DNA of 64,000 nt, taken from Sphingopyxis sp. Lineage in GTDB: Bacteria > Pseudomonadota > Alphaproteobacteria > Sphingomonadales > Sphingomonadaceae. The translations under genes and the position numbers were made by a program. Below are positions 1-64,000 of this stretch, piece by piece. How positions within the stretch are numbered: position 1 is the stretch's first letter; each line of letters opens with the position of its first letter. The notes beneath the pieces were generated by a model that did not search any database, was not told the DNA's origin, and saw only the letters and a program-made list of their open reading frames with translations. The DNA is taken from assembly GCA_016463225.1 (NCBI GenBank), contig JAEMRT010000004.1, forward strand, positions 1 through 64,000, written 5' to 3'.

Positions 1-92
1 TTCACGTTGGCGAGGTTGTTGGCGATCACCTGCATCCGGAAGCCCTGGGCATCCAGACCGGTTCGCGCGACGTGCAAGGCACCGAAGCTCAT
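1..92 (-). CDS. flgG: Flagellar distal rod protein FlgG (5' part only)
   Basis: Only the first 30 codons lie in the window; the gene continues past the left edge. The N-terminus begins MSFGALHVARTGLDAQ and carries the conserved rod/hook-family helix ending IANNLANV, which is diagnostic of the FlgG/FlgE/FlgF superfamily. The order flgE-flgF-(this gene) identifies it as flgG, the distal rod subunit outside the inner membrane. The start at 92 is supported by a GGAGAA ribosome-binding site at 99-104. It lies 12 bases downstream of flgF and is probably the next gene of the same sigma-54-driven operon. Confidence 0.9.
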   Translation of the reverse strand, partial: MSFGALHVARTGLDAQGFRMQVIANNLANV

Positions 93-104
93 TTCATATT
101 CTCC

Positions 105-848
105 TTAACGGGGGAGCTGCATCAGATTGGCGGTCGCGCTGTCCATGTCGCGCGCGTCGCTGACCAGCTTGAGCTGGGTGTCCCAGCTCCGGCTCGCCTC
201 GATCATGTCGACCAGCGCGGTGGTGGCAGCGACGTTCGATCCTTCGATCGAGCGGGTGATCAGCCGCGCTTCGGGGTCATCGGGCAAAATGCCCTCGCCC
301 TTGACGCGGAACAGGCCGTCGAGTCCCTTGGCGATGTCCGATCCCGTCGGGCTCGCGAGCCGGATACGGTCGACCTCCTGCGGATTTTCGGCGTCGCCGC
401 CAGCGGGCACGATCCACACCCGGCCCTCGACGTCGATCGTGACGGCGTCGGCGGGGGGGATGGTCACCGGACCCTGACCGCCCTGGACGGGGTGGCCGTC
501 GCCGGTGGTCAAAAGCCCGCTCGGCGAAACCTGCAAATCGCCGCGCCGGGTATAAGCCTCGGTGCCGTCCTTCGCCTGCACCACGAGCAGCGCGTCGCCC
601 TGCACCGCGATATCGAGGTCGCGCCCGGTCGCGGTGACGGTGCCGGCGCGCATGTCCGCGCCGAGCACTTCTTCCGACGACATGGCGCGCGCATCGAGCC
701 CACTGCCGTTCAGCCACAGCGCCTGCGCCTCGGCCATGTCGGCGCGAAACCCGGGCGTCTGTGCGTTCGCCAGATTGTTGGCGATCGCCGTCTGCCGGGC
801 CTGACTGCCCCGCATCGCGGTAAGGCTGGTGTAGATGAGGCGGTCCAT
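105..848 (-). CDS. flgF: Flagellar proximal rod protein FlgF
   Basis: A 247-residue rod protein of the flagellar basal body, exported by the flagellar type III system to build the proximal rod. It starts MDRLIYTSLTAMRG and has the N-terminal rod/hook helix with IANNLANAQTPGF (about residues 23-35). The C-terminal rod-protein helix with the SNVAATTALVDMIEASR stretch lies near 205-221. Length is normal for FlgF. It sits between flgE and flgG, 35 bases after flgE, in the leftward flg operon. The DI/AVQGDALLVVQ region in the middle is the usual FlgF/FlgG core. Family assignment is firm; the F versus G distinction rests on gene order and the MDRLIY start. Confidence 0.95.
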   Translation of the reverse strand: MDRLIYTSLTAMRGSQARQTAIANNLANAQTPGFRADMAEAQALWLNGSGLDARAMSSEEVLGADMRAGTVTATGRDLDIAVQGDALLVVQAKDGTEAYTRRGDLQVSPSGLLTTGDGHPVQGGQGPVTIPPADAVTIDVEGRVWIVPAGGDAENPQEVDRIRLASPTGSDIAKGLDGLFRVKGEGILPDDPEARLITRSIEGSNVAATTALVDMIEASRSWDTQLKLVSDARDMDSATANLMQLPR

Positions 849-883
849 AGGGAGGCTCCCGGCAGTCGGCTAAATACGCCGGA

Positions 884-1711
884 TCAGCGCATGTTGATGA
901 TGGTTTGCGACAGCTGCGACGCGCCCTCGATCGCCTTGGCGTTCGCCTGGAAATTGCGCTGCGCGCCGATCAGCATCACCAGTTCTTCGGTGATATCGAC
1001 GTTCGACCGCTCGAGCGCGCCCGACCGGATCGCGCCCATCGGGCCGTTGGTCGCCGCGTCGATCGTCGGCGGGCCGCTTTCGCCCGACGACTGCCAATGC
1101 GCGTCGCCGACGGGGCGCAGCCCCTCCATCGCGGGGAAGGTCGCCATCGCAACCTTGCCGAGCACCTGCGCTTCGCCATTGGCAAAGGTTGCCGAGACCA
1201 GCCCGTCGAGGCCGATCGAGACATTGACCAGCTGCGCGGTGGGATCGCTCGGTGCGCCCGGCGGCAGGACGAAGTCGAACGCCCCGGCCAGCGTATTGTT
1301 GGTGACGTTGCCGTTCGCATCGACGGGCAGCAGTTGCAGCTTCTGGCCGGTCGAATCGATCACATTGCGATCGGGGGTCGCGGTGAACGCACCGTTGCGG
1401 GTGTAGGTCACCTGTTCGCGCGGCGGATCGCCCTTCACGACGAACATGCCCTCGCCAACGATCGCCATGTCGAGCGTCTTTTCGCTCGATTCATACGATC
1501 CCTGCGTGAACTGCTGGGTGATGCCGTTCAGCCGCTGGCCCTGACCGGCGATCATCTTGGTCGACTGGGTCGGCGACGAGGCAAAGATGTCGCCGAACTG
1601 CGCCTTGCTGCGCTTGAACCCGATCGATCCGGCGTTGGCGATGTTGTTCGAGATGACCGACATGTCGGTCTGGGCGCCCTTGAGGCCCGAAAGCGAGGTA
1701 TAGAATGACAT
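884..1711 (-). CDS. flgE: Flagellar hook protein FlgE (short form)
   Basis: Hook subunit, assembled beyond the rod under the FlgD cap. The N-terminus MSFYTSLSGLKGAQ with the SNNIANAGSIGFKRSKAQF motif (about 21-39) and the C-terminal helix ending in ANAKAIEGASQLSQTIINM are typical FlgE. At 275 residues it is clearly shorter than the roughly 400 residues of enteric FlgE, so the surface domains between the conserved ends are reduced. The start at 1711 has an AAGGAAGG ribosome-binding site just upstream, within the end of flgD. It is followed by flgF after a 35-base gap. The short length puts it near FlgF/FlgG in size, but its position right after flgD and the FKRSKAQFGD motif favour FlgE. Confidence 0.9.
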   Translation of the reverse strand: MSFYTSLSGLKGAQTDMSVISNNIANAGSIGFKRSKAQFGDIFASSPTQSTKMIAGQGQRLNGITQQFTQGSYESSEKTLDMAIVGEGMFVVKGDPPREQVTYTRNGAFTATPDRNVIDSTGQKLQLLPVDANGNVTNNTLAGAFDFVLPPGAPSDPTAQLVNVSIGLDGLVSATFANGEAQVLGKVAMATFPAMEGLRPVGDAHWQSSGESGPPTIDAATNGPMGAIRSGALERSNVDITEELVMLIGAQRNFQANAKAIEGASQLSQTIINMR

Positions 1712-2024
1712 GGATTATCCTTCCTTTGGTGGTGGGGGTGGTGGGCGCCGGGGTGGCGGCCTTGATGTCCTGAAGCAGCTTGGTCTGCGCCGTGAGCTGC
1801 TCGGAAATTTTCTGCAGCGTCGTGTTGGTTTCGCTGATCCCGGCGAGGCTGGAAAATTGCGCCATCTGGGCAACCATCTGCTGGTTATCGACCGGGTTGA
1901 ACGGATCCTGCTGCGACAGCTGTGCGGTCATCAGGCGCAGGAAATCGCTCTGCCCCATCTGCTGCCCGGCGCCCTTGGGCTGGAGCACGACGTTGCTGGC
2001 GTTGGTGACGTTGTTGACGGCCAT
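1491..2024 (-). CDS. flgD: Flagellar hook-cap assembly protein FlgD, apparently frameshifted at its end
   Basis: Residues 25-63 are the conserved FlgD N-terminal core (SDFLRLMTAQLSQQDPFNPV, then QMVAQMAQFSSLAGI). This protein caps the growing hook and guides FlgE polymerisation. After about residue 95 the frame has no stop and runs 221 bases into flgE out of phase, giving a meaningless tail. A one-base shift in the C-rich stretch (five G on the plus strand at 1734-1738) would place a TAA at 1717-1715, inside the flgE ribosome-binding site. That would give a normal tandem arrangement and a short FlgD of about 100 residues. The real 3' end is therefore probably near 1715. The usual C-terminal Ig/Tudor-like domain is absent in either reading. 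Confidence 0.85.
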   Translation of the reverse strand: MAVNNVTNASNVVLQPKGAGQQMGQSDFLRLMTAQLSQQDPFNPVDNQQMVAQMAQFSSLAGISETNTTLQKISEQLTAQTKLLQDIKAATPAPTTPTTKGRIIHVILYLAFGPQGRPDRHVGHLEQHRQRRIDRVQAQQGAVRRHLCLVADPVDQDDRRSGPAAERHHPAVHAGIV

Positions 2025-2025
2025 T

Positions 2026-2436
2026 TTATTGTCCCATCCTGAGGGTTTCGTTGATCAGGCCCTTGGCGGTTTCGAGGACCTGGACATTGTTCTGATACTG
2101 GCGCGCGGTCTCGACCATCTCGACCATTTCCGCCGCGCTATCGACCGCCGCCTGCCAGACGTTGCCGTCCTTGTCGGCGAGCGGGTTCGACGGATCGTGG
2201 CGTTTCGACGGTGCCATTTTCGACGTCGTCACCTGATCGACCTGGACCGTCGCGCGGCCCTGGCTGTCCATCACGGTGCGGAACACGGGCTTCAGCGAGC
2301 GAAAGGCTTCGGCCTCGCTGCCCGCGATCGTCCCAGCGTTGGCGAGGTTCGATGCGGTGGTGTTGAGCCGGACGAGCTGCGCCGACATCGCGCGGCCGCT
2401 GATGTCGAAGACCGAGAAATTGCTGGTCATCGTCAT
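2026..2436 (-). CDS. flgC: Flagellar proximal rod protein FlgC
   Basis: A 136-residue rod protein. It has the conserved N-terminal sequence FDISGRAMSAQLVRLN followed by TTASNLANAGT (about 10-35), and the C-terminal VEMVETARQYQNNVQVLETAK helix of FlgC. It lies directly upstream of flgD with a one-base gap, and its ATG overlaps the flgB stop as ATGA, so the two are translationally coupled. Length matches FlgC of other bacteria. It forms the proximal rod with FlgB and FlgF in the periplasm and is exported by the flagellar type III system. Confidence 0.95.
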   Translation of the reverse strand: MTMTSNFSVFDISGRAMSAQLVRLNTTASNLANAGTIAGSEAEAFRSLKPVFRTVMDSQGRATVQVDQVTTSKMAPSKRHDPSNPLADKDGNVWQAAVDSAAEMVEMVETARQYQNNVQVLETAKGLINETLRMGQ

Positions 2437-2786
2437 TCGCCCTTGATCGCGCGGGTCAGCGTGTTGACGCGGCCGCTGAGGAACGAAAGGCTGGAGCGAT
2501 AGGCGAGCGCGTTTTCGGCGAACGCCGTCTGTTCGGTCGCCATTTCGACGGTGTTGCCGTCGAGCGACGCCTGCACCGGGACGCGATAGGCCATCGCGCC
2601 TTCCACGGCATTGGCGGTCGAGCCGCCCTGCTGCGCAAGGTCGAGCGCTTTCGCGAAATCGAGGTCGCGCGCCTTGTATCCAGGCGTCGCGGCATTGGCG
2701 ATGTTCGACGCGAGCATCATCATGCGCTGGCTGCGCAGCTGAAGCGCCGTCGCGTGCAGGCCAAAGAGTTTCTCGGATGCCATCAT
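2433..2786 (-). CDS. flgB: Flagellar proximal rod protein FlgB
   Basis: A 117-residue rod protein, first gene of the leftward flgBCDEFG operon. It carries FGLHATALQLRSQRMMMLASNIANAATPGYKARDLDF-type sequence (conserved SNIANAATPGYKARD at about 27-41) and the C-terminal ALAYRSSLSFLSGRV helix. An upstream in-frame ATG at 2849 exists, but its extension is arginine-rich and lacks family similarity. The ATG at 2786 has a GAAGGA ribosome-binding site five bases away and was chosen. A sigma-54 promoter at 2858-2875 faces it. Confidence 0.93.
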   Translation of the reverse strand: MMASEKLFGLHATALQLRSQRMMMLASNIANAATPGYKARDLDFAKALDLAQQGGSTANAVEGAMAYRVPVQASLDGNTVEMATEQTAFAENALAYRSSLSFLSGRVNTLTRAIKGE

Positions 2787-2857
2787 CAAATTCCTTCTTT
2801 CGCCGCTGGCCCGGTCCGGTCGCTGCCGGCGCCGACGCGCGGAAAACACAAAGAACG

Positions 2858-2875
2858 ATGCAATCGTCGTGCCAA
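2858..2875 (-). promoter_or_regulatory. Sigma-54 (-24/-12) promoter of the flgB operon
   Basis: On the minus strand the sequence reads TGGCACG-ACGA-TTGCAT, an exact match to the RpoN consensus TGGCACG-N4-TTGC. It lies about 70 bases upstream of the flgB start, with room for a leader. Its presence implies RpoN and an enhancer-binding activator of the FleQ/FlbD type elsewhere in the genome. Confidence 0.88.
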
Positions 2876-2995
2876 ACGCATTTTTCCGTTTATTTTAGGT
2901 AGTTTAGAAGGTTCTGGCCATCACCCCTTGCGACGCTCGTCAAAAAACCGACAACGCCGCGCGGCACCCACGCCAATCACGCCGCAAACCGCGAC

Positions 2996-3011
2996 TGGCA
3001 CGCTTCCTGCA
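2996..3011 (+). promoter_or_regulatory. Sigma-54 (-24/-12) promoter of flgA
   Basis: TGGCACG-CTTC-CTGCA matches the RpoN consensus except for one base in the -12 element. Transcription would start near 3021-3023. That excludes the in-frame GTG at 3022 as the start codon of flgA and supports TTG at 3052. It is divergent from the flgB promoter, about 120 bases away. Confidence 0.85.
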
Positions 3012-3051
3012 AAATGGATGGGTGACCATTTTGGACCGAAGGAGATGGGTC

Positions 3052-3570
3052 TTGTTTCACCGTTTCAACTTGCGCCTTGTTGCAGGGCTCGTTGCCTGCA
3101 CCGCCGCCGCCAATCCCGCCCATGCCGAGCAAGCCAGTGAAGATTGGCAAACGATCGATGTACTGACCGCGATGGTCGCCAGCGCGCTGGGCCGCACCGC
3201 GACCCCGGTCGACCGCCGCATCAAGCTCGCGCGCTGCCCCGAACAGGCATCGGTCACCGCGATCGATGCCAATGCGCTCGCGGTGCGCTGCGCCTCGCTC
3301 GGCTGGCGGCTGCGCGTGCCGATGTCGGGACCGGCGAACGCCGTGCCCGCCGCCACAGGTTTTGCCCGGCCCGCTGCCAGTACCCCGGTCATTCGCCGCG
3401 GCGACAATGTCCGCGTGACGATCGATACCGACAGTTTCTCGGTCAGCTATGCCGCGGTCGCCGCTGAGGATGGCCGCGTCGGCGAGACGATTGCGCTGCG
3501 CGGCAACGACGCCAAATCCTCGCTGAGCGCGACGGTGATCGGCCCGGGGCGCGCCCGCCTCGACGACTGA
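3052..3570 (+). CDS. flgA: Flagellar P-ring assembly chaperone FlgA
   Basis: A 172-residue periplasmic chaperone for P-ring (FlgI) assembly. The product starts with a signal peptide (positively charged start, hydrophobic LVAGLVACTAAA, cleavage near ANPAHA). It ends with the SAF-like FlgA domain containing IRRGDNVRVTIDTDSFSVSY, then GRVGETIALRG. I chose the TTG at 3052 because AAGGAG at 3039-3044 sits seven bases upstream and the sigma-54 promoter would start transcription at about 3022. A longer GTG-initiated form is therefore unlikely. It is a monocistronic unit bounded by a rho-independent terminator at 3605. The gene is divergent from flgB. Confidence 0.9.
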   Translation: MFHRFNLRLVAGLVACTAAANPAHAEQASEDWQTIDVLTAMVASALGRTATPVDRRIKLARCPEQASVTAIDANALAVRCASLGWRLRVPMSGPANAVPAATGFARPAASTPVIRRGDNVRVTIDTDSFSVSYAAVAAEDGRVGETIALRGNDAKSSLSATVIGPGRARLDD

Positions 3571-3604
3571 TCCCCACCCTTTACTCCACCTTACCCAGCC
3601 CATT

Positions 3605-3658
3605 GGCCCGGTGACTGTCGGCTTTCCGATGCCACCGGGCCTTTCTTTTGTCTTTTTT
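3605..3658 (+). terminator. Rho-independent terminator after flgA
   Basis: The inverted repeat GGCCCGGTG (3605-3613) / CACCGGGCC (3633-3641) encloses a second small stem (TCGG/CCGA). It is followed at once by a T-rich tract (3642-3658). It lies 34 bases after the flgA stop and separates flgA from flgM. Confidence 0.85.
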
Positions 3659-3695
3659 GCGGCGAACCGCCTTAATCGCCCCGATCTGCATCCGT

Positions 3696-3722
3696 TAAAG
3701 CCTTCGTGAACCGCGCCGTCAC
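3696..3722 (+). promoter_or_regulatory. Sigma-28 (FliA)-like promoter of flgM
   Basis: TAAA (3696-3699), 15 bases, then GCCGTCAC (3715-3722), compared with the FliA consensus TAAA-N15-GCCGATAA. It lies 29 bases before the flgM start. A FliA-dependent flgM promoter is the usual feedback arrangement. The -10 half differs at three positions, so this is a good candidate rather than certain. Confidence 0.6.
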
Positions 3723-3751
3723 TTTTCTGACGGCATCGGATGGAGGCCATT

Positions 3752-4054
3752 ATGTCGGGTGACAGCAGCAAGATCGGACCCGTCGGCGGCATCGTCCGCA
3801 CGACCCCGCTGCGCAGCGCCACCAGCGCGACCGCCGCGGCGGCGAGGGCCGCCGCACCGCTGGCCGCGGTGGCGGACAGCCTGCCCGCGGCGCGGCTGAT
3901 CCGCCTCGCCGGCGGGCTTGCCAATCAGGCGCCGCCAGTCGATGTCGCGCGCGTCGCATCGCTGCGCACCGCGATTGCGAACGGCAATTACGGCGTCCAC
4001 CCCGCGATCATCGCCAGCGCCATGATCGATTTCCACACCGGCGGGGTCGAATGA
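3752..4054 (+). CDS. flgM: Anti-sigma-28 factor FlgM
   Basis: A 100-residue protein with a low-complexity, Ala-rich N-terminal half. Its C-terminal FlgM signature reads VARVASLRTAIANGNYGVHPAIIASAM (about 65-91, split here: core RVASLRTAIANGNYGV). It would bind and silence FliA until the hook is complete, then be exported. The start at 3752 has GGAGG five bases upstream; an ATG at 3740 overlaps that ribosome-binding site and is less likely. The stop overlaps the next start (ATGA). FliA is encoded 3.3 kb downstream on the same strand. Confidence 0.88.
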   Translation: MSGDSSKIGPVGGIVRTTPLRSATSATAAAARAAAPLAAVADSLPAARLIRLAGGLANQAPPVDVARVASLRTAIANGNYGVHPAIIASAMIDFHTGGVE

Positions 4055-4350
4055 TGCTCGACGATGTGCAATCGCGGCTCGACGCGCTCGTCGGGGCGCT
4101 CGACAGCCACGACGCCGGCGCCATCATCGCCGCCACCGAAGAGCTGGCGACCGCGGTGATCCTGTTTCGCGGCGCCGGCATCCCCAGGGGCAGCGAACAG
4201 CGCGCCGAACTGCTGATCGGCAAGACGCTGCGCCAGCTCGAAGCCGCCGCAATCCGCGTCAACGTGCTGAAGGACTGGACGCGTCAGCGGATTGACAGGA
4301 ACCATGACATCCGTGGCACCCACCAGCGCGGAGCTGCGCTAAGCTACTGA
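4051..4350 (+). CDS. FlgN-like flagellar export chaperone candidate
   Basis: A 99-residue, mostly alpha-helical protein translated from an ATG that overlaps the flgM stop. Helices with heptad-like spacing (DDVQSRLDALVGALDSHD, then IIAATEELATAVILFRG, then GKTLRQLEAAAIRVNVLKDW) and its location right after flgM are what is expected for FlgN, the chaperone of hook-filament junction proteins FlgK and FlgL. Sequence conservation in this family is weak, so the call rests on position, size and helical character. An alternative start is at 4054. Confidence 0.6.
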   Translation: MMLDDVQSRLDALVGALDSHDAGAIIAATEELATAVILFRGAGIPRGSEQRAELLIGKTLRQLEAAAIRVNVLKDWTRQRIDRNHDIRGTHQRGAALSY

Positions 4351-4382
4351 TTACCTTATAGGTTTCTGCCGTTAACCGTAAA

Positions 4383-4397
4383 TGGCACGATGATTGC
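4383..4397 (+). promoter_or_regulatory. Sigma-54 (-24/-12) promoter of the transglycosylase-flhA-fliA operon
   Basis: TGGCACG-ATGA-TTGC is a perfect RpoN consensus match. Transcription would begin near 4409, downstream of an in-frame upstream start at 4394. This supports ATG 4445 as the translation start. The ATGA coupling of the transglycosylase to flhA, and the flhA/fliA overlap, suggest that this promoter drives all three genes. Confidence 0.88.
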
Positions 4398-4444
4398 TTT
4401 TGGTTTGCCGAGACAGCCCTGCTGCATCAGCGGAAACCAGATTT

Positions 4445-5269
4445 ATGAACGCAATCAACAATTCCCAGCCTGCCCGCCGCGTCGCCGCACCCGTCATGGA
4501 TGCGGTGCAAACGGCGTCGGCGCGCACGGGCGTCGATTTCGACTATCTGGTTGACGTCGCACGCGTTGAAAGCGGCTATAATCCGACAGCCAAAGCGTCG
4601 ACCTCGTCGGCGCGCGGATTATATCAGTTCACCAAGCAGACGTGGCTCGCGACGCTCGATCGCCACGGCGCCAACCACGGCCTGGCCTGGGCCGCCGATG
4701 CGATCGGCCGCGACGCGTCGGGACGACTGACCGTCACCGACCCCACTCTCCGGCAACAGATTTTCGACCTGCGCGACGACCCCGCCGCGGCATCGACGAT
4801 GGCTGCGGCGCTGACCGGCGACAATCGCGACTATCTGGAAAGCCGGATCGGCCGCAGCGCCGAACCCGTCGACCTCTACCTCGCCCATTTCCTGGGCAGC
4901 GGCGGCGCCGCCAAATTCCTGACCGCGCTCGATGCGAATCCCGACCAGCCCGGTGCGACGATGATGCCCGAGGCGGCAGCAGCCAACCGCTCGGTCTTTT
5001 ACGCGCCCGACGGCAGCATGCGCAGCCTCGCCGAGATCCGCGACCGGTTTCGCGTCAAGCTCGAAGACGGCGGCAAGATCGAAAATATGAAACCCTTCGC
5101 CCCCGCCGGCTGGCACGCTTCGGCGAGCAGCTCAAGCGGCCTGGCGGGCGGTGGGGGACGTCCCCCGCTGCAAATGATGGAAATTCAGCCCATGCCGCGC
5201 AAGCTTTCGATGGGTTTTGCCGCCGATGCCTATCGGCGGCTTGCTTCGATGACCGGCGGCGCGGCATGA
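4445..5269 (+). CDS. Flagellar-cluster lytic transglycosylase (SLT domain)
   Basis: A 274-residue peptidoglycan hydrolase of the lysozyme-like SLT fold. Motifs: VARVESGYNP with the catalytic Glu (about residue 41), SARGLYQFTKQTW, and AADAIGRD. There is no obvious signal peptide, so export through the flagellar type III system is plausible, as for FlgJ-type muramidases that open the cell wall for rod growth. No FlgJ homologue is seen in this window. The start at 4445 follows the mapped sigma-54 promoter. The stop overlaps the flhA start (ATGA), so the two are coupled. Confidence 0.85.
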   Translation: MNAINNSQPARRVAAPVMDAVQTASARTGVDFDYLVDVARVESGYNPTAKASTSSARGLYQFTKQTWLATLDRHGANHGLAWAADAIGRDASGRLTVTDPTLRQQIFDLRDDPAAASTMAAALTGDNRDYLESRIGRSAEPVDLYLAHFLGSGGAAKFLTALDANPDQPGATMMPEAAAANRSVFYAPDGSMRSLAEIRDRFRVKLEDGGKIENMKPFAPAGWHASASSSSGLAGGGGRPPLQMMEIQPMPRKLSMGFAADAYRRLASMTGGAA

Positions 5270-7389
5270 CCGCGGGCTTCAACCTCGGCAACATCGGCCG
5301 CATCGCCGGTGCTTCGGCGCTGCCGGCGGGGATGCTGATCCTCGTCGCGCTGATGGTGATCCCGGTTTCGCCGCTGATCCTCGACATCAGCTTCGTCGCC
5401 AACATCATGATCAGCCTGCTGATCCTGATGGTCGCGCTGCAGGCGTCGAAACCGCTCGATTTTTCGGCCTTCCCGACCGTGTTGCTGCTCGCGACGCTGT
5501 TCCGTCTCGCGCTCAACGTCGCCTCGACGCGCGTCGTGCTCGTCCATGGTCACGAAGGCACCGCTGCGGCGGGCCACGTCATCGAAGCCTTTGGCGAAGT
5601 GCTGATCGGCGGCGACTATGTCGTCGGGCTGTTCGTCTTTTTCGTCCTGATGATCATCAATATGGTCGTCATCACCAAGGGTGCCGGGCGCGTGTCCGAA
5701 GTGTCGGCGCGCTTCACGCTCGACGCCTTGCCCGGCAAGCAGATGGCGATCGACGCCGACCTCAACGCCGGGCTGCTCAGCCCCGAAGAAGCCAAGGCGC
5801 GCCGCGTCGAGGTCGCGACCGAAGCCGATTTCTACGGCTCGATGGACGGTGCCTCGAAGTTTGTGAAGGGCGACGCGATCGCCGGCCTGCTGATCCTGTT
5901 CGTCAACATCGTCGGCGGCCTCATCCTCGGCATCTTCGGCCACGGGCTCAGCTTTTCCGAAGCGGGCGGGATCTATGTCACCCTCGCGATCGGCGATGCG
6001 CTCGTCGCGCAAATCCCGGCGCTGCTGCTGTCGATCGCCGCCGCCGCCATCGTCACCCGCGTTGCCTCGCCCTTCAACCTCAGCGGCCAGATTGGCAGCC
6101 AGTTCGCCTCGCCGCCGATCTGGATGGCGGTCGGCGCGATCCTGTTCATTCTGGGCCTTGTCCCCGCGATGCCGCAGCTCTTGATCCTGCCCGCTGCGGC
6201 GCTGTCCTTTGCCGTCGGCTGGCAGCTGCGCCGCAGCGCCACCGCAATCGCCGACGCGCCTGCCCCCGCCGCGCCCGCGCCCGACCCTTCGCTGATCGAA
6301 TGGGCCGACGTCAGCGACGCCAGCGCCTGCCAGCTCGAAATCGGCTATGCGCTGGTCAGCCTCGTCGATGACCGCAAGGGCGCGCCGCTGATGACGCGGA
6401 TCACCGGCATCCGCCGCCAATTGTCGAAAGAACTCGGCTTCGTCGTCCCGCCGGTGAAGGTCAGCGACGACCTGTCGCTCCCCGGCAACGTCTATCGCAT
6501 TTCGGTCGCCGGGGTGATCGTCGGCGAGGACGAGGTGTTCCCCAACGAAATGCTGGCGCTCGATTCGGGCGACCTTGTGACCAAGGTCATCGGGCGGCCG
6601 TGCAAGGATCCAACTTTCGGCCTCGACGCGCTGTGGATTCCCAAGGCAACCCAGAATGACGCGATCGCCGCGGGCTATACCGTCGTCGACCCGGCGACCG
6701 TCGTCGCCACGCACCTGAACAACAGCATCGTCGGCGCCGCGGCCGACCTGTTCGGGATCGACGACGCGCAGTCGCTGATCGACAATCTCAAGATCCATTA
6801 TCCGCAGCTGGCGCAGAACCTCAGCCCACAAGGCTATCCGCTGCCGCGCGTCGCCAGCCTGTGCAAATCTTTGCTGGTCGAACGCGTGCCGCTGCGCGAT
6901 TTCCGCAAGATTGCCGAGGCGATGGTCGCAACCGCGGCGCAGCAGCTGGGCGAAGTCGATCTGGTCGAAGCGGTACGCCAGCGCATCGGCGCGCTGATCG
7001 TCCAGACGATCGTGCCAAGCCGCATGCCGCTGCCCGTCGTCACCTTCAGCCCCGAGATCGAAGTGCTGCTCAACCAGTCGGTGCGTGCCAACCCCGGCGC
7101 CGAATGGCCGTTCGAACATGGCATGGCGATGAAAATCATCGAACAGGTCGGACAGGCGGTCGAACCGCTGCTGCTGCAAACGCGCAGCTTTGCGCTGGTG
7201 GCTTCGCCGCTCTGCCGCTCGGCGCTGTCGCGGCTGATCCGCGCCACTTTCCCGGACGTCGCCGTGATCTCGTACCTCGAGATTCCGGCCAGCAAACAGA
7301 CCGAAATCGTCGCGACGATCGGCGCCGAAGTGCCGCGCCTCGCGACCGGGGCCGATGCCCATATGGAGGACCAACCGCATGAGAATTGA
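5266..7389 (+). CDS. flhA: Flagellar type III export gate protein FlhA
   Basis: A 707-residue inner-membrane protein of the flagellar export apparatus. The first 320 residues contain about eight hydrophobic segments. The highly conserved cytoplasmic loop between them contains NMVVITKGAGRVSEVSARF and ALPGKQMAIDADLNAGL followed by DFYGSMDGASKFVKGD, the FHIPEP signature. The C-terminal cytoplasmic domain (about 350-707) docks chaperone-substrate complexes. The ATG at 5266 overlaps the preceding stop, and the reading frame upstream of it is only a shadow of the transglycosylase gene. It overlaps fliA by 11 bases. Confidence 0.97.
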   Translation: MTAGFNLGNIGRIAGASALPAGMLILVALMVIPVSPLILDISFVANIMISLLILMVALQASKPLDFSAFPTVLLLATLFRLALNVASTRVVLVHGHEGTAAAGHVIEAFGEVLIGGDYVVGLFVFFVLMIINMVVITKGAGRVSEVSARFTLDALPGKQMAIDADLNAGLLSPEEAKARRVEVATEADFYGSMDGASKFVKGDAIAGLLILFVNIVGGLILGIFGHGLSFSEAGGIYVTLAIGDALVAQIPALLLSIAAAAIVTRVASPFNLSGQIGSQFASPPIWMAVGAILFILGLVPAMPQLLILPAAALSFAVGWQLRRSATAIADAPAPAAPAPDPSLIEWADVSDASACQLEIGYALVSLVDDRKGAPLMTRITGIRRQLSKELGFVVPPVKVSDDLSLPGNVYRISVAGVIVGEDEVFPNEMLALDSGDLVTKVIGRPCKDPTFGLDALWIPKATQNDAIAAGYTVVDPATVVATHLNNSIVGAAADLFGIDDAQSLIDNLKIHYPQLAQNLSPQGYPLPRVASLCKSLLVERVPLRDFRKIAEAMVATAAQQLGEVDLVEAVRQRIGALIVQTIVPSRMPLPVVTFSPEIEVLLNQSVRANPGAEWPFEHGMAMKIIEQVGQAVEPLLLQTRSFALVASPLCRSALSRLIRATFPDVAVISYLEIPASKQTEIVATIGAEVPRLATGADAHMEDQPHEN

Positions 7390-8125
7390 GCCCGCCGAGC
7401 AATTCGCGGCGTCGACGGCCCGCGCGCCGCGCGTACGCGGCTATGGCGAAAGCGTCGAGGCGCTGGTCGACGAATATGCGCCGCTGGTGCGCAAGATCGC
7501 GTGGCAGGTGTTTTCGCGGGTGTCGCGGACGAGCGAGCTTGATGATCTGATCCAGACCGGGCTGATCGCGCTGATCGAGGCGAGCCAGAATTACGAGGAG
7601 CGCGGCTTTGCCTTCGCCACCTATGCAACGACGCGCATCCGCGGCGCGATGATCGACCAGCTACGCCGCGAGGCCGACGTCGGCCGGTCGGCGATGGTCG
7701 CCGCAAAGCGCATTCAGGCGACCCGCGCGGCGCTGGAACAGCAATTGCTGCGCGCGCCCGCGGCCACTGAAATGGCGGCAGCACTCGACATGTCGCCCGA
7801 AGATTATTTCGCGCTCGAACGCAATGCGACCCACGGCCGCTCGACCTCGCTCGACGAATTAACCGACATCGGCGCCTTCCTGTTGCCCGACGACGGCGTC
7901 GGCGCGGGCGACCAATGCGAACAGGCCGATCTGATGGGCGCGCTGCGGCAGTGCATCAGCTGCCTGTCAGAACGCGAACAGATGGTGTTGCAGCTCTACT
8001 TCTTCGAGGAGCTCAATCTGCACGAAATCGGCCTGACCCTCGACGTCAGCGCGGCACGGATATGCCAGATCAAGCGCGAGGCGATGGCGAAGGTCGATCG
8101 CATGATGCGCCAGATGACAGACTAA
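7379..8125 (+). CDS. fliA: Flagellar sigma factor FliA (sigma-28)
   Basis: A 248-residue sigma-70-family factor for late flagellar genes. Region 2 is at about residues 30-100 (DDLIQTGLIALIEASQNYE, then FATYATTRIRGAMIDQLRR). Region 3 follows, and region 4 (about 195-245) has LSEREQMVLQLYFFEELNLHEIG and the helix-turn-helix VSAARICQIKREAM. The start at 7379 has GGAGG seven to nine bases upstream, inside the end of flhA. FlgM, its antagonist, is encoded at 3752-4054. Transcription presumably comes from the sigma-54 promoter at 4383. Confidence 0.93.
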   Translation: MRIEPAEQFAASTARAPRVRGYGESVEALVDEYAPLVRKIAWQVFSRVSRTSELDDLIQTGLIALIEASQNYEERGFAFATYATTRIRGAMIDQLRREADVGRSAMVAAKRIQATRAALEQQLLRAPAATEMAAALDMSPEDYFALERNATHGRSTSLDELTDIGAFLLPDDGVGAGDQCEQADLMGALRQCISCLSEREQMVLQLYFFEELNLHEIGLTLDVSAARICQIKREAMAKVDRMMRQMTD

Positions 8126-8146
8126 AAGGTCAAAGATCGGGGGGTG

Positions 8147-8191
8147 ACCGGGTGCGGCGTGTGTGCGACCCTCTCGGCCACCGCACCCGGT
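8147..8191. terminator. Bidirectional hairpin between fliA and a MarR-type gene
   Basis: An 11-bp perfect inverted repeat, ACCGGGTGCGG (8147-8157) and CCGCACCCGGT (8181-8191), lies between the convergent fliA and MarR-type genes. No strong T-tract follows on either side. Termination is inferred from position and stem strength. Confidence 0.6.
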
Positions 8192-8201
8192 CGGGGGGAG
8201 A

Positions 8202-8705
8202 TCAGGCGGCGAGCGTCTGGTTGTTTTGCGAGGCCACGCCAATCTTCTCGAAATAGCTTGCCATGCGTTCGGCCCCGCTCGCGGTCAGATTGACGATCGT
8301 CCGCCGCCGGTCGCGCTCGTCGATTGATCGCTGCGCCAGCCCGAGCCGTTCGAGCGCGCTGATCATCCGCAGCCCCGATGACAAGGGCACTCCGGCGCCG
8401 GTCGCCAGGTCGCTGGCGCTGAGCGCGCGGCCATGGCTTTCGGCGAGCATCAGGTCGAGCATCATGTCCCAGATCGGCCCCGCCAGTTCGGCGCTGCCAA
8501 AATGGTTGCGGCGGATCCGCCGGATCTGGATGCTGAGCGACAGCTGGTTCAGCAACACCGCCTGGGGCGAGCTTTCGCCGCTTTCGCTGCCGCTACGATA
8601 TGTCGGAGGCGTCGGCAATTCGCCACCGCGGCCCGCCAACAGTTCGTGGATCTCGTCGATACGCGACTTTAGCTCGGCAACCTCTTGGTTCGAAAATTGC
8701 TGCAT
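8202..8705 (-). CDS. MarR-family winged-helix regulator
   Basis: A 167-residue protein with an N-terminal helical region (EVAELKSRIDEIHELL), an acidic linker and a C-terminal winged-helix domain. The wHTH covers about 85-150, with SASDLATGAGVPLSSGLRMISALERLGLAQR and the wing ERDRRRTIVNLT. This layout is typical of MarR regulators. An ATG at 8720 and a TTG at 8732 are in frame upstream. I prefer 8705 because a 12-bp palindrome centred on the 8720 ATG looks like an operator. The target is unknown. The gene converges with fliA, but a functional link to motility is only positional. Confidence 0.75.
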   Translation of the reverse strand: MQQFSNQEVAELKSRIDEIHELLAGRGGELPTPPTYRSGSESGESSPQAVLLNQLSLSIQIRRIRRNHFGSAELAGPIWDMMLDLMLAESHGRALSASDLATGAGVPLSSGLRMISALERLGLAQRSIDERDRRRTIVNLTASGAERMASYFEKIGVASQNNQTLAA

Positions 8706-8713
8706 GAGTAGAT

Positions 8714-8725
8714 ACCCCATGGGGT
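8714..8725. promoter_or_regulatory. Palindrome at the start of the MarR-type gene (candidate operator)
   Basis: ACCCCATGGGGT is a perfect 12-bp palindrome just upstream of the preferred start at 8705. MarR regulators often repress their own gene by binding such dyads. Function is inferred from position only. Confidence 0.35.
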
Positions 8726-8735
8726 GCCACAAACA

Positions 8736-9149
8736 TCAGGCTGTAACGTCACGCTTCCGGCTGGACGAACCCGCTGCATAGATGATCAGCAACAGGATCG
8801 GATACGATATATAGGCTGAAAGGAGCCAATAGGGCCGCGCCAGTATCTCTGCGAACATGAACTTCTGAACATGGCCGAAAATGGCGATCAATTGCCACCC
8901 GGTGATCCAGTAGGGCCAGAAATCCTGCGTCTTCATGGCAATGAACCAGAAGCTGAACAGAACCAGCAGGTCGATCACAAAGATATTCAGTTCGATATCA
9001 GTCCAGGTCGGAAACGGCGCCAGAGCGCTGGTGAGGACCGAGGCGATCAGGGCGGTATAAGCCGCCCACCGCTCAAAGGGGCCGCCGCATCTGATCGCGA
9101 CGGCCACCGTTGTGAGCAGTACCAGATAGTAGATCACCACGGACCACAT
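8736..9149 (-). CDS. Small four-helix membrane protein, unknown function
   Basis: A 137-residue hydrophobic protein with about four transmembrane segments: the N-terminal MWSVVIYYLVLLTTVAVAI, a second near 30-48, a third around IFVIDLLVLFSFWFIA, and a C-terminal one containing ISYPILLLIIYAAG. It ends in a short basic tail (SSRKRD). The upstream in-frame extension to 9299 is polar and arginine-rich and is not supported. I do not recognise the family. It is 25 bases downstream of the helical protein at 9175-9555 and is probably the third gene of the operon starting with the LuxR-type membrane protein. Confidence 0.7.
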   Translation of the reverse strand: MWSVVIYYLVLLTTVAVAIRCGGPFERWAAYTALIASVLTSALAPFPTWTDIELNIFVIDLLVLFSFWFIAMKTQDFWPYWITGWQLIAIFGHVQKFMFAEILARPYWLLSAYISYPILLLIIYAAGSSSRKRDVTA

Positions 9150-9174
9150 TGTGGCTGTTAACCCTTCCCGATGA

Positions 9175-9555
9175 TCAAACGGCCTTTGCGAACGACAAGA
9201 CGGCTGCCTCGGCATTCGCCTGATCGTTGCTGCCCTCGTCGAGAAGCTTGGCGGCAGGAGGTTTGACACCGGCGCCGAACATGCGCGTTCCCAAGCCAAC
9301 TTCCTTTTGCGTTACCGTCAGCGCGAGATGCGCGTCGGTCAGCAGCTGGCGAACTTCACCGGCGGCGGCGAGCGCATTCGCGACCTTCGACATGGCGGCC
9401 TGGCCAACGATCGCCGACATGTTGGTGTCGCGCCGTGCGGTGGGCAGGGTGGCGGCGAGCTGAGCGATACGGATCATCGCTTCATCGATGGCATCTTCGG
9501 CCAGGTGAAGGTCGGAAGCGATTTTTTTCGCTGCAGAAACACGTTCATTCAGCAT
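9175..9555 (-). CDS. Small alpha-helical protein, unknown function
   Basis: A 126-residue protein with no signal peptide or membrane segment. It is predicted almost entirely helical (Ala-, Glu- and Leu-rich; MLNERVSAAKKIASDLHLAE at the start) with a Gly/Pro break near residues 88-100 (GTRMFGAGVKPP). I do not recognise a family. The start is preceded by AAGGAAAAAG. It lies between the LuxR-HTH membrane protein (60-base gap) and the four-helix membrane protein (25-base gap), all on one strand, which suggests a shared job. Confidence 0.7.
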   Translation of the reverse strand: MLNERVSAAKKIASDLHLAEDAIDEAMIRIAQLAATLPTARRDTNMSAIVGQAAMSKVANALAAAGEVRQLLTDAHLALTVTQKEVGLGTRMFGAGVKPPAAKLLDEGSNDQANAEAAVLSFAKAV

Positions 9556-9615
9556 GTTCTTTTTCCTTGAAAAAGAATGCTACCGGTTTCCCCCCCGCAG
9601 CATTCGGTTCGAACG

Positions 9616-10113
9616 TCAGGTCATCACCCGACCAAGTCCGACAAGGATCGAATACAGAGCGGAGAAAGCCAAAATGGTCGCAAAAGCGATCAGTATTGGC
9701 CAGATAATCCTTTCCATCAACCCATGCCGGTTGGCCGGCTGGGACGCGGTCGGAAATGGCGAACCGATGTCGAAAAGTCGCCGCAACGAACTGCGCCCCG
9801 GCCCGACATCGGCGGCGGCGGGAGAATCGCCTAGGTCGATCAATTGATATGTCAAAGGCTGATAAGGGGTAACATGGTCGAAGACACCGTTAACCGCCAG
9901 GATGCGGGCAGCCTCTATCCTGTTGGATGCATTGAGCTTTTTTAGAGATCGCCGTACTCGTTCGTCCACCGTGTGCGGCGAAACATGCATCAGGCGCGCG
10001 ATTTGTTTGGAATTTTTGTGCTCATAAACGTGTCGCAACGTTTCAATCTGCGCGACAGACAGCAGACTGATGTAATTGTCGGGATCGCCGTGCACGGGAT
10101 TTGAATAGAGCAT
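9616..10113 (-). CDS. Membrane-anchored LuxR-type HTH protein
   Basis: A 165-residue protein with an unusual layout. A LuxR/GerE helix-turn-helix is at the N-terminus (about 17-75): LSVAQIETLRHVYEHKNSKQIARLM, then VSPHTVDERVRRSLKKL and ASNRIEAARIL. A linker follows, and a single hydrophobic segment lies near the C-terminus (IIWPILIAFATILAFSALYSI, about 136-156). No receiver or autoinducer domain is present. It would place a DNA-binding domain on the cytoplasmic face of the membrane, as in ToxR-type one-component regulators but with a LuxR-type HTH. A GTG at 10116 is an alternative start. Confidence 0.8.
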   Translation of the reverse strand: MLYSNPVHGDPDNYISLLSVAQIETLRHVYEHKNSKQIARLMHVSPHTVDERVRRSLKKLNASNRIEAARILAVNGVFDHVTPYQPLTYQLIDLGDSPAAADVGPGRSSLRRLFDIGSPFPTASQPANRHGLMERIIWPILIAFATILAFSALYSILVGLGRVMT

Positions 10114-10298
10114 CACGAGTCGAAATCAAGTTTGGTAGCGGCAACACGCGGCCGTGCGTTGCCCGGCCAAAGCGGAAAATTTCCCCCAAAAATGCTCGCT
10201 TCGCGGCGATTGGCGCCCTTTGCACTCCCTCAGCTGGCTGGCAAATTATTTTTTGCGTGCCGATTGTGAGAGGTCTGACGACTCAGGCGTCCCTGCGA

Positions 10299-11894
10299 TC
10301 AGTTGCGCCGTTCGACCAGCCCGCGCGCGATCACCTGCGCCTGAATCTCCGCTGCGCCTTCAAAAATGTTGAGGATGCGCGCATCGCACAATATGCGACT
10401 GATCTCATATTCGAGCGCATAGCCGTTGCCGCCGTGGATCTGCAGGCCGGCGTCGGCGTTCGACCAGGCGGCGCGCGCCGCGAGCAGTTTCGCCATTCCC
10501 GCCTCGATGTCGCAGCGCTTGCCGCTGTCCTTGGCGCGCGCTGCCGCATAGCTGAGCTCGCGCGCGGTGACAAAATCGACCAGGCTCATCGCCAGCTTGT
10601 CGGCGACGCGCGGGAATTGCAAAATCGCCTTGCCGAATTGTTTGCGCGCCAGCGCATAATCGAGTCCCAGTTCGAGCGCGCGCCGCGCCACCCCGACCGC
10701 GCGCGCCGCGGTCTGGATACGCGCGCCCTCGAAGGTGCGCATCAGCTGCTTGAACCCCAACCCCTCTTCGCCGCCGAGCAGCGCGTCGGGGGGGGCGATC
10801 ATCGCGTCGAACTGCAGCGCATATTCGCGCATCCCGCGATAGCCGAGCACCTCGATCTCGCTACCGCTCATCCCCGCGGCCGGAAAGGCGTCGCTTTCGG
10901 TCCCGCGCGGCTTGGGGACGAGCAGCATCGACAATCCGGCATAGCCTTTCGCGTCGGGCAAGGTGCGCGCAAGCAGGGTCATCAGGTCCGACCGCGCGGC
11001 GTGGGTGATCCATGTCTTCGCGCCGTCGATGATCCACGCCCCGTCATCATTTCGGCGCGCGCGCGTCTGGAGCGCGCCGAGGTCCGATCCGACATCGGGT
11101 TCGGTGAACACCGCGGTCGGCAGCACCTCGCCGCTCGCAATCCGTGGCAGCCAGTCGGCCTTTTGCGCGTCGGTACCGCCCATCGCGATCAGCTCGCCCG
11201 CAATCTCCGACCGCGTGCCAAGCGACCCCGCGCCGATCCAGCCGCGCGACAGTTCCTCGGTGACGATACACATCACCAGCTTCGACAGGCCCAGCCCGCC
11301 AAACGCCTCGGGGATGCAGACCCCGAAGGTGCCGAGGTCGGCCATCGCGCGCACCGTATCATCGGGGATCAGATCGTTGGCGAGGTGCCAGCCATGCGCG
11401 TGCGGCAGGATCTCGGCATCGGTGAAGCGGCGAAACTGGTCGCGGATCGCATCGAGGTCAGCATCGTGCAGGGTTTCGCTGGGCCAGTCGCCGTCGGCGA
11501 GCGCCGCCGCGATCTCCGCCCGCACCGTAGCATGATCGGCATCGAGCAGGTCGCTGCACGCCGCGGCGAGCGTCCGCGCCGCGGCTCCGATGCCGAGGTC
11601 GGCGGGCCGGAACATCTCGTTCTGCCCCATCGGCAGGCCGCCGACGAGCTGGCCGATCCCTTCGGCGAACGCCAGCGTCGCAACCTTGGTGTCGAGTGGA
11701 TTCAAGTCCTGCCCGGCCTCGCACCACGCCAGCACCGCTTCGAGCGCCGCAATCGTCGTCGCCACCCATGCAAAGCCATGCGCCGCGCGCTGCTCGCGGT
11801 CGATCGGCCGCTGCGACAGCCGGGCGGCGAGCGCGGCTTCGGCCGCCGCGCCATAAACCGTTGCTGCCCGGAGCGCAGAGCGAAAGTCGATCAT
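10299..11894 (-). CDS. Acyl-CoA dehydrogenase with N-terminal extension, methylsuccinyl-CoA dehydrogenase-like
   Basis: A 531-residue FAD flavoenzyme. About 130 extra N-terminal residues precede a standard acyl-CoA dehydrogenase fold. Motifs: VFTEPDVGSDLGALQTRA and KTWITHA in the beta domain, RKQFGKAI in the C-terminal helices, and NIFEGAAEIQ with the usual catalytic Glu position near the end. The extension and the stretch MCIVTEELSRGWIGAGSLGTR recall (2S)-methylsuccinyl-CoA dehydrogenase of the ethylmalonyl-CoA pathway. No crotonyl-CoA carboxylase/reductase is nearby, so the substrate is left open. The start is two bases after the thiolase stop. Reading frame further upstream is only a thiolase shadow. 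Confidence 0.8.
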   Translation of the reverse strand: MIDFRSALRAATVYGAAAEAALAARLSQRPIDREQRAAHGFAWVATTIAALEAVLAWCEAGQDLNPLDTKVATLAFAEGIGQLVGGLPMGQNEMFRPADLGIGAAARTLAAACSDLLDADHATVRAEIAAALADGDWPSETLHDADLDAIRDQFRRFTDAEILPHAHGWHLANDLIPDDTVRAMADLGTFGVCIPEAFGGLGLSKLVMCIVTEELSRGWIGAGSLGTRSEIAGELIAMGGTDAQKADWLPRIASGEVLPTAVFTEPDVGSDLGALQTRARRNDDGAWIIDGAKTWITHAARSDLMTLLARTLPDAKGYAGLSMLLVPKPRGTESDAFPAAGMSGSEIEVLGYRGMREYALQFDAMIAPPDALLGGEEGLGFKQLMRTFEGARIQTAARAVGVARRALELGLDYALARKQFGKAILQFPRVADKLAMSLVDFVTARELSYAAARAKDSGKRCDIEAGMAKLLAARAAWSNADAGLQIHGGNGYALEYEISRILCDARILNIFEGAAEIQAQVIARGLVERRN

Positions 11895-11896
11895 GC

Positions 11897-13111
11897 TCAG
11901 GCGGCGCGCTCGAAAATCGCCGCGATGCCCTGCCCGCCGCCGATGCACATCGTCTCGAGCCCGTAGCGCCCGTCGCGGCGGACCAGCTCGCGCGTCAGGT
12001 TCGCCAAAATGCGCCCGCCCGTCGCGCCGATCGGGTGGCCGAGCGAAATCCCCGAGCCGTTGACGTTCAGAATTTCGTTCCGGCTGTCGTCGTCGGACCA
12101 GCCCCAACCCTTGAGCACCGCAAGGACCTGCGGCGCGAAGGCTTCGTTGAGTTCGACAAGGTCGATGTCGCCCCAGCCGAGACCATTGCGCGCGAAAAGC
12201 CGTTCCACCGCCGGCACCGGCCCAATTCCCATCCGGCTGGGGTCGCAGCCCGCCGCGGCCGAGCTGTGATACCAGGCAATCGGTTCCAGCCCGAGTTCCT
12301 CAAGCTTGTCTTCGGCAACGACGAGACATGCCGCCGCGGCGTCATTCTGCTGGCTCGCGTTGCCCGCAGTCACGACCCCGCCCTCAAGCGGGCGCAGTTT
12401 GCCAAGCGTTTCGGGCGTCGCGTCGGCGCGATAGCCTTCGTCGTGCGCGAAGACGATGGGGTCGCCCTTCTTTTGCGGCACCGAAACCGGCACCAGCTCG
12501 TCGTCGAACAGTCCGTTCGCCCACGCCATCGCAGCGCGCTGGTGGCTGCGCGCGGCGTAGGCGTCACAGGCCTCGCGGCTGACACCATAATCTTTCGCCA
12601 GATTTTCCGCCGTCTCGATCATGCCCGAAATGACGCCAAAGCGTTCGACCGGCTGCGACATCAGTCGCCCGCGCGTCAACCGGTCGTGCAGTGTCAGACT
12701 GCCTGCGCGCACGCCCTTGCGAATGTCGGTGCTGTAATGTTCGACGTTCGACATCGATTCAACGCCGCCCGCGACGACCACGTCGGACATCCCCGTTTGA
12801 ATCATCATCGCGGCGTTGACGACGGCCTGCAATCCCGACCCGCAGCGGCGGTCAAGCTGATACCCCGGCACTTCGAGCGGCAGCCCGGCAGCGAGCCACG
12901 ACCAATGGCCGATGCTCGGCGCCTCGCCATTGCCATAGCCCTGGCTAAAGACGACATCATCGACCCGGGCCGGATCGATCTGCGTCCGCTCTATCAATGC
13001 CTTCAGAATGACGGCGCCCAATTCGCCCGCGGTCAGCGAGGAAAGACTGCCGCCGAACTTGCCGACGGCGGTACGGATCGGGGCAACGATGGCAGCGCGG
13101 CGCAGGGTCAT
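11897..13111 (-). CDS. Acetyl-CoA acetyltransferase / 3-ketoacyl-CoA thiolase
   Basis: A 404-residue thiolase. The three catalytic positions are present: nucleophile Cys90 in DRRCGSGLQ, His359 in SLGHPIGATGGR, and Cys389 in TMCIGGGQG. It condenses or cleaves 3-ketoacyl-CoA in the cytoplasm. It lies between a class III CoA-transferase (upstream, 15-base gap) and an acyl-CoA dehydrogenase (downstream, 2-base gap) on the same strand, forming a compact CoA-thioester catabolic cassette. Length and motifs are standard. Degradative and biosynthetic thiolases cannot be told apart from sequence alone. Confidence 0.93.
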   Translation of the reverse strand: MTLRRAAIVAPIRTAVGKFGGSLSSLTAGELGAVILKALIERTQIDPARVDDVVFSQGYGNGEAPSIGHWSWLAAGLPLEVPGYQLDRRCGSGLQAVVNAAMMIQTGMSDVVVAGGVESMSNVEHYSTDIRKGVRAGSLTLHDRLTRGRLMSQPVERFGVISGMIETAENLAKDYGVSREACDAYAARSHQRAAMAWANGLFDDELVPVSVPQKKGDPIVFAHDEGYRADATPETLGKLRPLEGGVVTAGNASQQNDAAAACLVVAEDKLEELGLEPIAWYHSSAAAGCDPSRMGIGPVPAVERLFARNGLGWGDIDLVELNEAFAPQVLAVLKGWGWSDDDSRNEILNVNGSGISLGHPIGATGGRILANLTRELVRRDGRYGLETMCIGGGQGIAAIFERAA

Positions 13112-13126
13112 GTCATTCTCCAGGTT

Positions 13127-14323
13127 TCAGGCAATGCCGACGATACCGGCATCGATCAGCCGGGCAATCTCGCCCGACGGCAGCGACAGGCGGTCCGCCA
13201 AAATTTCTTCGCTATGTTCGCCATTGCGCGGCGCGGGGCGCGGCGGCTGGCGCGCGTCCTGCGGCAATGTCGCAAAGGCGCCGGCGGCGGGATAGGCGAA
13301 GCCGCTGGGGTTGTCGGCCTGCCCAAAAATCGGGTTGCCCGCGACCAGCGCCGGGTCCTGCACCGCGTCCAGCATCGTGCGATAGGGCGAATGAACGATG
13401 CCGCCCGCGTCGAACGCGGCGGCTAGGTCGGCATGGCTCCGGCCGGCGATGGCCGCCTCGAACAACGGATATAGCGCGTCGCGATGGGTGAAGCGCAGCC
13501 CGTCGTCCTTTGCAAAGGACACTCCGCGTGCCGCCTCGATCGCGGCAATCGCATCGCCCAGACCGAGCGCCGAGACCAGATTGGCCCATTGGCGCGGCGT
13601 CACGACGACGATCATCGTCCGCTGGCCATCGGCGGTAACAAAATCACGCCCGAACAGGCCGTAGACCGCGTTGCCGAGGCGCGGGCGGTTGGCGCCGCTG
13701 TACAGCACTTCGGCCACCCCGCCGAGATTGGCGACGGTGCCGATCGCGACATCGGAAAGCGGAATCCGCACCTCGCCGCCTGCACCCGTTGCAGTGCGCC
13801 GCTGGATCGCGGCGAGCAGCGCAAAGGCGGCATAAGCACCGCTGAGCAGATCCCACGCGGGCAGCACATGGTTGACCGGCGCGGGGCCGGTACCGGTCAG
13901 CATCGGATAACCGACGCTGTTGTTGACGGTGTAGTCGAGCGCGGGCGAGCCGTCGGCCCAGCCCATGATGCGGACGGTGATCAGGTCGGGGCGCCCCGCG
14001 GCGAGCTCTTCATGCGAAAGAAAGCCACCGACCGGAAAATTGGTGATGAACTGGCCTGTCGCGCGCACCAGCGCCTGCAACAGCTCGCGCCCTTCGGGCC
14101 GACTCAAATCAAGCGCGACCGACTTCTTGGCGCGGTTGAGATTTTCCCAATAGAGCGAGTCATTGCCCGCGGTCACCGGCCAGCGGCGAAAATCGGGACC
14201 GCCGCCGATCTGGTCGACGCGGATCACCTCGGCCCCCATTTGCGCGCAGTAGAGCCCGGCGGTGGGAGAGGCGACGAAGGACGAGGCTTCGATCACCGAC
14301 AGGCCGGTCAGCAGGTCGTACAT
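13127..14323 (-). CDS. CaiB/BaiF-type (class III) CoA-transferase
   Basis: A 398-residue family III CoA-transferase, which moves CoA between carboxylic acids without a free-acid intermediate. The N-terminus has the typical GLSVIEASSFVASPTAGLYCAQMGAEVIRVD beginning (core motif near 6-20 and AEVIRVD). The catalytic aspartate is likely Asp158 in PAWDLLSGAYAAF, the usual D-LxxG context. An in-frame ATG at 14344 adds seven residues; I prefer 14323, which gives the conserved start MYDLLTGLSV. It is the first gene of a three-gene leftward cassette with the thiolase and acyl-CoA dehydrogenase. The acid activated is not evident. Confidence 0.88.
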   Translation of the reverse strand: MYDLLTGLSVIEASSFVASPTAGLYCAQMGAEVIRVDQIGGGPDFRRWPVTAGNDSLYWENLNRAKKSVALDLSRPEGRELLQALVRATGQFITNFPVGGFLSHEELAAGRPDLITVRIMGWADGSPALDYTVNNSVGYPMLTGTGPAPVNHVLPAWDLLSGAYAAFALLAAIQRRTATGAGGEVRIPLSDVAIGTVANLGGVAEVLYSGANRPRLGNAVYGLFGRDFVTADGQRTMIVVVTPRQWANLVSALGLGDAIAAIEAARGVSFAKDDGLRFTHRDALYPLFEAAIAGRSHADLAAAFDAGGIVHSPYRTMLDAVQDPALVAGNPIFGQADNPSGFAYPAAGAFATLPQDARQPPRPAPRNGEHSEEILADRLSLPSGEIARLIDAGIVGIA

Positions 14324-14419
14324 ATGGTGCTGCTTTCCTCCCATGCTTGGCCGAAACCGCCATGCCGGGGCATCTGGCTTACCCCGCGGCGCGAGTCAAA
14401 TGGGCGCGACGCCACAAGC

Positions 14420-14884
14420 CTAGAGGATCGGCAGCTCATTCGTCGACTTGATCTCGGACAGCGCCACCGTCGAGTTGATTTCCTGCACCCCGGGCAGCTT
14501 GCTCAGTTTCTCGAAGAAGAACGCCTCATAGGCGTCGATGTCCTTCGCGACGATCCGCAGCATGAAATCCATGTTGCCCATCAGAACATAGGCGCCGAGC
14601 ACCTCGGGAAAGGCAGCGATCGCGTTGCTGAATTCGTCGAGGTTGGCGCGGCCATGGGCGTTGAGCTTGACCTGCGCAAAAATATGCGCGTGCAGCCCGA
14701 CCTTGCGCCGGTCGACCACCGCCACCCGCCCCTTGATATAGCCGTCGCGTTCGAGCCGGTCGATGCGCCGCCAGCACGGCGACGGCGACAACCCCACCCG
14801 CTCGGCGAGCTCGGCAGTGGTCAGACTCGCGTCGCGTTGCAGCTCGCGAATGATATTTTTCTCGAAGGGGTCCAGATCGGTCAT
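14420..14884 (-). CDS. Lrp/AsnC-family transcriptional regulator
   Basis: A 154-residue regulator with an N-terminal HTH (DPFEKNIIRELQRDASLTTAELAERVGLSPSPCWRRI-type sequence at about 5-41) and a C-terminal ligand-binding RAM/ACT-like domain ending VQEINSTVALSEIK. It is divergent from an amino-acid dehydrogenase gene across 120 bases that contain an inverted repeat, so it probably controls that gene in response to an amino acid. Length and motif order are those of BkdR/PutR-like members of the family. Confidence 0.92.
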   Translation of the reverse strand: MTDLDPFEKNIIRELQRDASLTTAELAERVGLSPSPCWRRIDRLERDGYIKGRVAVVDRRKVGLHAHIFAQVKLNAHGRANLDEFSNAIAAFPEVLGAYVLMGNMDFMLRIVAKDIDAYEAFFFEKLSKLPGVQEINSTVALSEIKSTNELPIL

Positions 14885-14938
14885 TTCAACCTTATTCTGT
14901 CAGAAATTGCAAAATATTGACCGACTTAACAGCAAAAA

Positions 14939-14952
14939 CTCGAAATATCGAG
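14939..14952. promoter_or_regulatory. Inverted repeat in the Lrp / amino-acid dehydrogenase divergent promoter
   Basis: CTCGA-AATA-TCGAG, 5-bp arms with an AT-rich centre, sits between the divergent Lrp-type and dehydrogenase genes. Lrp proteins favour such AT-centred dyads. Assignment as operator is an inference from position. Confidence 0.4.
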
Positions 14953-15004
14953 CAAGATTGACCTTAGCCCCTTTGCGATAACCGGCACGGAACAGGAGGC
15001 TGTC

Positions 15005-16057
15005 ATGGTTGTTCAATTTTCGGGTCGTTTGCCCGCCGTCGAGACCGTCCGTCTGGAGGACAAGAGCGCCGGCCTCGATGGTATCATCGTCGTCCATTCG
15101 ACGACGCTCGGGCCGGGCGCCGGGGGATGCCGCCTGTGGCACTACCCCGACCTCGATCAGGCTTTCACCGATGCCTTCCGGCTCGCCGAGGGAATGAGCT
15201 ACAAGAACGCGATGGCGGGCCTGCCCTTTGGCGGTGCCAAGGCGGTGCTCCGCCGTCCCGACGGCCCGTTCGATCGCGCCGCGCTGTTCCGCGCCTTTGG
15301 CCGCGCGGTCACCGCGCTTGGCGGGCGCTATGTGACTGCGGAGGATGTGGGAACGACCGTCGCCGATATGCAAGAGGTTGCGGGTGAGACACGCCATGTC
15401 GCGGGACTGGCCGCGGTCGGCGCGGCTGCCGGCGGCGATCCGTCCCCGTGGACGGCGCAGGGGGTGTTCGGGGCAATCGAGGCTGGTGCCGCCTTCACGC
15501 TCGGATCGGATCTCAAGGGGCTCACCGTCGCGGTGCAGGGAACCGGCAACGTCGGCGCCGAGCTGTGCCGCCGGCTCGCCGACGCCGGTGCGCGCTTGAT
15601 TGTCGCCGATGTTGCGCCCGGGCGTCGCGACCGGCTCGCCGCGATCCTTGGCGCGCGCGTCGTCGGCGCCGATATGATCGCGTCGGTTGATGCCGACATC
15701 TTCGTCCCCTGTGCGCTCGGCGGGGTGCTCGACGCACCGACGGTCGCGGCGATGAAGGCGAAGCTCGTCTGCGGCGGCGCAAACAACCAGCTCTTAGCCC
15801 CCGAAATCGGCGCTTTGCTGCGCGAGCGCGGCATCACCTATGTCCCCGACTATGTCGCCAACGCGGGCGGCATCATCAGCGTCTCGGCCGAATATCTCGG
15901 CGAGAGCGCCGCCAGCGTCGCGCAACGCGTCGCCCAGATCGGCCCGCGCGTCACCGCCATCCTCGAGGAAGCATCGCGCCGCGGCCTCTCCCCCGCCACG
16001 GTCGCCGACGAAACCGCCGAGCGCCTGATCGCATCGGCGGGCCGGCTCGCGGCGTGA
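15005..16057 (+). CDS. Leucine/phenylalanine/valine dehydrogenase family enzyme
   Basis: A 350-residue NAD-dependent amino-acid dehydrogenase that oxidatively deaminates a branched or aromatic amino acid to the 2-oxo acid. Catalytic-domain motifs: MSYKNAMAGLPFGGAKAV, with Lys67 and the catalytic Lys79. Then come TAEDVGTTVADM and the Rossmann motif VAVQGTGNVG near 171-180, and finally PDYVANAGG. Length matches leucine dehydrogenases. A strong AGGAGG ribosome-binding site is at 14994-14999. It is divergent from an Lrp-type gene and overlaps the next small ACT-like gene by four bases. Substrate choice among Leu, Val and Phe is not decided by sequence. Confidence 0.88.
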   Translation: MVVQFSGRLPAVETVRLEDKSAGLDGIIVVHSTTLGPGAGGCRLWHYPDLDQAFTDAFRLAEGMSYKNAMAGLPFGGAKAVLRRPDGPFDRAALFRAFGRAVTALGGRYVTAEDVGTTVADMQEVAGETRHVAGLAAVGAAAGGDPSPWTAQGVFGAIEAGAAFTLGSDLKGLTVAVQGTGNVGAELCRRLADAGARLIVADVAPGRRDRLAAILGARVVGADMIASVDADIFVPCALGGVLDAPTVAAMKAKLVCGGANNQLLAPEIGALLRERGITYVPDYVANAGGIISVSAEYLGESAASVAQRVAQIGPRVTAILEEASRRGLSPATVADETAERLIASAGRLAA

Positions 16058-16350
16058 GCCATTGGTTTCGCATTGTCGCGTTCCCCGATCCGCAGACGCT
16101 ACCGCGCGTGATCGGCATTTTTGCGCAGCGATCGCTGATCCCGGCCGCGATGTCGTCGCACTTGCGCGGTGAGATGCTTCATATCGAGGCCCGGCTGGAC
16201 GATCTCGATCCGCCGATCGCCGCCATCGTCGTCGCCAAACTCCGCGAGGTGGTGCTCGTCGCTGACGCCGAAGTGGACGCGGCAACGGCCGCGACTGACC
16301 CGGCTGGATCTACTGTATCGGCCGCCCGAGCAGCTGCGGGCCTGCGATAG
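16054..16350 (+). CDS. Small ACT-like (IlvM-like) protein
   Basis: A 98-residue protein starting at a GTG that overlaps the dehydrogenase stop (GTGA). Residues 4-70 have the beta-alpha-beta pattern of an ACT domain as in acetolactate-synthase small subunits: FRIVAFPDPQTLPRVIGIFAQRSL, then a strand MLHIEARL, then VVAKLREVVLVADAEV. The tail is Ala-rich and probably disordered. Coupling to an amino-acid dehydrogenase suggests it senses an amino acid or modulates that enzyme. No acetolactate synthase large subunit is nearby. The family call is from pattern only. Confidence 0.55.
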   Translation: MSHWFRIVAFPDPQTLPRVIGIFAQRSLIPAAMSSHLRGEMLHIEARLDDLDPPIAAIVVAKLREVVLVADAEVDAATAATDPAGSTVSAARAAAGLR

Positions 16351-16476
16351 CCAAATTGCGGCTCGTCAATTTTGCGAATTCATTCCCGGCAATAATCGGA
16401 CTAGACCCCCCTCGCTTCAAGATCGACGGCCTTGCGCCCGTCCGGTCGCTGCGCCGACGCATAGCGGGAGACGATG

Positions 16477-17583
16477 ATGCCAAAATTGTTCGAGCCGATC
16501 GCAATCGGCGGATTGTCGCTCGCCAACCGCATCGTCATTGCACCGATGTGCCAATATTCGGCTGACGGGGGACGGATGACCGATTGGCATCTGATCCACT
16601 TGGGGCAGCTCGCGCTGTCCGGCGCGGGGGCGCTGACGATCGAAGCCACCGCAGTGTCGCCCGAAGGCCGGATCACCCATGCCGACGTCGGGCTGTACGA
16701 TGACACCACCGAAGCCGCGATAGCCCATGTTCTGGCGGCGTTGCGGCCATGGTCGGACATTCCCGTCGCGATCCAGCTTGGTCACGCGGGGCGCAAGGCG
16801 AGCACGGCCAAGCCATGGGATGGCGGTGGGCAGATCGCCCCGGACGACCATAACGGCTGGCAAACATTTGCCCCATCGGCGATTCCCTTCCGAACCGAAG
16901 ATCGGGCGCCGGTCGCGCTCGACGATGCAGGCCTCGACCGCATCCGCGCGGCCTTCGCCGCTTCGGCCTCCCGCGCGGCGCGGCTGGGGGTCGACGCGGT
17001 CCAGTTGCACGCCGCGCATGGCTATCTGCTCCACCAGTTTCTGTCGCCGCTGTCGAACCGGCGCAGCGACGATTATGGCGGCAGCCTTGAAAACCGGATG
17101 CGCTTTCCGCTCGAAGTGTTTGACGCCGTGCGCGATGCGTTCGGCGCGCAAGGCCCGGTGACCGTCCGCGTGTCGGGTACCGACTGGGTCGAAGGCGGCT
17201 GGACGATCGACGAGACGATGATCTTTGCGAAAGCGCTCGAAGCGCGGGGCTGCGCCGCAATCAACATCTCGAGCGGCGGGCTGCATCCCGCGCAACAGAT
17301 TGCGCTCGCGCCGGGCTATCAGGTGCCACTCGCGCGCAAGGTCAAGGATGCGGTGACCATGCCGGTCATCGCCGTCGGACTGATCACCGATCCGGCGCAG
17401 GCCGAGGCGATCATCGCGGGGGGCGATGCCGATGCGATCGCGATCGCCCGCGCGGCGCTCTATGATCCGCGCTGGCCCTGGCACGCGGCGGCGGCGCTCG
17501 GCGCCACCATCGCCGTCCCACCCCAATATGAACGTAGCGAACCGCGCGAGCATCGCGGGCTTTATGCGCCGCGACCGGCTTGA
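16477..17583 (+). CDS. NADH:flavin oxidoreductase, Old Yellow Enzyme family (YqjM type)
   Basis: A 368-residue FMN TIM-barrel ene-reductase. The class III (YqjM/thermophilic-like) signature is present: APMCQYSA with the redox-tuning Cys near residue 25. HAAHGYLLHQFLSPLSN carries the substrate-binding His pair, and YGGSLENRMRF and IAIARAALYDPRW also match. It would reduce activated C=C bonds of enones or nitro compounds with NAD(P)H. An ATG three bases upstream is an equal start choice; GGGAGA precedes both. The genes on its left run the same way (123-base gap), and the SDR on its right converges. In this setting a role in reducing an unsaturated catabolic intermediate is likely. Confidence 0.9.
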   Translation: MPKLFEPIAIGGLSLANRIVIAPMCQYSADGGRMTDWHLIHLGQLALSGAGALTIEATAVSPEGRITHADVGLYDDTTEAAIAHVLAALRPWSDIPVAIQLGHAGRKASTAKPWDGGGQIAPDDHNGWQTFAPSAIPFRTEDRAPVALDDAGLDRIRAAFAASASRAARLGVDAVQLHAAHGYLLHQFLSPLSNRRSDDYGGSLENRMRFPLEVFDAVRDAFGAQGPVTVRVSGTDWVEGGWTIDETMIFAKALEARGCAAINISSGGLHPAQQIALAPGYQVPLARKVKDAVTMPVIAVGLITDPAQAEAIIAGGDADAIAIARAALYDPRWPWHAAAALGATIAVPPQYERSEPREHRGLYAPRPA

Positions 17584-17589
17584 GCGAGG

Positions 17590-18372
17590 TTAGACACCCA
17601 TCATCCCGGCGGTCGTCGCGCCGTCGATCACATAGTCGCTGCCCGAGATGAAGCCCGCCTCGTCCGAGGCGAGGAACGCCACCAGCGCGCCGATCTCGCC
17701 CAGTTGCGCCATGCGCTTCATCGGCGCCATGCCCTCGAACGCGGCCCGCGCCGCGACGGGGTCGGGCGCGCGGTCGATGACGCCGCGGATCATGTCGGTT
17801 TCGACGACACCCGGCAGGATCGCATTGACGCGAATCGCATAACCCTTGCCCGCGCAGTGGATCGCGGCTGACTTGACCAAGGCAACAACCGCGGCCTTGG
17901 TGACCGAATAGGCAGCATAATTGCCCATCGCGCGATGCGCGTTCATCGACGAATTGACGATGATCGAACCGGTGGGCCCTTGCGGGTTCTTCACCATGGC
18001 GCGGATCGCGTGCTGAACGGTCAGCATCACCCCGGTCAGGTTCACCCCGACGATATGATTCCAGGCGTCGATACCGATGTCTTCGACGCTCGCGTCGCCC
18101 GCCTCGGTTCCGGCGTTGGCAAAGGCGATGTCGAGGCGGCCAAATTCGGCCTCGATCTCGGCCATCAGCGCGTCCCACGCCGCCGCCTCTTCGACGCGGT
18201 GGGCGCGAAAGATCGCGCCTGTCTCGCTTTCGATCGCCGCGGCCGCTTCGGCGTTGGAGCCGGTAAAGACGACCCGGGCGCCCTCACGGGTCAGTCGGTC
18301 GACCGTGGCCGCGCCGATCCCGCTCGTCCCACCGGTGACCAAAGCGACCTTGCCGCGCAGTCTCTGCTGCAT
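17590..18372 (-). CDS. Short-chain dehydrogenase/reductase (SDR)
   Basis: A 260-residue classical SDR. Cofactor motif TGGTSGIG (about 13-20), structural NAG in FANAGTEAG, catalytic Ser in IVNSSMN, and YSVTK with catalytic Tyr and Lys. The C-terminus ends in the usual ASDEAGFISGSDYVIDGA. It oxidises or reduces a hydroxyl/keto group with NAD(P)(H); the substrate is unknown. It is divergent from a ThuA-like gene and converges with the Old Yellow Enzyme gene. One of five SDRs between 17.5 and 50.7 kb. Confidence 0.9.
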   Translation of the reverse strand: MQQRLRGKVALVTGGTSGIGAATVDRLTREGARVVFTGSNAEAAAAIESETGAIFRAHRVEEAAAWDALMAEIEAEFGRLDIAFANAGTEAGDASVEDIGIDAWNHIVGVNLTGVMLTVQHAIRAMVKNPQGPTGSIIVNSSMNAHRAMGNYAAYSVTKAAVVALVKSAAIHCAGKGYAIRVNAILPGVVETDMIRGVIDRAPDPVAARAAFEGMAPMKRMAQLGEIGALVAFLASDEAGFISGSDYVIDGATTAGMMGV

Positions 18373-18497
18373 CACGCCTCTCCTCTCACTTGCCCTCTTG
18401 CCACTTTCACTTGGCTCGGGAACCTATCAATACAGCAAGGTGACGCAGCTGCCGCAGCCACGCATCATGCGGCCACAACAGGAGGAGAGGACCGGCG

Positions 18498-19259
18498 ATG
18501 AGCGAGAGCGAGCATCCACCCCGTATCGACTGCGTGCTGATTTGCGGCGGTGTCTGGCACGATATGGACTTCGCGCGGCTCGAGCTGCTCAAGCTGCTCG
18601 CCGAGGATCAGCGCGTTCGCACCCGCGTCTTCGAGAATTACGACAATATCGACGCGATCGAAGCGGCCGATATTCTGATCACCTATACCTGCGACGTCAC
18701 CCCGTCGCTCCCCGCGCAAGAGGCGCTGAAGCGCTGGCTGACCAAGGGTGGGCGCTGGTATGCGCTGCACGGCACCAATTCGATCCTGCGCCTGCTCGAC
18801 AGCGGGGTGTGGGACGCGCCGCGCTGGGCGCCGCTGATGATGGACCTGCTCGGATCGCAGTTCATCAGCCACCCCGCGATCGAACCCTATACCGTCCGCG
18901 TCGCCGACCCCGACCACCCGCTCACGCGCGGCATCGTGCCGTTCGAGACGACCGACGAGCTGTACCATCTGGAAACCCATGGCGACCTGCACGTCCTGCT
19001 CGACACCGAATGCAGCAGGCCCGGCACGGGCTTCGTCGAAGCCGCGGATGCGCCCGGCACTTATCCGGTGTTCTACATCAAACAGCATGGCGCAGGCGCC
19101 GTGCTCTATCTCACGCTCGGCCATTGCCGCGGCCATTACGACCTGCAACCGATGATGGACTGGTGGCCGACGGTCGATCGCTGCGCGTGGGACCTGCCGG
19201 TGTTTTACGACCTGCTGCGCCGCGGACTCGGCTGGCTGAAGGATCGCGAGCGCGCCTAG
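18498..19259 (+). CDS. ThuA-like domain protein (glutamine-amidotransferase fold)
   Basis: A 253-residue protein of the ThuA/class I amidotransferase-like fold. Seen are the N-terminal strand VLICGGVWHD, the DILITYTCD strand, the WYALHGTNS turn at the position where related proteins carry the central loop, and the C-terminal LTLGHCRGHYD. ThuA-like proteins accompany sugar and xenobiotic catabolic genes, but their reaction is mostly undefined. A second, diverged ThuA-like protein is encoded at 33247-34023, also among oxidoreductases. The ribosome-binding site GGAGGAGAGG lies upstream. It converges with the GMC oxidoreductase gene with their stops overlapping. Confidence 0.8.
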   Translation: MSESEHPPRIDCVLICGGVWHDMDFARLELLKLLAEDQRVRTRVFENYDNIDAIEAADILITYTCDVTPSLPAQEALKRWLTKGGRWYALHGTNSILRLLDSGVWDAPRWAPLMMDLLGSQFISHPAIEPYTVRVADPDHPLTRGIVPFETTDELYHLETHGDLHVLLDTECSRPGTGFVEAADAPGTYPVFYIKQHGAGAVLYLTLGHCRGHYDLQPMMDWWPTVDRCAWDLPVFYDLLRRGLGWLKDRERA

Positions 19260-20893
19260 GCCACCGCGCGCAACGCCCGCCGGTCCTCGCGGATCAGCCC
19301 GGCGGCGCGCAGCGCGAGCGCCATGGCCGGGGCGTTGGTGTTGCCCGTGACCGGCGACGGCATCACCGAACAATCGACGACGCGCAGGCCATCGACGCCG
19401 TTGACGCGGAGCCGCGCGTCGGTGACGGCGCGATTGTCGCTGCCCATTCGGCAGGTGCCGACGCCGTGGAGACCGCAGGTCGCCAGGCGGCGGAAGGCGG
19501 CGAGGATTTCGGCGTCGCTCTGCACCGCGGCTCCGGGCAGCAATTCACGCTCGACCAGCCCGACCAGCGCTGGCTGCTTCATATAGCGCCGCATCGCATG
19601 CACCGCGGCGATCGCGGTGCGCTCGTCCTCGCGGGTCGAAAGCCAGTTCGGCTTGATGGCCGGCGGGGCGTCGCTGCCGGGTCCGGCGATCAGGATGCTG
19701 CCTTCGCTCGTCAGGCGGAGGAGCTGGCCATAGATCGTCATCCCCGGCTTGCGGTCGATGCTGCTGAGCGGCACCGGATGCTTGTCATCGCCGAGCGCGA
19801 AGGTGTAGCCGCCCAGATAGAGCTGCAGGTCGGGGCGCGCATCTCGGCTCGTCAGGTTCAGGAAAGCGCCGACCTCGAACGGCCCCGTCGCCATGATGCC
19901 GCCGCGGGTCAGCACATATTGGGCCATCGCACGCGCCAGTCCCAGCCCATAGAAGCTGCGGTTGCTGCCACCGCCGCGCGACAGGCGGTGCGGCATGCTG
20001 AAACCCAGATGCTCGCGCAGCCGCCCGCCGACGTCGGGCGAATCGATCAGCGGTTCAATCCCCGCGGCGCGCAACACATCGGCAGAACCAATGCCCGAAC
20101 GCTGGAGCAGGAGCGGACTTTCCAGGGTGCCGCCCGATACGATCACCTCACCGGCGCAATCAAAGCACTGGAGCTGCCCCGCGACCCTGGCCTCGACGCC
20201 GGTCACGCGCCCGCCCGCGACGACCAGCCGTTCGGCCATCGCATGCGTGACGATGCGCAGATTGGGCCGTCGGCGCGCGCGCGCCAAAAAGGTCGTCGCC
20301 GCGCTTTCGCGTCGCCCGCGGCGGACGTTGTGCGAATAGAAACCGACCCGGTCCGACGTTGCGGCGTTGAGGTCGTCGACCGGCTTGAGCCCCATCTCGA
20401 CCCCCGCCTGCACCATCGTTTCGGCGAGCGGATAGCTGTGGATCTTTGGCGCGACTCCGACCGGCCCGCCCGCGCCGCGCATCGCGCTCGCACCCAGCCC
20501 ATGATCTTCGAGTTTGCGGAACGCCTCAGTCATCGTTTCGCCGTTCCAGCCGGTGCAGCCGAGCTTTTCCCATTCGTCATAGTCGGCGGGCTCGCCGCGG
20601 CTCCAAATCATGCCGTTGACCGCTGACGACCCGCCCAGCCCCTTGCCGCGGATCCACACTTCGCTGGGCGCCGCGCCGTCGCCGCGCGGCTGCGACACGC
20701 CATAGGCCCAGATATGGTCGGGATTGGTGACCAGCTTGGCGACCCCCTTGGGGATGGCAACCCAGCGGCTGTCGTTGCGACCACCCGCTTCGAGCAGCAG
20801 CACCCGGACATGCGGATCGGCACTCAGCTGCTCGGCGAGCACGCAGCCCGCCGACCCGGCGCCCACGATGATATAGTCCCAGTCCGTCGACAT
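19256..20893 (-). CDS. GMC-family FAD alcohol dehydrogenase/oxidoreductase
   Basis: A 545-residue glucose-methanol-choline oxidoreductase. The FAD-binding GAGSAGCVLAEQLS is at about 11-24, the GMC signature around GKGLGGSSAVNGMIWSRG, and a second signature near SGGTLESPLLLQRSGIG. The active-site His476 lies in LHGVGTCRMGS, and the second active-site region is PVTGNTNAPAMAL, with Asn in the usual His/Asn place. It oxidises an alcohol to an aldehyde or ketone, passing electrons to an acceptor. The start at 20893 follows GGAGAGG; frame further upstream is a shadow of the opposite-strand SDR. The substrate is unknown. Confidence 0.92.
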   Translation of the reverse strand: MSTDWDYIIVGAGSAGCVLAEQLSADPHVRVLLLEAGGRNDSRWVAIPKGVAKLVTNPDHIWAYGVSQPRGDGAAPSEVWIRGKGLGGSSAVNGMIWSRGEPADYDEWEKLGCTGWNGETMTEAFRKLEDHGLGASAMRGAGGPVGVAPKIHSYPLAETMVQAGVEMGLKPVDDLNAATSDRVGFYSHNVRRGRRESAATTFLARARRRPNLRIVTHAMAERLVVAGGRVTGVEARVAGQLQCFDCAGEVIVSGGTLESPLLLQRSGIGSADVLRAAGIEPLIDSPDVGGRLREHLGFSMPHRLSRGGGSNRSFYGLGLARAMAQYVLTRGGIMATGPFEVGAFLNLTSRDARPDLQLYLGGYTFALGDDKHPVPLSSIDRKPGMTIYGQLLRLTSEGSILIAGPGSDAPPAIKPNWLSTREDERTAIAAVHAMRRYMKQPALVGLVERELLPGAAVQSDAEILAAFRRLATCGLHGVGTCRMGSDNRAVTDARLRVNGVDGLRVVDCSVMPSPVTGNTNAPAMALALRAAGLIREDRRALRAVA

Positions 20894-21016
20894 GCGGCCT
20901 CTCCTGTCCCGGCATGACCTTGGAACCGTCGGCGCCGTCCCCGCACCTAGCGCAATAAATAGTCCCCTCCGCGTTCGGCCGGCATGATAGTGCCAGAAGA
21001 AAACAGGGAGGATGCG

Positions 21017-21766
21017 ATGGCTGGAGCAAGCGGGCGGATTGCCGGCAAGACGGCATTTGTCACCGGCGGCGCGTCGGGGCTGGGCCTCGACATCGTCCGC
21101 CGCTTTGTCGCCGAGGGCGCGAGTGTCGTCATCGCCGACATCGACGCGGCAGCGGGCGAAGCACTCGCCGCCGAACTCGGCCAGCGTTTCGTCAAGCTCG
21201 ACGTATCGAAGGAAGCCGACTGGCTCGCCGCGCTGGCCAGCTGCGACCGCATCGACATCCTCGTCAACAATGCCGGGATCACCACCCACGGCTCGATCGA
21301 GGATCTGACGCTCGAAGCCTTTCGCCACGAATTTTCGGTCGACGTCGACGGCGTCTTCCTCGGCTGCAAGCATATCATCCCGAAAATGCGCGACCATGGC
21401 GGGTCGGTGATCAACATGTCGTCGATGTGCGGGGTGCGGGCGCAGGGCGATCTTGCCGCCTATAATGCCGCCAAGGCCGCGGTCACCCACCTCACCAAAT
21501 CGGTCGCGCTCCACTATGCGCGCAAGGGGTACGGCATCCGCTGCAATTCGGTCCACCCGGGCGCGATCCACACCCCGATCCTCGACAAGGTGATGGCGCA
21601 GGTCGCCGACGGGCAGGCGCTGTACGACAGCTGGGTCGCAACCCACCCGGTCGGACGGCTGGGCAAACCCGAAGAGATTTCGGCCATTATCCTCTATCTC
21701 GCTTCCGACGAATCCGCCTTCGCCACCGGTGCCGAGTTCCGCATCGACGGCGGCAGTTCGCTGTAA
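21017..21766 (+). CDS. Short-chain dehydrogenase/reductase (SDR)
   Basis: A 249-residue classical SDR with TGGASGLG (about 13-20), NNAGITTHG, catalytic Ser in NMSSMCG, and YNAAK (Tyr/Lys). The C-terminal ASDESAFATGAEFRIDGGSSL is typical. The closest-looking families are 3-alpha/20-beta-hydroxysteroid dehydrogenase and cyclohexanol dehydrogenase-like SDRs. The start at 21017 has GGGAGG five bases upstream; the longer frame from 20984 lacks one. It is followed after two bases by a second SDR, so the pair is an operon that may carry on into the TonB receptor. Confidence 0.9.
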   Translation: MAGASGRIAGKTAFVTGGASGLGLDIVRRFVAEGASVVIADIDAAAGEALAAELGQRFVKLDVSKEADWLAALASCDRIDILVNNAGITTHGSIEDLTLEAFRHEFSVDVDGVFLGCKHIIPKMRDHGGSVINMSSMCGVRAQGDLAAYNAAKAAVTHLTKSVALHYARKGYGIRCNSVHPGAIHTPILDKVMAQVADGQALYDSWVATHPVGRLGKPEEISAIILYLASDESAFATGAEFRIDGGSSL

Positions 21767-21768
21767 CC

Positions 21769-22482
21769 ATGACCGGACGTCTGTCAGGTCGGATCGCGCT
21801 CGTCACCGGGGCTGGATCGGGGATCGGCCTCGCGACCGCGCAGCGGCTGACCGCCGACGGCGCGCGGGTGCTGACCGTCGATCGCGCGGGCGCTGTCGAC
21901 ATCGTCGCCGACGTGACCGAGCCCGGGATCAACGCGCGGCTGGTGGCGGCGGCCGAGGCCCGGTTCGGCGGCCTCGACATCATCGTCGCCTGCGCCGGGA
22001 TCACCGGGATGCAGCCGCTAGACGGGCACAGCGACGAATTTTTCGAGACGATGATGGCGGTGAATGTCACCGCGGTGTTCCGCCTGATGCGCGATGCGCT
22101 GCCGCTGCTCAAACGATCGCCGCACGGCCGCATCATCCTGATCGGATCGGTGATGTCGAGCTTTGGCGAAGCCGGGATGATCGCATATAGCGCGTCGAAA
22201 CATGCGGTGCTCGGCATGACCAAATCGGTCGCGGCCGAGGTCGGGGCGTTCGGTGTCACGGTCAACTGCCTCCAGCCCGGCGCGATCGATACCCCGATGA
22301 CCGCGCCCGCCTTCTCGGCGATGCCCGAGTTCAAGCAGCGCTGGATCGAAAAGGCCGCGCTCGGCCGGCTCGGCCGTCCCGACGACATCGCCGATGTCGC
22401 CGCCTTTCTGGCCTCTGACGACGCGCGATTCATGTCGGGTCACGGCCTTTTTGTCGATGGCGGAGCGACACAACGCCAGTAG
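21769..22482 (+). CDS. Short-chain dehydrogenase/reductase (SDR)
   Basis: A 237-residue classical SDR with TGAGSGIG (about 13-20), ACAGITG replacing the usual NAG, catalytic Ser in GSVMSS, and YSASK. The tail ASDDARFMSGHGLFVDGGA is normal. It is coupled to the preceding SDR (two-base gap). Together they could interconvert hydroxyl and keto groups at two positions of one substrate. The TonB receptor gene starts 130 bases further on. Confidence 0.9.
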   Translation: MTGRLSGRIALVTGAGSGIGLATAQRLTADGARVLTVDRAGAVDIVADVTEPGINARLVAAAEARFGGLDIIVACAGITGMQPLDGHSDEFFETMMAVNVTAVFRLMRDALPLLKRSPHGRIILIGSVMSSFGEAGMIAYSASKHAVLGMTKSVAAEVGAFGVTVNCLQPGAIDTPMTAPAFSAMPEFKQRWIEKAALGRLGRPDDIADVAAFLASDDARFMSGHGLFVDGGATQRQ

Positions 22483-22612
22483 ATTCAAGCGTCTGGGCGT
22501 CGCTACGGCATGCCTGATATTTTTGATGATTGTTCAATCCGGGCATAAAGCGGACCTTGCCCTCCAACGTGACCGGCGAGCCTATGCGTCGGCGCGAGAG
22601 GGAGGAAATCCG

Positions 22613-24982
22613 ATGTCCACGCATGCCCGAATGCTGCCCGCCGCCTATGCCACGGTCTCGCTTGTCGCGCTGGCAATTGCCACGCCGGCCTATGCGCAGG
22701 ACGCGCCCGCCGACGACAATCAGGGCGCCTTGCGTGAAATTGTCGTCACCGCCCAGAAGCGCGAAGAAAGCGCCCAGTCGGTGCCGGTGGCCATCACCGC
22801 ACTGGACGCCGAAGCCTTGGATACCGGCATGGTGCAGGACATCCGTGATGTCGCAGGCCGCGTTCCCAGCCTGGTGATCGACAGTGTTTCGGCAGGCCCG
22901 AGCGCTGCCGCGATTTCCATTCGCGGCATATCATTCGAAGATATCGAAAAAAGCTTTGACCCGACCGTCGGCGTTGTTGTCGATGGCGTCTTTATCGGGA
23001 CCAACACCGGCCAGTTGCTCGACAGCTTCGATCTGCAAAGCCTGCAGGTGCTGCGCGGGCCGCAAGGGACATTATTCGGGCGCAACACGATCGGCGGCGT
23101 CATCGAAGTGAAGCGCAGCACGCCGACCGACGACGCCGGCGCCAAAGGCCGGTTTTCCTATGCCCGGTTCGACACCAAAAGCGCGCGCCTTGTCCTGAAC
23201 AGCGGCAAGCTGGGTGACTTCATCGCGCTCAAGGCTTTTGGCTATTATGACAAGACCGACGGCTTTGTCCGCAATATCAGCACCGGCGGCCGCGACGGGA
23301 AGTATGAAACGCTGACCGGCGGGGTTACCGCGCTGATCGAGCCGAGCAGCGATTTTTCGGCCGAGATCACCTATGAACATACCCGCGAGCGCGGCGAAAC
23401 CGTTTCGATCCCGGCGTCGTCGAGCCTCGACCTGATCTGTCTGGCCGCAGGTGTGCCCGGATTTTCGCCGGTCGCCGAGTGCAACCGCTTCGCGCTTCCC
23501 GATCGCGGCGTCGGGGCGACCTATCAACTGGCGCCGCATGACGTCACCAACGACACCGACGCGCTGACCGGAAACATCACCTGGTCGCTGGGCGACAATC
23601 TGACGCTCTATTCGGTCACCGGCTATCGCACCAACGACGAAAATGTGGCGCAGGATTTCGATGGCAGTTCAGCCGACTTCTTCGCCACCCGGCGTATCCA
23701 GCAATTCGAACAGTTCAGTCAGGAACTGCGCGTCGTTGCGGAAATCAGCGATGCGGTCAATCTGCTGGTCGGCGGCTATTATTACACCAGCAATTACCAG
23801 TTGGACCAGTTCACCCGGCTGGGCCCGGTGCCCTCGCAATCGCCGGCGGGAGCGACGCTGCGCGCCTATACCGACAACAAGGCAACATCCTATGCCGGGT
23901 TCGCCGACGCGCAATTCACGCTAACCGACAAATTCAAACTGTCGGTCGGCGGCCGATACACGCGCGACAAAAAGGAAGCTTTCAACAATTATGGTCAGGT
24001 CGTCGGGCTCGTCGAACTCAGCCTGCCGACGTTCGACGGGAAGTCGTGCGTTGCCGCGACGGGGGTGTTCGGGCCCGGACCGCTTGCTGGACTGCCCGTA
24101 TTCGGTGCGGCCAATAATTGTTCGGGTGAGAAGTCGTTCGGAAAATTCACCTGGCGCGCCAACGCGACCTATGAAATCGGCGACAACAAAATCATCTACG
24201 GATCCTATTCGACCGGCTTCCGGTCGGGCGGTTTCAACGGGCGAGCAGCGTCGCCGACATCGCTTGGCCCCTATTTCCCGGAAACCGTCGATGCGTTCGA
24301 GGTCGGTTTGAAGGCCGACTGGCTGGACCGCAGCTTGCGGACGAACATTGCCCTGTTCCACACGAAATATGACAACAAGCAGGAAGAGGTCGTCCAGCCA
24401 TCCCCGCCGGGATCGGCTCAGCCGCAGGAGACGGTCGTCGGCAACGCCGCCTCGGCGACGATCACCGGCGGTGAAATGGAAATCATCATCCAGCCCTCCG
24501 ACGAGCTGAACTTCACGGCTTCGGCAAGCTATCTCGACGCCAAATATGGTACATTCCTCAAAGATTTGAACAGGGACAATATCGGCGACGACGTGTCGAC
24601 GCTGACCTTGCGCCGGGCGCCGAAGTTCCAGATTTCGACGGGGGTCAATTATTCGAAGGAGATGGGTTCGGGGCGTCTGGATGCGAATCTGTTGCTGCGT
24701 TTCCAAAGCAAGACGGCGACCTGTATCGCGGCAGACCGGCCGATTGTGTTTGGTGCCGTTACCAATGATTTCCGCTGTTTCACCAAGGACCGCGAGAATC
24801 TGTCGGGGCAGGTTTCCTACACCTTCTTTACGGGCAGCGGCGAAGTCAGTGTTGCCCTGTTTGGCCGCAATTTGACCAACGTCCGTGACATTGGCAGCAC
24901 CCTGCCGGTGGCCGGCCTGTTCACCTTTTCGGGCGCTATCGAACCCCGCACCTATGGCGTCGAACTCGGCTTCAAATTCTAG
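22613..24982 (+). CDS. TonB-dependent outer-membrane receptor
   Basis: A 789-residue outer-membrane receptor. A signal peptide (hydrophobic TVSLVALAIATPAYA, cleavage before QDAP) is followed by a TonB-box-like EIVVTAQKREESAQ and the plug domain (SIRGISFEDIEKS, then LRGPQGTLFGRNTIGG). The beta-barrel ends in the aromatic YGVELGFKF. The plug motif VTAQKRE and LRGPQGTLFG are typical of the large sphingomonad receptor group often found with catabolic genes. It is followed after 20 bases by a carotenoid-oxygenase gene, so it probably imports that enzyme's substrate. The start at 22613 is preceded by GGGAGG; the frame upstream overlaps the SDR and is not supported. Confidence 0.93.
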   Translation: MSTHARMLPAAYATVSLVALAIATPAYAQDAPADDNQGALREIVVTAQKREESAQSVPVAITALDAEALDTGMVQDIRDVAGRVPSLVIDSVSAGPSAAAISIRGISFEDIEKSFDPTVGVVVDGVFIGTNTGQLLDSFDLQSLQVLRGPQGTLFGRNTIGGVIEVKRSTPTDDAGAKGRFSYARFDTKSARLVLNSGKLGDFIALKAFGYYDKTDGFVRNISTGGRDGKYETLTGGVTALIEPSSDFSAEITYEHTRERGETVSIPASSSLDLICLAAGVPGFSPVAECNRFALPDRGVGATYQLAPHDVTNDTDALTGNITWSLGDNLTLYSVTGYRTNDENVAQDFDGSSADFFATRRIQQFEQFSQELRVVAEISDAVNLLVGGYYYTSNYQLDQFTRLGPVPSQSPAGATLRAYTDNKATSYAGFADAQFTLTDKFKLSVGGRYTRDKKEAFNNYGQVVGLVELSLPTFDGKSCVAATGVFGPGPLAGLPVFGAANNCSGEKSFGKFTWRANATYEIGDNKIIYGSYSTGFRSGGFNGRAASPTSLGPYFPETVDAFEVGLKADWLDRSLRTNIALFHTKYDNKQEEVVQPSPPGSAQPQETVVGNAASATITGGEMEIIIQPSDELNFTASASYLDAKYGTFLKDLNRDNIGDDVSTLTLRRAPKFQISTGVNYSKEMGSGRLDANLLLRFQSKTATCIAADRPIVFGAVTNDFRCFTKDRENLSGQVSYTFFTGSGEVSVALFGRNLTNVRDIGSTLPVAGLFTFSGAIEPRTYGVELGFKF

Positions 24983-25002
24983 CATCCAGGGGTGATCGGC
25001 TG

Positions 25003-26454
25003 ATGGCCAAGGCATTTTTCGATCACCCCTTTCTGTCGGGGCATCATCAACCGGTGCGGTTCGAGGCGAACGCCCCCGACCTGATCGTCGAGGGCGAAAT
25101 CCCCGACGACCTCGTCGGCGTCTTTTATCGCAATGGCCCCGAACCGCTCTATCCGACGCGCGAAGGCGACTACCACTGGTTCGACGGCGACGGCATGGTC
25201 TATGCCTTTCATATCGAGGGCGGCCGCGCCGCGATGATCAACCGCTGGGTGCGGACCGAGAAGTTCGAGCTGGAGAAGGCGGCGGGCCAGCGATTGTTCG
25301 GGATGTTCGGCAACCCGATGACCGCCGACCCGTCGGTGGCGGACAAACGCTACAACACCGCCAACACCAATATCATCGTCCATGGCGGCAAATTGCTCGC
25401 GCTGATGGAGGGCGCGCCCGCGGTGGAGCTCGATCCCCGCACCCTCGCGACGCTGGGCGAGGAACATTATGGCGGAATAATCACGACGACCTTTTCGGCG
25501 CACCCGAAGGTCGATCATGCGACCGGGGAGCTGATCAACCTGGGGGCCGGAATCAACGGCCCGATGGGAGCGCCGCAGATCCGTTACGATGTGATCGATA
25601 CCGCGGGAAAGGTGCGCAAAACCGAGCTGATCGATATGCCGCACAACGCGCTGATGCACACCTTTTTCCTGACCGAAAACTGGGTGGTGTTTCCGGTGAT
25701 CCCGATCGACGCCGATCTGGGCCGCTTTATGAAGGGCGGGCCGATGACGGCATGGGTCAACGGTCGCCCGACCAAATTCGCGATCATGCCGCGCGAAGGA
25801 TCGGCGAGCGACGTGCGCTGGTTCGAATATGAACCGCGCCACATGTTCCACGAACTCAATGTGTGGGAGCAGGACGGCAAGATCATCGCTGACGTCGCCG
25901 CCGCCAACGGCACCGCTCTCTTCCCCGACGAAACAGGGGTCAAGCGAACCCACGGCGACACGCAGCAGAGCCTGCGCCGCTGGACGATCGACCCGTCGGG
26001 CGAAGGCACTTGGCTGAAGGAAGAAACGCTCAACGAGCGCGACATCCAGTTCCCGCGTCCCGACGACCGTTTCATGACGCGCGCGTCGCGCCACAGCTTT
26101 GCCAATATCAATCTGCACAGCCGCGACGGCCGCGCCGAGGGGATGGACACGGTGCTGCGCTTCGACACGGTGAGCGGCGCGGAGGATTATTACCACTTCG
26201 GCAACGGGGCTGCGTGCGGCGAACTGATCTTTGCACCGAAAGTCGGCGCGCAGGGCGAGGGCGACGGCTATGCGATGACGCTGGTCCACCGGGCCGGCGC
26301 GGCGACGAGCGAGCTGGCGATCTTTGCCGCGCTCGACATCGCCGCGGGGCCGGTCGCGACGGTACATGTGCCGTTCCGCGTGCCTTCGGGTTTCCATTGC
26401 AATTTCTATTCGGCCGACTCCAGTCTCTACCGGCAGGCGTTCGGAAACGCCTGA
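25003..26454 (+). CDS. Carotenoid/stilbene cleavage oxygenase (RPE65 family)
   Basis: A 483-residue non-heme iron dioxygenase predicted as a seven-bladed propeller. The four iron-binding histidines can be placed: His167 (SAHPKVD), His219 (ALMHTFF), His283 (MFHELNVWE) and His465 (SGFHCNFY). The N-terminal DDLVGVFYRNGPEPLYP and HWFDGDGMVYAF are family signatures. It cleaves a C=C bond in apocarotenoids, or in lignin-derived stilbenes as in sphingomonad lignostilbene dioxygenases. Position between a TonB receptor and an acyl-CoA synthetase suggests a catabolic role with uptake before cleavage and CoA activation after it. Substrate is unproven. Confidence 0.9.
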   Translation: MAKAFFDHPFLSGHHQPVRFEANAPDLIVEGEIPDDLVGVFYRNGPEPLYPTREGDYHWFDGDGMVYAFHIEGGRAAMINRWVRTEKFELEKAAGQRLFGMFGNPMTADPSVADKRYNTANTNIIVHGGKLLALMEGAPAVELDPRTLATLGEEHYGGIITTTFSAHPKVDHATGELINLGAGINGPMGAPQIRYDVIDTAGKVRKTELIDMPHNALMHTFFLTENWVVFPVIPIDADLGRFMKGGPMTAWVNGRPTKFAIMPREGSASDVRWFEYEPRHMFHELNVWEQDGKIIADVAAANGTALFPDETGVKRTHGDTQQSLRRWTIDPSGEGTWLKEETLNERDIQFPRPDDRFMTRASRHSFANINLHSRDGRAEGMDTVLRFDTVSGAEDYYHFGNGAACGELIFAPKVGAQGEGDGYAMTLVHRAGAATSELAIFAALDIAAGPVATVHVPFRVPSGFHCNFYSADSSLYRQAFGNA

Positions 26455-26472
26455 GAAAGGAAGAGGACGTCC

Positions 26473-28053
26473 GTGAAGATGCCAGCGTTTCAGCGGATCG
26501 CCGACGTGGCGCGGATCAATGCCCGCGAGCGGCCCGACCGCATCCTCTTCCATTTTGAGGGGCACGCGACGAGCTACGCCGACTTCGATACGAACAGCAG
26601 CTGCGCCGCGAACGCGCTGATTGCGCTGGGGCTGAAACCCGATGATCGGGTTGCCTATCTCGGCAAGAATTCCGACCTCTATTTCGAATTGCTGATGGGC
26701 GTCGCCAAGGCGGGCGGCGTGATGACCCCCGTCAACTGGCGCCTCGCGGTGCCCGAGATCGCGTGGATCATCGACAATTGCGGCGCGCGCGTCCTGTTCG
26801 TCGGGCCCGAATTTACCGACCTGATCGCCGCGAACCGCAACGCGCTTCCCGGCATTACGCACGTCATCGCGACCGAAGGCACGGCAAGCGGCTTTCCCGA
26901 CTATCGTAGCTGGCGCGACACCTTTGCCGATACCGATCCCGACGTCGCGCGTGACGAGCAGGACGCGGTGATCCAGATGTACACCTCCGGCACCACCGGC
27001 AAGCCCAAGGGCGCGGTGCTGACCAACGGGTCGGTGCTGCGCTCGCGGCTCGACCGCGATCCGGCGCTGCAAGCCGACTGGGAACGCTGGGAGGAAGGCG
27101 ACGTCGGGCTCGTCGCGATGCCTTGCTTTCATATCGGCGGCACCGGTTATGGCATCACCGTGATGACCAACGGCGCGACCGGGGTGATCACGCGCGAGTT
27201 CGATCCCGGCGGCGTGCTCGACCTGATCGAGGCCCATGGCATCTCGAAAATCTTCATGGTCCCCGCGGCGATGCAGATCATCGTCAATCAGCCGCGGGCG
27301 CGCGAAGTCGATTTCTCGCGCCTGCGCCACATCGCCTATGGCGCCTCGCCGATCCCGCTCGACCTCTTGCGCCAGTGCCTCGACATCTTCCAGTGCGGCT
27401 TTGTCCAGATGTACGGGATGACCGAGACGTCGGGCACGATCGCGGCACTGCCGCCCGAGGATCATGATCCGGCGGGCAACGAGCGGATGCGGTCGGTCGG
27501 CAAACCTCTGCGCGGCGTCGAGATGCGGGTGATCGATGCCGAGGGCAATCCCCTGCCACCGCGCGAAATCGGCGAGATTGCGATTCGCACGCAGGCGAAT
27601 ATGCGCGAATATTGGGGGCGGCCCGAAGCCACTGCAGAGACGATCGACGGCAATGGCTGGCTGCGCACCGGCGACGCGGGCTACACCGACGAAGACGGCT
27701 ATTTCTACCTGCACGACCGGGTCAAGGACATGATCATCTCGGGCGGCGAGAATGTCTATCCGGCCGAGGTCGAGAATGCGATCTATGGCCACCCCGCGGT
27801 TGCCGATGTCGCAGTGGTGGGCGTCCCCGACGACAAATGGGGCGAGGCGGTGAAGGCGTGCGTCGTGCTGAAGGACGGCGAAAGCGCCGACGCCGGCGAG
27901 ATCATCGGCTGGGCGCGGACACGGATCGCCGGCTATAAATGCCCCAAGTCGGTCGACTTCATCCCCGCGCTGCCGCGCAACCCGTCGGGGAAGATCCTGC
28001 GCCGCGAACTGCGCGCACCCTATTGGGAAGGCCGCGAACGGCAGATTGGCTGA
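26473..28053 (+). CDS. AMP-forming acyl-CoA synthetase
   Basis: A 526-residue ANL-superfamily ligase that activates a carboxylic acid as its CoA thioester with ATP. The P-loop-like motif MYTSGTTGKPKGAV is at about 172-185, then YGMTET, then the hinge region GWLRTGDAGYTDEDGY. The C-terminal NPSGKILRREL carries the catalytic Lys. A GTG at 26473 with GAGGA five bases upstream is chosen; ATG 26479 is the alternative. It follows the carotenoid oxygenase after 18 bases. A cleavage product that becomes an acid would be a fitting substrate. A palindromic repeat lies just after its stop. Confidence 0.92.
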   Translation: MKMPAFQRIADVARINARERPDRILFHFEGHATSYADFDTNSSCAANALIALGLKPDDRVAYLGKNSDLYFELLMGVAKAGGVMTPVNWRLAVPEIAWIIDNCGARVLFVGPEFTDLIAANRNALPGITHVIATEGTASGFPDYRSWRDTFADTDPDVARDEQDAVIQMYTSGTTGKPKGAVLTNGSVLRSRLDRDPALQADWERWEEGDVGLVAMPCFHIGGTGYGITVMTNGATGVITREFDPGGVLDLIEAHGISKIFMVPAAMQIIVNQPRAREVDFSRLRHIAYGASPIPLDLLRQCLDIFQCGFVQMYGMTETSGTIAALPPEDHDPAGNERMRSVGKPLRGVEMRVIDAEGNPLPPREIGEIAIRTQANMREYWGRPEATAETIDGNGWLRTGDAGYTDEDGYFYLHDRVKDMIISGGENVYPAEVENAIYGHPAVADVAVVGVPDDKWGEAVKACVVLKDGESADAGEIIGWARTRIAGYKCPKSVDFIPALPRNPSGKILRRELRAPYWEGRERQIG

Positions 28054-28072
28054 CCGCCAACGCCCCGATACT

Positions 28073-28153
28073 GTCATTGCGAGGAGTGAAGCGACGCGGC
28101 AATCCAGAGCCCGAGCAATCCGCTCTGGGTTGCTTCGCCTCGCTCGCAATGAC
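28073..28153. repeat. REP-like imperfect palindromic repeat
   Basis: A long imperfect inverted repeat. The outer arms GTCATTGCGAG (28073-28083) and CTCGCAATGAC (28143-28153) match perfectly, and the inner arms AATCCAGAGC (28101-28110) and GCTCTGGGTT (28122-28131) pair with one G-U. The CATTGCGAG...GAAGC...AATCC style is that of the dispersed palindromes common in alphaproteobacterial genomes. It lies between the convergent acyl-CoA synthetase and SDR genes, where it may also act as a two-way terminator. No second copy is in this window. Confidence 0.8.
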
Positions 28154-28160
28154 GACGTGT

Positions 28161-28973
28161 TTATTGCGCCTGCAACTTGGCCATCGCCGCACCCACCGCA
28201 GCGGCAATATCACCCTCCTGCGGATTTCCGCGCAGGCGCATTCCGCCATTGGGTTGTAAATTCTCGCCAGTGACAAAGGCTTCGTCGCTCGCGAGCCACA
28301 GGCAGGCGTTGGCGACATCCAGCGATGTATTGAGCCGCCCGAGCGGGTAGCGCGGCAGGAAGGCATCGACCAGGCCGGGGGTCGCAAAGGCGCCCTCGGT
28401 CATCGGCGACTCGGTAAACGCTGGCGACACCGTATTGGCGCGAACGCCGTAAGCGCCGAAATCGTTGGCGACGCAGCGGATCAGCGCCTCGGCCCCCGAC
28501 TTTGTCCCGATATAGGCAGCGTGGTTGCTCACCGGAGAATGCGTCGTCGCCGACGAAATCTGGATGATCGACCCGCCCTGCGGGTCTTTCGCCAGCATGG
28601 CGCCGACGAACGCCTGAAGGAAGTGATGCACCCCGGTGAACTGCAGCGCGACGATGCTCGCCAATTCCTCTTCGGTCACGTCGAGCAAGGGCTTGAGCAG
28701 CCCCCACCCGCTCGCGTTCATCGCAATATCGACCCCGCCCATCTTCGCTTTCGCCGCATCGGCAAGCGCGAACACCGACGCCTTGTCGGTGATGTCGCAA
28801 AGCGCGGCATGGCCGCCGATCTCCGCCGCGAGCGCATCAAGCGGCTCCGCCTTGCGCCCCGCCACCAGCACCGTCGCGCCCTCGCGCGCGAACAGCCGCG
28901 CGGTTACCTGAGCCATATTGCCCGTCGATGCCGCGCCGATGATGACGGCGCGCTTGCCTGCCAGCCTGCCCAT
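28161..28973 (-). CDS. SDR-family oxidoreductase with atypical cofactor loop
   Basis: A 270-residue SDR. The glycine-rich loop reads GAASTGNM in place of the classical GxxxGIG. The remaining motifs are standard: NASGWG, ISSATTHS, and YIGTK with Tyr and Lys. The C-terminus WLASDEAFVTGENLQPNGG is normal, followed by an extra 25-residue tail. The altered loop may change cofactor preference. It is followed upstream, on the same strand and 10 bases away, by the CurA-like reductase gene, so the two form an operon read leftward. Confidence 0.87.
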   Translation of the reverse strand: MGRLAGKRAVIIGAASTGNMAQVTARLFAREGATVLVAGRKAEPLDALAAEIGGHAALCDITDKASVFALADAAKAKMGGVDIAMNASGWGLLKPLLDVTEEELASIVALQFTGVHHFLQAFVGAMLAKDPQGGSIIQISSATTHSPVSNHAAYIGTKSGAEALIRCVANDFGAYGVRANTVSPAFTESPMTEGAFATPGLVDAFLPRYPLGRLNTSLDVANACLWLASDEAFVTGENLQPNGGMRLRGNPQEGDIAAAVGAAMAKLQAQ

Positions 28974-28983
28974 AGCGATCTCC

Positions 28984-29982
28984 CTAGAGTTTCAACAATT
29001 GCTTGCCGCGGTTCTGGCCGCTGAACAGGCGCTTCAACGTCGCGGGGGCATTTTCGAACCCCTGCTGCACATCCTCGCGATAGGTCAGCCGCCCGTCCTG
29101 GACGAAACCCTCGAGCCGTTTGCGGATTGCGGGAAATTCGGCCGCCCAGTCGAGAACGATAAAGCCCGCCATGGTGCCGCGCCGAAAGACCAGGTTGAAA
29201 TAATTCTGCGGTCCGGCGGGCAGCGATCCGGTCTCGTAGCGGCTGATCCCGCCGCAGATCGCGATCCGCGCCCCGGTTGCAATCTCGCCGAGCATGTCGT
29301 TGAGGATCGCGCCACCGACATTGTCGAAAATGACATCGACGCCGCGGGGGCAATGTTCCTTGATCTGCTTGCGCAGATTGCCCGCCTTGTAATCGATTGC
29401 GGCGTCATAGCCCGCTTCTTCGACCAGCCAGCGGCACTTGTCCGCACCGCCCGCGATGCCGACCGCGCGGCACCCCGCGATCTTGGCGAGCTGGCCGACG
29501 ACCGACCCGGTGGCCCCCGCCGCGCCCGACACGAGCACGGTATCGCCCGCGACCGGCCGCCCGACCTTGAACAGCCCGCAATATGCAGTCACTCCGGTGG
29601 TTCCGAGCACCGACAGCATGGCGGTCGGCGGCAGTGACGTGTCGATCTTCACCAACCCGTCGCCGCTCGATATATGCCATTCGGTCCAGCCGGTCGATCC
29701 CATGACGAAGTCGCCCGCGGCAAAGCCGGGATGGTTACTTTCCACCACTTCGCTGATCCCGCTGCCGCGCATCACGTCGCCGATCGCCATCGGCGCGACA
29801 TAGTCGGCGATATTCTCCATCCAACCCTTCTGCGCCGGATCGAAGCCAAGATAGAGCGTCTTCAAAAGCAGTTCGCCCTCACCCGGCGCGGCGATTTCGG
29901 TCTCGACCAGCTGGAAATCGCCTTCCTCGATCCCGCGTCCGCGCGGATGTCCGTTCAGCAGCCATTGGCGCGATGTCGGCAT
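28984..29982 (-). CDS. NADP-dependent MDR reductase (CurA/prostaglandin-reductase-like)
   Basis: A 332-residue zinc-free medium-chain dehydrogenase/reductase. N-terminal RQWLLNGHPRGRG and the substrate-domain motif YLGFDPAQKGWM are typical of leukotriene B4/curcumin reductases. The Rossmann motif is VSGAAGATGSVVGQLAKI, and FDNVGG follows. These enzymes reduce the C=C of alpha,beta-unsaturated ketones or aldehydes with NADPH. It is divergent from the molybdopterin-enzyme operon across a region with a 10-bp inverted repeat. A paralogue is at 32234-33250. The start at 29982 follows GGGAGAG; frame upstream runs through the promoter region and was not used. Confidence 0.88.
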   Translation of the reverse strand: MPTSRQWLLNGHPRGRGIEEGDFQLVETEIAAPGEGELLLKTLYLGFDPAQKGWMENIADYVAPMAIGDVMRGSGISEVVESNHPGFAAGDFVMGSTGWTEWHISSGDGLVKIDTSLPPTAMLSVLGTTGVTAYCGLFKVGRPVAGDTVLVSGAAGATGSVVGQLAKIAGCRAVGIAGGADKCRWLVEEAGYDAAIDYKAGNLRKQIKEHCPRGVDVIFDNVGGAILNDMLGEIATGARIAICGGISRYETGSLPAGPQNYFNLVFRRGTMAGFIVLDWAAEFPAIRKRLEGFVQDGRLTYREDVQQGFENAPATLKRLFSGQNRGKQLLKL

Positions 29983-30024
29983 CGATACTCTCCCTATTCT
30001 TTGCACCGCAACTGCGCCTGCGCC

Positions 30025-30067
30025 TGCGTCGCAACCACCGCCAAAAGTGCCAGTCGATTGCGACGCA
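30025..30067. promoter_or_regulatory. 10-bp inverted repeat in a divergent promoter region
   Basis: TGCGTCGCAA (30025-30034) and TTGCGACGCA (30058-30067) are perfect inverted repeats with a 23-base spacer. They lie between the leftward CurA-like gene and the rightward molybdopterin-enzyme operon. The spacing puts the half-sites about three helical turns apart (33 bases centre to centre), which suits a dimeric regulator. Identity of the regulator is unknown. Confidence 0.5.
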
Positions 30068-30100
30068 TGGGGGCGTAGGGTGCGATCAGGGAGAGAGACG

Positions 30101-32224
30101 ATGCCCGAAGTCCGCCGCAGTTTCTGCCGCTTCTGCCACGCCAATTGCGCGATGCTCGTCACCATCGACGACGGGCGCGTCACCAAGGTCGCGGGCGACC
30201 CCGACGACCCGGTGTTCGGCGGCTATACGTGCATCAAGGGGCGCCAGTTGCCCGAAGCGCACCACGGCCCACAGCGGCTGATGGTGTCGCAGAAGCGCGT
30301 CGACGGGGGGTTTCAGGACATATCGATGGAAACCGCGCTCGACGAGATCGGCGCGAAGCTGTCGGCGATCATCGCCGAACATGGGCCGCACGCGGTCGCG
30401 GTTTATGGCGGCACCTACGCGTTCCAGAACAGCGCCGGGGTCGGCAGCGCGATGGCGTTCGCGCAAGGGCTGGGCACGCGCAACATCTACACTTCGGTCA
30501 CCCTCGATCAGCCCGCCAAGGTTTACACGACGATGCGCTACGGCAACTGGATGGGCGGCATGCACACCTTCAGCGAGGCCGATGTCGCCTTCTTCATCGG
30601 CAACAACCCGATCGTCTCGCACTATGGCCCGCCGGGCGGCCTGCCCCCCTTCTCGCCCTCGCGCCGCCTGCGCGATGCGCTGGACAAGGGTCTCAAGCTG
30701 ATCGTCGCCGACCCGCGCGAGAGCGACGTTGCGGCGCTGGCGCATATCCATTTGCCCGTCCGCCCGGGCGAAGATCCGGCGATGCTTGCGGGGATCATCC
30801 ACGTGATCCTGTCGGAAGGACTCTACGACAAAGGCTTCGTCCAGCAATATGTCGACGGGATCGACGCGTTGCAGCGCGCCGTTGCCGACTTCACCCCGGC
30901 GGTTGCCGCCGCACGCGCCGGGGTCGAGGAAAGCCAGCTCGTCGCCGCCGCGCGCATGTTCGCGGGCGGGACCAAGGGCGTGGTGTCGACCGGCACCGGC
31001 CCTGAAATGGCCGGTCAGGGTACGCTGACCCAATATCTCGTGTCATCGCTCAACATCATCTGCGGGCGGTTTTGCCGCGAAGGCGAGAAGAGCTCGATCC
31101 CGCGGGTTTTCACCGCCATCACCCCGCGCCGCGCGCAGGTGGCGCCGCCAATGGCGCTTTATGGCGAAGGCTTTCCCGCCTCGCGTATCCGCGGCCTCAC
31201 CCACCTCGGTATGGAAATGCCGTGCAACGTGCTCGCCGACGAAATGCTCACCCCCGGCGACGGCCAGATCCGCGCGCTGATCTCGATCGGCGGCAACCCG
31301 GTGGTCGCCTTCCCTGATCAGGACAAGATGACCCGCGCGCTGGAAGGCCTCGAGCTGCTGGTCAGCGTCGATGTCAACGCCGAGTCGGCGACGGCGAAAC
31401 GCTCCGATTATGTCCTCGCCCCCTCCATGTGCCTTGAACGCGAGGACATCAGCAACCTCAGCGAATGGTGGTACGAAATCCCCTACGCGCGCTATACCGA
31501 GGCGATGATCGACGCGCCCGGCGACCTGATCGAGGAATGGGAAATGCTCTGGGGGCTTGCGCACCGTATCGGCAGCGACATCCCACTCGCCGGCGGCCCC
31601 TGCCCGATGGATGAAAAGCCGAGCAAACAGGTGTTCCTCGACCTGATGACCGCTGGCTGCGTCGTCGCGCCGAGCCGGGTCCGCGCCGACACCGTCGATG
31701 GCCAGGCGGTGATCTATCCCGATCTTCACCCGGTCGTCGAACCCGGCGATCCCGGCGCGCCCGGCCGGTTCGACCTGACCGCGGGGGCGATGCCCGACCA
31801 GCTGATCGCTTATGGCAAAGCCGATCAGCCGACCCCCGATTTCCCGTACCGCATGGTGTCGCGCCGCAGCCGTCACCGGTTCAATTCGACCGGCCAGAAT
31901 CTGACCGCCCTCACCGCCAAGCGCACGACCAACCCCGCTTTCCTCCACCCCGACGACATGGCGCGCATTCCCTGCGCCGAAGGCGACATCGTCCGGATCC
32001 GGTCGGCGGCAGGCGAGGTGGTCGCCGAGGCGCGCGCCGCCGAAGGTATGCGGCCCGGGGTGGTATCGATGGCGCATGCCTTTGGCGGCCCCGATGTCGG
32101 GGCCGACGAGGTGCGGACACGCGGCGCTTCGACCAACCGGCTGGTCAGCGAGACCGTCCGTTACGACCCGATCACCGGCCAGTCGCTGCAAAGCGCGATC
32201 CCGGTCGCCATTGTTCCCGTCTGA
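30101..32224 (+). CDS. Molybdopterin-dependent oxidoreductase, DMSO-reductase superfamily
   Basis: A 707-residue bis-MGD enzyme. The N-terminal [4Fe-4S] site is Cys9, Cys12, Cys16 and Cys44 (CxxCxxxC-x27-C). Molybdopterin-binding segments follow (FFIGNNPIVSHYG, then VADPRESDVAALAHIHLPVRPG), and the C-terminal MopterinBD4 domain is around 590-700 (HRFNSTGQNL, NPAFLHPDDMARIP). No Tat signal is seen, so it should be cytoplasmic. It lacks partner subunits nearby. Related uncharacterised enzymes belong near the formate-dehydrogenase and acetylene-hydratase branches. The start at 30101 follows GGGAGAGAG. It heads an operon with an MDR reductase, ThuA-like protein and P450. Confidence 0.9.
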   Translation: MPEVRRSFCRFCHANCAMLVTIDDGRVTKVAGDPDDPVFGGYTCIKGRQLPEAHHGPQRLMVSQKRVDGGFQDISMETALDEIGAKLSAIIAEHGPHAVAVYGGTYAFQNSAGVGSAMAFAQGLGTRNIYTSVTLDQPAKVYTTMRYGNWMGGMHTFSEADVAFFIGNNPIVSHYGPPGGLPPFSPSRRLRDALDKGLKLIVADPRESDVAALAHIHLPVRPGEDPAMLAGIIHVILSEGLYDKGFVQQYVDGIDALQRAVADFTPAVAAARAGVEESQLVAAARMFAGGTKGVVSTGTGPEMAGQGTLTQYLVSSLNIICGRFCREGEKSSIPRVFTAITPRRAQVAPPMALYGEGFPASRIRGLTHLGMEMPCNVLADEMLTPGDGQIRALISIGGNPVVAFPDQDKMTRALEGLELLVSVDVNAESATAKRSDYVLAPSMCLEREDISNLSEWWYEIPYARYTEAMIDAPGDLIEEWEMLWGLAHRIGSDIPLAGGPCPMDEKPSKQVFLDLMTAGCVVAPSRVRADTVDGQAVIYPDLHPVVEPGDPGAPGRFDLTAGAMPDQLIAYGKADQPTPDFPYRMVSRRSRHRFNSTGQNLTALTAKRTTNPAFLHPDDMARIPCAEGDIVRIRSAAGEVVAEARAAEGMRPGVVSMAHAFGGPDVGADEVRTRGASTNRLVSETVRYDPITGQSLQSAIPVAIVPV

Positions 32225-32233
32225 GGAGTATTC

Positions 32234-33250
32234 ATGCCCGATAACCGCCGTTTTCTATTGATCCGCCGCCCCGATGGCGAACCGGTTCGCGAGGATTTTT
32301 CGCTGGTCAACGAACCCGCGCCAGAGCTCGCCGACGGCCAGTTCCTGATTCGCAACCATTATGCCTCGCTCGACCCCGCGATCCGCGGCTGGATGGACGA
32401 TGCGCCCAGCTATATGCCGCCGATCCCGCTCGGCTCTCCGGTGCGCGCCTCGACCGTCGGTGTCGTCGCGGCGAGCAAGGCCGAAGGCTTCGGGCCCGGC
32501 CAGTGGGTCATGGGACTGAACGGCATCGAGGACTATTCGGTCGGCACCGTCGGCGGTTTTACCCAGCCAATCGATGCAACGCTCGTGCCATCGGTCACCA
32601 ACTATCTGTCGGTGCTCGGCGCGGTCGGGATGACCGCATATTTCGGCTATATCGAGGTGTGCGAGCCCAAAGGCGGCCATGTCGTGCTGGTGACCGGCGC
32701 AGCGGGCGCGGTGGGGTCACTCGTCGGCCAGATTGCCAAGATCAAGGGCGCAGGCAAGGTCATCGGCATCGCGGGCGGCGCGGAGAAATGCGCGCGGCTG
32801 ATCGATCGCTACGGCTTCGACGCGGCGATCGATTATCGCGGCAAGGATGTGCGGGCGTTGACCGACGCGATCCGCGCCGAGGCGCCCGATGGGGTCGACA
32901 TCATCTTTGAAAATGTCGGCGGCGACATCCTCGACGCGGGGTTGATGAACCTGCGCCATGGCGCGCGGATCGGTTTATGCGGGCTGATCAGCGAGTATAA
33001 TTGCGTCGAAAAGGTCGGCGCGCGCAACATCTGGCAGTTGATCGTTCACCGCGCTTCGATCCGCGGGCTGCTCGTCGCCGATTACATCCCTCGTTTTGCC
33101 GAAGGCGGCGCCGAAATGGCGGGGTGGCTACAAGCGGGCAAACTGGTCGCCGACGAACATGTCGACGAGGGAATAGAAAATAGTTTCGACGCCTTCATGC
33201 GGCTGTTTTCGGGCAGCAATCAGGGCAAGATGATATTGAAGATCGCATGA
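32234..33250 (+). CDS. NADP-dependent MDR reductase (CurA/prostaglandin-reductase-like)
   Basis: A 338-residue paralogue of the enzyme at 28984-29982. It has the substrate-domain motif NHYASLDPAIRGWMDD, the Rossmann motif VTGAAGAVGSLVGQIAKI, FENVGGD and a C-terminal LFSGSNQGKMILKI. It reduces C=C bonds of enone-type intermediates using NADPH and lacks zinc ligands. It begins nine bases after the molybdopterin enzyme and overlaps the next gene by four bases (ATGA), so it is firmly within the operon. Two diverged copies in one region suggest two different unsaturated intermediates. Confidence 0.9.
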   Translation: MPDNRRFLLIRRPDGEPVREDFSLVNEPAPELADGQFLIRNHYASLDPAIRGWMDDAPSYMPPIPLGSPVRASTVGVVAASKAEGFGPGQWVMGLNGIEDYSVGTVGGFTQPIDATLVPSVTNYLSVLGAVGMTAYFGYIEVCEPKGGHVVLVTGAAGAVGSLVGQIAKIKGAGKVIGIAGGAEKCARLIDRYGFDAAIDYRGKDVRALTDAIRAEAPDGVDIIFENVGGDILDAGLMNLRHGARIGLCGLISEYNCVEKVGARNIWQLIVHRASIRGLLVADYIPRFAEGGAEMAGWLQAGKLVADEHVDEGIENSFDAFMRLFSGSNQGKMILKIA

Positions 33251-34023
33251 CCGATACGCGGCGCCTGCTCGTCCTGTCGGGCGGCCATCCCTATGAAGCC
33301 GAGCCTTTCGCCGCGCTGCTGGCGAGCTTCGACAGCTGGACGGTGACGCATCTGGTCCACCCCGAGGCCGAGGCAGCGGTCGCGGCAGGCGCCGCGAGCG
33401 AGGCCGACGCGATCCTCTTCTATGACATGCCCGGCTATGAGTTCGGCGACGGCAAGATGACGTCGCGCCCGCCATCGTGGACCTATCGCCGCGCGATCGC
33501 CGATTATTTCGGGCGCGGCGGCGGCGCGGTCGCGATGCACCATGCGATCGCGGGTTGGGCCGAGTGGCCCGAGTGGGCCGACATGCTCGGCGGGCGCTTC
33601 CTATACCAACCCGGCACCGCGAACGGAGAGAGTCATCTCGACTCGGGTTATCGCCACGACGTCCGCTACGACGCGGTCGTGCTCGATCCGAAGCATCCGG
33701 TGACCGCTGGTCTGCCGCCGCGCTTTTCGCTCTGCGACGAACTGTATCTGGCGCCGGGCTGGGGCGCGGTGACCCCGCTGCTCCGCGCCGACCACGCCTT
33801 CGTGCGCGGCAACTTCTATTCGGCAGCGCAGGCGGTGGCGGGGCGCATGTTCAGCAATAGTGGCTGGGATCACCGCCCCGAAAGCGACCTGATCGCGTGG
33901 GGAAAGCCCATCGGCGCGGGCCGTCTGATCTATCTCCAGCCCGGCGACGGCCCCGCCGCCTATGCCGACCCGAACTTGCGCCGGTTCCTTGCCAACGCGC
34001 TCGCCGATGTCGCCGTTTCCTAA
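33247..34023 (+). CDS. ThuA-like domain protein
   Basis: A 258-residue protein of the ThuA/amidotransferase-like fold, distantly related to the one at 18498-19259. Seen are the first strand LLVLSGGHPYE, ADAILFYDMPGYE, and GGGAVAMHHAIAGW at the central-loop position. Also visible are the substrate-side AGLPPRFSLCDELYL and the C-terminal RLIYLQPGDGPAAY. Reaction unknown. It overlaps the MDR reductase stop and is followed 75 bases later by the P450 gene. Its presence among redox enzymes in both copies suggests a hydrolase-like or isomerase-like role in the same type of pathway. Confidence 0.78.
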   Translation: MTDTRRLLVLSGGHPYEAEPFAALLASFDSWTVTHLVHPEAEAAVAAGAASEADAILFYDMPGYEFGDGKMTSRPPSWTYRRAIADYFGRGGGAVAMHHAIAGWAEWPEWADMLGGRFLYQPGTANGESHLDSGYRHDVRYDAVVLDPKHPVTAGLPPRFSLCDELYLAPGWGAVTPLLRADHAFVRGNFYSAAQAVAGRMFSNSGWDHRPESDLIAWGKPIGAGRLIYLQPGDGPAAYADPNLRRFLANALADVAVS

Positions 34024-34098
34024 CGAAAACGTGCATCGCGCGGCGGGAGCGGCTGCATATAGTTGCGCGTATAACAAGAAGACTGAGGGAAGAGGCGC

Positions 34099-35343
34099 GT
34101 GAACACTATCGCCGCAAGCAGCTTTTTCGAGCCGCAGGTTATCGCGGACCCGTTCGACTATTATCGCGCCTGGATGCCCAAGAGCCCCGTCGTGAAATTG
34201 TCGGAAGCGATGTTCCTCGTCCTCTCCTACGAGCATTGCGCACAGGCGACGGGCGACGTCGAAACCTTCTCGAACAATTTCCAGGGCACCTTGTCGGGCG
34301 CGATGGCCGAGGATAGCGACGTCGCGGCGATCCTCGCCGAGGGCTGGCCGCAGGTCGATACGCTGCTGACCGCCGACCCGCCGACCCACACCCGCTTTCG
34401 CAAGCTGGTCAACCTCGCCTTCTCGATGAAGCGCGTCGCCGCGATCGAAGAGGATATGCGCGGGGTCGTGATCGACCTGATCGAGAAAATGGCGGCAAAG
34501 GGCGAAGCCGACTTCGTCAGCGATTTCGGCATCCCCCTGCCCGTGGCGATGATCGCGAGCCAGATCGGCATGGAAGGCGAACTCGATCGCGTAAAGCGCT
34601 GGTCCGATGCCTTCGTCGATCGCCTTGGCCGGATGATCCCCAAGGAGCGCGAGCTGGAATGCGCGCGCGAGGTCGTCGAATTTCAGCGCCATATGAAGGC
34701 GAAGATCGACGAGCGCCGGGCGACACGCGCCGAGGATCTGCTCTCCGACCTCGTCTATGCCGAAGTCGACGGCGAACGCCCGCTCGAAGACGCCGAAATC
34801 CTGTCGATCATGCAGCAGCTGATGGTGGCGGGGAACGAGACGACGACCTCGGCGCTCGCCGGCGGGCTGCTCCAGCTGATCGAGAACCCCGACCAGATGG
34901 CGAAAGCCGTCGCCGCAGTCGATGCGGGCAACGAGCGCGCGATCATCAACCTGGTCGAGGAAGTGCTGCGCACCGAGAGCCCGACTGCGGGCATGTGGCG
35001 CATGGTGTTGAAAGACGCCGAACTGGGCGGGGTCAAAATCCCCGAGGGCGCAATGGTGCAGCTTCGCTATGCCGCGGCGAACCGCGATCCCGCCAAATAT
35101 CCCGACCCCGACCGTTTCGACATCGAACGCGCCAACGCGCGCAGTCACCTCGCTTTCGGCAAGGGCATCCATATGTGCGTCGGCAATATGCTGAGCCGCA
35201 AGGAAATGGCGGTCGCTTATTCCGAACTGCTGACCCGCCTCACCGATTTCCGCGTCGCCGACGGGCATGTGCCGAGCTGGCCACCCAATATGCTGCTGCG
35301 CGGGCTGACCACGCTGCCGATCAGCTTTCGGCGGCGCGCATGA
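34099..35343 (+). CDS. Cytochrome P450
   Basis: A 414-residue soluble bacterial P450. The I-helix oxygen-binding motif is AGNETTTS (near 250), the ExxR motif is in EEVLRTES, and the heme loop FGKGIHMCVG has the cysteine ligand at Cys360. It hydroxylates an unactivated carbon, needing a ferredoxin and reductase that are not encoded in this window. A GTG start follows GAAGAGG. It may have its own promoter in the 75-base gap. It is followed, with ATGA overlaps, by FadE, DUF35 and Ltp2-like genes, the same company that CYP125 keeps in actinobacterial steroid gene clusters. Confidence 0.93.
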   Translation: MNTIAASSFFEPQVIADPFDYYRAWMPKSPVVKLSEAMFLVLSYEHCAQATGDVETFSNNFQGTLSGAMAEDSDVAAILAEGWPQVDTLLTADPPTHTRFRKLVNLAFSMKRVAAIEEDMRGVVIDLIEKMAAKGEADFVSDFGIPLPVAMIASQIGMEGELDRVKRWSDAFVDRLGRMIPKERELECAREVVEFQRHMKAKIDERRATRAEDLLSDLVYAEVDGERPLEDAEILSIMQQLMVAGNETTTSALAGGLLQLIENPDQMAKAVAAVDAGNERAIINLVEEVLRTESPTAGMWRMVLKDAELGGVKIPEGAMVQLRYAAANRDPAKYPDPDRFDIERANARSHLAFGKGIHMCVGNMLSRKEMAVAYSELLTRLTDFRVADGHVPSWPPNMLLRGLTTLPISFRRRA

Positions 35344-36401
35344 ATTTCGATTTCGACGACGACCAGCAGCTGACGCGCGACACGATCGGGCGCTTTCTTG
35401 GGCCGGTGGACATCGCGGCGCGGCATGCGATGCGCAAGAGCGCCAGCGGCTATTCGCGCGATCGGTGGCAGGAGGTTGCCGACCTCGGCCTGCTCGCGCT
35501 CGCCGCGCCTGAGGCAATGGGCGGCATGGGCGGCACGATGGTCGACCTCGCGCTCGTCGCCGAAGCGCTCGGCAAAGGGATCGCGATCGATCCCTGGCTT
35601 GAAAACGGCGTATTGCCGATCCGGCTTGCCGCAGCGGCGGGCGATGGCGCGCTGGTCGAAGACTTGCTGGCGGGGTCGCACTTTGCCGCCGTGGCCTTTG
35701 CCGAGCCCGGCCGCCGATATGAAACCGAAGCGGTTGGAACGCGGGCCGAGGGTGGCCAGATCGTCGGCGCAAAAACCTTCGTCCTTGGCGCCCCGCTGGC
35801 CGACACGCTGCTCGTCACGGTCGCGGGAAACCAGCTCGCGAAGGTTGCTCGCAACGCCGTCGGGGTCGTGTTGCAGGACTATTCAGTGCTCGACGGATCG
35901 AACGCCGCGACGCTCGACCTGCACCGCGCGCCCGCTGAAATCCTCGACCTGCCCGCAGCGAAGTTCGATCGCGTGATCGGCGACATTCGCCTTCTCGCCG
36001 CCGCCGAGATGCTCGGGCTGGCGCAAGCGATGTTCGACGACACCCTCAACTATGTCGGCGAGCGCCAGCAGTTCGGCGCCGCGATCGGCAGTTTCCAGGC
36101 ACTCCAGCACCGCCTCGTCGAATGCTATGCGTCGCTTGAACAGGCGCGCTCGATGGTGCTGCGTACCGCCATGCTCGATCCGACGACCGACGATGCGAAC
36201 TGGCCACGCATCGCGGCGGGGGCCAAAGCCTTTGTCGGCGAAGCGGCGATGAAGATCGGGCTCGAAGCGGTGCAGATGCACGGCGGCATGGGGCAGACCG
36301 ACGAGTTGGCGATCGGCCATGCGCTGAAGCGTGCGATGCTGCTCGACAAATTGTTCGGCGATCAGGATCATTGCCTGCGCAGCTTTGCGAGGGCGGCATG
36401 A
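35340..36401 (+). CDS. Acyl-CoA dehydrogenase, FadE28-like subunit
   Basis: A 353-residue acyl-CoA dehydrogenase-fold protein, shorter than the typical 380-400. It lacks the YEG-type catalytic Glu near the C-terminus; instead it ends MHGGMGQTDELAIGHALKRAM. It has the C-terminal helix motif RQQFGAAIGSFQALQHRL. This short, motif-poor type matches one subunit of alpha2beta2 steroid acyl-CoA dehydrogenases (ChsE1/FadE28). The second subunit type is encoded at 37943-39151. The ATG overlaps the P450 stop. Frame continuing upstream is a shadow of the P450 gene. Confidence 0.85.
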   Translation: MNFDFDDDQQLTRDTIGRFLGPVDIAARHAMRKSASGYSRDRWQEVADLGLLALAAPEAMGGMGGTMVDLALVAEALGKGIAIDPWLENGVLPIRLAAAAGDGALVEDLLAGSHFAAVAFAEPGRRYETEAVGTRAEGGQIVGAKTFVLGAPLADTLLVTVAGNQLAKVARNAVGVVLQDYSVLDGSNAATLDLHRAPAEILDLPAAKFDRVIGDIRLLAAAEMLGLAQAMFDDTLNYVGERQQFGAAIGSFQALQHRLVECYASLEQARSMVLRTAMLDPTTDDANWPRIAAGAKAFVGEAAMKIGLEAVQMHGGMGQTDELAIGHALKRAMLLDKLFGDQDHCLRSFARAA

Positions 36402-36790
36402 GCGCGCTCACCCCCATTGCGCCGGGCCTGTGGACCGACGAGGCCGAACCACGGCTGATCGGCGGACGGCGGGCGAGCGGCGAGATTGTCTTTCCCGTTC
36501 CCGACGGCGACGCCGCCGCGCTGGTTGAGCCCGTCGCGCTCTCCCGGCATGGCACGTTGTGGTCGTGGACGACGCAAAGTTTCGAGCCGAAATGGCCCTA
36601 CGCCGGGCCCCAGCCCTTCACCCCCTATCTGATCGGTTATGTCGAACTGCCCGGCGAGGTCATCATCGAGACGCGCATCGTCGATGCCGCCGCCGTCGAC
36701 CTGACGATCGGCATGCCGATGGAACTCACAATCATCCCCTTCAACGCTGAGCGGTCGACTTACGCCTTCCGGCCGGGGAGCAGTTCATGA
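36398..36790 (+). CDS. DUF35-type OB-fold protein, partner of the Ltp2-like thiolase
   Basis: A 130-residue protein of the DUF35 (OB-fold, acyl-CoA-associated) family. The OB-type strands include TLWSWTTQSF, YLIGYVELPGEVIIETRIV and MPMELTIIPF. The usual N-terminal zinc-ribbon cysteines are missing: the equivalent loop reads LIGGRRASGEIVF. In actinobacterial steroid degradation a DUF35 domain binds Ltp2 to form an aldolase complex. Here it lies immediately before the Ltp2-like gene, with ATGA overlaps on both sides. It probably needs that partner for stability or activity. Confidence 0.82.
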   Translation: MSALTPIAPGLWTDEAEPRLIGGRRASGEIVFPVPDGDAAALVEPVALSRHGTLWSWTTQSFEPKWPYAGPQPFTPYLIGYVELPGEVIIETRIVDAAAVDLTIGMPMELTIIPFNAERSTYAFRPGSSS

Positions 36791-37935
36791 ACGACGACGT
36801 CTATATCATCGGCGCGGGCATCCACCCCTTTGGCCGTACCGAGGGCCGGTCGGGGCGCGACCAAGGTGTCTTTGCCGTACGCGAGGCGCTCGCGGACGCA
36901 GGGCTCGCGTGGCCCGATGTCGAATTCGCCTATGGCGGGTCGGCGGCGGCAGGATCGGCCGACATCATGGTGAACGAACTCGGGCTGACCAGCATCCCCT
37001 TCATCAACGTCGCCAACGGCTGCGCGACCGGCGGCAGCGCGCTGACCGCGGCGCGCAACGCGATCGCCGCGGGGGCCTGCGACATCGCGCTCGCGGTCGG
37101 GTTCGACAAGCATCCGCGCGGCGCGTTCAACGCCAAGCCGTCCGACTATGGCCTGCCCGAATGGTATGGCGAAACCGGCATGATGCTGACGACGCAGTTC
37201 TTCGCGCTCAAGATCCAGCGTTATATGGCGCTGCACGGGATCAGCCGCCGCACGCTCGGGCTGGTCGCCGAAAAGGCGTTTCGCAACGGCACGCTCTGCG
37301 AGCATGCCTGGCGGCGCGCGCCAGTCGATCTCGACACGATCCTGAACGCGCCGGTCGTCAACGATCCGCTGACCAAGTACATGTTCTGCTCGCCCGCCGA
37401 GGGCGCGGTCGCGCTGGTGCTGGCGAGCGCCAGGAAGGTGCGCGAACTCGGGTCCGATGCGGTGCGCGTCGCCAGCGTCGCCTTCCGCACCCGCCCCGAG
37501 GGCTCGTTCGAGGTGTTTGCCCCGTCGATCAGCGTCAACGGCGGCGGCAAGCCGACCGAGGTCGCCAGCCGCGCCGCGTTCGAGATGGCGGGCATCGGTC
37601 CCGATGACGTCTCGGTGGCACAATTGCAGGACACCGAAAGCGGCGCCGAGATCATGCATATGGCCGAAAACGGCTTCTGCGCCGACGGCGAACAGGAACA
37701 ATGGCTGGCCGAGGGATGGAGCGAGATCGGCGGCAAGCTGCCGATCAACACCGATGGCGGCTGCCTCGCCTGCGGCGAGCCGATCGGCGCCTCGGGCCTA
37801 CGTCAAGTCTATGAAAATACGGTGCAATTGCGCGGTCGCGGCGGCGACCGGCAGGTGCCGAACGACCCCAAAGTGGGGTATAGCCATGTCTATGGCGCGC
37901 CCGGCCTGTCGGCCGTGGCGATCCTCGAACGCTAG
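36787..37935 (+). CDS. SCP-x/Ltp2-like thiolase-fold protein (probable retro-aldolase)
   Basis: A 382-residue thiolase-fold protein of the lipid-transfer/SCP-x group. A Cys is present at the nucleophile position (Cys79, NVANGCATGGSA). The usual GHP histidine motif is replaced by GEP in GGCLACGEPIGASGLRQ, so the classical thiolase triad is incomplete. This fits Ltp2-type enzymes, which perform retro-aldol cleavage of beta-hydroxyacyl-CoA side chains with a DUF35 partner. The DUF35 gene is directly upstream with overlap. It probably shortens a branched side chain of a cyclic substrate. Confidence 0.85.
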   Translation: MNDDVYIIGAGIHPFGRTEGRSGRDQGVFAVREALADAGLAWPDVEFAYGGSAAAGSADIMVNELGLTSIPFINVANGCATGGSALTAARNAIAAGACDIALAVGFDKHPRGAFNAKPSDYGLPEWYGETGMMLTTQFFALKIQRYMALHGISRRTLGLVAEKAFRNGTLCEHAWRRAPVDLDTILNAPVVNDPLTKYMFCSPAEGAVALVLASARKVRELGSDAVRVASVAFRTRPEGSFEVFAPSISVNGGGKPTEVASRAAFEMAGIGPDDVSVAQLQDTESGAEIMHMAENGFCADGEQEQWLAEGWSEIGGKLPINTDGGCLACGEPIGASGLRQVYENTVQLRGRGGDRQVPNDPKVGYSHVYGAPGLSAVAILER

Positions 37936-37942
37936 CGGACCC

Positions 37943-39151
37943 ATGGATTTAGATCTCACCAAAGACGAACTTGAATTCCGCGAAGAAGTGCGTGATTTCC
38001 TACGCACGTCGCTCCCCGATTATGTGCGCGATGGCGCGCGGCGCACTCCCGGTGTCTTCGTCGAGCCCGACATCGGCCTCGTCTGGCACCGCATCCTCAA
38101 CGACAAGGGCTGGGTCGCCTATCACTGGCCCGAAGATTGCGGCGGCACCGGCTGGACGCCGATGCAGCGCTATATCTTTGAAAAGGAATGCGCGATCGCA
38201 GGCGCGCCGGCGCTGTCGGTGCTCGGCCTGCGGCTCGTCGGCCCGGTCATCTGCGCCTTCGGCACGCAGGAACAGAAGGACCGCTTCCTGCCCGCGATCC
38301 GCGCCGGGACCGATTACTGGTGCCAGGGCTATTCCGAACCGCAGAGCGGCTCCGACCTCGCCTCGCTGCGCACCCGCGCGCGGCGCGACGGCGATGAGTA
38401 TGTCGTCGACGGGTCGAAAATCTGGACCACCCACGCCCATCATGCGAACTGGATCTTCTGTCTCGTCCGCACCGACGGCGAGGTGAAGAAGCAGGCGGGG
38501 ATCAGCTTCATCCTCGTACCCATGGACCAGCCTGGCGTCACCGTGACCCCGATTATCACCATGGCGGGCGATCACGAGGTCAATCAGGTCTTCCTCGACG
38601 GCGCGCGGACATCGGTCGACAACCGCATCGGCGAAGAGGGCCAGGGCTGGACGATCGCCAAATTCCTGCTCGAAAACGAACGCGGCGGATCGTTCCACGC
38701 GCCGCGCCTAATCCGCGCGATCGATCATCTGGAGCAACTCGCGGGCGTCGCGCCGAGCGGTCACAATGGCGCGCTCGGCGGCGATATTCAGATCGCGATC
38801 CGGATCGCGCGGCTGCGGCTCGAGGCCGAGGCGCTTGAGACCACCGAATTGCGTATCCTCGCCGACATCGCCAAGGGCCGCCCCGCCGGACCGCAAACGT
38901 CGCTGGTCAAGCTGATCTCGTCCGAGATTCACCAGCGGATCGACGGGCTCGCGATGGACCTCCACGGCTATGACGGCCTGCAACTGCCGACCGTCCGGCC
39001 GCTCTATGGCAATGAAGCGCCGCCGCCGGTTGGCGACGAGGACGCGCAGGTTGCCGCCGCCCGCTATCTCAATAGCCGTGCCTGGACCGTCTTCGGCGGT
39101 TCGAGCGAAGTTCAGAAAAACATCATAGCAAAGACGGTGCTCCGCTTATGA
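37943..39151 (+). CDS. Acyl-CoA dehydrogenase, FadE29-like subunit
   Basis: A 402-residue acyl-CoA dehydrogenase. N-terminal DLTKDELEFREEVRDFLR, YSEPQSGSDLASLRTRA (FAD/substrate motif), KIWTTHAHHANW, and a C-terminal VFGGSSEVQKNIIAKTVL. The Gly-Gly in place of Tyr-Glu-Gly in that last motif is typical of FadE29/ChsE2-type subunits and other large-substrate dehydrogenases. It should pair with the short subunit at 35340-36401. The start at 37943 is seven bases after the thiolase stop; frame upstream is a thiolase shadow. The stop overlaps the LuxR gene start (ATGA). Confidence 0.88.
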   Translation: MDLDLTKDELEFREEVRDFLRTSLPDYVRDGARRTPGVFVEPDIGLVWHRILNDKGWVAYHWPEDCGGTGWTPMQRYIFEKECAIAGAPALSVLGLRLVGPVICAFGTQEQKDRFLPAIRAGTDYWCQGYSEPQSGSDLASLRTRARRDGDEYVVDGSKIWTTHAHHANWIFCLVRTDGEVKKQAGISFILVPMDQPGVTVTPIITMAGDHEVNQVFLDGARTSVDNRIGEEGQGWTIAKFLLENERGGSFHAPRLIRAIDHLEQLAGVAPSGHNGALGGDIQIAIRIARLRLEAEALETTELRILADIAKGRPAGPQTSLVKLISSEIHQRIDGLAMDLHGYDGLQLPTVRPLYGNEAPPPVGDEDAQVAAARYLNSRAWTVFGGSSEVQKNIIAKTVLRL

Positions 39152-40014
39152 CACATGCATTGCGACTTGCCGGCCCGTATGAGATAGTCCCCGACATGGG
39201 AGAACAGGCAGAAAAACTGCCGGTCGACGGGCTCGCACCCCCAATGGATGCCAGGACACTCGTCGATGCGGTCACGATCCGCAACGTGGAGGATATCCAC
39301 GATGCCGCGGTGCTGCTGCGTGACTATGCCGCCGCCTTTGGCCTGCGCGCGGCGATGTGCGACGATATTGCCTCGAAGGAAACGATGGTCGATGCCGATG
39401 GCGCGGTGCTCGCTGCCGACCTCTTCGGCTGGCTCGGTGACGGCGAGCGCTGGTGGGAAGATCATCGGCTGGCGCTGCATTCGCCGCTGCCGCGTTCGTG
39501 CCGCTACGAAAGCGAGCCGTTCTGGTGCAACAGCGACGGGTTTCGTACCGCACAGCCGAACCCCTATCTCGAGGAAATCGATCCGGCGCGCTATTTCGCT
39601 GCAAATCCGCGTTACAAGGCAGCGATCGTTGTGCCGGTGCATCTGCCATTCGGACAGATTTCCGCCAACAGCTTTCACCCGACCGACCCCGAGATCGACG
39701 ATCTGACCGAATTGTTTGCGGAGATTGGCGACACGCTGGCGCTCGCGACGCGGCGCTTCATCGCTGGCTATGCCTCGGCGATGCGCACCAAGCGCCGCAT
39801 CCCGTCGGACTGCGAATTGTCGAAGCGCGAGGTCGAATGCCTGCGCTGGGCCGCGATCGGCAAGACCGACCGCGAGATCGGCATGATCATCTCGCTCAGC
39901 CACGCAACGGTGCGCTATCATGTCCACCGCGCCGGCGAGAAGCTGAACTCGGTCAACCGGGCGCAGACGATCTTCAAGGCCGGGCAGCTGGGGTATCTGG
40001 GCGCGAACAGCTAG
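39148..40014 (+). CDS. LuxR-family transcriptional regulator with N-terminal ligand-binding domain
   Basis: A 288-residue regulator. About residues 35-205 form an autoinducer-binding-like domain (WWEDHRLALHSPLPRSCRYE, then YKAAIVVPVHLPFGQI). The C-terminal GerE/LuxR HTH is at about 222-285: LSKREVECLRWAAIGKTDREIGMI-type sequence, then SHATVRYHVHRAGEKL. No luxI-type synthase is nearby, so it is an orphan that more likely senses a pathway metabolite. It is the last gene of the molybdopterin/P450 operon, coupled to FadE by ATGA. An alternative start is at 39196. Confidence 0.88.
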   Translation: MTHALRLAGPYEIVPDMGEQAEKLPVDGLAPPMDARTLVDAVTIRNVEDIHDAAVLLRDYAAAFGLRAAMCDDIASKETMVDADGAVLAADLFGWLGDGERWWEDHRLALHSPLPRSCRYESEPFWCNSDGFRTAQPNPYLEEIDPARYFAANPRYKAAIVVPVHLPFGQISANSFHPTDPEIDDLTELFAEIGDTLALATRRFIAGYASAMRTKRRIPSDCELSKREVECLRWAAIGKTDREIGMIISLSHATVRYHVHRAGEKLNSVNRAQTIFKAGQLGYLGANS

Positions 40015-40547
40015 CCCAGCGAGCGTAGCGGATCGCTGCCGTCCCAATTCCGCGCCGCGGCGCGCATCATCGCGAACAATTCCCTGGTGCCCGCCTGCGG
40101 CTCCAGCAGTTCGACCAGATTGCCCGGCCCTGTCCCCGGATCGGCATAGATCACGCCGCCACCGTCGCCGACGGGCGCCTCGAAAATAATCTCGGCGCCG
40201 ACCTCGCCGCACCGCGTCCGCGCCTCGGCGATCGAATCGACCAGGACGCACACATGGTGGAGTCCTTCGCCGACCGCATATTCGCCGCGATAGAGCGACT
40301 TCGCGTCATTCTCGGGCCGGATCAGTTCGATCTGCATGTCGCCCCAATATCCCAGCGCCATGGTGAAGACCGGATCGCTGGCCTCGCCGCGATAGCGCCC
40401 GCCGGGTAGCGCCACGTTCGGCAGCAGGAAGAACGGCCCCGCGCCGATCACTTCGGTCCAGTACTTAACCGCCGCGTCGAAGTCCGACGGCACGAACGCC
40501 AGCTGCATGACATCCCCCAATGATGCGAGCGTAACTGGTCCGGCCAT
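40011..40547 (-). CDS. VOC-family (glyoxalase-like) protein
   Basis: A 178-residue vicinal-oxygen-chelate protein with two beta-alpha-beta-beta-beta units. Metal-ligand positions appear as Gln in MQLAFVP, Glu in QIELIRP, His in HHVCVLV and Glu in NLVELLEP. The first ligand is Gln instead of the common His, as in some epimerase-like members. Candidate reactions are epimerisation of a 2-methylacyl-CoA or handling of a hydroxy-keto intermediate. It converges with the LuxR-type gene (4-base overlap) and is divergent from the Rieske oxygenase gene across a region with a 9-bp inverted repeat. Confidence 0.82.
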   Translation of the reverse strand: MAGPVTLASLGDVMQLAFVPSDFDAAVKYWTEVIGAGPFFLLPNVALPGGRYRGEASDPVFTMALGYWGDMQIELIRPENDAKSLYRGEYAVGEGLHHVCVLVDSIAEARTRCGEVGAEIIFEAPVGDGGGVIYADPGTGPGNLVELLEPQAGTRELFAMMRAAARNWDGSDPLRSLG

Positions 40548-40569
40548 GGGACATCCTCCTCAAAAGCGA

Positions 40570-40599
40570 TAGCGCACAAGCTTGCGACTCTGTGCGATA
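40570..40599. promoter_or_regulatory. Inverted repeat between VOC and Rieske genes (candidate operator)
   Basis: TAGCGCACA (40570-40578) and TGTGCGATA (40591-40599) form 9-bp arms with one mismatch and a 12-base spacer. The dyad is centred in the divergent promoter region, 21 bases between half-site centres (two helical turns). A LuxR-type regulator gene lies 0.6 kb away. The link between the two is a guess from proximity. Confidence 0.5.
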
Positions 40600-40646
40600 A
40601 GATAGCCGAGACCCGGAAGCATACTGGGCAAAATGTGAGGAGAGTC

Positions 40647-41876
40647 ATGGCCGAGTCCGATCCCCATATCGCCCCGAAGGATTGGCCCGCCGTCCGCAAG
40701 CGCAATGCGCGCACCGGATTGCGCAAGCTGGTGTCGATCATCGCCGAGAACCGCACCGACCGCGCCGAGGCGCCGCTACCGCTGCACAAGTCCATCTATA
40801 CCGGCGAAGCGCGCAATGCTGCCGAGATGCAGCATATCTTCCGCAATGAACCGATCGTCGCCGGGCTGAGCGGCGACATTCCCAAGGCGGGCGACACGCT
40901 GGTCTTCGACTCGGTCGGGCCGTCGATCCTTGTCGCGCGCGGCAAGGATGGCGTTGCGCGCGCCTTCCTCAATATGTGTACGCATCGCGGCGCCAGGCTG
41001 GTCGAGGAAAAGGAACCGTGGAGCGGCCCGCGACCACGGCTCGTCTGTCCCTTCCACGCCTGGACCTTTGACCCGGCGGGCGAACTCGTCGGACAGCCGG
41101 GCAAGGAGGGGTTCGCCAATTGCGAAATCGGCGCCCGCAACCTGATCGCCCTGCCCTGCACCGAACATCTCGGCCTGATCTTCGTGCGCGCCAATCCCGA
41201 CGGCGAGCCGGTCGATGCCGAAGCGCATCTCGGCGATTTCGGACCCGTGCTCGCGCAGCTCGAACTCCACCGCGCCGAGCCGGTCAAAAAGGGCATCCTC
41301 ACCGCCGATTCGAACTGGAAATTCGCGCTCGACACCTATGGCGAGGGCTATCATTTCAAGATGCTCCACAACACGACGATCGGCCAGACGCACTACAGCG
41401 ACCGCAACGTCTATGAACCGATCGGCCGCCATCATCGCGTCAGTTTTCCCGACCTGTCGATCGGCAATCTCGTTGGCAAGGACGAGAGCGAGTGGCCCGA
41501 GACCGAATATGGCGGGGTGCATTTCCTGTTCCCCAACACCGTCATTTTCTTCGGTGCGGTGACCCCCGGCGTCTATTTCACCCAGGTCTTCCGCCTGTTT
41601 CCCGATGGACCGGGCAAGATGTTCTGCCAGTTCGCGGTCTATGCGCCGTTCGGGGTCGAAGATGACGCGCATCGCGATATGTGTGTGATGGCCTATGACG
41701 CGACCGCCACCGTCGTGCAGACCGAGGATTATCGCGTTGCGAGCAGCGGTTACGCCAATCTGATGACCGCGCCCGACGATTTCCGCGTCGTGCTCGGCGC
41801 GAACGAGCCGGCGCTGCACGGCGTCCACCGCGCCCTCGCCGCCGCCTGCGGCATGCCGCTCGACCAGCTCGCCTGA
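40647..41876 (+). CDS. Rieske non-heme iron oxygenase, catalytic subunit
   Basis: A 409-residue oxygenase alpha subunit. The Rieske [2Fe-2S] ligands are Cys111 and His113 (CTHRG) and Cys134 and His137 (CPFHAW). The mononuclear iron site lies in DTYGEGYHFKMLH, with His236 and His241 and Asp or Glu just before. It hydroxylates or dihydroxylates a ring using electrons from a reductase and ferredoxin, neither found in this window. The start at 40647 has GAGGAG four bases upstream; a GTG at 40635 is the alternative. It is followed by a second Rieske oxygenase after 14 bases. Confidence 0.92.
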   Translation: MAESDPHIAPKDWPAVRKRNARTGLRKLVSIIAENRTDRAEAPLPLHKSIYTGEARNAAEMQHIFRNEPIVAGLSGDIPKAGDTLVFDSVGPSILVARGKDGVARAFLNMCTHRGARLVEEKEPWSGPRPRLVCPFHAWTFDPAGELVGQPGKEGFANCEIGARNLIALPCTEHLGLIFVRANPDGEPVDAEAHLGDFGPVLAQLELHRAEPVKKGILTADSNWKFALDTYGEGYHFKMLHNTTIGQTHYSDRNVYEPIGRHHRVSFPDLSIGNLVGKDESEWPETEYGGVHFLFPNTVIFFGAVTPGVYFTQVFRLFPDGPGKMFCQFAVYAPFGVEDDAHRDMCVMAYDATATVVQTEDYRVASSGYANLMTAPDDFRVVLGANEPALHGVHRALAAACGMPLDQLA

Positions 41877-41890
41877 ACCCGGAGTCCAAG

Positions 41891-43318
41891 ATGAACGACC
41901 TCTCGCCTCTCCAGGACCAGAACCGCGACGATCGTTGCCCCGGGACCAGCTATACCGACATGCTGAAGGCCGATACGCGGCGCGTGCCCGACTATCTGTT
42001 CGCCGAATCGAACCAGGATATGGGCGACGCGCCGATCCCGATCGAACGGTACGTCAGCGAGGATTGGGCCCGGCTCGAACGCGAAAAGATGTGGCCGAAC
42101 ATCTGGCAATATGCCGCGCGCGAAGAGGATATGCCCGAACCCGGCGATACCGTCGTCTATGACATCAACGAAAAAAGCATCCTGCTCGTCCGGCAGAAGG
42201 ATTATTCGGTCAAGGCCTTCTACAATGTCTGCCTCCACCGCGGCCGCAAGCTGCGCACCGAAAGCGGACGCGCCGTCAACCTGCGCTGCCCCTTCCACGG
42301 CTTCCAGTGGAACCACGACGGCAGCTTCAAGGAAGCGCCTTGCGCGTGGGACTTCAAACATCTCGAAGCCAAGGACATGAGCCTGCCCGAACTGCGCGTC
42401 GAGCGCTGGCAGGGGTTCATCCTCGTCACCGAAAATCACGACCTGCCCGCTTTTCGCGACTGGGTCGGCCCCGGGGTCGAGCATTATGACAATTGGCGGC
42501 TCGACGAATGTTACACCGGCGCGTGGGTCGGCCGCGTCATCCCGGCGAACTGGAAAGCCGTGTCCGAGGCGTTCATGGAGGCCTGGCACAGCATCGTCAC
42601 CCATCCGCAGATCCTGGGCTTCACCGCCGACGCCAACACGCGCTACGATCTCTACGGCGATTTCCTCAACCGCGCGATCACTCCCGCAGGCGCAATGTCG
42701 CCGCATATCAAGGGCAAGGACCAGTTCTACGTCCTGAAATCGCTGGAGGATTTCATCGGCGCCGGCGACAGCCGGGCGCGCCGCGCGACCGGCGACCCAG
42801 CAGACCTGAAAGGTTTTGAAGCCGACGATCCGATGCTGGCGCGCAAGGTGCTGGCACAGGCGAACCGCGACGCCTTTTCGGCGATGAACGGGCATGATTA
42901 TTCGGCCGCGACCGACAGCGAGATGCTCGATAATTTCACCTATAATGTCTTTCCCAACTGGTCGCCGTGGGGCGGGTTGGTGCCGAACATCGTCTATCGC
43001 TGGCGGCCGTGGGGCGATGCCGACCATTGCCTGATGGAAGTCCGCATATTGATGCGCACGCCGAAGGGGGAAAAGCCTCCGAAGGCGGCACCGATGCACC
43101 TGATCCCCGACGACCAGCCCTTTTCCAGCGCCAGCCATCTGATCGGCGCCGCGCTCGCCGGAGTGTTCGATCAGGATATGGAAAACCTGCCCTATGTGCA
43201 GGAGGGCATGAAATCCTCGCCCAACGGCGTCCTCGAACTCGGCCATTATCAGGAAAGCCGCATCCGCCATTTCCATCGCACGCTGGAAAAATATATGGAC
43301 GGGACGCTGCCCGCCTGA
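41891..43318 (+). CDS. Rieske non-heme iron oxygenase, catalytic subunit
   Basis: A 475-residue oxygenase, longer than its neighbour and only distantly similar. The Rieske ligands are Cys114 and His116 (CLHRGRKL) and Cys133 and His136 (CPFHGFQW). The mononuclear iron histidines are His233 and His238 in EAWHSIVTHPQ. The extra length is mainly in the C-terminal half after residue 250. No beta subunit is present, so it should be an alpha-only (KshA/phthalate-type) oxygenase. It is coupled to the next gene by TGATG overlap. The tandem pair may act at two positions of one substrate. Confidence 0.92.
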   Translation: MNDLSPLQDQNRDDRCPGTSYTDMLKADTRRVPDYLFAESNQDMGDAPIPIERYVSEDWARLEREKMWPNIWQYAAREEDMPEPGDTVVYDINEKSILLVRQKDYSVKAFYNVCLHRGRKLRTESGRAVNLRCPFHGFQWNHDGSFKEAPCAWDFKHLEAKDMSLPELRVERWQGFILVTENHDLPAFRDWVGPGVEHYDNWRLDECYTGAWVGRVIPANWKAVSEAFMEAWHSIVTHPQILGFTADANTRYDLYGDFLNRAITPAGAMSPHIKGKDQFYVLKSLEDFIGAGDSRARRATGDPADLKGFEADDPMLARKVLAQANRDAFSAMNGHDYSAATDSEMLDNFTYNVFPNWSPWGGLVPNIVYRWRPWGDADHCLMEVRILMRTPKGEKPPKAAPMHLIPDDQPFSSASHLIGAALAGVFDQDMENLPYVQEGMKSSPNGVLELGHYQESRIRHFHRTLEKYMDGTLPA

Positions 43319-44112
43319 TGGCGAAGTCCGGCCCGCTGCTGTCGCTCGCTGCTGGTGTAATGCCCGAATTTTCGCCGCAGCAGACCGTGGCGGCAGCCGT
43401 CAAAGGCGGCTGGCCGGCGGTCGGCATCTGGTACGATCCCGCGACGTGGACCGATGCGACGACGATCGAAATCCGCGACCGCATCGCCGATGCCGGGCTG
43501 GTCGCGCTCGACATCGAGGTGATCTGGCTGAAACCCGGCCCCGACGATCCGGCGCATTTCGCCGCAATCGATGCCGGCGCCGCGATTAGGGCGCGCAATG
43601 TGCTGGTCGTGAGCTCCGAGCCCGACCCCGCGCGCACCGCCGAAAAGCTGCAAAGGCTAAGCGATCATGCCGCGAGCTCAGGCATGCGGGTCTGTTTGGA
43701 GTTTGCTGCCTTCACGTCAGTCGGCGATATTCATTCGGCGCTGGCGATTCTGGACGCGACTGGGTGCGAGGACATCGGTCTGCTGATCGATCCGCTCCAC
43801 CTCGCGCGAACAGGAGGTTCGCCCGTCGATCTAGCTGCCGTGGACCCGTATCGCTTCCCCTATGCGCAATTCTGCGACGCGCCCGCCAGCGGTCCACCGC
43901 CCAGCGATGTTCCCGCGATCATCCACGAAGCGCTCGACCTGCGGTTGATGCCCGGCGACGGCGCGCTGCTGCTGGCCGAACTGTTGGCGGTGTTGCCGCG
44001 CGATACGCCGTTGAGCGTCGAGCTCCGCAGCGCCGCGCTGCGCGATGGCTATCGCGACCCTGTCGAGCGCGCCCGCGTCTTGCTGACGGCGACGCAACAA
44101 TGGCTGCGCTGA
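43318..44112 (+). CDS. TIM-barrel sugar-phosphate isomerase/epimerase-like protein
   Basis: A 264-residue protein of the AP endonuclease 2 / xylose-isomerase-like TIM barrel. Seen are the barrel strands GWPAVGIWYD, LVALDIEVIWL, RVCLEFAAF with the metal-ligand Glu, and IGLLIDPLHLAR with Asp and His. FPYAQFCDAP and LSVELRS complete the usual divalent-metal pattern. In catabolic clusters such proteins isomerise or hydrolyse ring-opened hydroxy-keto acids. Its ATG overlaps the Rieske stop. Frame upstream of 43318 is a Rieske shadow. Confidence 0.82.
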   Translation: MAKSGPLLSLAAGVMPEFSPQQTVAAAVKGGWPAVGIWYDPATWTDATTIEIRDRIADAGLVALDIEVIWLKPGPDDPAHFAAIDAGAAIRARNVLVVSSEPDPARTAEKLQRLSDHAASSGMRVCLEFAAFTSVGDIHSALAILDATGCEDIGLLIDPLHLARTGGSPVDLAAVDPYRFPYAQFCDAPASGPPPSDVPAIIHEALDLRLMPGDGALLLAELLAVLPRDTPLSVELRSAALRDGYRDPVERARVLLTATQQWLR

Positions 44113-44113
44113 G

Positions 44114-45007
44114 CTAACCCCAATCCTGCCGTTTGGCCCATTCGACCAGCGGCGTGGGGGTGAGGCCCAATCGCGCGGCCGGCGCCGGATCGACGATCAG
44201 CGGCGACACCGGCTGGTCGTTGTACCAGCGATAGAATTTGGCCATGCCGTCATAGATGCTGTGCGGCTGGACCTCGCGCGATCCGGTGACGAGTTCGTTC
44301 ATGCTCGCGGCAAATTCGCCCGGCGCCAGGCTGAGGAAGCGGATCGGGCGGCCAAGCGCTTCCGACAACCGCTCGGCAACCTCGTCACCAACCAATGTTT
44401 CGGGGCCGCCGAGCGGCAGGTGCAGCGGCGCGTCCGGCTGTTCGAGCGCCGCGACCATCGCGGCCGCGACGTCGTCGAGGCACACCCAGTTGATCCGCAG
44501 CGTCGGCGCGGCGGGATAGGCGAAGATGCCGCGCTGCGCGATCGACGGCTTGCTCCACACGCGGATCATATTGTCCATGAACACGACCGGTTCGACGAAG
44601 CAGCAGCGCGCCCCGCTGGCCTCCAGCGCCGTCTCGATATCGCGCCGCCCGTCGTGCGCCGACAAGCCCAGATCGTGATCAGCCACAAAACAGGCGGTGT
44701 TGAACACCATGTCCCGGATGCCAGCCGCCTTGGCTGCAGAACCGATCGCCTTGCCATAAGCGGCGGCGCGGGCGCGGTCGAATTCGAACGGCAGGTGAAA
44801 GGCGAGCGCTTCCTGTCCGGCAAAGGCGGCCGTGAGCGACTCGCTGTCACCGATGTCGGCGTGGACGATCGGGAGGCCCGGAAACGGCGTCATCGCCATC
44901 GCGTCGGCGCGCCGCGCGCCTGCGGTTGCCTCATGCCCCGCCGCCAGCAGCGCGCGCACCAGCGGCACCCCTTGATCGGCCGACGCGCCCAGGACCAGCA
45001 CCCGCAT
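44114..45007 (-). CDS. NmrA-like NAD(P)-binding protein
   Basis: A 297-residue atypical SDR. The N-terminal Rossmann motif is VLGASADQGVPLVRALLAAGHE (GxxxxxG spacing), with no YxxxK active-site signature, so it fits NmrA/NAD(P)H-azoreductase-like proteins. It may act as a reductase or a redox-sensing binding protein. It is the last gene of an eight-gene leftward operon and starts one base after the flavoprotein stop. It converges with the epimerase-like gene. Confidence 0.83.
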   Translation of the reverse strand: MRVLVLGASADQGVPLVRALLAAGHEATAGARRADAMAMTPFPGLPIVHADIGDSESLTAAFAGQEALAFHLPFEFDRARAAAYGKAIGSAAKAAGIRDMVFNTACFVADHDLGLSAHDGRRDIETALEASGARCCFVEPVVFMDNMIRVWSKPSIAQRGIFAYPAAPTLRINWVCLDDVAAAMVAALEQPDAPLHLPLGGPETLVGDEVAERLSEALGRPIRFLSLAPGEFAASMNELVTGSREVQPHSIYDGMAKFYRWYNDQPVSPLIVDPAPAARLGLTPTPLVEWAKRQDWG

Positions 45008-45008
45008 A

Positions 45009-46640
45009 TCAGTGCGCGCCCTGTCCAGCGGCGTGGCGTCCGGCGAGATAGCCGAACACCATCCCCGGCGCGATCGTCCCGCCGGGGCCGCCGTAGGTCA
45101 TCCCCATCGCCGAGGCCATGACATTGCCTGCGGCGTAGAGACCGGGAATCGGCCCGCCATCGACGCTGAGCACCCGCGCATCGCCGTCGGTCTGCGGCCC
45201 ACCCTTGGTACCAAGCGCCCCGCTCTTGATCTCGACCGCGAAGAACGGCCCCTTACCAATCGGTCCGAGCGTCGCGGCGGTCGACCCGCGCCCGTCGGGA
45301 TCGCCCCACCAGCGGTCGTGCGCTGCATCGCCGCGCCCGAAATCGGGGTCGCGCCCGCTCGCGCAATGATCGTTGAACCGCGCGACCGTTGCGGCAAGTG
45401 CATCGGCATCGATCCCCAGCCGCACTGCCAGTTCGGGCAGGCTTTCGGCGCGCATCGCCCATTGCGGCGGCGCGACGCCGCGTTCGCCGCTGATCATCCC
45501 GAAACCGAAGCGGTCGATATATTGCTGGTCGAAGATCAGCCAGCACGGCAGGTTGGCATAGTCGAAGGCGCTGACGTCCTGGTCGTGAAACGCCGCGCCG
45601 ATCGCGTTGTAGTTCGCTGCCTCGTTGGTGAAGCGTTTGCCCGCGCGGTTGACCATGATCGAATGCGGGAGGCTGCGTTGTCCGGCGACGAGGGTTTTTC
45701 CGGTCGAGCTTTCGCTCTCCGGCACCTCCGCCACCGGCATCCACCAGGCTTCGCGCATATTGCCGAGCATCGCGCCGACGCGCATCGCCATCTTGAGGCC
45801 GTCGCCGGTGTTCGTCGTCGGGCTCAGCGGATGCGTCATCGGGCCGCGGATAAAGGCGCGCACGAGATCCTTGTCCCATTCGAAGCCGCCGGTCGCGAGG
45901 ATCACCGCATCGGCGGCGATTGCAACGTCGCCGTCGGGGGTTTCGAACACCGCGCCAGCGACTGTCCGGTCATCCATCAACAAACGGACGGCGCGATGTC
46001 CGGTTTGCGGCGCGATCCCGCGATCGAGGCAGGCCCGCAGCAGGCGGCCGACCAGCGCCTGACCGCTGCCGCGCAAATCGCCGTCGATCCGGCGCTGCAA
46101 CTCTTCCGCCGACAATGGTTCAGGCTTCGCCTGCCCGAGCGGGGTGTCGTAGATCGAGAAATAGGGCATCGGATAATAGGGCGACAGCGTCACCTTGCCG
46201 GCCCACTCGCCCAGCTCGTGAAAGGAATAGAGCGGGCAGTCGAGCGAGCGGCCGCCGTTCGGCATCCCGCCCGGAAACTCGGCATGATAATCGGGAAATT
46301 CAGGGATCGGCCGGAACTGCACCGGTGTATGCGCCTCGAGGAACGCGACCATCTCTGGCCCATGGTCGAGAAAGGCTTCGACCAGATGCTGCTGCATAAG
46401 CCCGTGCGACATCGACATGAGGTAGGTCAGCGCCTTGGCGCGGCTGTCCTCGACCCCCAGCGTGGCTTCATGATGATTGTTCGGGATCCAGATCATCCCG
46501 CCCGACCAGGCGGTGGTGCCGCCGACCTGATCGCCCTTTTCGAACAGCGACACGCGCGCACCGGCCTCATGCGCCGAAATCGCGGCGGTGAAGCCCGCCC
46601 CGCCGGTACCGAGGACGATCACGTGCGGCGCTTCGCTCAT
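45009..46640 (-). CDS. FAD-dependent 3-ketosteroid-dehydrogenase-like flavoprotein
   Basis: A 543-residue flavoprotein of the fumarate reductase/KstD family. The FAD motif is VIVLGTGGAGFTAAISAHEAG (GxGxxG at about 11-16), then GGTTAWSGGMIWIPNN, and ADAVILATGGFEWD. The C-terminal MTYGGPGGTIAPGM has Tyr516 and Gly520 at the spacing of the catalytic Tyr/Gly pair in 3-ketosteroid-1-dehydrogenase. It would introduce a C=C next to a ketone in a ring. Operon partners are SnoaL-like, lipoyl and E1 genes. A steroid-like or other alicyclic ketone substrate is likely but not shown. Confidence 0.87.
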   Translation of the reverse strand: MSEAPHVIVLGTGGAGFTAAISAHEAGARVSLFEKGDQVGGTTAWSGGMIWIPNNHHEATLGVEDSRAKALTYLMSMSHGLMQQHLVEAFLDHGPEMVAFLEAHTPVQFRPIPEFPDYHAEFPGGMPNGGRSLDCPLYSFHELGEWAGKVTLSPYYPMPYFSIYDTPLGQAKPEPLSAEELQRRIDGDLRGSGQALVGRLLRACLDRGIAPQTGHRAVRLLMDDRTVAGAVFETPDGDVAIAADAVILATGGFEWDKDLVRAFIRGPMTHPLSPTTNTGDGLKMAMRVGAMLGNMREAWWMPVAEVPESESSTGKTLVAGQRSLPHSIMVNRAGKRFTNEAANYNAIGAAFHDQDVSAFDYANLPCWLIFDQQYIDRFGFGMISGERGVAPPQWAMRAESLPELAVRLGIDADALAATVARFNDHCASGRDPDFGRGDAAHDRWWGDPDGRGSTAATLGPIGKGPFFAVEIKSGALGTKGGPQTDGDARVLSVDGGPIPGLYAAGNVMASAMGMTYGGPGGTIAPGMVFGYLAGRHAAGQGAH

Positions 46641-46643
46641 ATC

Positions 46644-47036
46644 TTAGGCCTTCAATTGCTCGACCATATGCGCGGTGTCGAAATAATGGATGCGCATCGA
46701 CGCCATTTTGCCCGCGTCGTCGAACGCGGTGACCTCGGCGATGTGGGTCTCGAACCGCTTGCCGCTCGATTTCGCGGTGACGGTGAAATGCAGCAGCGCG
46801 ACCGCATGTTTTTCGCCGCCGACCAGTTCCTGCCATTGCACGACGGGATTTTCCCAGAAGGTCATCACATGCGCGTAAAGCCGCTGCAGCGCATCGCGTC
46901 CGCGCCATTCGCCGCCATAAGGGAGCGAGGTCGGCTCGTAGATGACCAGATCTTCGGACATGAAGTCCGCGACCGCATCCCACTCACCGCCCGCGACGGC
47001 GGCGTACATCGCCTTGCTGGCTTCGAGCGGGGTCAT
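46644..47036 (-). CDS. SnoaL-like / NTF2-fold protein
   Basis: A 130-residue alpha+beta cone-fold protein: helix EASKAMYAAVAGGEWDAV, then YGGEWRGRDALQRLYAHV, then strands HAVALLHFTV and RFETHIAEVTAFD. Members include ketosteroid isomerases, steroid dehydratases and polyketide cyclases, so isomerisation or dehydration of a cyclic intermediate is possible. It is next to a KstD-like flavoprotein and overlaps the lipoyl-domain gene by four bases. The specific reaction cannot be read from the sequence. Confidence 0.8.
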   Translation of the reverse strand: MTPLEASKAMYAAVAGGEWDAVADFMSEDLVIYEPTSLPYGGEWRGRDALQRLYAHVMTFWENPVVQWQELVGGEKHAVALLHFTVTAKSSGKRFETHIAEVTAFDDAGKMASMRIHYFDTAHMVEQLKA

Positions 47037-47263
47037 TCGATCGTGCCGACGAGCGCGCCGACCGGATAGACTTCGCCCTCGACCCCGATCGGGCGGATGA
47101 TTCCCGCGACCTGCGCCTCGACCTCGACCGTCGTCTTGTCGGTCTCGACCGTATAAAGAATATCACCGACCTCGACGCGCTCGCCATCGCCGAACATCCA
47201 TTCGTTGAGCGTCATTTCGGTCGCCGACATGCCGACCTTCGGAATGCGCAGTTCCTCCGCCAT
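47033..47263 (-). CDS. Stand-alone lipoyl-domain protein
   Basis: A 76-residue protein that is only a biotinyl/lipoyl domain: IPKVGMSATEMTLNEWM, then VETDKTTVEVEAQVAGI with the attachment Lys43 in the DK-T hairpin. In normal 2-oxo-acid or acetoin dehydrogenases this domain is fused to the E2 acyltransferase. Here no acyltransferase domain or E3 gene follows. It lies four bases after E1-beta and overlaps the SnoaL-like gene. It presumably accepts the aldehyde or acyl group from the E1 enzyme. Confidence 0.9.
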   Translation of the reverse strand: MAEELRIPKVGMSATEMTLNEWMFGDGERVEVGDILYTVETDKTTVEVEAQVAGIIRPIGVEGEVYPVGALVGTIE

Positions 47264-47267
47264 CGCC

Positions 47268-48260
47268 TCAGCCTTTCCAGTTCATCGCGGCGCGCACCGC
47301 ATCGGCGATCGCATCCTTGTTCGGAATCCACGCCTGTTCGAGCGCATTGGCCATCGGCACCGCCGAGAAGGCGCCGCCGATGCGCGTGACCGGCGCCTTG
47401 AGCTTGCCGAACAATTTTTCGTTGAGGCGCGAGGCGATTTCGGCGCCGGTGCCATATTGCTTCACCGCTTCGTGGAGCACGACGGCGCGGCCGGTCTTTT
47501 CGACCGAGGCGGTCACCGTCGCCTCGTCATAGGGCGCAATGGTGCGCAGATCGATGACCTCGACCGAAATGCCTTCCTCGGCGAGTTTGCCGGCGATTTC
47601 GAGCGCATCAAGGACAGTGCGACCATAGGTGATGATCGAACAGTCGCCGCCTTCGCGCGTCACCGCCGCCTTGCCGAGCGGCACGATATGTCCGGGCCCC
47701 GGATCGTCCGATTTCAGGCCGTAACAAAGGATATTCTCGATGAAGATCACCGGGTCGTTGCACGCGATCGCGGCGCGCATCAGCCCCTGCGCGTCGGCGG
47801 CATTCGATGGGGTGACGACCTTCAGCCCCGCAACGTGCGCGAACCAGGCTTCGAGCATGTCCGAATGCTGGCCGCCAAAGCCAACGCCCACCCCGGTGGT
47901 GGTGCGGATCACCAGCGGCACATTGGTCTGCCCGCCCGACATGAAACGCAGTTTCGCCGCGTGGTTGACGATCTGATCCATCGCCACGGTGACGAAGTTC
48001 ATCAGCATGATCTCGGCGATCGGGCGGAAACCGGCGAGCGCGGCGCCGACGCAGGCGCCGACGATCGCCTGTTCCGAAATCGGCGTCGCGCGGACGCGGT
48101 TCTCGCCATATTTTTCGGTAAGACCAGCCGAGATTTTGAACACCCCGCCGCCCTGTTTCGCTGCGACATCCTCGCCGAGCAGGATCACGCCTTCATCCTC
48201 GGCCATCGCTTCGTCGATCGCGCGATTGATCGCCTGCGTCATCGTGATCTGGGCGCTCAT
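47268..48260 (-). CDS. 2-oxo acid/acetoin dehydrogenase E1 component, beta subunit
   Basis: A 330-residue transketolase-like E1-beta. Motifs: MTQAINRAIDEAMAEDEGVILLGEDVA at the N-terminus, RATPISEQAIVGACVGAALAGFRPIAE, then GVGFGGQHSDMLEAWFAHVAGLKVV. With E1-alpha it forms a thiamine-diphosphate alpha2beta2 enzyme that decarboxylates a 2-oxo acid or splits an acyloin and transfers the product to lipoate. The ATG at 48260 overlaps the E1-alpha stop (ATGA). Frame upstream is an E1-alpha shadow. The closest look is to acetoin and branched-chain types. Confidence 0.92.
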   Translation of the reverse strand: MSAQITMTQAINRAIDEAMAEDEGVILLGEDVAAKQGGGVFKISAGLTEKYGENRVRATPISEQAIVGACVGAALAGFRPIAEIMLMNFVTVAMDQIVNHAAKLRFMSGGQTNVPLVIRTTTGVGVGFGGQHSDMLEAWFAHVAGLKVVTPSNAADAQGLMRAAIACNDPVIFIENILCYGLKSDDPGPGHIVPLGKAAVTREGGDCSIITYGRTVLDALEIAGKLAEEGISVEVIDLRTIAPYDEATVTASVEKTGRAVVLHEAVKQYGTGAEIASRLNEKLFGKLKAPVTRIGGAFSAVPMANALEQAWIPNKDAIADAVRAAMNWKG

Positions 48261-49237
48261 GCCGCAATCTCCTCTTCGAAGACATCCTTGCGGATTTCCT
48301 CGGGTCCGGGCAGCGGGCTGTTCGCGGCAAATTCGGCCGCCGCATCCATCTGCGCGTCGAGGTCGGCGATGATCGCGTCGAGCTCCGCCTCGGTGAATTG
48401 ATGGTCGAGCATCAGCCGGCGGAGGCGCGGCAACGGATCCGCCGCCGCCATTTCGGCGAGATGCTCGGGCGGCATGTAGGAGAAGTCGGCGCCGAAGAAA
48501 TGACCGAGCATTCGGTAACACATCGCCTCGATCAGCGTCGGCCCGTCACCGGCCCGCGCGCGATCGACCGCCGCCTTGGTCGTGTTATACATCGCGATCG
48601 CGTCGTTGCCGTCGACCTTTACCCCCGCCATGCCATAGGCTTTGGCTCGCGTGACGATCGAATCGACCTTGGTGTGATCGGCGAACGCAGTGTGCTCGCC
48701 GTAACGATTGTTCTGGCACAGGAAGATCACCGGCAGCTTCCACAGCTGCGCCATGTTCATCGCCTCGTGAAACGCGCCGATGTTGGTCGCGCCGTCGCCG
48801 AAGCAGACCATCGTCACCTTGCCGTCGCCGCGGTTCTGCGACGCGAGCGCGAGGCCATTGGCGATCGGCAAACCCGATCCGACCACGCCCGTCGTCACCA
48901 TCACACCGGACTCCGGATGCGTGATGTGCATCGACCCGCCCTTGCCGCGGCAGGTGCCGCCGACCTTGCCCGCAATCTCGGCGAACAGCGGGTTCAGCGG
49001 CACGCCCTTGGCGATCTGGTCGTGCTGGCCGCGATAGGTGGTGACAAGATAATCGTCCTGATTGAGCGCCGCCATCGCCGCCGCCGACACCAGTTCCTGC
49101 CCGCGCACGGTGTAATAGATCACAGCCAGCTTGCCGGTCATCAGCAGCGAGCGGAATTTCTCGTCGGCGCGCGCGACCCGCATCGTGCGGGTATAGATGT
49201 CGCGCAGCGTGTCGCGATCGATCGAGGCTTCGGTCAT
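48257..49237 (-). CDS. 2-oxo acid/acetoin dehydrogenase E1 component, alpha subunit
   Basis: A 326-residue ThDP-dependent E1-alpha. The ThDP motif runs from GDG (147-149) through Asn152 to the NN pair at 176-177. MHITHPESGVMVTTGVVGSG and CRGKGGSMH are typical of acetoin-dehydrogenase AcoA-like proteins. The conserved Ser phosphorylation loop of mitochondrial E1 is not relevant here. Together with E1-beta and the lipoyl domain it makes an oxidative C-C cleavage module, but E2 and E3 are not encoded nearby. It lies 12 bases after the GST-like gene. Confidence 0.92.
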   Translation of the reverse strand: MTEASIDRDTLRDIYTRTMRVARADEKFRSLLMTGKLAVIYYTVRGQELVSAAAMAALNQDDYLVTTYRGQHDQIAKGVPLNPLFAEIAGKVGGTCRGKGGSMHITHPESGVMVTTGVVGSGLPIANGLALASQNRGDGKVTMVCFGDGATNIGAFHEAMNMAQLWKLPVIFLCQNNRYGEHTAFADHTKVDSIVTRAKAYGMAGVKVDGNDAIAMYNTTKAAVDRARAGDGPTLIEAMCYRMLGHFFGADFSYMPPEHLAEMAAADPLPRLRRLMLDHQFTEAELDAIIADLDAQMDAAAEFAANSPLPGPEEIRKDVFEEEIAA

Positions 49238-49248
49238 TCAGTCTCTCC

Positions 49249-49896
49249 TCAGGCGGGTTCGGCCACGCCCTGTTTATGATTGGCACTGTCGGCAGCACTC
49301 GGCCGCGCCGCGACGCGGCCCTGCCACGCGGTGAGGTTGGTCAGCGCAGGATCGAGCGGCTGCCCCACCATCGTGCCGAATTCGACAAACGAAAACAGCA
49401 GGATGTCAGCAAGGCTGAAACGGTCGCCGGCCACCCATGGCCCCGCGCCGACGATGCGGTCGATCGCCGCCAGCCCGTCGCCTGCCTGGCGCTTGAGGTC
49501 GCCCGCCGCATCGGGCAGGCACAGCATCCGCGGCTGGAACATCGGCAGCCCTTCGGCACCGCGAAAGCCCAGCGTCATCGGCACCACCGCCTGCTGATCA
49601 ATGATCCGCACCAGCATCCGCGTCTGCGCGCGTTCCTCCGCCGTCGCGCCAAGCAGCGCATGATCCGCCAGCGTCTCGTCAAGATATTCGCAGATCGCGA
49701 TACTCTCGGCGATCCGCTGGCCGTTATCGAGTTCGAGCAGCGGCGTATGACCCAGCGGGCTTTTGGCCAGGAAATCGCCCTGCCGATTCTCGCCCGCCAT
49801 GATGTCGACCAGCTGGCGTTCGACGCTGAGCCCCGTCTCGGCCAGATACATCAGCACGACGCGCGGATTGGGGCCGATCGATTGATAAAGTTTCAT
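49249..49896 (-). CDS. Glutathione S-transferase family protein
   Basis: A 215-residue GST. The N-terminal thioredoxin-like domain has LYQSIGPNPRVVLMYLAE and the GSH-binding TPLLELDNGQRIAESIAICEYL (cis-Pro and the Glu-Ser pair). The C-terminal all-helical domain has the N-capping motif DRFSLADILLFSFVEF. It might remove electrophilic intermediates or isomerise a double bond (maleylacetoacetate-isomerase-like). The start at 49896 gives the family-typical MKLYQS; nine more residues are possible upstream. It sits between the SDR and E1-alpha in the operon. Confidence 0.87.
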   Translation of the reverse strand: MKLYQSIGPNPRVVLMYLAETGLSVERQLVDIMAGENRQGDFLAKSPLGHTPLLELDNGQRIAESIAICEYLDETLADHALLGATAEERAQTRMLVRIIDQQAVVPMTLGFRGAEGLPMFQPRMLCLPDAAGDLKRQAGDGLAAIDRIVGAGPWVAGDRFSLADILLFSFVEFGTMVGQPLDPALTNLTAWQGRVAARPSAADSANHKQGVAEPA

Positions 49897-49909
49897 CGTG
49901 CCGCGCCGA

Positions 49910-50674
49910 TCAGAACTGGACACGCTTGGTAAAGCCGCCGTCGATCACCAGATGCGCCCCGGTCATATAGGGACAGGCGGGCGACGCCATGAAGACGATG
50001 CCCTTCGCGACTTCCTCCGCCTCGCCAAAACGGCCCATCGGCATCTGCGCCAAGGTCGCATCATAGAGCGCCGGGACTGCCGACTTGATGACCTCCCAAT
50101 TGCCACCCGGATAATAGATCGCGCCGGGCGACACGATATTGACGCGGATATTCTGCGCCGCGAGCGACTGGCTCAATTGCGAGCCATAGGTGATCAGCGC
50201 GGCCTTCAGCGCGTTGAACGCCTGCGGGACGATAAACGTCTCGACCGCTGCGGTCGACGACATAAAGATAATCGAGCCCGAACCCGATGCGGCGAGCGCT
50301 TCGGTCAGCACCTCGACGCCGTGGACCGCGCCCATGACGTCCATGTCGAGTCCGCGCTGCCAGTCACCTGTCGCACCCTGCCCCGAAGAGCTGGCGGTGT
50401 GGATGAAGATGTCGCAGCCGCCGAGCGCATCCCGCGCCTTGGCCAGCCATTCGCGATAGCCGTCGGGGTTGCCGGTCATGTCGAACTGTTCGCCATGCAC
50501 CTTGCCCGGCCCCGCCGCGTCGATCGCCGCGACCGCGGCCTTCACCTTTTCGGCATCGCGCGAGAAAAACGCGACATCGGCGCCCTCAGCGGCAAAAATC
50601 TTGAGCGACGCGAGCCCCAGACCGTGCGCGCCGCCGTTCATGATGACTTTCTTGCCCTTGAGACCCAGGTCCAT
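49910..50674 (-). CDS. SDR-family protein with Phe in place of the catalytic Tyr
   Basis: A 254-residue SDR fold, first gene of the eight-gene leftward operon. The cofactor loop is NGGAHGLG (about 13-20), the Ser position is FMSSTA (139-140), and the C-terminus MTGAHLVIDGGF is normal. The YxxxK motif reads FNALK (Phe153, Lys157; codon TTC at 50218-50216), so the usual proton-donating Tyr is missing. It may be inactive as a dehydrogenase, use another residue, or act as an isomerase or dehydratase. The start at 50674 follows GAGGAGGATGCG; the upstream extension is poor. Confidence 0.85.
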   Translation of the reverse strand: MDLGLKGKKVIMNGGAHGLGLASLKIFAAEGADVAFFSRDAEKVKAAVAAIDAAGPGKVHGEQFDMTGNPDGYREWLAKARDALGGCDIFIHTASSSGQGATGDWQRGLDMDVMGAVHGVEVLTEALAASGSGSIIFMSSTAAVETFIVPQAFNALKAALITYGSQLSQSLAAQNIRVNIVSPGAIYYPGGNWEVIKSAVPALYDATLAQMPMGRFGEAEEVAKGIVFMASPACPYMTGAHLVIDGGFTKRVQF

Positions 50675-50760
50675 CGCATCCTCCTCTTGTGATTTTCGAG
50701 GAGCGTAGCGGGAACGCCGAGGGTGAGACATCAGCAAAAATGTGAGCATCGGCACTCGAG

Positions 50761-50794
50761 TGGACGTCGCAGTCTGGCGCTGTGGCGACGTCCA
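50761..50794 (-). terminator. Hairpin downstream of the TonB-receptor pair
   Basis: TGGACGTCGC (50761-50770) and GCGACGTCCA (50785-50794) form a perfect 10-bp stem with a 14-base loop. It lies 49 bases after the stop of the second TonB receptor and before the SDR operon on the same strand. It lacks a clear T-tract, so termination is inferred. Confidence 0.55.
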
Positions 50795-50842
50795 GAGTTG
50801 ATTTGGCGGCCGCGGGGCATATCCAAGGGGCAGTCAGGTCCC

Positions 50843-52756
50843 CTAGAAATCGGCGGTGAGTGAGGCGAGTACGCGGCGTCCTTGCACGGGCGCGAAGCCG
50901 CCGCCGCCGAAGACGCGCCAACCGAAGACATTGGCGATGTTGCGTATTTGTAGCCGCAACGTCGCGGGCGCGTTGCCGATGGTCGCGCGGTATCGCGCGC
51001 CAATGTCGATCGTCGTGCGCGCCGGAATGTCGAGGCTGTTGTCGGCGCGCGCCGTCCGCCTGCCTTCGTGGAGAAAACGCAGATCGACCGAAGCTTGCGG
51101 AAGGCCGGGCAGCCGATAATCGGCACTCAGGTCAATGAGCAGCCCGGTCCGGCCGATCGGCCTGGTACCGAGACGCCCTTCGTCGACCGCTTGCCCCGTC
51201 ACCCGCGGCTGCAGCAGCACGGCGCCAGCCACCACATCGAGGCCCGGAAGCGGCGCACCCGAGAGCGAAAATTCGGCGCCGCGATGGATGACGGTGCCAA
51301 AGATGCGATAGATGCCGTCATGGCTGTCGATCTCGAAATAGGGTTTGCGGATGTCGAACAGCGCGGAAAGCAGCCGGATGCCGCCGGGAAAGGCATAGCG
51401 CAGTCCGATTTCCTGTTGCCTAGTGCGAAGCGCGGGTAGGGCTTCGTTTCGGTTGGCGGCGTTGCCAGGCGCGGTGCCGCTCTCCTCGAGCCCGCGCGTG
51501 GTCGCGCCATAAAGCGTCAGCCGGTCGGTCGGCGTGACGGCCAGCGCCGCATTCCACAGCCACGGCTTGCCGCGGCGACGCTCGAGCGGGCGGCCGGGCT
51601 GGGCCACCGCCTTGCGATAATCGGTGCGGGTAAGGCCGAGGTTTAGCTCGCCAACGCCGGGCCAACACGTCTCATAGCCGATTGCGAGGCTCGTCTGGCG
51701 CACGCGATCTTCGGTGAGCTCGCTATAGTCGCGATCGGGCTCGGGCCGCGGGTCGGGAACGCCGATCATCGCTGGCCCGAGATCGACCACATCATAGCCG
51801 CCATAATCGCTCTGCTTGCGCCGCCCGCGCGCCGAAACGATGAGACGGTGCCGTGTTGCGCCGGCAGCGAAGACCCGGCTGACGCGGACCTCGCCCGAGG
51901 TCGAGGCGGAAAGCTGATCCTCGCCGCTGACCACGACCAGCTGGCCGCGCCCGTCGCGATCGATCCGGTCGAAATAGAGCGAGGCGTAGTCGTCGCGCGT
52001 AAACCGGCTGTTGAACAGCCCCGCCGCAAGACCCCAGCCGCCGAGGCTTGCCTTCGCAATCCCTCCGAAATTCTGGCTATGCCCGCGCCATTCGGCCAAT
52101 TGCTGGCCATAGAATAGCCGCCGCTCAACCTTGGGGGGCAGGAAGCTGCCACCGGTATAGAGCGTCGGTGACTGCTCCTCGTCGCCATAATCATAGCGGG
52201 CGAAAAAGCCGGCGAGTTCGACGCTGTCGGCGGGTCGCCAGCGCGCGACGCCGCCATAGCTGACGAACCGGGCGCTGGCGCCGCTGACATATTGATCGTC
52301 GAACAGCCCGAAACCGAGATTGAGGCCGAACTTTTCGCTGACAGGGATCGCCGTCTCGGCGACCAGATCCGGCCCCAGATATTCGCCGCTGCTGAGCCGC
52401 AGGCTCAGAACCGCATCGGCCCCGGTACGGCGCAGTTCGGTATCGACGATCCCGGTCGGCGCTGGAAAGGGATAGCCGAACGCCGTCAACCCGAGCCGCA
52501 CCGTGCTGCCACGAACGATGACATCGGTGATGCCCCCCGCGCGGTCGAAATAGAGCCCCTCCACGCGCGCATTGCCCGCATCATTGGCTGAAAAGCCGCA
52601 CACTTCGCCGCTGGCATAGATGCCCACCGATTCGTTCCCGACGCTCCTGCCGAAACCGTCCTCGGCCTCGCGCACCGCATTTTCGTCGGTGCGTTGCGCC
52701 GGCGCAGGGTCGGCCAGCGCCAGCGCGATCAGCGCCGATCCCGTCCGCCGGATCAC
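50843..52756 (-). CDS. TonB-dependent receptor, unusual plug
   Basis: A 637-residue outer-membrane protein. A signal peptide (GSALIALALADPAPAQ) is followed by a plug-like region with ESVGIYASGEVCGFSA and the stretch GSTVRLGLTAFGYPFPAPTG (about 81-100), not the common LRGPQGTLYG plug motif. It then has a beta-barrel rich in alternating aromatic strands, ending RVLASLTADF. It starts at a GTG that overlaps the stop of the upstream receptor (GTGA), so it is translationally coupled to it. The transported ligand is unknown. Confidence 0.85.
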   Translation of the reverse strand: MIRRTGSALIALALADPAPAQRTDENAVREAEDGFGRSVGNESVGIYASGEVCGFSANDAGNARVEGLYFDRAGGITDVIVRGSTVRLGLTAFGYPFPAPTGIVDTELRRTGADAVLSLRLSSGEYLGPDLVAETAIPVSEKFGLNLGFGLFDDQYVSGASARFVSYGGVARWRPADSVELAGFFARYDYGDEEQSPTLYTGGSFLPPKVERRLFYGQQLAEWRGHSQNFGGIAKASLGGWGLAAGLFNSRFTRDDYASLYFDRIDRDGRGQLVVVSGEDQLSASTSGEVRVSRVFAAGATRHRLIVSARGRRKQSDYGGYDVVDLGPAMIGVPDPRPEPDRDYSELTEDRVRQTSLAIGYETCWPGVGELNLGLTRTDYRKAVAQPGRPLERRRGKPWLWNAALAVTPTDRLTLYGATTRGLEESGTAPGNAANRNEALPALRTRQQEIGLRYAFPGGIRLLSALFDIRKPYFEIDSHDGIYRIFGTVIHRGAEFSLSGAPLPGLDVVAGAVLLQPRVTGQAVDEGRLGTRPIGRTGLLIDLSADYRLPGLPQASVDLRFLHEGRRTARADNSLDIPARTTIDIGARYRATIGNAPATLRLQIRNIANVFGWRVFGGGGFAPVQGRRVLASLTADF

Positions 52757-54837
52757 AGCCCGAACGCCAGCCGCACCCGCACCGTGCGCGCCGCCCCCGG
52801 AGTGATCCACACATCGCTGTAGGAACTTTCGAGATAATGGGTGTCGAACAGATTTTCGGCATCAAGATGCAGGCGGACGCCCTTGGCCGCCTGCCACGAC
52901 AGATTGACCCGCGCGGTGACATAATCGGGCAGGCGAAAACCGCTCGCGACATCGTCGCCCGGCCGGGCGCCGACATAGGTCAGGCCGCCGCCGATCCCGA
53001 TCGATCCCGGCGCATCACCGTTCGACTGCCAGTATCCGTAAAGTGCCCCCGAATGTTTGGGGATATTGCTTAGCCCGCTGCCCAGCAGGGCCGCGCGGGT
53101 GTCCTCGATCACCGTCGCATCGGTATAGGCATAGACCATCGTCAGCGAAAAACGGTCGTCGAGCTTCAGATTGGTATCGAACTCGACACCCTTGCTGCGC
53201 GCGCGGCCGGCGGCGATCTGAAAACCGCTGTTCGCGGGATCGGTGACCAGAATATTGTCCTTGGTAATCCGGAACAGCGATATGGCGCCGGTCAGGCGCT
53301 GGCCCGCCAGCGCGTATTTGACGCCGCCCTCCCAGGCTTCACCGCGCTCGGGGGAAAAGGGTTCGGCGGTCGCTGCGACGCCCTGGTTGAAGCGGAAGGA
53401 TTTCCCCCAGCTGACATAGGCGGACAGATTGTCGCTCGGCGCAAAGGTAAACGCGGCGCGCGGGGAAGTTTGGGACGGGTTTTGCCTGTCCGTCCGGTCC
53501 GCGCGATAATTGACGTTCGCTTGCCGGATCCAGTCGTGGCGTACACCGAGCAACAGGCTGAAGCGGTCGCCAAGTGTGATCAGATCCTGCGCATAGAGGC
53601 TTTCGCCGCGCAGCTGTTCGAGCAGATCCTGGTTGAGCGTCGCGACTGGTTTGGGCTGCCCATAGGCCGGATTGAAAATGTCGATGTCATAAGGGTTGGC
53701 GGCAGTCGGGCTAAACCGGAAAAACCGGCGCCGCTGATCATAGCTGAAGAGGTCGCCGCCAACGCGAAACTGATGATCGAGCCCCAGCAAGGAGGCATTG
53801 ATGCTGATTTCGGCACGCGCCGACAGATCCTGCCAGTCATAGTTGTGGACGCGCAGCTGGCGGCGGAGCCGCGTTCCGACGAGCAGGCTGTTGTGCGTCG
53901 ACTGCCCGGCCAGCCGGCCATCGCGATACTGGACCCCGGTCTCGAGCGCGACGCCGTCGGCGAGGTCGATCGTCAGCGTTGCCTGATGCTGGCTGGTGCG
54001 CTGCTCCATCTGGCCGTCATTGGGTTCACCCAGAAAACGGCTGCGCGGCAGCGCCTTGCCGTCGCCGTTCACAGCGACCAGTCCGCGATCATGCGTAAAA
54101 TGAACCAGATTATATTCGAGCTGATACAGGAAACGCACCGCATCCGACGGCGCCCAGGCGAGCGACGGTGCCAGCAACAGGCGATCGGACCGGTTGAAAT
54201 CGCGGAAGCTGTCGCCGTCCTGATAGACGCCGATCACCCGCACGCCGAGCCCGCCCGCCGCGGGGCCGCCAATGTCGAAACTGCCGCGCCATGTGTCGAA
54301 GCTGCCATGGGAAAATTCGCCCCCGGCATGGAACCGGTCCTGCGGTGCTTTGGTCACGATGTTGATCGACCCGCCCGGCTCGCCCTTTCCCGACAGCGCC
54401 GACGCCGGACCCTTGAGCACCTGAAAACTCTCGACCGTCGCAACATCGCGCCGGGCGTTGAAGCCGCGGTTGGCGGAGAAGCGGTTGACGAGCAGGTCGG
54501 GCCCCTGGTTGATATCGCCCGAAAAGCCGCGGATCGCATACGCGTCCCACGCGCCGCCAAAACTGTTCTGACGCGCCATGCCGCCAGCGAGGTCGAAGAG
54601 CTGCGACAGGTCGGTAAAGCCCGCCTCGGCGATCAGCCGTTCATCAAGGACGCGCACATTCTGCGGCAGCAGCAGCGGATCGACTTCCAGCCCGTTGATG
54701 CTCGCATTGGCGGCGCGCGATCCGGTGATGACGATTTCGCCGTCCCTCTCGCTCATTTCGGTGGTCTCGGCCAGCGCCGCGCCAGGTGATCCCACGCTCG
54801 CCAACAACCACGCCGACACCAACAGCTTCTGTTTCAT
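52753..54837 (-). CDS. TonB-dependent siderophore-type receptor
   Basis: A 694-residue outer-membrane receptor. Signal peptide MKQKLLVSAWLLASVGSPGAALA, a TonB-box-like DGEIVITGSR, then the plug (YAIRGFSGDINQGPDLLVNR and LKGPASALSGKGEPGGSIN). The barrel ends RTVRVRLAFGL. The LKGPASALxGxGEPGG motif is typical of FhuA/FpvA-type ferric-siderophore receptors. A 17-bp AT-rich dyad (54877-54893) lies in the promoter region, which suits metal-responsive control. It is divergent from an ABC transporter operon and coupled to a second receptor. The start at 54837 follows GGGGGATGT. Confidence 0.92.
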   Translation of the reverse strand: MKQKLLVSAWLLASVGSPGAALAETTEMSERDGEIVITGSRAANASINGLEVDPLLLPQNVRVLDERLIAEAGFTDLSQLFDLAGGMARQNSFGGAWDAYAIRGFSGDINQGPDLLVNRFSANRGFNARRDVATVESFQVLKGPASALSGKGEPGGSINIVTKAPQDRFHAGGEFSHGSFDTWRGSFDIGGPAAGGLGVRVIGVYQDGDSFRDFNRSDRLLLAPSLAWAPSDAVRFLYQLEYNLVHFTHDRGLVAVNGDGKALPRSRFLGEPNDGQMEQRTSQHQATLTIDLADGVALETGVQYRDGRLAGQSTHNSLLVGTRLRRQLRVHNYDWQDLSARAEISINASLLGLDHQFRVGGDLFSYDQRRRFFRFSPTAANPYDIDIFNPAYGQPKPVATLNQDLLEQLRGESLYAQDLITLGDRFSLLLGVRHDWIRQANVNYRADRTDRQNPSQTSPRAAFTFAPSDNLSAYVSWGKSFRFNQGVAATAEPFSPERGEAWEGGVKYALAGQRLTGAISLFRITKDNILVTDPANSGFQIAAGRARSKGVEFDTNLKLDDRFSLTMVYAYTDATVIEDTRAALLGSGLSNIPKHSGALYGYWQSNGDAPGSIGIGGGLTYVGARPGDDVASGFRLPDYVTARVNLSWQAAKGVRLHLDAENLFDTHYLESSYSDVWITPGAARTVRVRLAFGL

Positions 54838-54876
54838 ACATCCCCCAATGATAGCGCCCCGCGCTCGATACCGGCC

Positions 54877-54893
54877 ATGATACATAATATCAT
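54877..54893. promoter_or_regulatory. AT-rich dyad upstream of the siderophore receptor
   Basis: ATGATA-CATAA-TATCAT is a perfect 6-bp inverted repeat around a 5-base centre, 40 bases before the receptor start. Fur-family sites have similar AT-rich dyads, but the match to a standard Fur box is only partial. The element lies in the 176-base region shared with the divergent ABC operon and could control both. Confidence 0.5.
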
Positions 54894-55013
54894 CGGCGGG
54901 CCGCCTATGCGGCGCACGGTGCCTCGTCAAGCAGAAATGTAATGGTATAACGTAATGTTGACTCATCGATTTTCGCGGGGCAAGAGGCGCGCTCGCTTCA
55001 CAGGAGATATGCG

Positions 55014-55754
55014 ATGAATGCTGGCGAGCCGGGTCTGGAAATGCGCAATGTCGCCGTCGCTTATGGCTCGCATCGCGTGCTCGACGGCATCTCGCTCAGC
55101 GTTGGCGCGGGGGAAATCTATGCGCTGCTCGGCGGCAATGGCGCGGGCAAGTCGACGACGCTGTCGACGCTGCTCGGCTTCATCCGACCGACAGCTGGTC
55201 ATGTCCGCGTTGGCGGCATCGACCCGGCCGCCGATCCCGACGCGGCGCGGCGCCTGATCGCCTACCTCCCCGAAAACGTCGCGCTGTACGAGCATCTGAG
55301 CGCGCGGGAGAACGTCGCCTATCTGCTTGCCCTGTCAGATCAACGCCAGGAAGACGCGGCGATCGACGACGCGTTCACCGCTACCGGGCTGCAAGCCGAC
55401 GCGTGGGACAAAAGGCTGGCGGGATTTTCCAAGGGCATGCGGCAAAAGGTCGCAATCGCGGTCGCGTTGCTGCGCCACGTGCCGGTGCTACTGCTCGACG
55501 AGCCGACATCGGGGCTGGACCCGCGCGCGACCAGCGATTTCGGTCGCCTCGTCGCCAATGTCCGCGATCGCGGCGCCGCGGTGTTGATGGTCACCCACGA
55601 CCTGCTCAGCGCTGCCGAAATCGCCGACCGCATCGGCTTTCTCGATTCCGGGCGGATCGTCGACGAAGTCACCGCCGATGGCCCCGATCGTTTCGACGTC
55701 CGCGCGCTGCACCATAAATTCGGCGCCGCACCGGCGGTGGCAACTGCGGCATGA
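55014..55754 (+). CDS. ABC transporter ATP-binding protein (ABC-2 type)
   Basis: A 246-residue nucleotide-binding subunit. Walker A is GGNGAGKST (40-48), the Q-loop region is IAYLPENVALYEHL, the signature is FSKGMRQKV in place of LSGGQ, and Walker B is VLLLDEPTSGLD. The KGM variant of the signature is usual for NosF/CcmA-like exporters of the ABC-2 class. Two permease genes follow with ATGA overlaps. The ribosome-binding site is GGAGAT. The operon is divergent from two TonB receptors. Substrate unknown. Confidence 0.93.
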   Translation: MNAGEPGLEMRNVAVAYGSHRVLDGISLSVGAGEIYALLGGNGAGKSTTLSTLLGFIRPTAGHVRVGGIDPAADPDAARRLIAYLPENVALYEHLSARENVAYLLALSDQRQEDAAIDDAFTATGLQADAWDKRLAGFSKGMRQKVAIAVALLRHVPVLLLDEPTSGLDPRATSDFGRLVANVRDRGAAVLMVTHDLLSAAEIADRIGFLDSGRIVDEVTADGPDRFDVRALHHKFGAAPAVATAA

Positions 55755-57193
55755 GTGCGATCGGGCTGATCGCGCGCGACGAGTTACGGCTGATGCGGCG
55801 CAACCGCGTCGCCCTGATCGCCTTCGCACTGCTCGTCGTGCTGACGCTGGTCGCCGCGGTCACATCGTGGACCAACCAGCGGGCAATCGCCGCGCAACGC
55901 GCACAGTTTCAGGAAACCGCCGAACAGGCGTTCGATGCCCAGCCCGACCGCCATCCGCACCGCGTCGTCCATTATGGCCATTTCATCTATCGGCCACTGG
56001 GGCCGCTGGCCGCGTTCGACCCCGGGGTCGATGCCTTCACCGGCAACAGCATGTTTCTGGAAGGACATCGACAGAATACCGCCAATTTTGGCGACGTCCG
56101 CCAATCGTCGCTGCTGATCCGCTTCGGGCAGCTCACCCCGGCGTTCGTGCTGCAGGTGCTGGCACCATTGCTGCTCATCTTTCTGGGCTACGGCGCAGTC
56201 GCGCGCGAGCGCGAGCGCGGTACCTTGCGCCAGTTGCTCGCGCAGGGGGTTTCGGGGCGGCGGTTGTTTGCGGGCAAGGCGCTCGCGCTGGGGCTGATCG
56301 CGATCTTTGTCGGCCTGCCAGCGATGATCGGGTTCGCGCTCATCGCCCGACAACCCGGTGCGTTGGCAGGACCGACGACAGTCATCGCGCTCGGCTACGC
56401 CGCATGGCTGCTTTTCTGGGCCTTGGTCACCATTCTGGTGTCAGCGCTGGTCAAGCGCAGCCGCGATGCGCTGCTCACGCTGCTCGCCATCTGGACCGTC
56501 GGCGTCATCTTGATCCCGCGCGTCGCTCCCGATGTGGCTGGCCAGGCGCGGCCACTAGTGACGCGGCTGGAAACCGACATCGCGATCCAGCGCGACCTGC
56601 GCCAGCTCGGTGATAGTCACAATGCCAACGATCCCTTCTTTGCCGCATTCAAGCAGAAGGTGCTGGACCAATATGGCGTCACGCGGGTCGAGGACCTGCC
56701 AGTAAATTACAAAGGCCTGCTCGCGATCGAGGGCGAGAAGCTGACCTCGGGATTGTTCGATCGTTATGCGAATGCCAGCTTTGCCACGCAGGCCGAGCAG
56801 AGCGCGATCATGCATGGCTTTGCCGTGCTTAGCCCCGCTATCGGACTCCGCCGCCTGTCGATGGCAGCGGCGGGCACCGACCTCACCGGTCACCGGCGGT
56901 TCCTCGATCAGGCCGAAGCCTATCGCTTTGACATCGTCCAGCGTCTGAACCGGCTGCAGGCCGAAGCCGTCAGCTATGCCGACGACACCGCCAAGGATGC
57001 CGGCGCCGACCAGCGCAAGCGCATTGCCGACCGCCACTGGGACAAGATTCCCGAATTTGCCTCTACCCCCGCCTCCGGCGGCCAGCTGGTCCGCGCGGCG
57101 CTGCCCGGACTGATCGTCGTCGCGGCCTGGCTGCTCGCGACAATGGCGGCATGCTTGCTTGCCGCAGGCCGACTGCAAAGGAACCCGCGATGA
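55751..57193 (+). CDS. ABC-2 permease with large extracytoplasmic domain (DUF3526-like)
   Basis: A 480-residue membrane protein. TM1 is at about 20-40 (VALIAFALLVVLTLVAAV), followed by a periplasmic loop of about 90 residues (QRAQFQETAEQAFDAQPDRH). TMs near 140-260 contain VLQVLAPLLLIFLGYG and RERERGTLRQLLAQGVSGRR, the coupling-helix motif of ABC-2 permeases. A second long hydrophilic segment spans about 280-445, and a last TM lies near 455-475. This pattern is that of the NosY/DUF3526 permeases. It overlaps both neighbours by four bases. Confidence 0.85.
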   Translation: MSAIGLIARDELRLMRRNRVALIAFALLVVLTLVAAVTSWTNQRAIAAQRAQFQETAEQAFDAQPDRHPHRVVHYGHFIYRPLGPLAAFDPGVDAFTGNSMFLEGHRQNTANFGDVRQSSLLIRFGQLTPAFVLQVLAPLLLIFLGYGAVARERERGTLRQLLAQGVSGRRLFAGKALALGLIAIFVGLPAMIGFALIARQPGALAGPTTVIALGYAAWLLFWALVTILVSALVKRSRDALLTLLAIWTVGVILIPRVAPDVAGQARPLVTRLETDIAIQRDLRQLGDSHNANDPFFAAFKQKVLDQYGVTRVEDLPVNYKGLLAIEGEKLTSGLFDRYANASFATQAEQSAIMHGFAVLSPAIGLRRLSMAAAGTDLTGHRRFLDQAEAYRFDIVQRLNRLQAEAVSYADDTAKDAGADQRKRIADRHWDKIPEFASTPASGGQLVRAALPGLIVVAAWLLATMAACLLAAGRLQRNPR

Positions 57194-58452
57194 ACCCGAT
57201 CCGTCACGAATTCCGACTGTTGGTGCGCGCCCGGTTCGCGGCCGCAGCCTTGCTGTTGCTGGCTCTGCTCACCGCCGCGAGCGTCGCCGCGGGCCTCGCC
57301 GAAATTCGCCACCAACGCCAAGTCATCGAGCGCATCCTGCCGCAGCAGGCGACCGACGTCGCCGCGATCGCCGAATGGGTGGGCAAGATCGAGGATCCGG
57401 GCAGCGCCGCCTATTACACCTTCCACCCAACTTGGGATTCGCCCTCGTCGCTGGCCTTCGCGGCGCTCGGGATGCGCGACGCGGCGCCCTACATCCTGCG
57501 CGTGCGCGCGCTTGGACTGGAGGCGCAGCTCTATGACGGCGAGGCGTTCAATCCCGAACTGGCGCTGCCGGGGCGGTTCGATTTCAGTTTCGTGCTCGTC
57601 TATCTGGCACCGCTGTTCGTGATCGCCCTGTTCCACGATCTATGGTCATCGGAACGCGAGGCGGGACGCTATGTCATGCTCCAAGCCCTGTCGCTGGGGC
57701 CACGGCTCTGGTGGCGACGCAGCGTATTACGATTCGGGTTCCTCTATGCCGCGCTGGCGCTACCGTTTGTGGTCGGCGCGATGCTTTCCGGCGCGTCCGC
57801 GCGGCCTCTGGCCCAGATTCTCCTTTTGATCGCGGCATATCTGGCGTTCTGGGCTGTGGCCGCCGTCATCTTTGCCCGGCGGGGATGGAGCTCGGCAACC
57901 AATGCCGCGACGCTGGCTGCGTGCTGGCTGGTGCTCACGCTCATTCTACCGACACTGTCGCATATTGTCATCAACCGCGCGTTCCCCATTGGCCAGGGCG
58001 TCGAGCTGACGCTGGCGCAGCGCGAGGCGGTCAACAAGGCGTGGGACATTCCGCGCGAGACGACGATGGCGCGCTTCTTTGCCAGCCATCCCGAATGGCG
58101 CGACACGCCGCCGCTGCCGCCAGAATTCCACTGGAAATGGTATTTCGCCTTCCATCAGGTCGGTGACGAGAGTGTCGCGGACCTCGTTCGCGCCTATCGC
58201 GAAGGCCTCGAGGCGCGCGATAGCGCCGCGCATGCTCTCGGCTGGGTGCTACCACCGGTCGGCGTACAGGCCGCGCTCACGCGCCTCGCCGACACCGATC
58301 TCGCCGGCCAGCTCGCCTATCAGGACCGGATCCGCGTCTATCACGAGCAACTGCGGCGCTTCTATTATCGCTATCTGTTCAACGATATCCCCTTCCGCGC
58401 TGCCGAGTTTGACAAAGCGCCCGCATTCGAAAACGATGTTCAGTCTCACTGA
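57190..58452 (+). CDS. ABC-2 permease, second subunit (DUF3526-like)
   Basis: A 420-residue permease with the same layout as the preceding gene. TM1 is near 15-38 (RFAAAALLLLALLTAASVAAG), then a periplasmic segment with SAAYYTFHPTWDSPSSLAF. TM helices lie at about 130-265, with FVLVYLAPLFVIALFHDLWSSEREAGRY as coupling region, and a long C-terminal soluble part ends FRAAEFDKAPAFEND. The two permeases probably form a heterodimer with the ATPase at 55014. The start at 57190 overlaps the previous stop (ATGA). A hairpin with a T-tract follows about 100 bases later. Confidence 0.85.
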   Translation: MNPIRHEFRLLVRARFAAAALLLLALLTAASVAAGLAEIRHQRQVIERILPQQATDVAAIAEWVGKIEDPGSAAYYTFHPTWDSPSSLAFAALGMRDAAPYILRVRALGLEAQLYDGEAFNPELALPGRFDFSFVLVYLAPLFVIALFHDLWSSEREAGRYVMLQALSLGPRLWWRRSVLRFGFLYAALALPFVVGAMLSGASARPLAQILLLIAAYLAFWAVAAVIFARRGWSSATNAATLAACWLVLTLILPTLSHIVINRAFPIGQGVELTLAQREAVNKAWDIPRETTMARFFASHPEWRDTPPLPPEFHWKWYFAFHQVGDESVADLVRAYREGLEARDSAAHALGWVLPPVGVQAALTRLADTDLAGQLAYQDRIRVYHEQLRRFYYRYLFNDIPFRAAEFDKAPAFENDVQSH

Positions 58453-58797
58453 GCGCCGTTGCAAAGGATGACTGCGGCTGGCCGATTTGAGACAGTCTGT
58501 TTTTAGGCGTGAATCTGAGATAGCCGACATTGGGCAAGTAGCCACAACAAAGACCCGGGCGCGGAGCCGCCCGCTTTTGCGTTCACCTCCCGGTTTCGTC
58601 AGCACCCTTGCGGTTGGCGAAACGCAACTTTCCATCGAGCTGGCGTGAAGTCGCGTCCGGGCAAATGATCTTGACCGCTGGTGGTTCCGCGGCGCAATCG
58701 TAGCGGGCAACTGGCGCTACCGACTTGAACCTCTCGTGTGGCCCAATACAAGGTGCCTTTGGTCTTTGACTGGCCGAAATCCGCCCTGAAATTGCCT
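58453..58797. other. Gap without a recognisable gene
   Basis: These 345 bases separate the rightward ABC operon from the leftward trio. I see no coding frame with family similarity. A short leftward frame (58583-58849) runs into the decarboxylase-like gene in another phase and looks non-coding. The stretch holds one hairpin with T-tract (58556-58578). Base composition is slightly less GC-rich than the neighbours. Confidence 0.6.
58556..58578 (+). terminator. Possible terminator of the ABC operon
   Basis: CGGGCG (58556-58561), a six-base loop and CGCCCG (58568-58573) are followed by CTTTT. It lies 104 bases after the second permease stop, on its strand. The stem is short but fully GC-paired. 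Confidence 0.5.
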
Positions 58798-59703
58798 CTA
58801 CGGCAATAGTCGCCGAGCCCAACCCACCTTGAAATCGAAGCTGAGCCACGCTCCGAGCGAGACGGGGTTCACATCCATCAGCCCCAATGTCGACCGAATG
58901 TCATGGCTCGCCGACGGATTGATACAAATCTCAAGGCCGGATGGCAGCATGCCGCTGTCGGTGATGGGGCCGGCCGAGGGCGTTACGACGAGGATTTCTT
59001 TCAGCGCAGCCATGCCGGCACGCGTTGCATCGCGATATTGCCGCAGCATGACCTGGGGCATGCCAAGCTGGGGAAAAGGCGGAACATTGTCGACCGGTTC
59101 GATATTCAGGGCTTCACCGAAACTCGCCACCGACTTGTTGTTGTCGGCGATGGCGGAAGACGTAGCCCTGACAGAGCAGATCGGCCGCACCGCGGCGCGC
59201 TCATTGGGTCCAAATCGTTCGAAGTGCAAAGTGGCCACGCTGACCTCTGCCTGTTCAGGCCCGGATGCTGCCCGAACGATCCCGGACGCGCATTTGGGAT
59301 ATCCGTATATTTCCCGGCCCGACGCCATAGCGGGGCCCGAATCGACGAACATGAAGCTCGGGAGCCACATATAGCGGTCGGGCTCCTTCTGCTGTGCATC
59401 GCTGCACAGTATAATGCTCCAAAAAGCGATATCGGTTTCGCCCACGAAGCCGTTTTGACGTTCCAGCGGATCGAGCGACCGCATTTCGGATGCATAGATG
59501 GCGGTGACGAGAACCTTGTCCCCCACGGCCCTGAAATTATAGCGCGCATTCGGAAATCCGTTGAGGGCCGCGTCGCAATAGCGTTGTTGCGCGCGACGGC
59601 TACCGTCGATCAACATCGCGTGCATGATTGCTCCGCGCGCCTCCATCGGCGGGGTCCCGAGCAGATCGTTGGGCAGTCGCACATAGGGTGATGACGAGGT
59701 CAT
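58798..59703 (-). CDS. Acetoacetate decarboxylase-family protein
   Basis: A 301-residue protein with the acetoacetate-decarboxylase-fold signature SGREIYGYPKCAS (about 129-141). Lys137 is the probable Schiff-base lysine, but the following residue is Cys138 where the clostridial enzyme has a second Lys that tunes its pKa. The region RYNFRAVGDKVLVTAIYAS and the C-terminal LSFDFKVGWARRLLP also fit the family. It may be a decarboxylase, or an aldolase/dehydratase-type member of this superfamily. It starts one base after the giant cyclase-like gene and is the last of three leftward genes. Confidence 0.75.
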   Translation of the reverse strand: MTSSSPYVRLPNDLLGTPPMEARGAIMHAMLIDGSRRAQQRYCDAALNGFPNARYNFRAVGDKVLVTAIYASEMRSLDPLERQNGFVGETDIAFWSIILCSDAQQKEPDRYMWLPSFMFVDSGPAMASGREIYGYPKCASGIVRAASGPEQAEVSVATLHFERFGPNERAAVRPICSVRATSSAIADNNKSVASFGEALNIEPVDNVPPFPQLGMPQVMLRQYRDATRAGMAALKEILVVTPSAGPITDSGMLPSGLEICINPSASHDIRSTLGLMDVNPVSLGAWLSFDFKVGWARRLLP

Positions 59704-59704
59704 T

Positions 59705-62700
59705 TCAGTCTCCCGGCAAGGCCGAGCCCAACAGGGTTTCGGCCAGATTCAATTCTCCCAGCATACCGCTGGTCGCGGCGCGATGCCGGGCGCGCCGGGC
59801 CGCACGCCCCGCGCCGGGCCGGCGGTCGTTCGCCGCCACCAGCGCGTCGATGGTGGCGAGCCTCGGCCGCGCGTGGGGAAAGAGACAGGCAAAGCGGCGG
59901 AGTGCGGGACGATAGCGCGCGACGAGCCGACGCGCCCGGTCGGATACGCCTTTTTCGGGATGCAGCAATCGGGCCCCGACAAGCGGCGGCGCGGAAAAGC
60001 CTTCGAGAGATGAAAAATTGGTTGGCGGTGTGGCGAGCGACAATTCCCCGGCCGCTTCCGCCATTTCGAGCGCTGCTGCATCGTCGCCGATCTCGCAAAG
60101 CAGACGTGCGCGCAATCCCGCAACGATATGATCTGAAAGCACGTCACCTGATCCTGCAAGCCAGATTCGGGCCGCCTCAATTTCTGTCGACGCAGCCTCC
60201 CATTTTCCGCTCGAAAGATGGATCAGAGCGAGCATGTAGGACGCCCAGCCAAGATGAAGCCTGTTTTCCCGCTCGGCAGCGAGCCTGCCCAGTTCTGCGA
60301 AGCGGACTTCGGCGGAAACCAGATTACCCTGGAAGGTCGCGCTATGACCCATTGCCGTGACGATGACTTCGCGCAGCTGCCGTTCGGCGGGCCAGTCGTC
60401 GAGGCAGGCCATGCTCCGTGCAAGCTGCCGATCGCACGCCGACCATCGGCAGAAGATCATGTCCAATATGCCCTCGGTTGCCCTCACATAGGCTTCCGGC
60501 CGCAAATCGCGATTGTCGGCGGCGAGGCGGTGCGCTCTCCCGAACAAGATCCCCGGCACCAGCGGAAGGCGCACCAGCCCCGCCACATAGGCAATTGTCG
60601 AATTGCTGCGGCAATGTTCAAGCGTTCGCGCGTCTTGCAGTCCGCCATAACGCGTTGCCATCGAGCCACCGCGCAACACATCGCCTATGCGTCCTGTGAA
60701 ATAGCCGGTTTCGGACAGGATGCTTCCCGCGCGCACCAAGGCCCGCTTCCCCCGGTCGGAGCGCGAAAAGGGCCGGAGCGCCGTCGCCGCGAGGGTTGCC
60801 GCTTGCCCGGCCTGTGCCAGCTCGCCTGCTGCCCAATAGGCTTCGGCCAATCGCGCCCGCCAGCGTGAAGCGGCAAAGTTTGTCGAGAGATTCACGCTCG
60901 CGGCGGCGCCGATTGCGAGCGTGTACATTTCGGCGGCCGCGACCGCAAAGCCTGCGTCGAGCGCGGCTTGGGCCCCGTACGCGTAGCATTGCGCCGCGCG
61001 GCGAGGATTCCGGGCCAATTCCCATTGCTGCGCCATTTCACTCCAGCGAGCGCTGCCCGGGCCGTCAAGCCGCAACGCGCGGGCAAGAGCCTCGGCGGCC
61101 ATGACCGTCGCTCCCGCCGACATCTCACCGCGCACGGCGGAGCGTACGAGGTCGTGCGAAGGCCGATACAGGAGGGAACGATCCGTGCGCTCGACAAGGC
61201 CGGCGGCGACAAGCCTTTCGACCGGATCGGCTGCCGACGCCGATTGACCCAACCTGGCCAATATGTCGTCGATGCGATCGGTCGCGATGGCGTCTGCCGC
61301 GATCGCTATGATGCGCAGCACGAGCCGATCGACCCGTGGAAGTGCGGCGATGCGGTGCCGGAGAATATCCGCCAGATTGTCGACCGCATCGCCCCCCTGC
61401 ACCGCCCAGCCTGCGCCGGCGCGCGCGGCAAAGGGGTTGCCGCCAGCGAGGTTGAGAACATGCTCGACATCCTGTTCGTCGATGGAAGGTGCATGGTAGC
61501 GTACAAGCCGGGCGACCGCGTCGCGGTCGATTGGCCGAAGCTCGATCGCTCGTGCTGTCCGGACTTGCGACCGGGAGCCCGGTTCGCCGTCCCGTTCGCG
61601 GCGTGTGAATAGCATCCGCAAGGCGGATCCCGCACTTGCCAATCGATCGAACAACTCCGCCGAATATCGATCCGCCAGATGGACGTCATCGACGGCGACG
61701 AGGATCGCCCGCTCGCGCGTCAACGAAGCGATGATTGCGAAGGCGAGCTTCTGGATGCGGGCGGCGCGGTCGATCCGGTTTCCCGCCGGATCGGCAGTCA
61801 GTGGAGGGGATCTGTCGTCGAGCAGCCAGAGACCGTCGGCAATGCTCAGGCTGTCCGGGACAACGCCAGCGTCCTCGATGATCGAGCGCAGGCGCGACAT
61901 CTCGCTCCAGTCACTCGGGGGACAAGCGTCGCGAACGAGCGCCGTAATCAGTTCCCGCGCGGCGCCGAGCGGCCGGAGCCTGTGGCGCGCGCCGCACTCG
62001 ATCCAGTAGCCTGCCACGCCATCTTCCCGGAGCTGGTTCCATACGGCGCGTGCCAGCTGCGTTTTCCCGATCCCCGCTTCCCCGACGAACGACAAGCTGG
62101 TCGTTTCCGCGGCAAAGCAGCCGATGGCCTCGGCCAGCTCGGCATCGCGGCCGAAAAGAAGCGTCGCCATCGCTTCTTTCCCGGGTCCGGTCGCGTTGTT
62201 GGCTGGTTGCCTGATATCGACCGCGCCGCGGTCCAGCGCCGCACATCTTTTTGCCGCCCGGTTTATGGGTTGCCCGTGAATAACCGCAATTCCATGCAAC
62301 CGACCCCTGAATATGTCTCCTTCGGCATGCGCTACGGCGCAATTCGCCCCCTGCGCATTCAACGCTTCCACAAGCAGACCGACATCGGCAAGGGCAAGGA
62401 CCTGCCGCGACCGCAGCGAGAGCCGCAACATGATGCCTTTTTCATCATGGCCCAGCCTCTCCATCTGGCCGCCTATGGGGTCGCACCAATCGCTGACGGT
62501 GGCCAGAAACGCGCGAAGATCATGCTCGGCAAGGCTTTGCCAATTCTCCCGGTCGCAAAGCCGTACGAACAGGCATTGCTCGGTCTGAAGCTTGCCATCG
62601 CTGTCGGCGACCCAGTTTCGGAACGAGCCCTGGCCGGTAGGCCGAGGCTCGTCAGCTCGCCGCGGCGCGGCGGCCAGCGCCAGATGCAGCCGATGCATGG

Positions 62701-63088
62701 GTTCGCCCCAAAACAGGAATGGCTGACCGGGCACAAGTCCCTGGAGGTCGGTGCGACGCAGCCTCCCGGAGGTCCAGGCGGATCGTATCGTGAGTCCCGA
62801 GGCCCGGGCGTGAGCACGCTCGGCCGCCGCCAGTGCTTCGTCCACGGCGCAGGCTTCGACAGGCCCGGCAAAGAGCAGGCCGTCCCCGCTGCTCTCAAAG
62901 GGCGCAAGACCGATCTGCGCAAGCTGCCCGACAACCGCTTCGCTGCCGCGCGACAAGGTTGCAGCGGCAATTTCTCCAGCCTCGCGGCCGTGGCGGAGCG
63001 CCATATCCTCGACAGCCTTGGAAAAGCCGTTGATATCGTATCCGGCAACCAGCACCTCCTCGAAGCCAGGTACGGGCGAATACGGCAT
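59705..63088 (-). CDS. Giant multidomain protein: tandem cyclase-like domains, P-loop NTPase, helical repeat tail
   Basis: An 1127-residue protein laid out like soluble adenylyl cyclase. Domain 1 (about 8-145) has both metal-binding Asp positions of class III cyclases, Asp18 in GYDINGF and Asp69 in SSGDGLLF, but lacks the Asn/Arg pair (GEPMHRLHL). Domain 2 (about 170-295) lacks the Asps but keeps HGQPINRAAKR (Asn276, Lys280/Arg281). An AAA/STAND-type NTPase follows: Walker A GEAGIGKT at 336-343, Walker B ILVAVDD near 462-468. From about 690 to the end it is helical, TPR-like. No transmembrane segment. The start at 63088 follows AGGAATTG, three bases after the flavoprotein stop. cAMP synthesis is inferred, not shown. 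Confidence 0.8.
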   Translation of the reverse strand: MPYSPVPGFEEVLVAGYDINGFSKAVEDMALRHGREAGEIAAATLSRGSEAVVGQLAQIGLAPFESSGDGLLFAGPVEACAVDEALAAAERAHARASGLTIRSAWTSGRLRRTDLQGLVPGQPFLFWGEPMHRLHLALAAAPRRADEPRPTGQGSFRNWVADSDGKLQTEQCLFVRLCDRENWQSLAEHDLRAFLATVSDWCDPIGGQMERLGHDEKGIMLRLSLRSRQVLALADVGLLVEALNAQGANCAVAHAEGDIFRGRLHGIAVIHGQPINRAAKRCAALDRGAVDIRQPANNATGPGKEAMATLLFGRDAELAEAIGCFAAETTSLSFVGEAGIGKTQLARAVWNQLREDGVAGYWIECGARHRLRPLGAARELITALVRDACPPSDWSEMSRLRSIIEDAGVVPDSLSIADGLWLLDDRSPPLTADPAGNRIDRAARIQKLAFAIIASLTRERAILVAVDDVHLADRYSAELFDRLASAGSALRMLFTRRERDGEPGSRSQVRTARAIELRPIDRDAVARLVRYHAPSIDEQDVEHVLNLAGGNPFAARAGAGWAVQGGDAVDNLADILRHRIAALPRVDRLVLRIIAIAADAIATDRIDDILARLGQSASAADPVERLVAAGLVERTDRSLLYRPSHDLVRSAVRGEMSAGATVMAAEALARALRLDGPGSARWSEMAQQWELARNPRRAAQCYAYGAQAALDAGFAVAAAEMYTLAIGAAASVNLSTNFAASRWRARLAEAYWAAGELAQAGQAATLAATALRPFSRSDRGKRALVRAGSILSETGYFTGRIGDVLRGGSMATRYGGLQDARTLEHCRSNSTIAYVAGLVRLPLVPGILFGRAHRLAADNRDLRPEAYVRATEGILDMIFCRWSACDRQLARSMACLDDWPAERQLREVIVTAMGHSATFQGNLVSAEVRFAELGRLAAERENRLHLGWASYMLALIHLSSGKWEAASTEIEAARIWLAGSGDVLSDHIVAGLRARLLCEIGDDAAALEMAEAAGELSLATPPTNFSSLEGFSAPPLVGARLLHPEKGVSDRARRLVARYRPALRRFACLFPHARPRLATIDALVAANDRRPGAGRAARRARHRAATSGMLGELNLAETLLGSALPGD

Positions 63089-63090
63089 CG

Positions 63091-64000
63091 TCAATTCCTG
63101 TCGGTCTCGCCGTAAATGGTGCGCGGATACCCGCATATGGCCCGCGCGCACATCCGGGCCGACATGATCGCGCTCTCCACGGCGCCGCAGTCGAAATTGT
63201 GTCTTGTCCAGTCGCCCGCCAGAAACAGGTTGGCAAAGCCGCTCCCGTCGGGGGCGAGACGCGCGTCGGTCGAACCAGCCGGCGACGTGACGTAGAGTTT
63301 CGCGGGATCGGAATTTATCACCGTCACGCGCTCGCGATCGGGTTCGAGCCCGTCATCGGTCCGCCGCAATCCGGGAAATATGTCGGCCAGACGCAGGTTC
63401 ATCCACTCCTCGACGAGCTGCGCCGCCCGTCCATGCTCGCTGGCCGGTTCGTCTTCGCCCGGATCCGTCTTCGCGAGCGGCACCGCGCCGCAGAAATAGG
63501 ACAGGCTCCCGGCGCGCTCACCTGCAGCGTCGGCCTGTTCCAGCGACAACAGGAAACTCATGTCGGCCCAGGTGTCGAGCGGAAGTTCGTGGGCTGTCAT
63601 CAGCCCGCGTTCCGAGAGTCCGTCGAAGTTATCGACCCGCTCCTGCCGCCAGCATTGTGCCGCGAGCGTCGGCGCGGTCCCGGCTGTCGCCAGCATCTTG
63701 TCCCATGCCTCATTTTCATCGGCGAGCGGTCGCGCGATGATACGCAGCATGCCGGGAGGGATGGCGAGAATGCAGAGATCGAAGTCTGCTCCGGCATCAA
63801 GCCTCCTGGAATGGCTGTCCGGCGGCAGTGGGCCATGGAAGGATTCAAGATCGATGCCGGCCGTGCGAAGCGCTTCGCCGTTTTCAAGCAGGTCCCATTG
63901 GGGTTCGGTCGGCCAGCAGCGCCGCTCGGGCGCCTCGGCATGCGGTCGATAGCGGACTACAGGATCATATTCGCCCTTGGACCTGGCCTGGACCTGAAAT
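63091..64000 (-). CDS. FAD-dependent amine-oxidase-like protein (C-terminal part; 5' end outside window)
   Basis: The frame stays open from the stop at 63091 to the right edge, giving the last 302 residues or so of a larger flavoprotein. The C-terminal FAD-binding motif LFLAGDWTRHNFDCGAVESAIMS-type sequence (core FLAGDWTRHNFDCGAVESA) is that of amine oxidases, phytoene-desaturase-like and NAD(P)-binding_8 flavoproteins. FDLCILAIPPGML further upstream fits the second FAD-contact region. The N-terminal Rossmann motif must lie beyond 64000. An internal ATG at 63750 is not the true start. It is followed within three bases by the giant cyclase-like gene. Substrate unknown. Confidence 0.82.
   Translation of the reverse strand, partial: FQVQARSKGEYDPVVRYRPHAEAPERRCWPTEPQWDLLENGEALRTAGIDLESFHGPLPPDSHSRRLDAGADFDLCILAIPPGMLRIIARPLADENEAWDKMLATAGTAPTLAAQCWRQERVDNFDGLSERGLMTAHELPLDTWADMSFLLSLEQADAAGERAGSLSYFCGAVPLAKTDPGEDEPASEHGRAAQLVEEWMNLRLADIFPGLRRTDDGLEPDRERVTVINSDPAKLYVTSPAGSTDARLAPDGSGFANLFLAGDWTRHNFDCGAVESAIMSARMCARAICGYPRTIYGETDRN

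Follow-up and report, generated by a model that had tools for sequence, protein, structure and literature searches.

The operon at positions 34099-39151 of a 64,000-nucleotide stretch of Sphingopyxis sp. DNA (the window) encodes a thiolase-fold enzyme that keeps the nucleophilic cysteine of SCP2-type thiolases, while both of the usual catalytic histidines are replaced. Tentatively, and at a little under an even chance, we take the operon to be a hydratase-free module for C-C cleavage, situated in a sphingomonad catabolic island and used on an alicyclic terpenoid or apocarotenoid. A carotenoid-oxygenase-fold enzyme (CCO), a P450, two Rieske proteins and short-chain dehydrogenases would oxygenate the alicyclic skeleton, and an acyl-CoA synthetase would activate the resulting acid. 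A PimCD-like heteromeric ACAD would dehydrogenate the CoA ester, the thiolase-fold enzyme, seated on a metal-free DUF35 protein, would cleave the C-C bond through an acyl enzyme at Cys79 with Glu331 replacing the usual His, and a 2-oxoacid dehydrogenase E1 would act on the keto product. Because both catalytic histidines are gone, the acyl-enzyme role of Cys79 remains a proposal.

The grouping of genes around the thiolase exceeds chance. An earlier note on this DNA had described an igr-like operon in a sphingomonad. The gene types that it named (a P450, two ACADs, DUF35 and an SCP2-type thiolase) are indeed present, in the order P450, ACADb, DUF35, thiolase, ACADa, and the host fits, since the thiolase has its nearest named homologues in Sphingopyxis (94-96%). 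The tight coupling by ATGA overlaps holds for three of the four junctions (P450/ACADb, ACADb/DUF35 and DUF35/thiolase) but not for thiolase and ACADa, which are 7 nt apart; ACADa in turn overlaps by ATGA with a gene for a LuxR-type regulator (39148-40014, + strand; GerE), found near 56 of 80 thiolase loci. These neighbor counts come from tblastn searches reaching up to 8 kb from the thiolase at 80 unique loci, each flanked by 7 kb or more of sequence on either side; the loci were retrieved by thiolase similarity and are biased toward near relatives. DUF35 turns up at 79 of the 80, ACADa at 75, ACADb at 71 and the P450 at 33. At a threshold of 40% identity the counts are 68 for ACADa, 34 for ACADb and 31 for the P450. 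The core set is found again throughout Sphingomonadales, and there are versions in Actinobacteria with more distant ACADs. A deeper clade (pNL2, Croceicoccus, Rhodococcus) does without much of the island.

The catalytic set of the thiolase-fold enzyme (36787-37935, +), namely Cys79, Gln281-Asp282-Thr283, Glu331, Tyr369, His109 and His291, was not found described in the literature searched. The HDCF motif of SCP2-type thiolases has become QDTE (281-284), the His of GHP has become Glu331 (GEP, 330-332), and YGAPG is at 369-373. Cys79, QDT, GEP and YGAPG are kept in all 105 unique homologues, and both histidines are replaced in every one. All four motif patterns are matched by 103 of them; the exceptions are one with QDTD and one with GCAVG, which still keeps the Cys. 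Tyr294, His296 and Tyr344 of Ltp2 align with Gln281, Thr283 and Glu331, so the catalytic Tyr pair of Ltp2 (the YDHF Tyr and Tyr344) is absent, and the alignment shows a Gly in TcLtp2 where thiolases have the nucleophile. A tree of 30 rows, one solved Ltp2 among them, gives the QDTE clade support of 100/100 and places it outside the Ltp2 clade, on the thiolase side of a split supported at 100/99. The predicted model (pLDDT 74) has the thiolase fold, with zebrafish SCP2-thiolase and BbsB as top matches (TM to query 0.82-0.85) and low confidence in the active-site loops 108-134 and 324-335. By fold and tree together, BbsB and SCP2 thiolase are the nearest relatives.

The DUF35 subunit (36398-36790, +) consists of an OB domain (OB_ChsH2_C) alone. 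It contains no Cys, and so neither the C4 zinc finger of Ltp2-type DUF35 nor the C3H1 zinc finger of the Sal DUF35 is present. The C4 finger occurs in one of 102 DUF35 rows above 38% identity (100 distinct sequences, with one M. branderi row adjoining another thiolase gene), and also at locus L035, which is under that cut-off. Two Rhodococcus DUF35s retain the zinc finger, indicating that a metal-free DUF35 is not required for this type of thiolase. The DUF35 model (pLDDT 93) finds its best PDB matches in the DUF35-bearing complexes 7pxp and 6ok1.

Absence of a hydratase is a feature of the family. The earlier note had remarked on a missing MaoC-type gene, and there is no match to the MaoC family anywhere on the contig; MaoC genes are present on other contigs. 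A search with seven query proteins found a hydratase near three of the 80 thiolase loci (ECH in two, MaoC in one), with the matches lying in the source loci of three of the queries (L033, L035 and L036). With MaoC near only one locus and any hydratase near three, the absence does not represent a loss in this organism.

The rarity of hydratases also suits a different chemistry, in which the enzyme is a rewired retro-aldol enzyme of the Ltp2/Sal type whose Glu331, and perhaps Tyr369, would act on a beta-hydroxyacyl-CoA bearing a tertiary alcohol. The alcohol would already be in the substrate, so that no hydratase is needed; an acid of this kind that occurs naturally is rhodococcal acid, derived from abscisic acid. 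Glu331 aligns with the acid Tyr344 of TcLtp2, and DUF35 is a partner here as it is for Ltp2 and for Sal of Comamonas testosteroni, whose complex with Shy(DUF35) (9myr) has the thiolase fold in common with the pair described here. However, Sal has YDCY and a Gly at the nucleophile in the available portion of PMC12329534, in contrast to QDTE and Cys here. All 105 homologues have Gln in place of the base Tyr of YDHF and YDCY. The nucleophilic Cys, absent from TcLtp2 in the alignment and from CtSal in the same portion of that source, is kept in all, and the tree sets the family with the thiolases. Overall, a retro-aldol reaction is rather unlikely.

The two ACADs resemble the large and small subunits of pimeloyl-CoA dehydrogenase. 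The long subunit, ACADa (37943-39151, +), scores 361.3 bits with the pimC_large model, and the short subunit, ACADb (35340-36401, +; 353 aa), described as PimD- or FadE28-like, scores 172.8 bits with pimD_small; both are below the curated cut-offs of 623.85 and 652.7 bits. The FadE29-like gene of the earlier note is a real long ACAD, with its start refined to 37943, but it groups with PimC (support 84/83, 47% identity to the annotated Roseomonas protein). The tree behind this grouping contains ACADa and not ACADb, and FadE28 and FadE29 themselves are absent from its rows. ACADb is 34% identical to the annotated PimD of Roseomonas. The best solved matches of ACADa are 4x28_A, which we take to be FadE26, and Tcur3483, at 35-36% identity; Glu246 lines up with the "HER" Glu of 4x28_A, but ACADa groups with neither of these two proteins.

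These similarities could indicate conventional beta-oxidation, in which the thiolase cluster serves to degrade a dicarboxylic or cyclic acid and genes at other sites in the genome supply a generic hydratase and dehydrogenase. The MaoC genes on other contigs and the closeness of the thiolase to BbsB and SCP2 thiolase agree with this, but the replacement of the HDCF and GHP histidines in every homologue does not, and overall it is unlikely. The Roseomonas pim cluster has other partners as well: it encodes an acyltransferase, a ligase and a hydroxyacyl-CoA dehydrogenase of its own, and none of its ten listed features is a DUF35. The nearest DUF35-bound thiolase by sequence is the benzoylsuccinyl-CoA thiolase BbsAB (7pxp; 32%), and the DUF35 protein matches the BbsAB small subunit most closely in fold. 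BbsB retains HDAF and the GHP His, whereas here both are changed and the DUF35 zinc finger is lost. Another possible relative is IpfD/IpfE, likened to the thiolase-DUF35 pair by description only; IpfE is a DUF35 protein. In sphingomonad ibuprofen degradation, the thiolase encoded by ipfDE is credited with propionyl-CoA release in the available text of PMC9195938.

The P450 at the head of the operon (34099-35343, +; 414 aa; Pfam p450, 110 bits) does not appear to be of the CYP125 type that had been suggested. Several other P450s outscore the CYP125 entries, and the identities of 36% to 6gmf and 37% to CYP142A3 are below the 40% rule for a P450 family. The presence nearby of a KstD-like gene and of Rieske genes, two in number, is as the earlier note says. 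The KstD-like FAD dehydrogenase (45009-46640, -) has as its top NCBIfam model 4-oxocyclohexanecarboxylate 2-dehydrogenase (450.9 bits, cut-off 1000), and KstD is a close second (417.7 bits); a homologue at 48-50% is found in five of eight extended neighborhoods. It is very improbable that this is a true igr-type operon for steroid side chains minus ChsH1: it shares with igr of Mycobacterium and T. curvata (6ok1) a similar gene list, including an SCP2-fold enzyme with DUF35 and two ACAD genes, and the neighboring KstD-like and Rieske genes and the solved matches of ACADa also speak for that reading, but the operon lacks YDHF, Tyr344, the zinc finger and MaoC, ACADa is PimC-like and outside the 4x28_A group, and the KstD-like protein favors the other model. 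The igr reading fails: the thiolase is outside the Ltp2 clade and has the catalytic residues of neither Ltp2 nor Sal. The note itself had named beforehand, as evidence against it, a phylogeny outside the steroid-type clades, and this was found firmly for the thiolase and moderately for ACADa, the one ACAD of the pair in the tree. A steroid origin was set aside on the thiolase tree, the residue alignment and the grouping of ACADa with PimC; the note's guess of a terpenoid-type system stands.

The operon is part of a larger island with oxygenases, E1 alpha and beta subunits, the KstD-like enzyme and the CCO. Downstream are a VOC protein (Glyoxalase_4; 40011-40547, -; near 43 of 80 loci), Rieske oxygenase alpha subunits 1 (40635-41876, +; 27 of 80 loci, 10 at 40% or more) and 2 (41891-43318, +; 29 of 80, 22 at 40% or more), and 2-oxoacid dehydrogenase E1 beta (47268-48521, -; 33 of 80, 25 at 40% or more) and alpha (48257-49237, -; 35 of 80, 8 at 40% or more). 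Upstream are an acyl-CoA synthetase adjoining the CCO (AMP-binding; 26473-28053, +), a molybdopterin oxidoreductase (30047-32224, +; 22 of 80), a ThuA-domain protein (33247-34023, +; 24 of 80) and two enone-reductase-like proteins, each near 40 of 80 loci. One of these is of the curcumin reductase type (32234-33250, +; NF058644, 308 bits, cut-off 440), and the second (28984-30186, -) has ADH_N_2 and ADH_zinc_N domains. The true start is likely internal to the ORF for E1 beta, the molybdopterin oxidoreductase and the second enone-reductase-like protein.

The CCO (25003-26454, +; RPE65, 418.7 bits) co-occurs with the thiolase in one direction. The thiolase is in ten of ten other CCO genomes and in one of 12 same-genus genomes without the CCO (Fisher 3.4e-5, with kinship ignored); the CCO genomes in this comparison, the source genome included, span six genera. 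Conversely, most thiolase genomes have no CCO; it is present in 12 of 62 (6 of 34 genera), and in nine of those 12 it is within 20 kb of the thiolase. It is found in three of eight extended neighborhoods, and at none of the 80 loci did tblastn place it 8 kb or less from the thiolase. The CCO was considered an outsider to the cluster on the last count, and this view was revised by the genome-level co-occurrence. From these numbers it is not a core member, and its hint of a terpenoid-like substrate is informative only for the sub-lineage of the window. Its top PDB matches are lignostilbene-type enzymes, but it lacks the Tyr and Lys involved in phenol binding in lignostilbene dioxygenase. In the eight of 11 CCOs that were aligned, all keep the four His and have Phe and Met at the LsdA Tyr and Lys positions. 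The Lys of LsdA is presumably equivalent to Lys135 of PbLSD, and the role of the Tyr is likewise assumed. Docking of PbLSD put Lys135 at the hydroxyl of resveratrol, in the available portion of PMC6097328, and PMC8191317 makes no mention of stilbene-binding residues. A more specific proposal is that the thiolase, with its altered catalytic set and a metal-free DUF35, cleaves a C-C bond with no hydration step beforehand and so forms the center of a gene-level pathway by which bacteria break down ionone-ring apocarotenoids; this is quite unlikely.

In a phylum-wide sample the thiolase is present in two of 398 genomes (E 1e-75), the source genome and one of the same family, so its spread beyond the order was judged from plasmids and genome contigs. 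The latter include single records from SAR92, Marinomonas, Parvularculaceae and Gemmobacter; no relative was found in viral contigs. Tomatine degradation was considered since Sphingobium sp. TomTYG65 carries a copy, and the main text of PMC10653915 (strain RC1, tomatine) does not mention thiolase, acyl-CoA or P450. A literature search on geosmin gave no link to the gene set. Abscisic acid is only a lead. The authors of the work on its degradation state that the enzymes are not known, and the available portion of the expression data for Novosphingobium sp. P6W (PMC6938937) gives no gene names. R. qingshengii is named as an abscisic acid degrader (PMC12509608), and the thiolase occurs on a plasmid from one strain of that species, which is a weak tie.

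Thiolase-fold enzymes bound to DUF35 carry out C-C cleavage or formation in the metabolism of steroids, aromatics and polyketides, and catalytic residues vary among the branches examined to date. The present branch, found in Alphaproteobacteria and Actinobacteria, has kept the nucleophile but neither of the usual histidines, and it provides a clear test of how the chemistry of this fold changes. It also calls for caution in naming operons igr-like from gene lists alone. If the link to the CCO, as an alkene-cleaving oxygenase, is true, the island would be a candidate route of terpenoid turnover in some sphingomonads.

The thiolase of this operon belongs to a clade with its own active-site pattern. 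Gene calls and profile scans place the genes on the plus strand in the order P450 (34099-35343), short acyl-CoA dehydrogenase subunit (ACADb, 35340-36401), DUF35 (36398-36790), thiolase (36787-37935), long acyl-CoA dehydrogenase subunit (ACADa, 37943-39151), and LuxR (39148-40014). ATGA overlaps are found at four of the five junctions from P450 through LuxR, and a 7-nt gap separates the thiolase from ACADa. The window covers the opening 64 kb of contig C21; the source assembly has 5.6 Mb in 239 contigs and is 96% complete and 7% contaminated. Thiolase residues were compared by local alignment with solved relatives. The nucleophile position is Cys79 in the window thiolase and cysteine in SCP2-thiolase and BbsB, but glycine in TcLtp2. 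The window thiolase has QDTE, whereas SCP2 has HDCF, BbsB has HDAF, and Ltp2 has YDHF. Glu331 replaces the histidine of the thiolase GHP and Tyr344 of TcLtp2, and the C-terminal glycine loop is YGAPG. All four patterns are matched by 103 of 105 unique homologues; one exception has QDTD (M. branderi) and the other GCAVG, with the cysteine still present. Residue roles in Ltp2 and Sal were taken from PMC12329534. What Cys79 and Glu331 do chemically is inferred.

The earlier note had compared the operon with igr, the cholesterol side-chain system. In a tree of 30 rows, with one solved Ltp2 and without Sal, a 100/99 split separates that Ltp2, together with 4u4e and two further proteins of Ltp2-like type, from the thiolases and the QDTE clade. 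The branch of the QDTE clade is long (1.84), and the tree program gave a long-branch warning, so the deeper joins are unsure. SCP2-thiolase and BbsB are the best matches of the predicted fold; its pLDDT is 74 and is low at the active-site loops, which makes the model unsuited to reading geometry.

The partner proteins also have solved or annotated relatives. Only the OB domain of DUF35 scores in Pfam. Among 102 DUF35 rows of >38% identity, 101 lack the C4 zinc-finger pattern, the sole exception being R. opacus. The DUF35 of R. qingshengii, which falls under the 38% cut, also has a C4 zinc finger. The structure model of DUF35 has high confidence (pLDDT 93). The top 17 structures that it matches come from complexes of thiolases, aldolases, and acyltransferases (7pxp, 7pyt, 6ok1, 6esq, 5m3k, 9myr, 9skh, 9vbo, 9vbt). 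Over the aligned parts, ACADa is 47% identical to annotated PimC, 35% to 4x28_A (presumably FadE26), and 36% to Tcur3483, and it joins PimC in a tree with moderate support (84/83). Glu246 of ACADa aligns with the glutamate of the HER motif in 4x28_A, which we take to be the catalytic base there. ACADb is 34% identical to PimD. Where they align, the P450 shares 37% identity with CYP142A3 and 36% with 6gmf.

The thiolase is found in many sphingomonads and on plasmids, some of them from other bacteria. The nearest named thiolases, among the best 80 matches of the genome-contig search, are from Sphingopyxis (94-96%), and this sample leans toward near relatives because it holds only those matches. 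Orthologues of at least 66% identity are present in 63 of 298 family genomes, own genome counted; identity then falls to 38% or less, showing that the clade is sharply bounded. Among the best 20 of 138 plasmid records the thiolase occurs at 72-50% identity in Novosphingobium, Croceicoccus, Sphingobium, Rhodococcus, Streptomyces, and Mycobacterium branderi. Regions of seven plasmids were read; the ACADs are more distant (30-42%) in two Rhodococcus regions and that of M. branderi.

Neighbours no more than 8 kb from the thiolase were counted by tblastn; the sample is 80 unique loci that have 7 kb or more on each side. DUF35 is near the thiolase in 79 loci, ACADa in 75 (68 at ≥40% identity), ACADb in 71 (34), LuxR in 56, VOC in 43, E1 alpha in 35 (8), E1 beta in 33 (25), P450 in 33 (31), E2 in 29, and molybdopterin oxidoreductase (MoOx) in 22. 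A phosphotransferase gene is near the thiolase in 17 of the 80 loci, of a type reminiscent of 4-hydroxyacyl-CoA phosphorylation systems; L033, L034, L035, and L038 are regions with such a gene and an ACAD. The order MoOx, PTGR2 (enone-reductase-like), P450, ACADb, DUF35, thiolase, ACADa is kept in all eight extended neighbourhoods (~58 kb each). ThuA2, a ThuA-domain gene, lies between PTGR2 and P450 in seven of the eight, LuxR is found in seven, and an SDR is a frequent insertion, as is a second ThuA gene. Enoyl-CoA hydratase was found in two and MaoC in one of the 80 loci, using seven query proteins of which three came from the hydratase-bearing loci themselves; a distant hydratase may have escaped this search. 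Oxygenases and dehydrogenases are more likely than a hydratase to be the source of the oxygen for C-C cleavage.

Other modules and acyl-CoA genes were also seen. Contig C116 of the same assembly has a second module of similar style (266-10559, region L166). Its genes encode a P450, a C4-zinc-finger DUF35, an Ltp2-like protein whose motif is YDGF, E1 alpha/beta, a double (fused) ACAD, and enoyl-CoA hydratase. The module may stem from another organism, given the shortness of C116 and the 7% contamination of the assembly. One cluster of a Rhodococcus opacus plasmid (L034) combines two pairs for C-C cleavage (8719-10340 and 11600-13134): an Ltp2-like one, with YDCF and 310 bits to 6ok1, adjoins a QDTE pair whose DUF35 retains the zinc finger. 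Sphingobium herbicidovorans pSHV1 (L174, 17138-18738) carries a further pair of OB-fold and thiolase genes; the catabolic cluster around it also holds hydratases and a long ORF of ACAD type. In the window, a CaiB-type protein in a separate acyl-CoA cluster (13127-14344) scores 356 bits to the 2-methylfumaryl-CoA isomerase model (cut-off 725). At 59705-63151 a 1148-aa regulator-like ORF adjoins an acetoacetate-decarboxylase-like gene, both named by eye.

Some 8 kb upstream of the P450 lies the gene for a protein of carotenoid-oxygenase fold (CCO, 25003-26454). Of 296 genomes from the order, 11 (own counted), belonging to six genera, have an orthologue at E 1e-150 or better. The QDTE thiolase is found in all ten other CCO genomes, compared with one of 12 same-genus genomes without CCO (Fisher p 3.4e-5, kinship uncorrected). 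In six of the ten no more than 20 kb separates CCO from the thiolase; in the other four they are far apart or on separate contigs. In the reverse direction, 12 of 62 other thiolase-bearing family genomes have CCO (6 of 34 genera), and in nine of these 12 it lies no farther than 20 kb from the thiolase. CCO thus presupposes the thiolase module, while the module mostly exists without CCO. The best reading of CCO is that it was added upstream in a lineage-bound way, so that it bears on the substrate of this window's version alone. One orthologue (G089:C1:1432093-1433535) reads through one in-frame TGA and so may have decayed. Among solved structures, CCO matches lignostilbene-type enzymes best. 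In eight aligned CCOs the four iron histidines are kept, and Phe and Met stand at the positions of LsdA Tyr and Lys. The LsdA Tyr and Lys presumably bind the phenol group, and we take the Lys to be equivalent to Lys135 of PbLSD. Docking of resveratrol in PbLSD has Lys135 in contact with a hydroxyl (PMC6097328).

The gene content gives some indication of the substrate. The open-access papers listed for DUF35 with thiolases, aldolases, and ACADs concern steroid, aromatic, and related systems, and none of their titles or abstract openings describes the QDTE clade; the listings for possible substrates name no gene cluster of this make-up. Enone-reductase-like genes flank the operon. The KstD-like protein has 4-oxocyclohexanecarboxylate dehydrogenation as its top model, with the KstD model close behind. 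Together with the co-occurring alkene-cleaving oxygenase, these genes point to an alicyclic terpenoid or an apocarotenoid as the substrate class.
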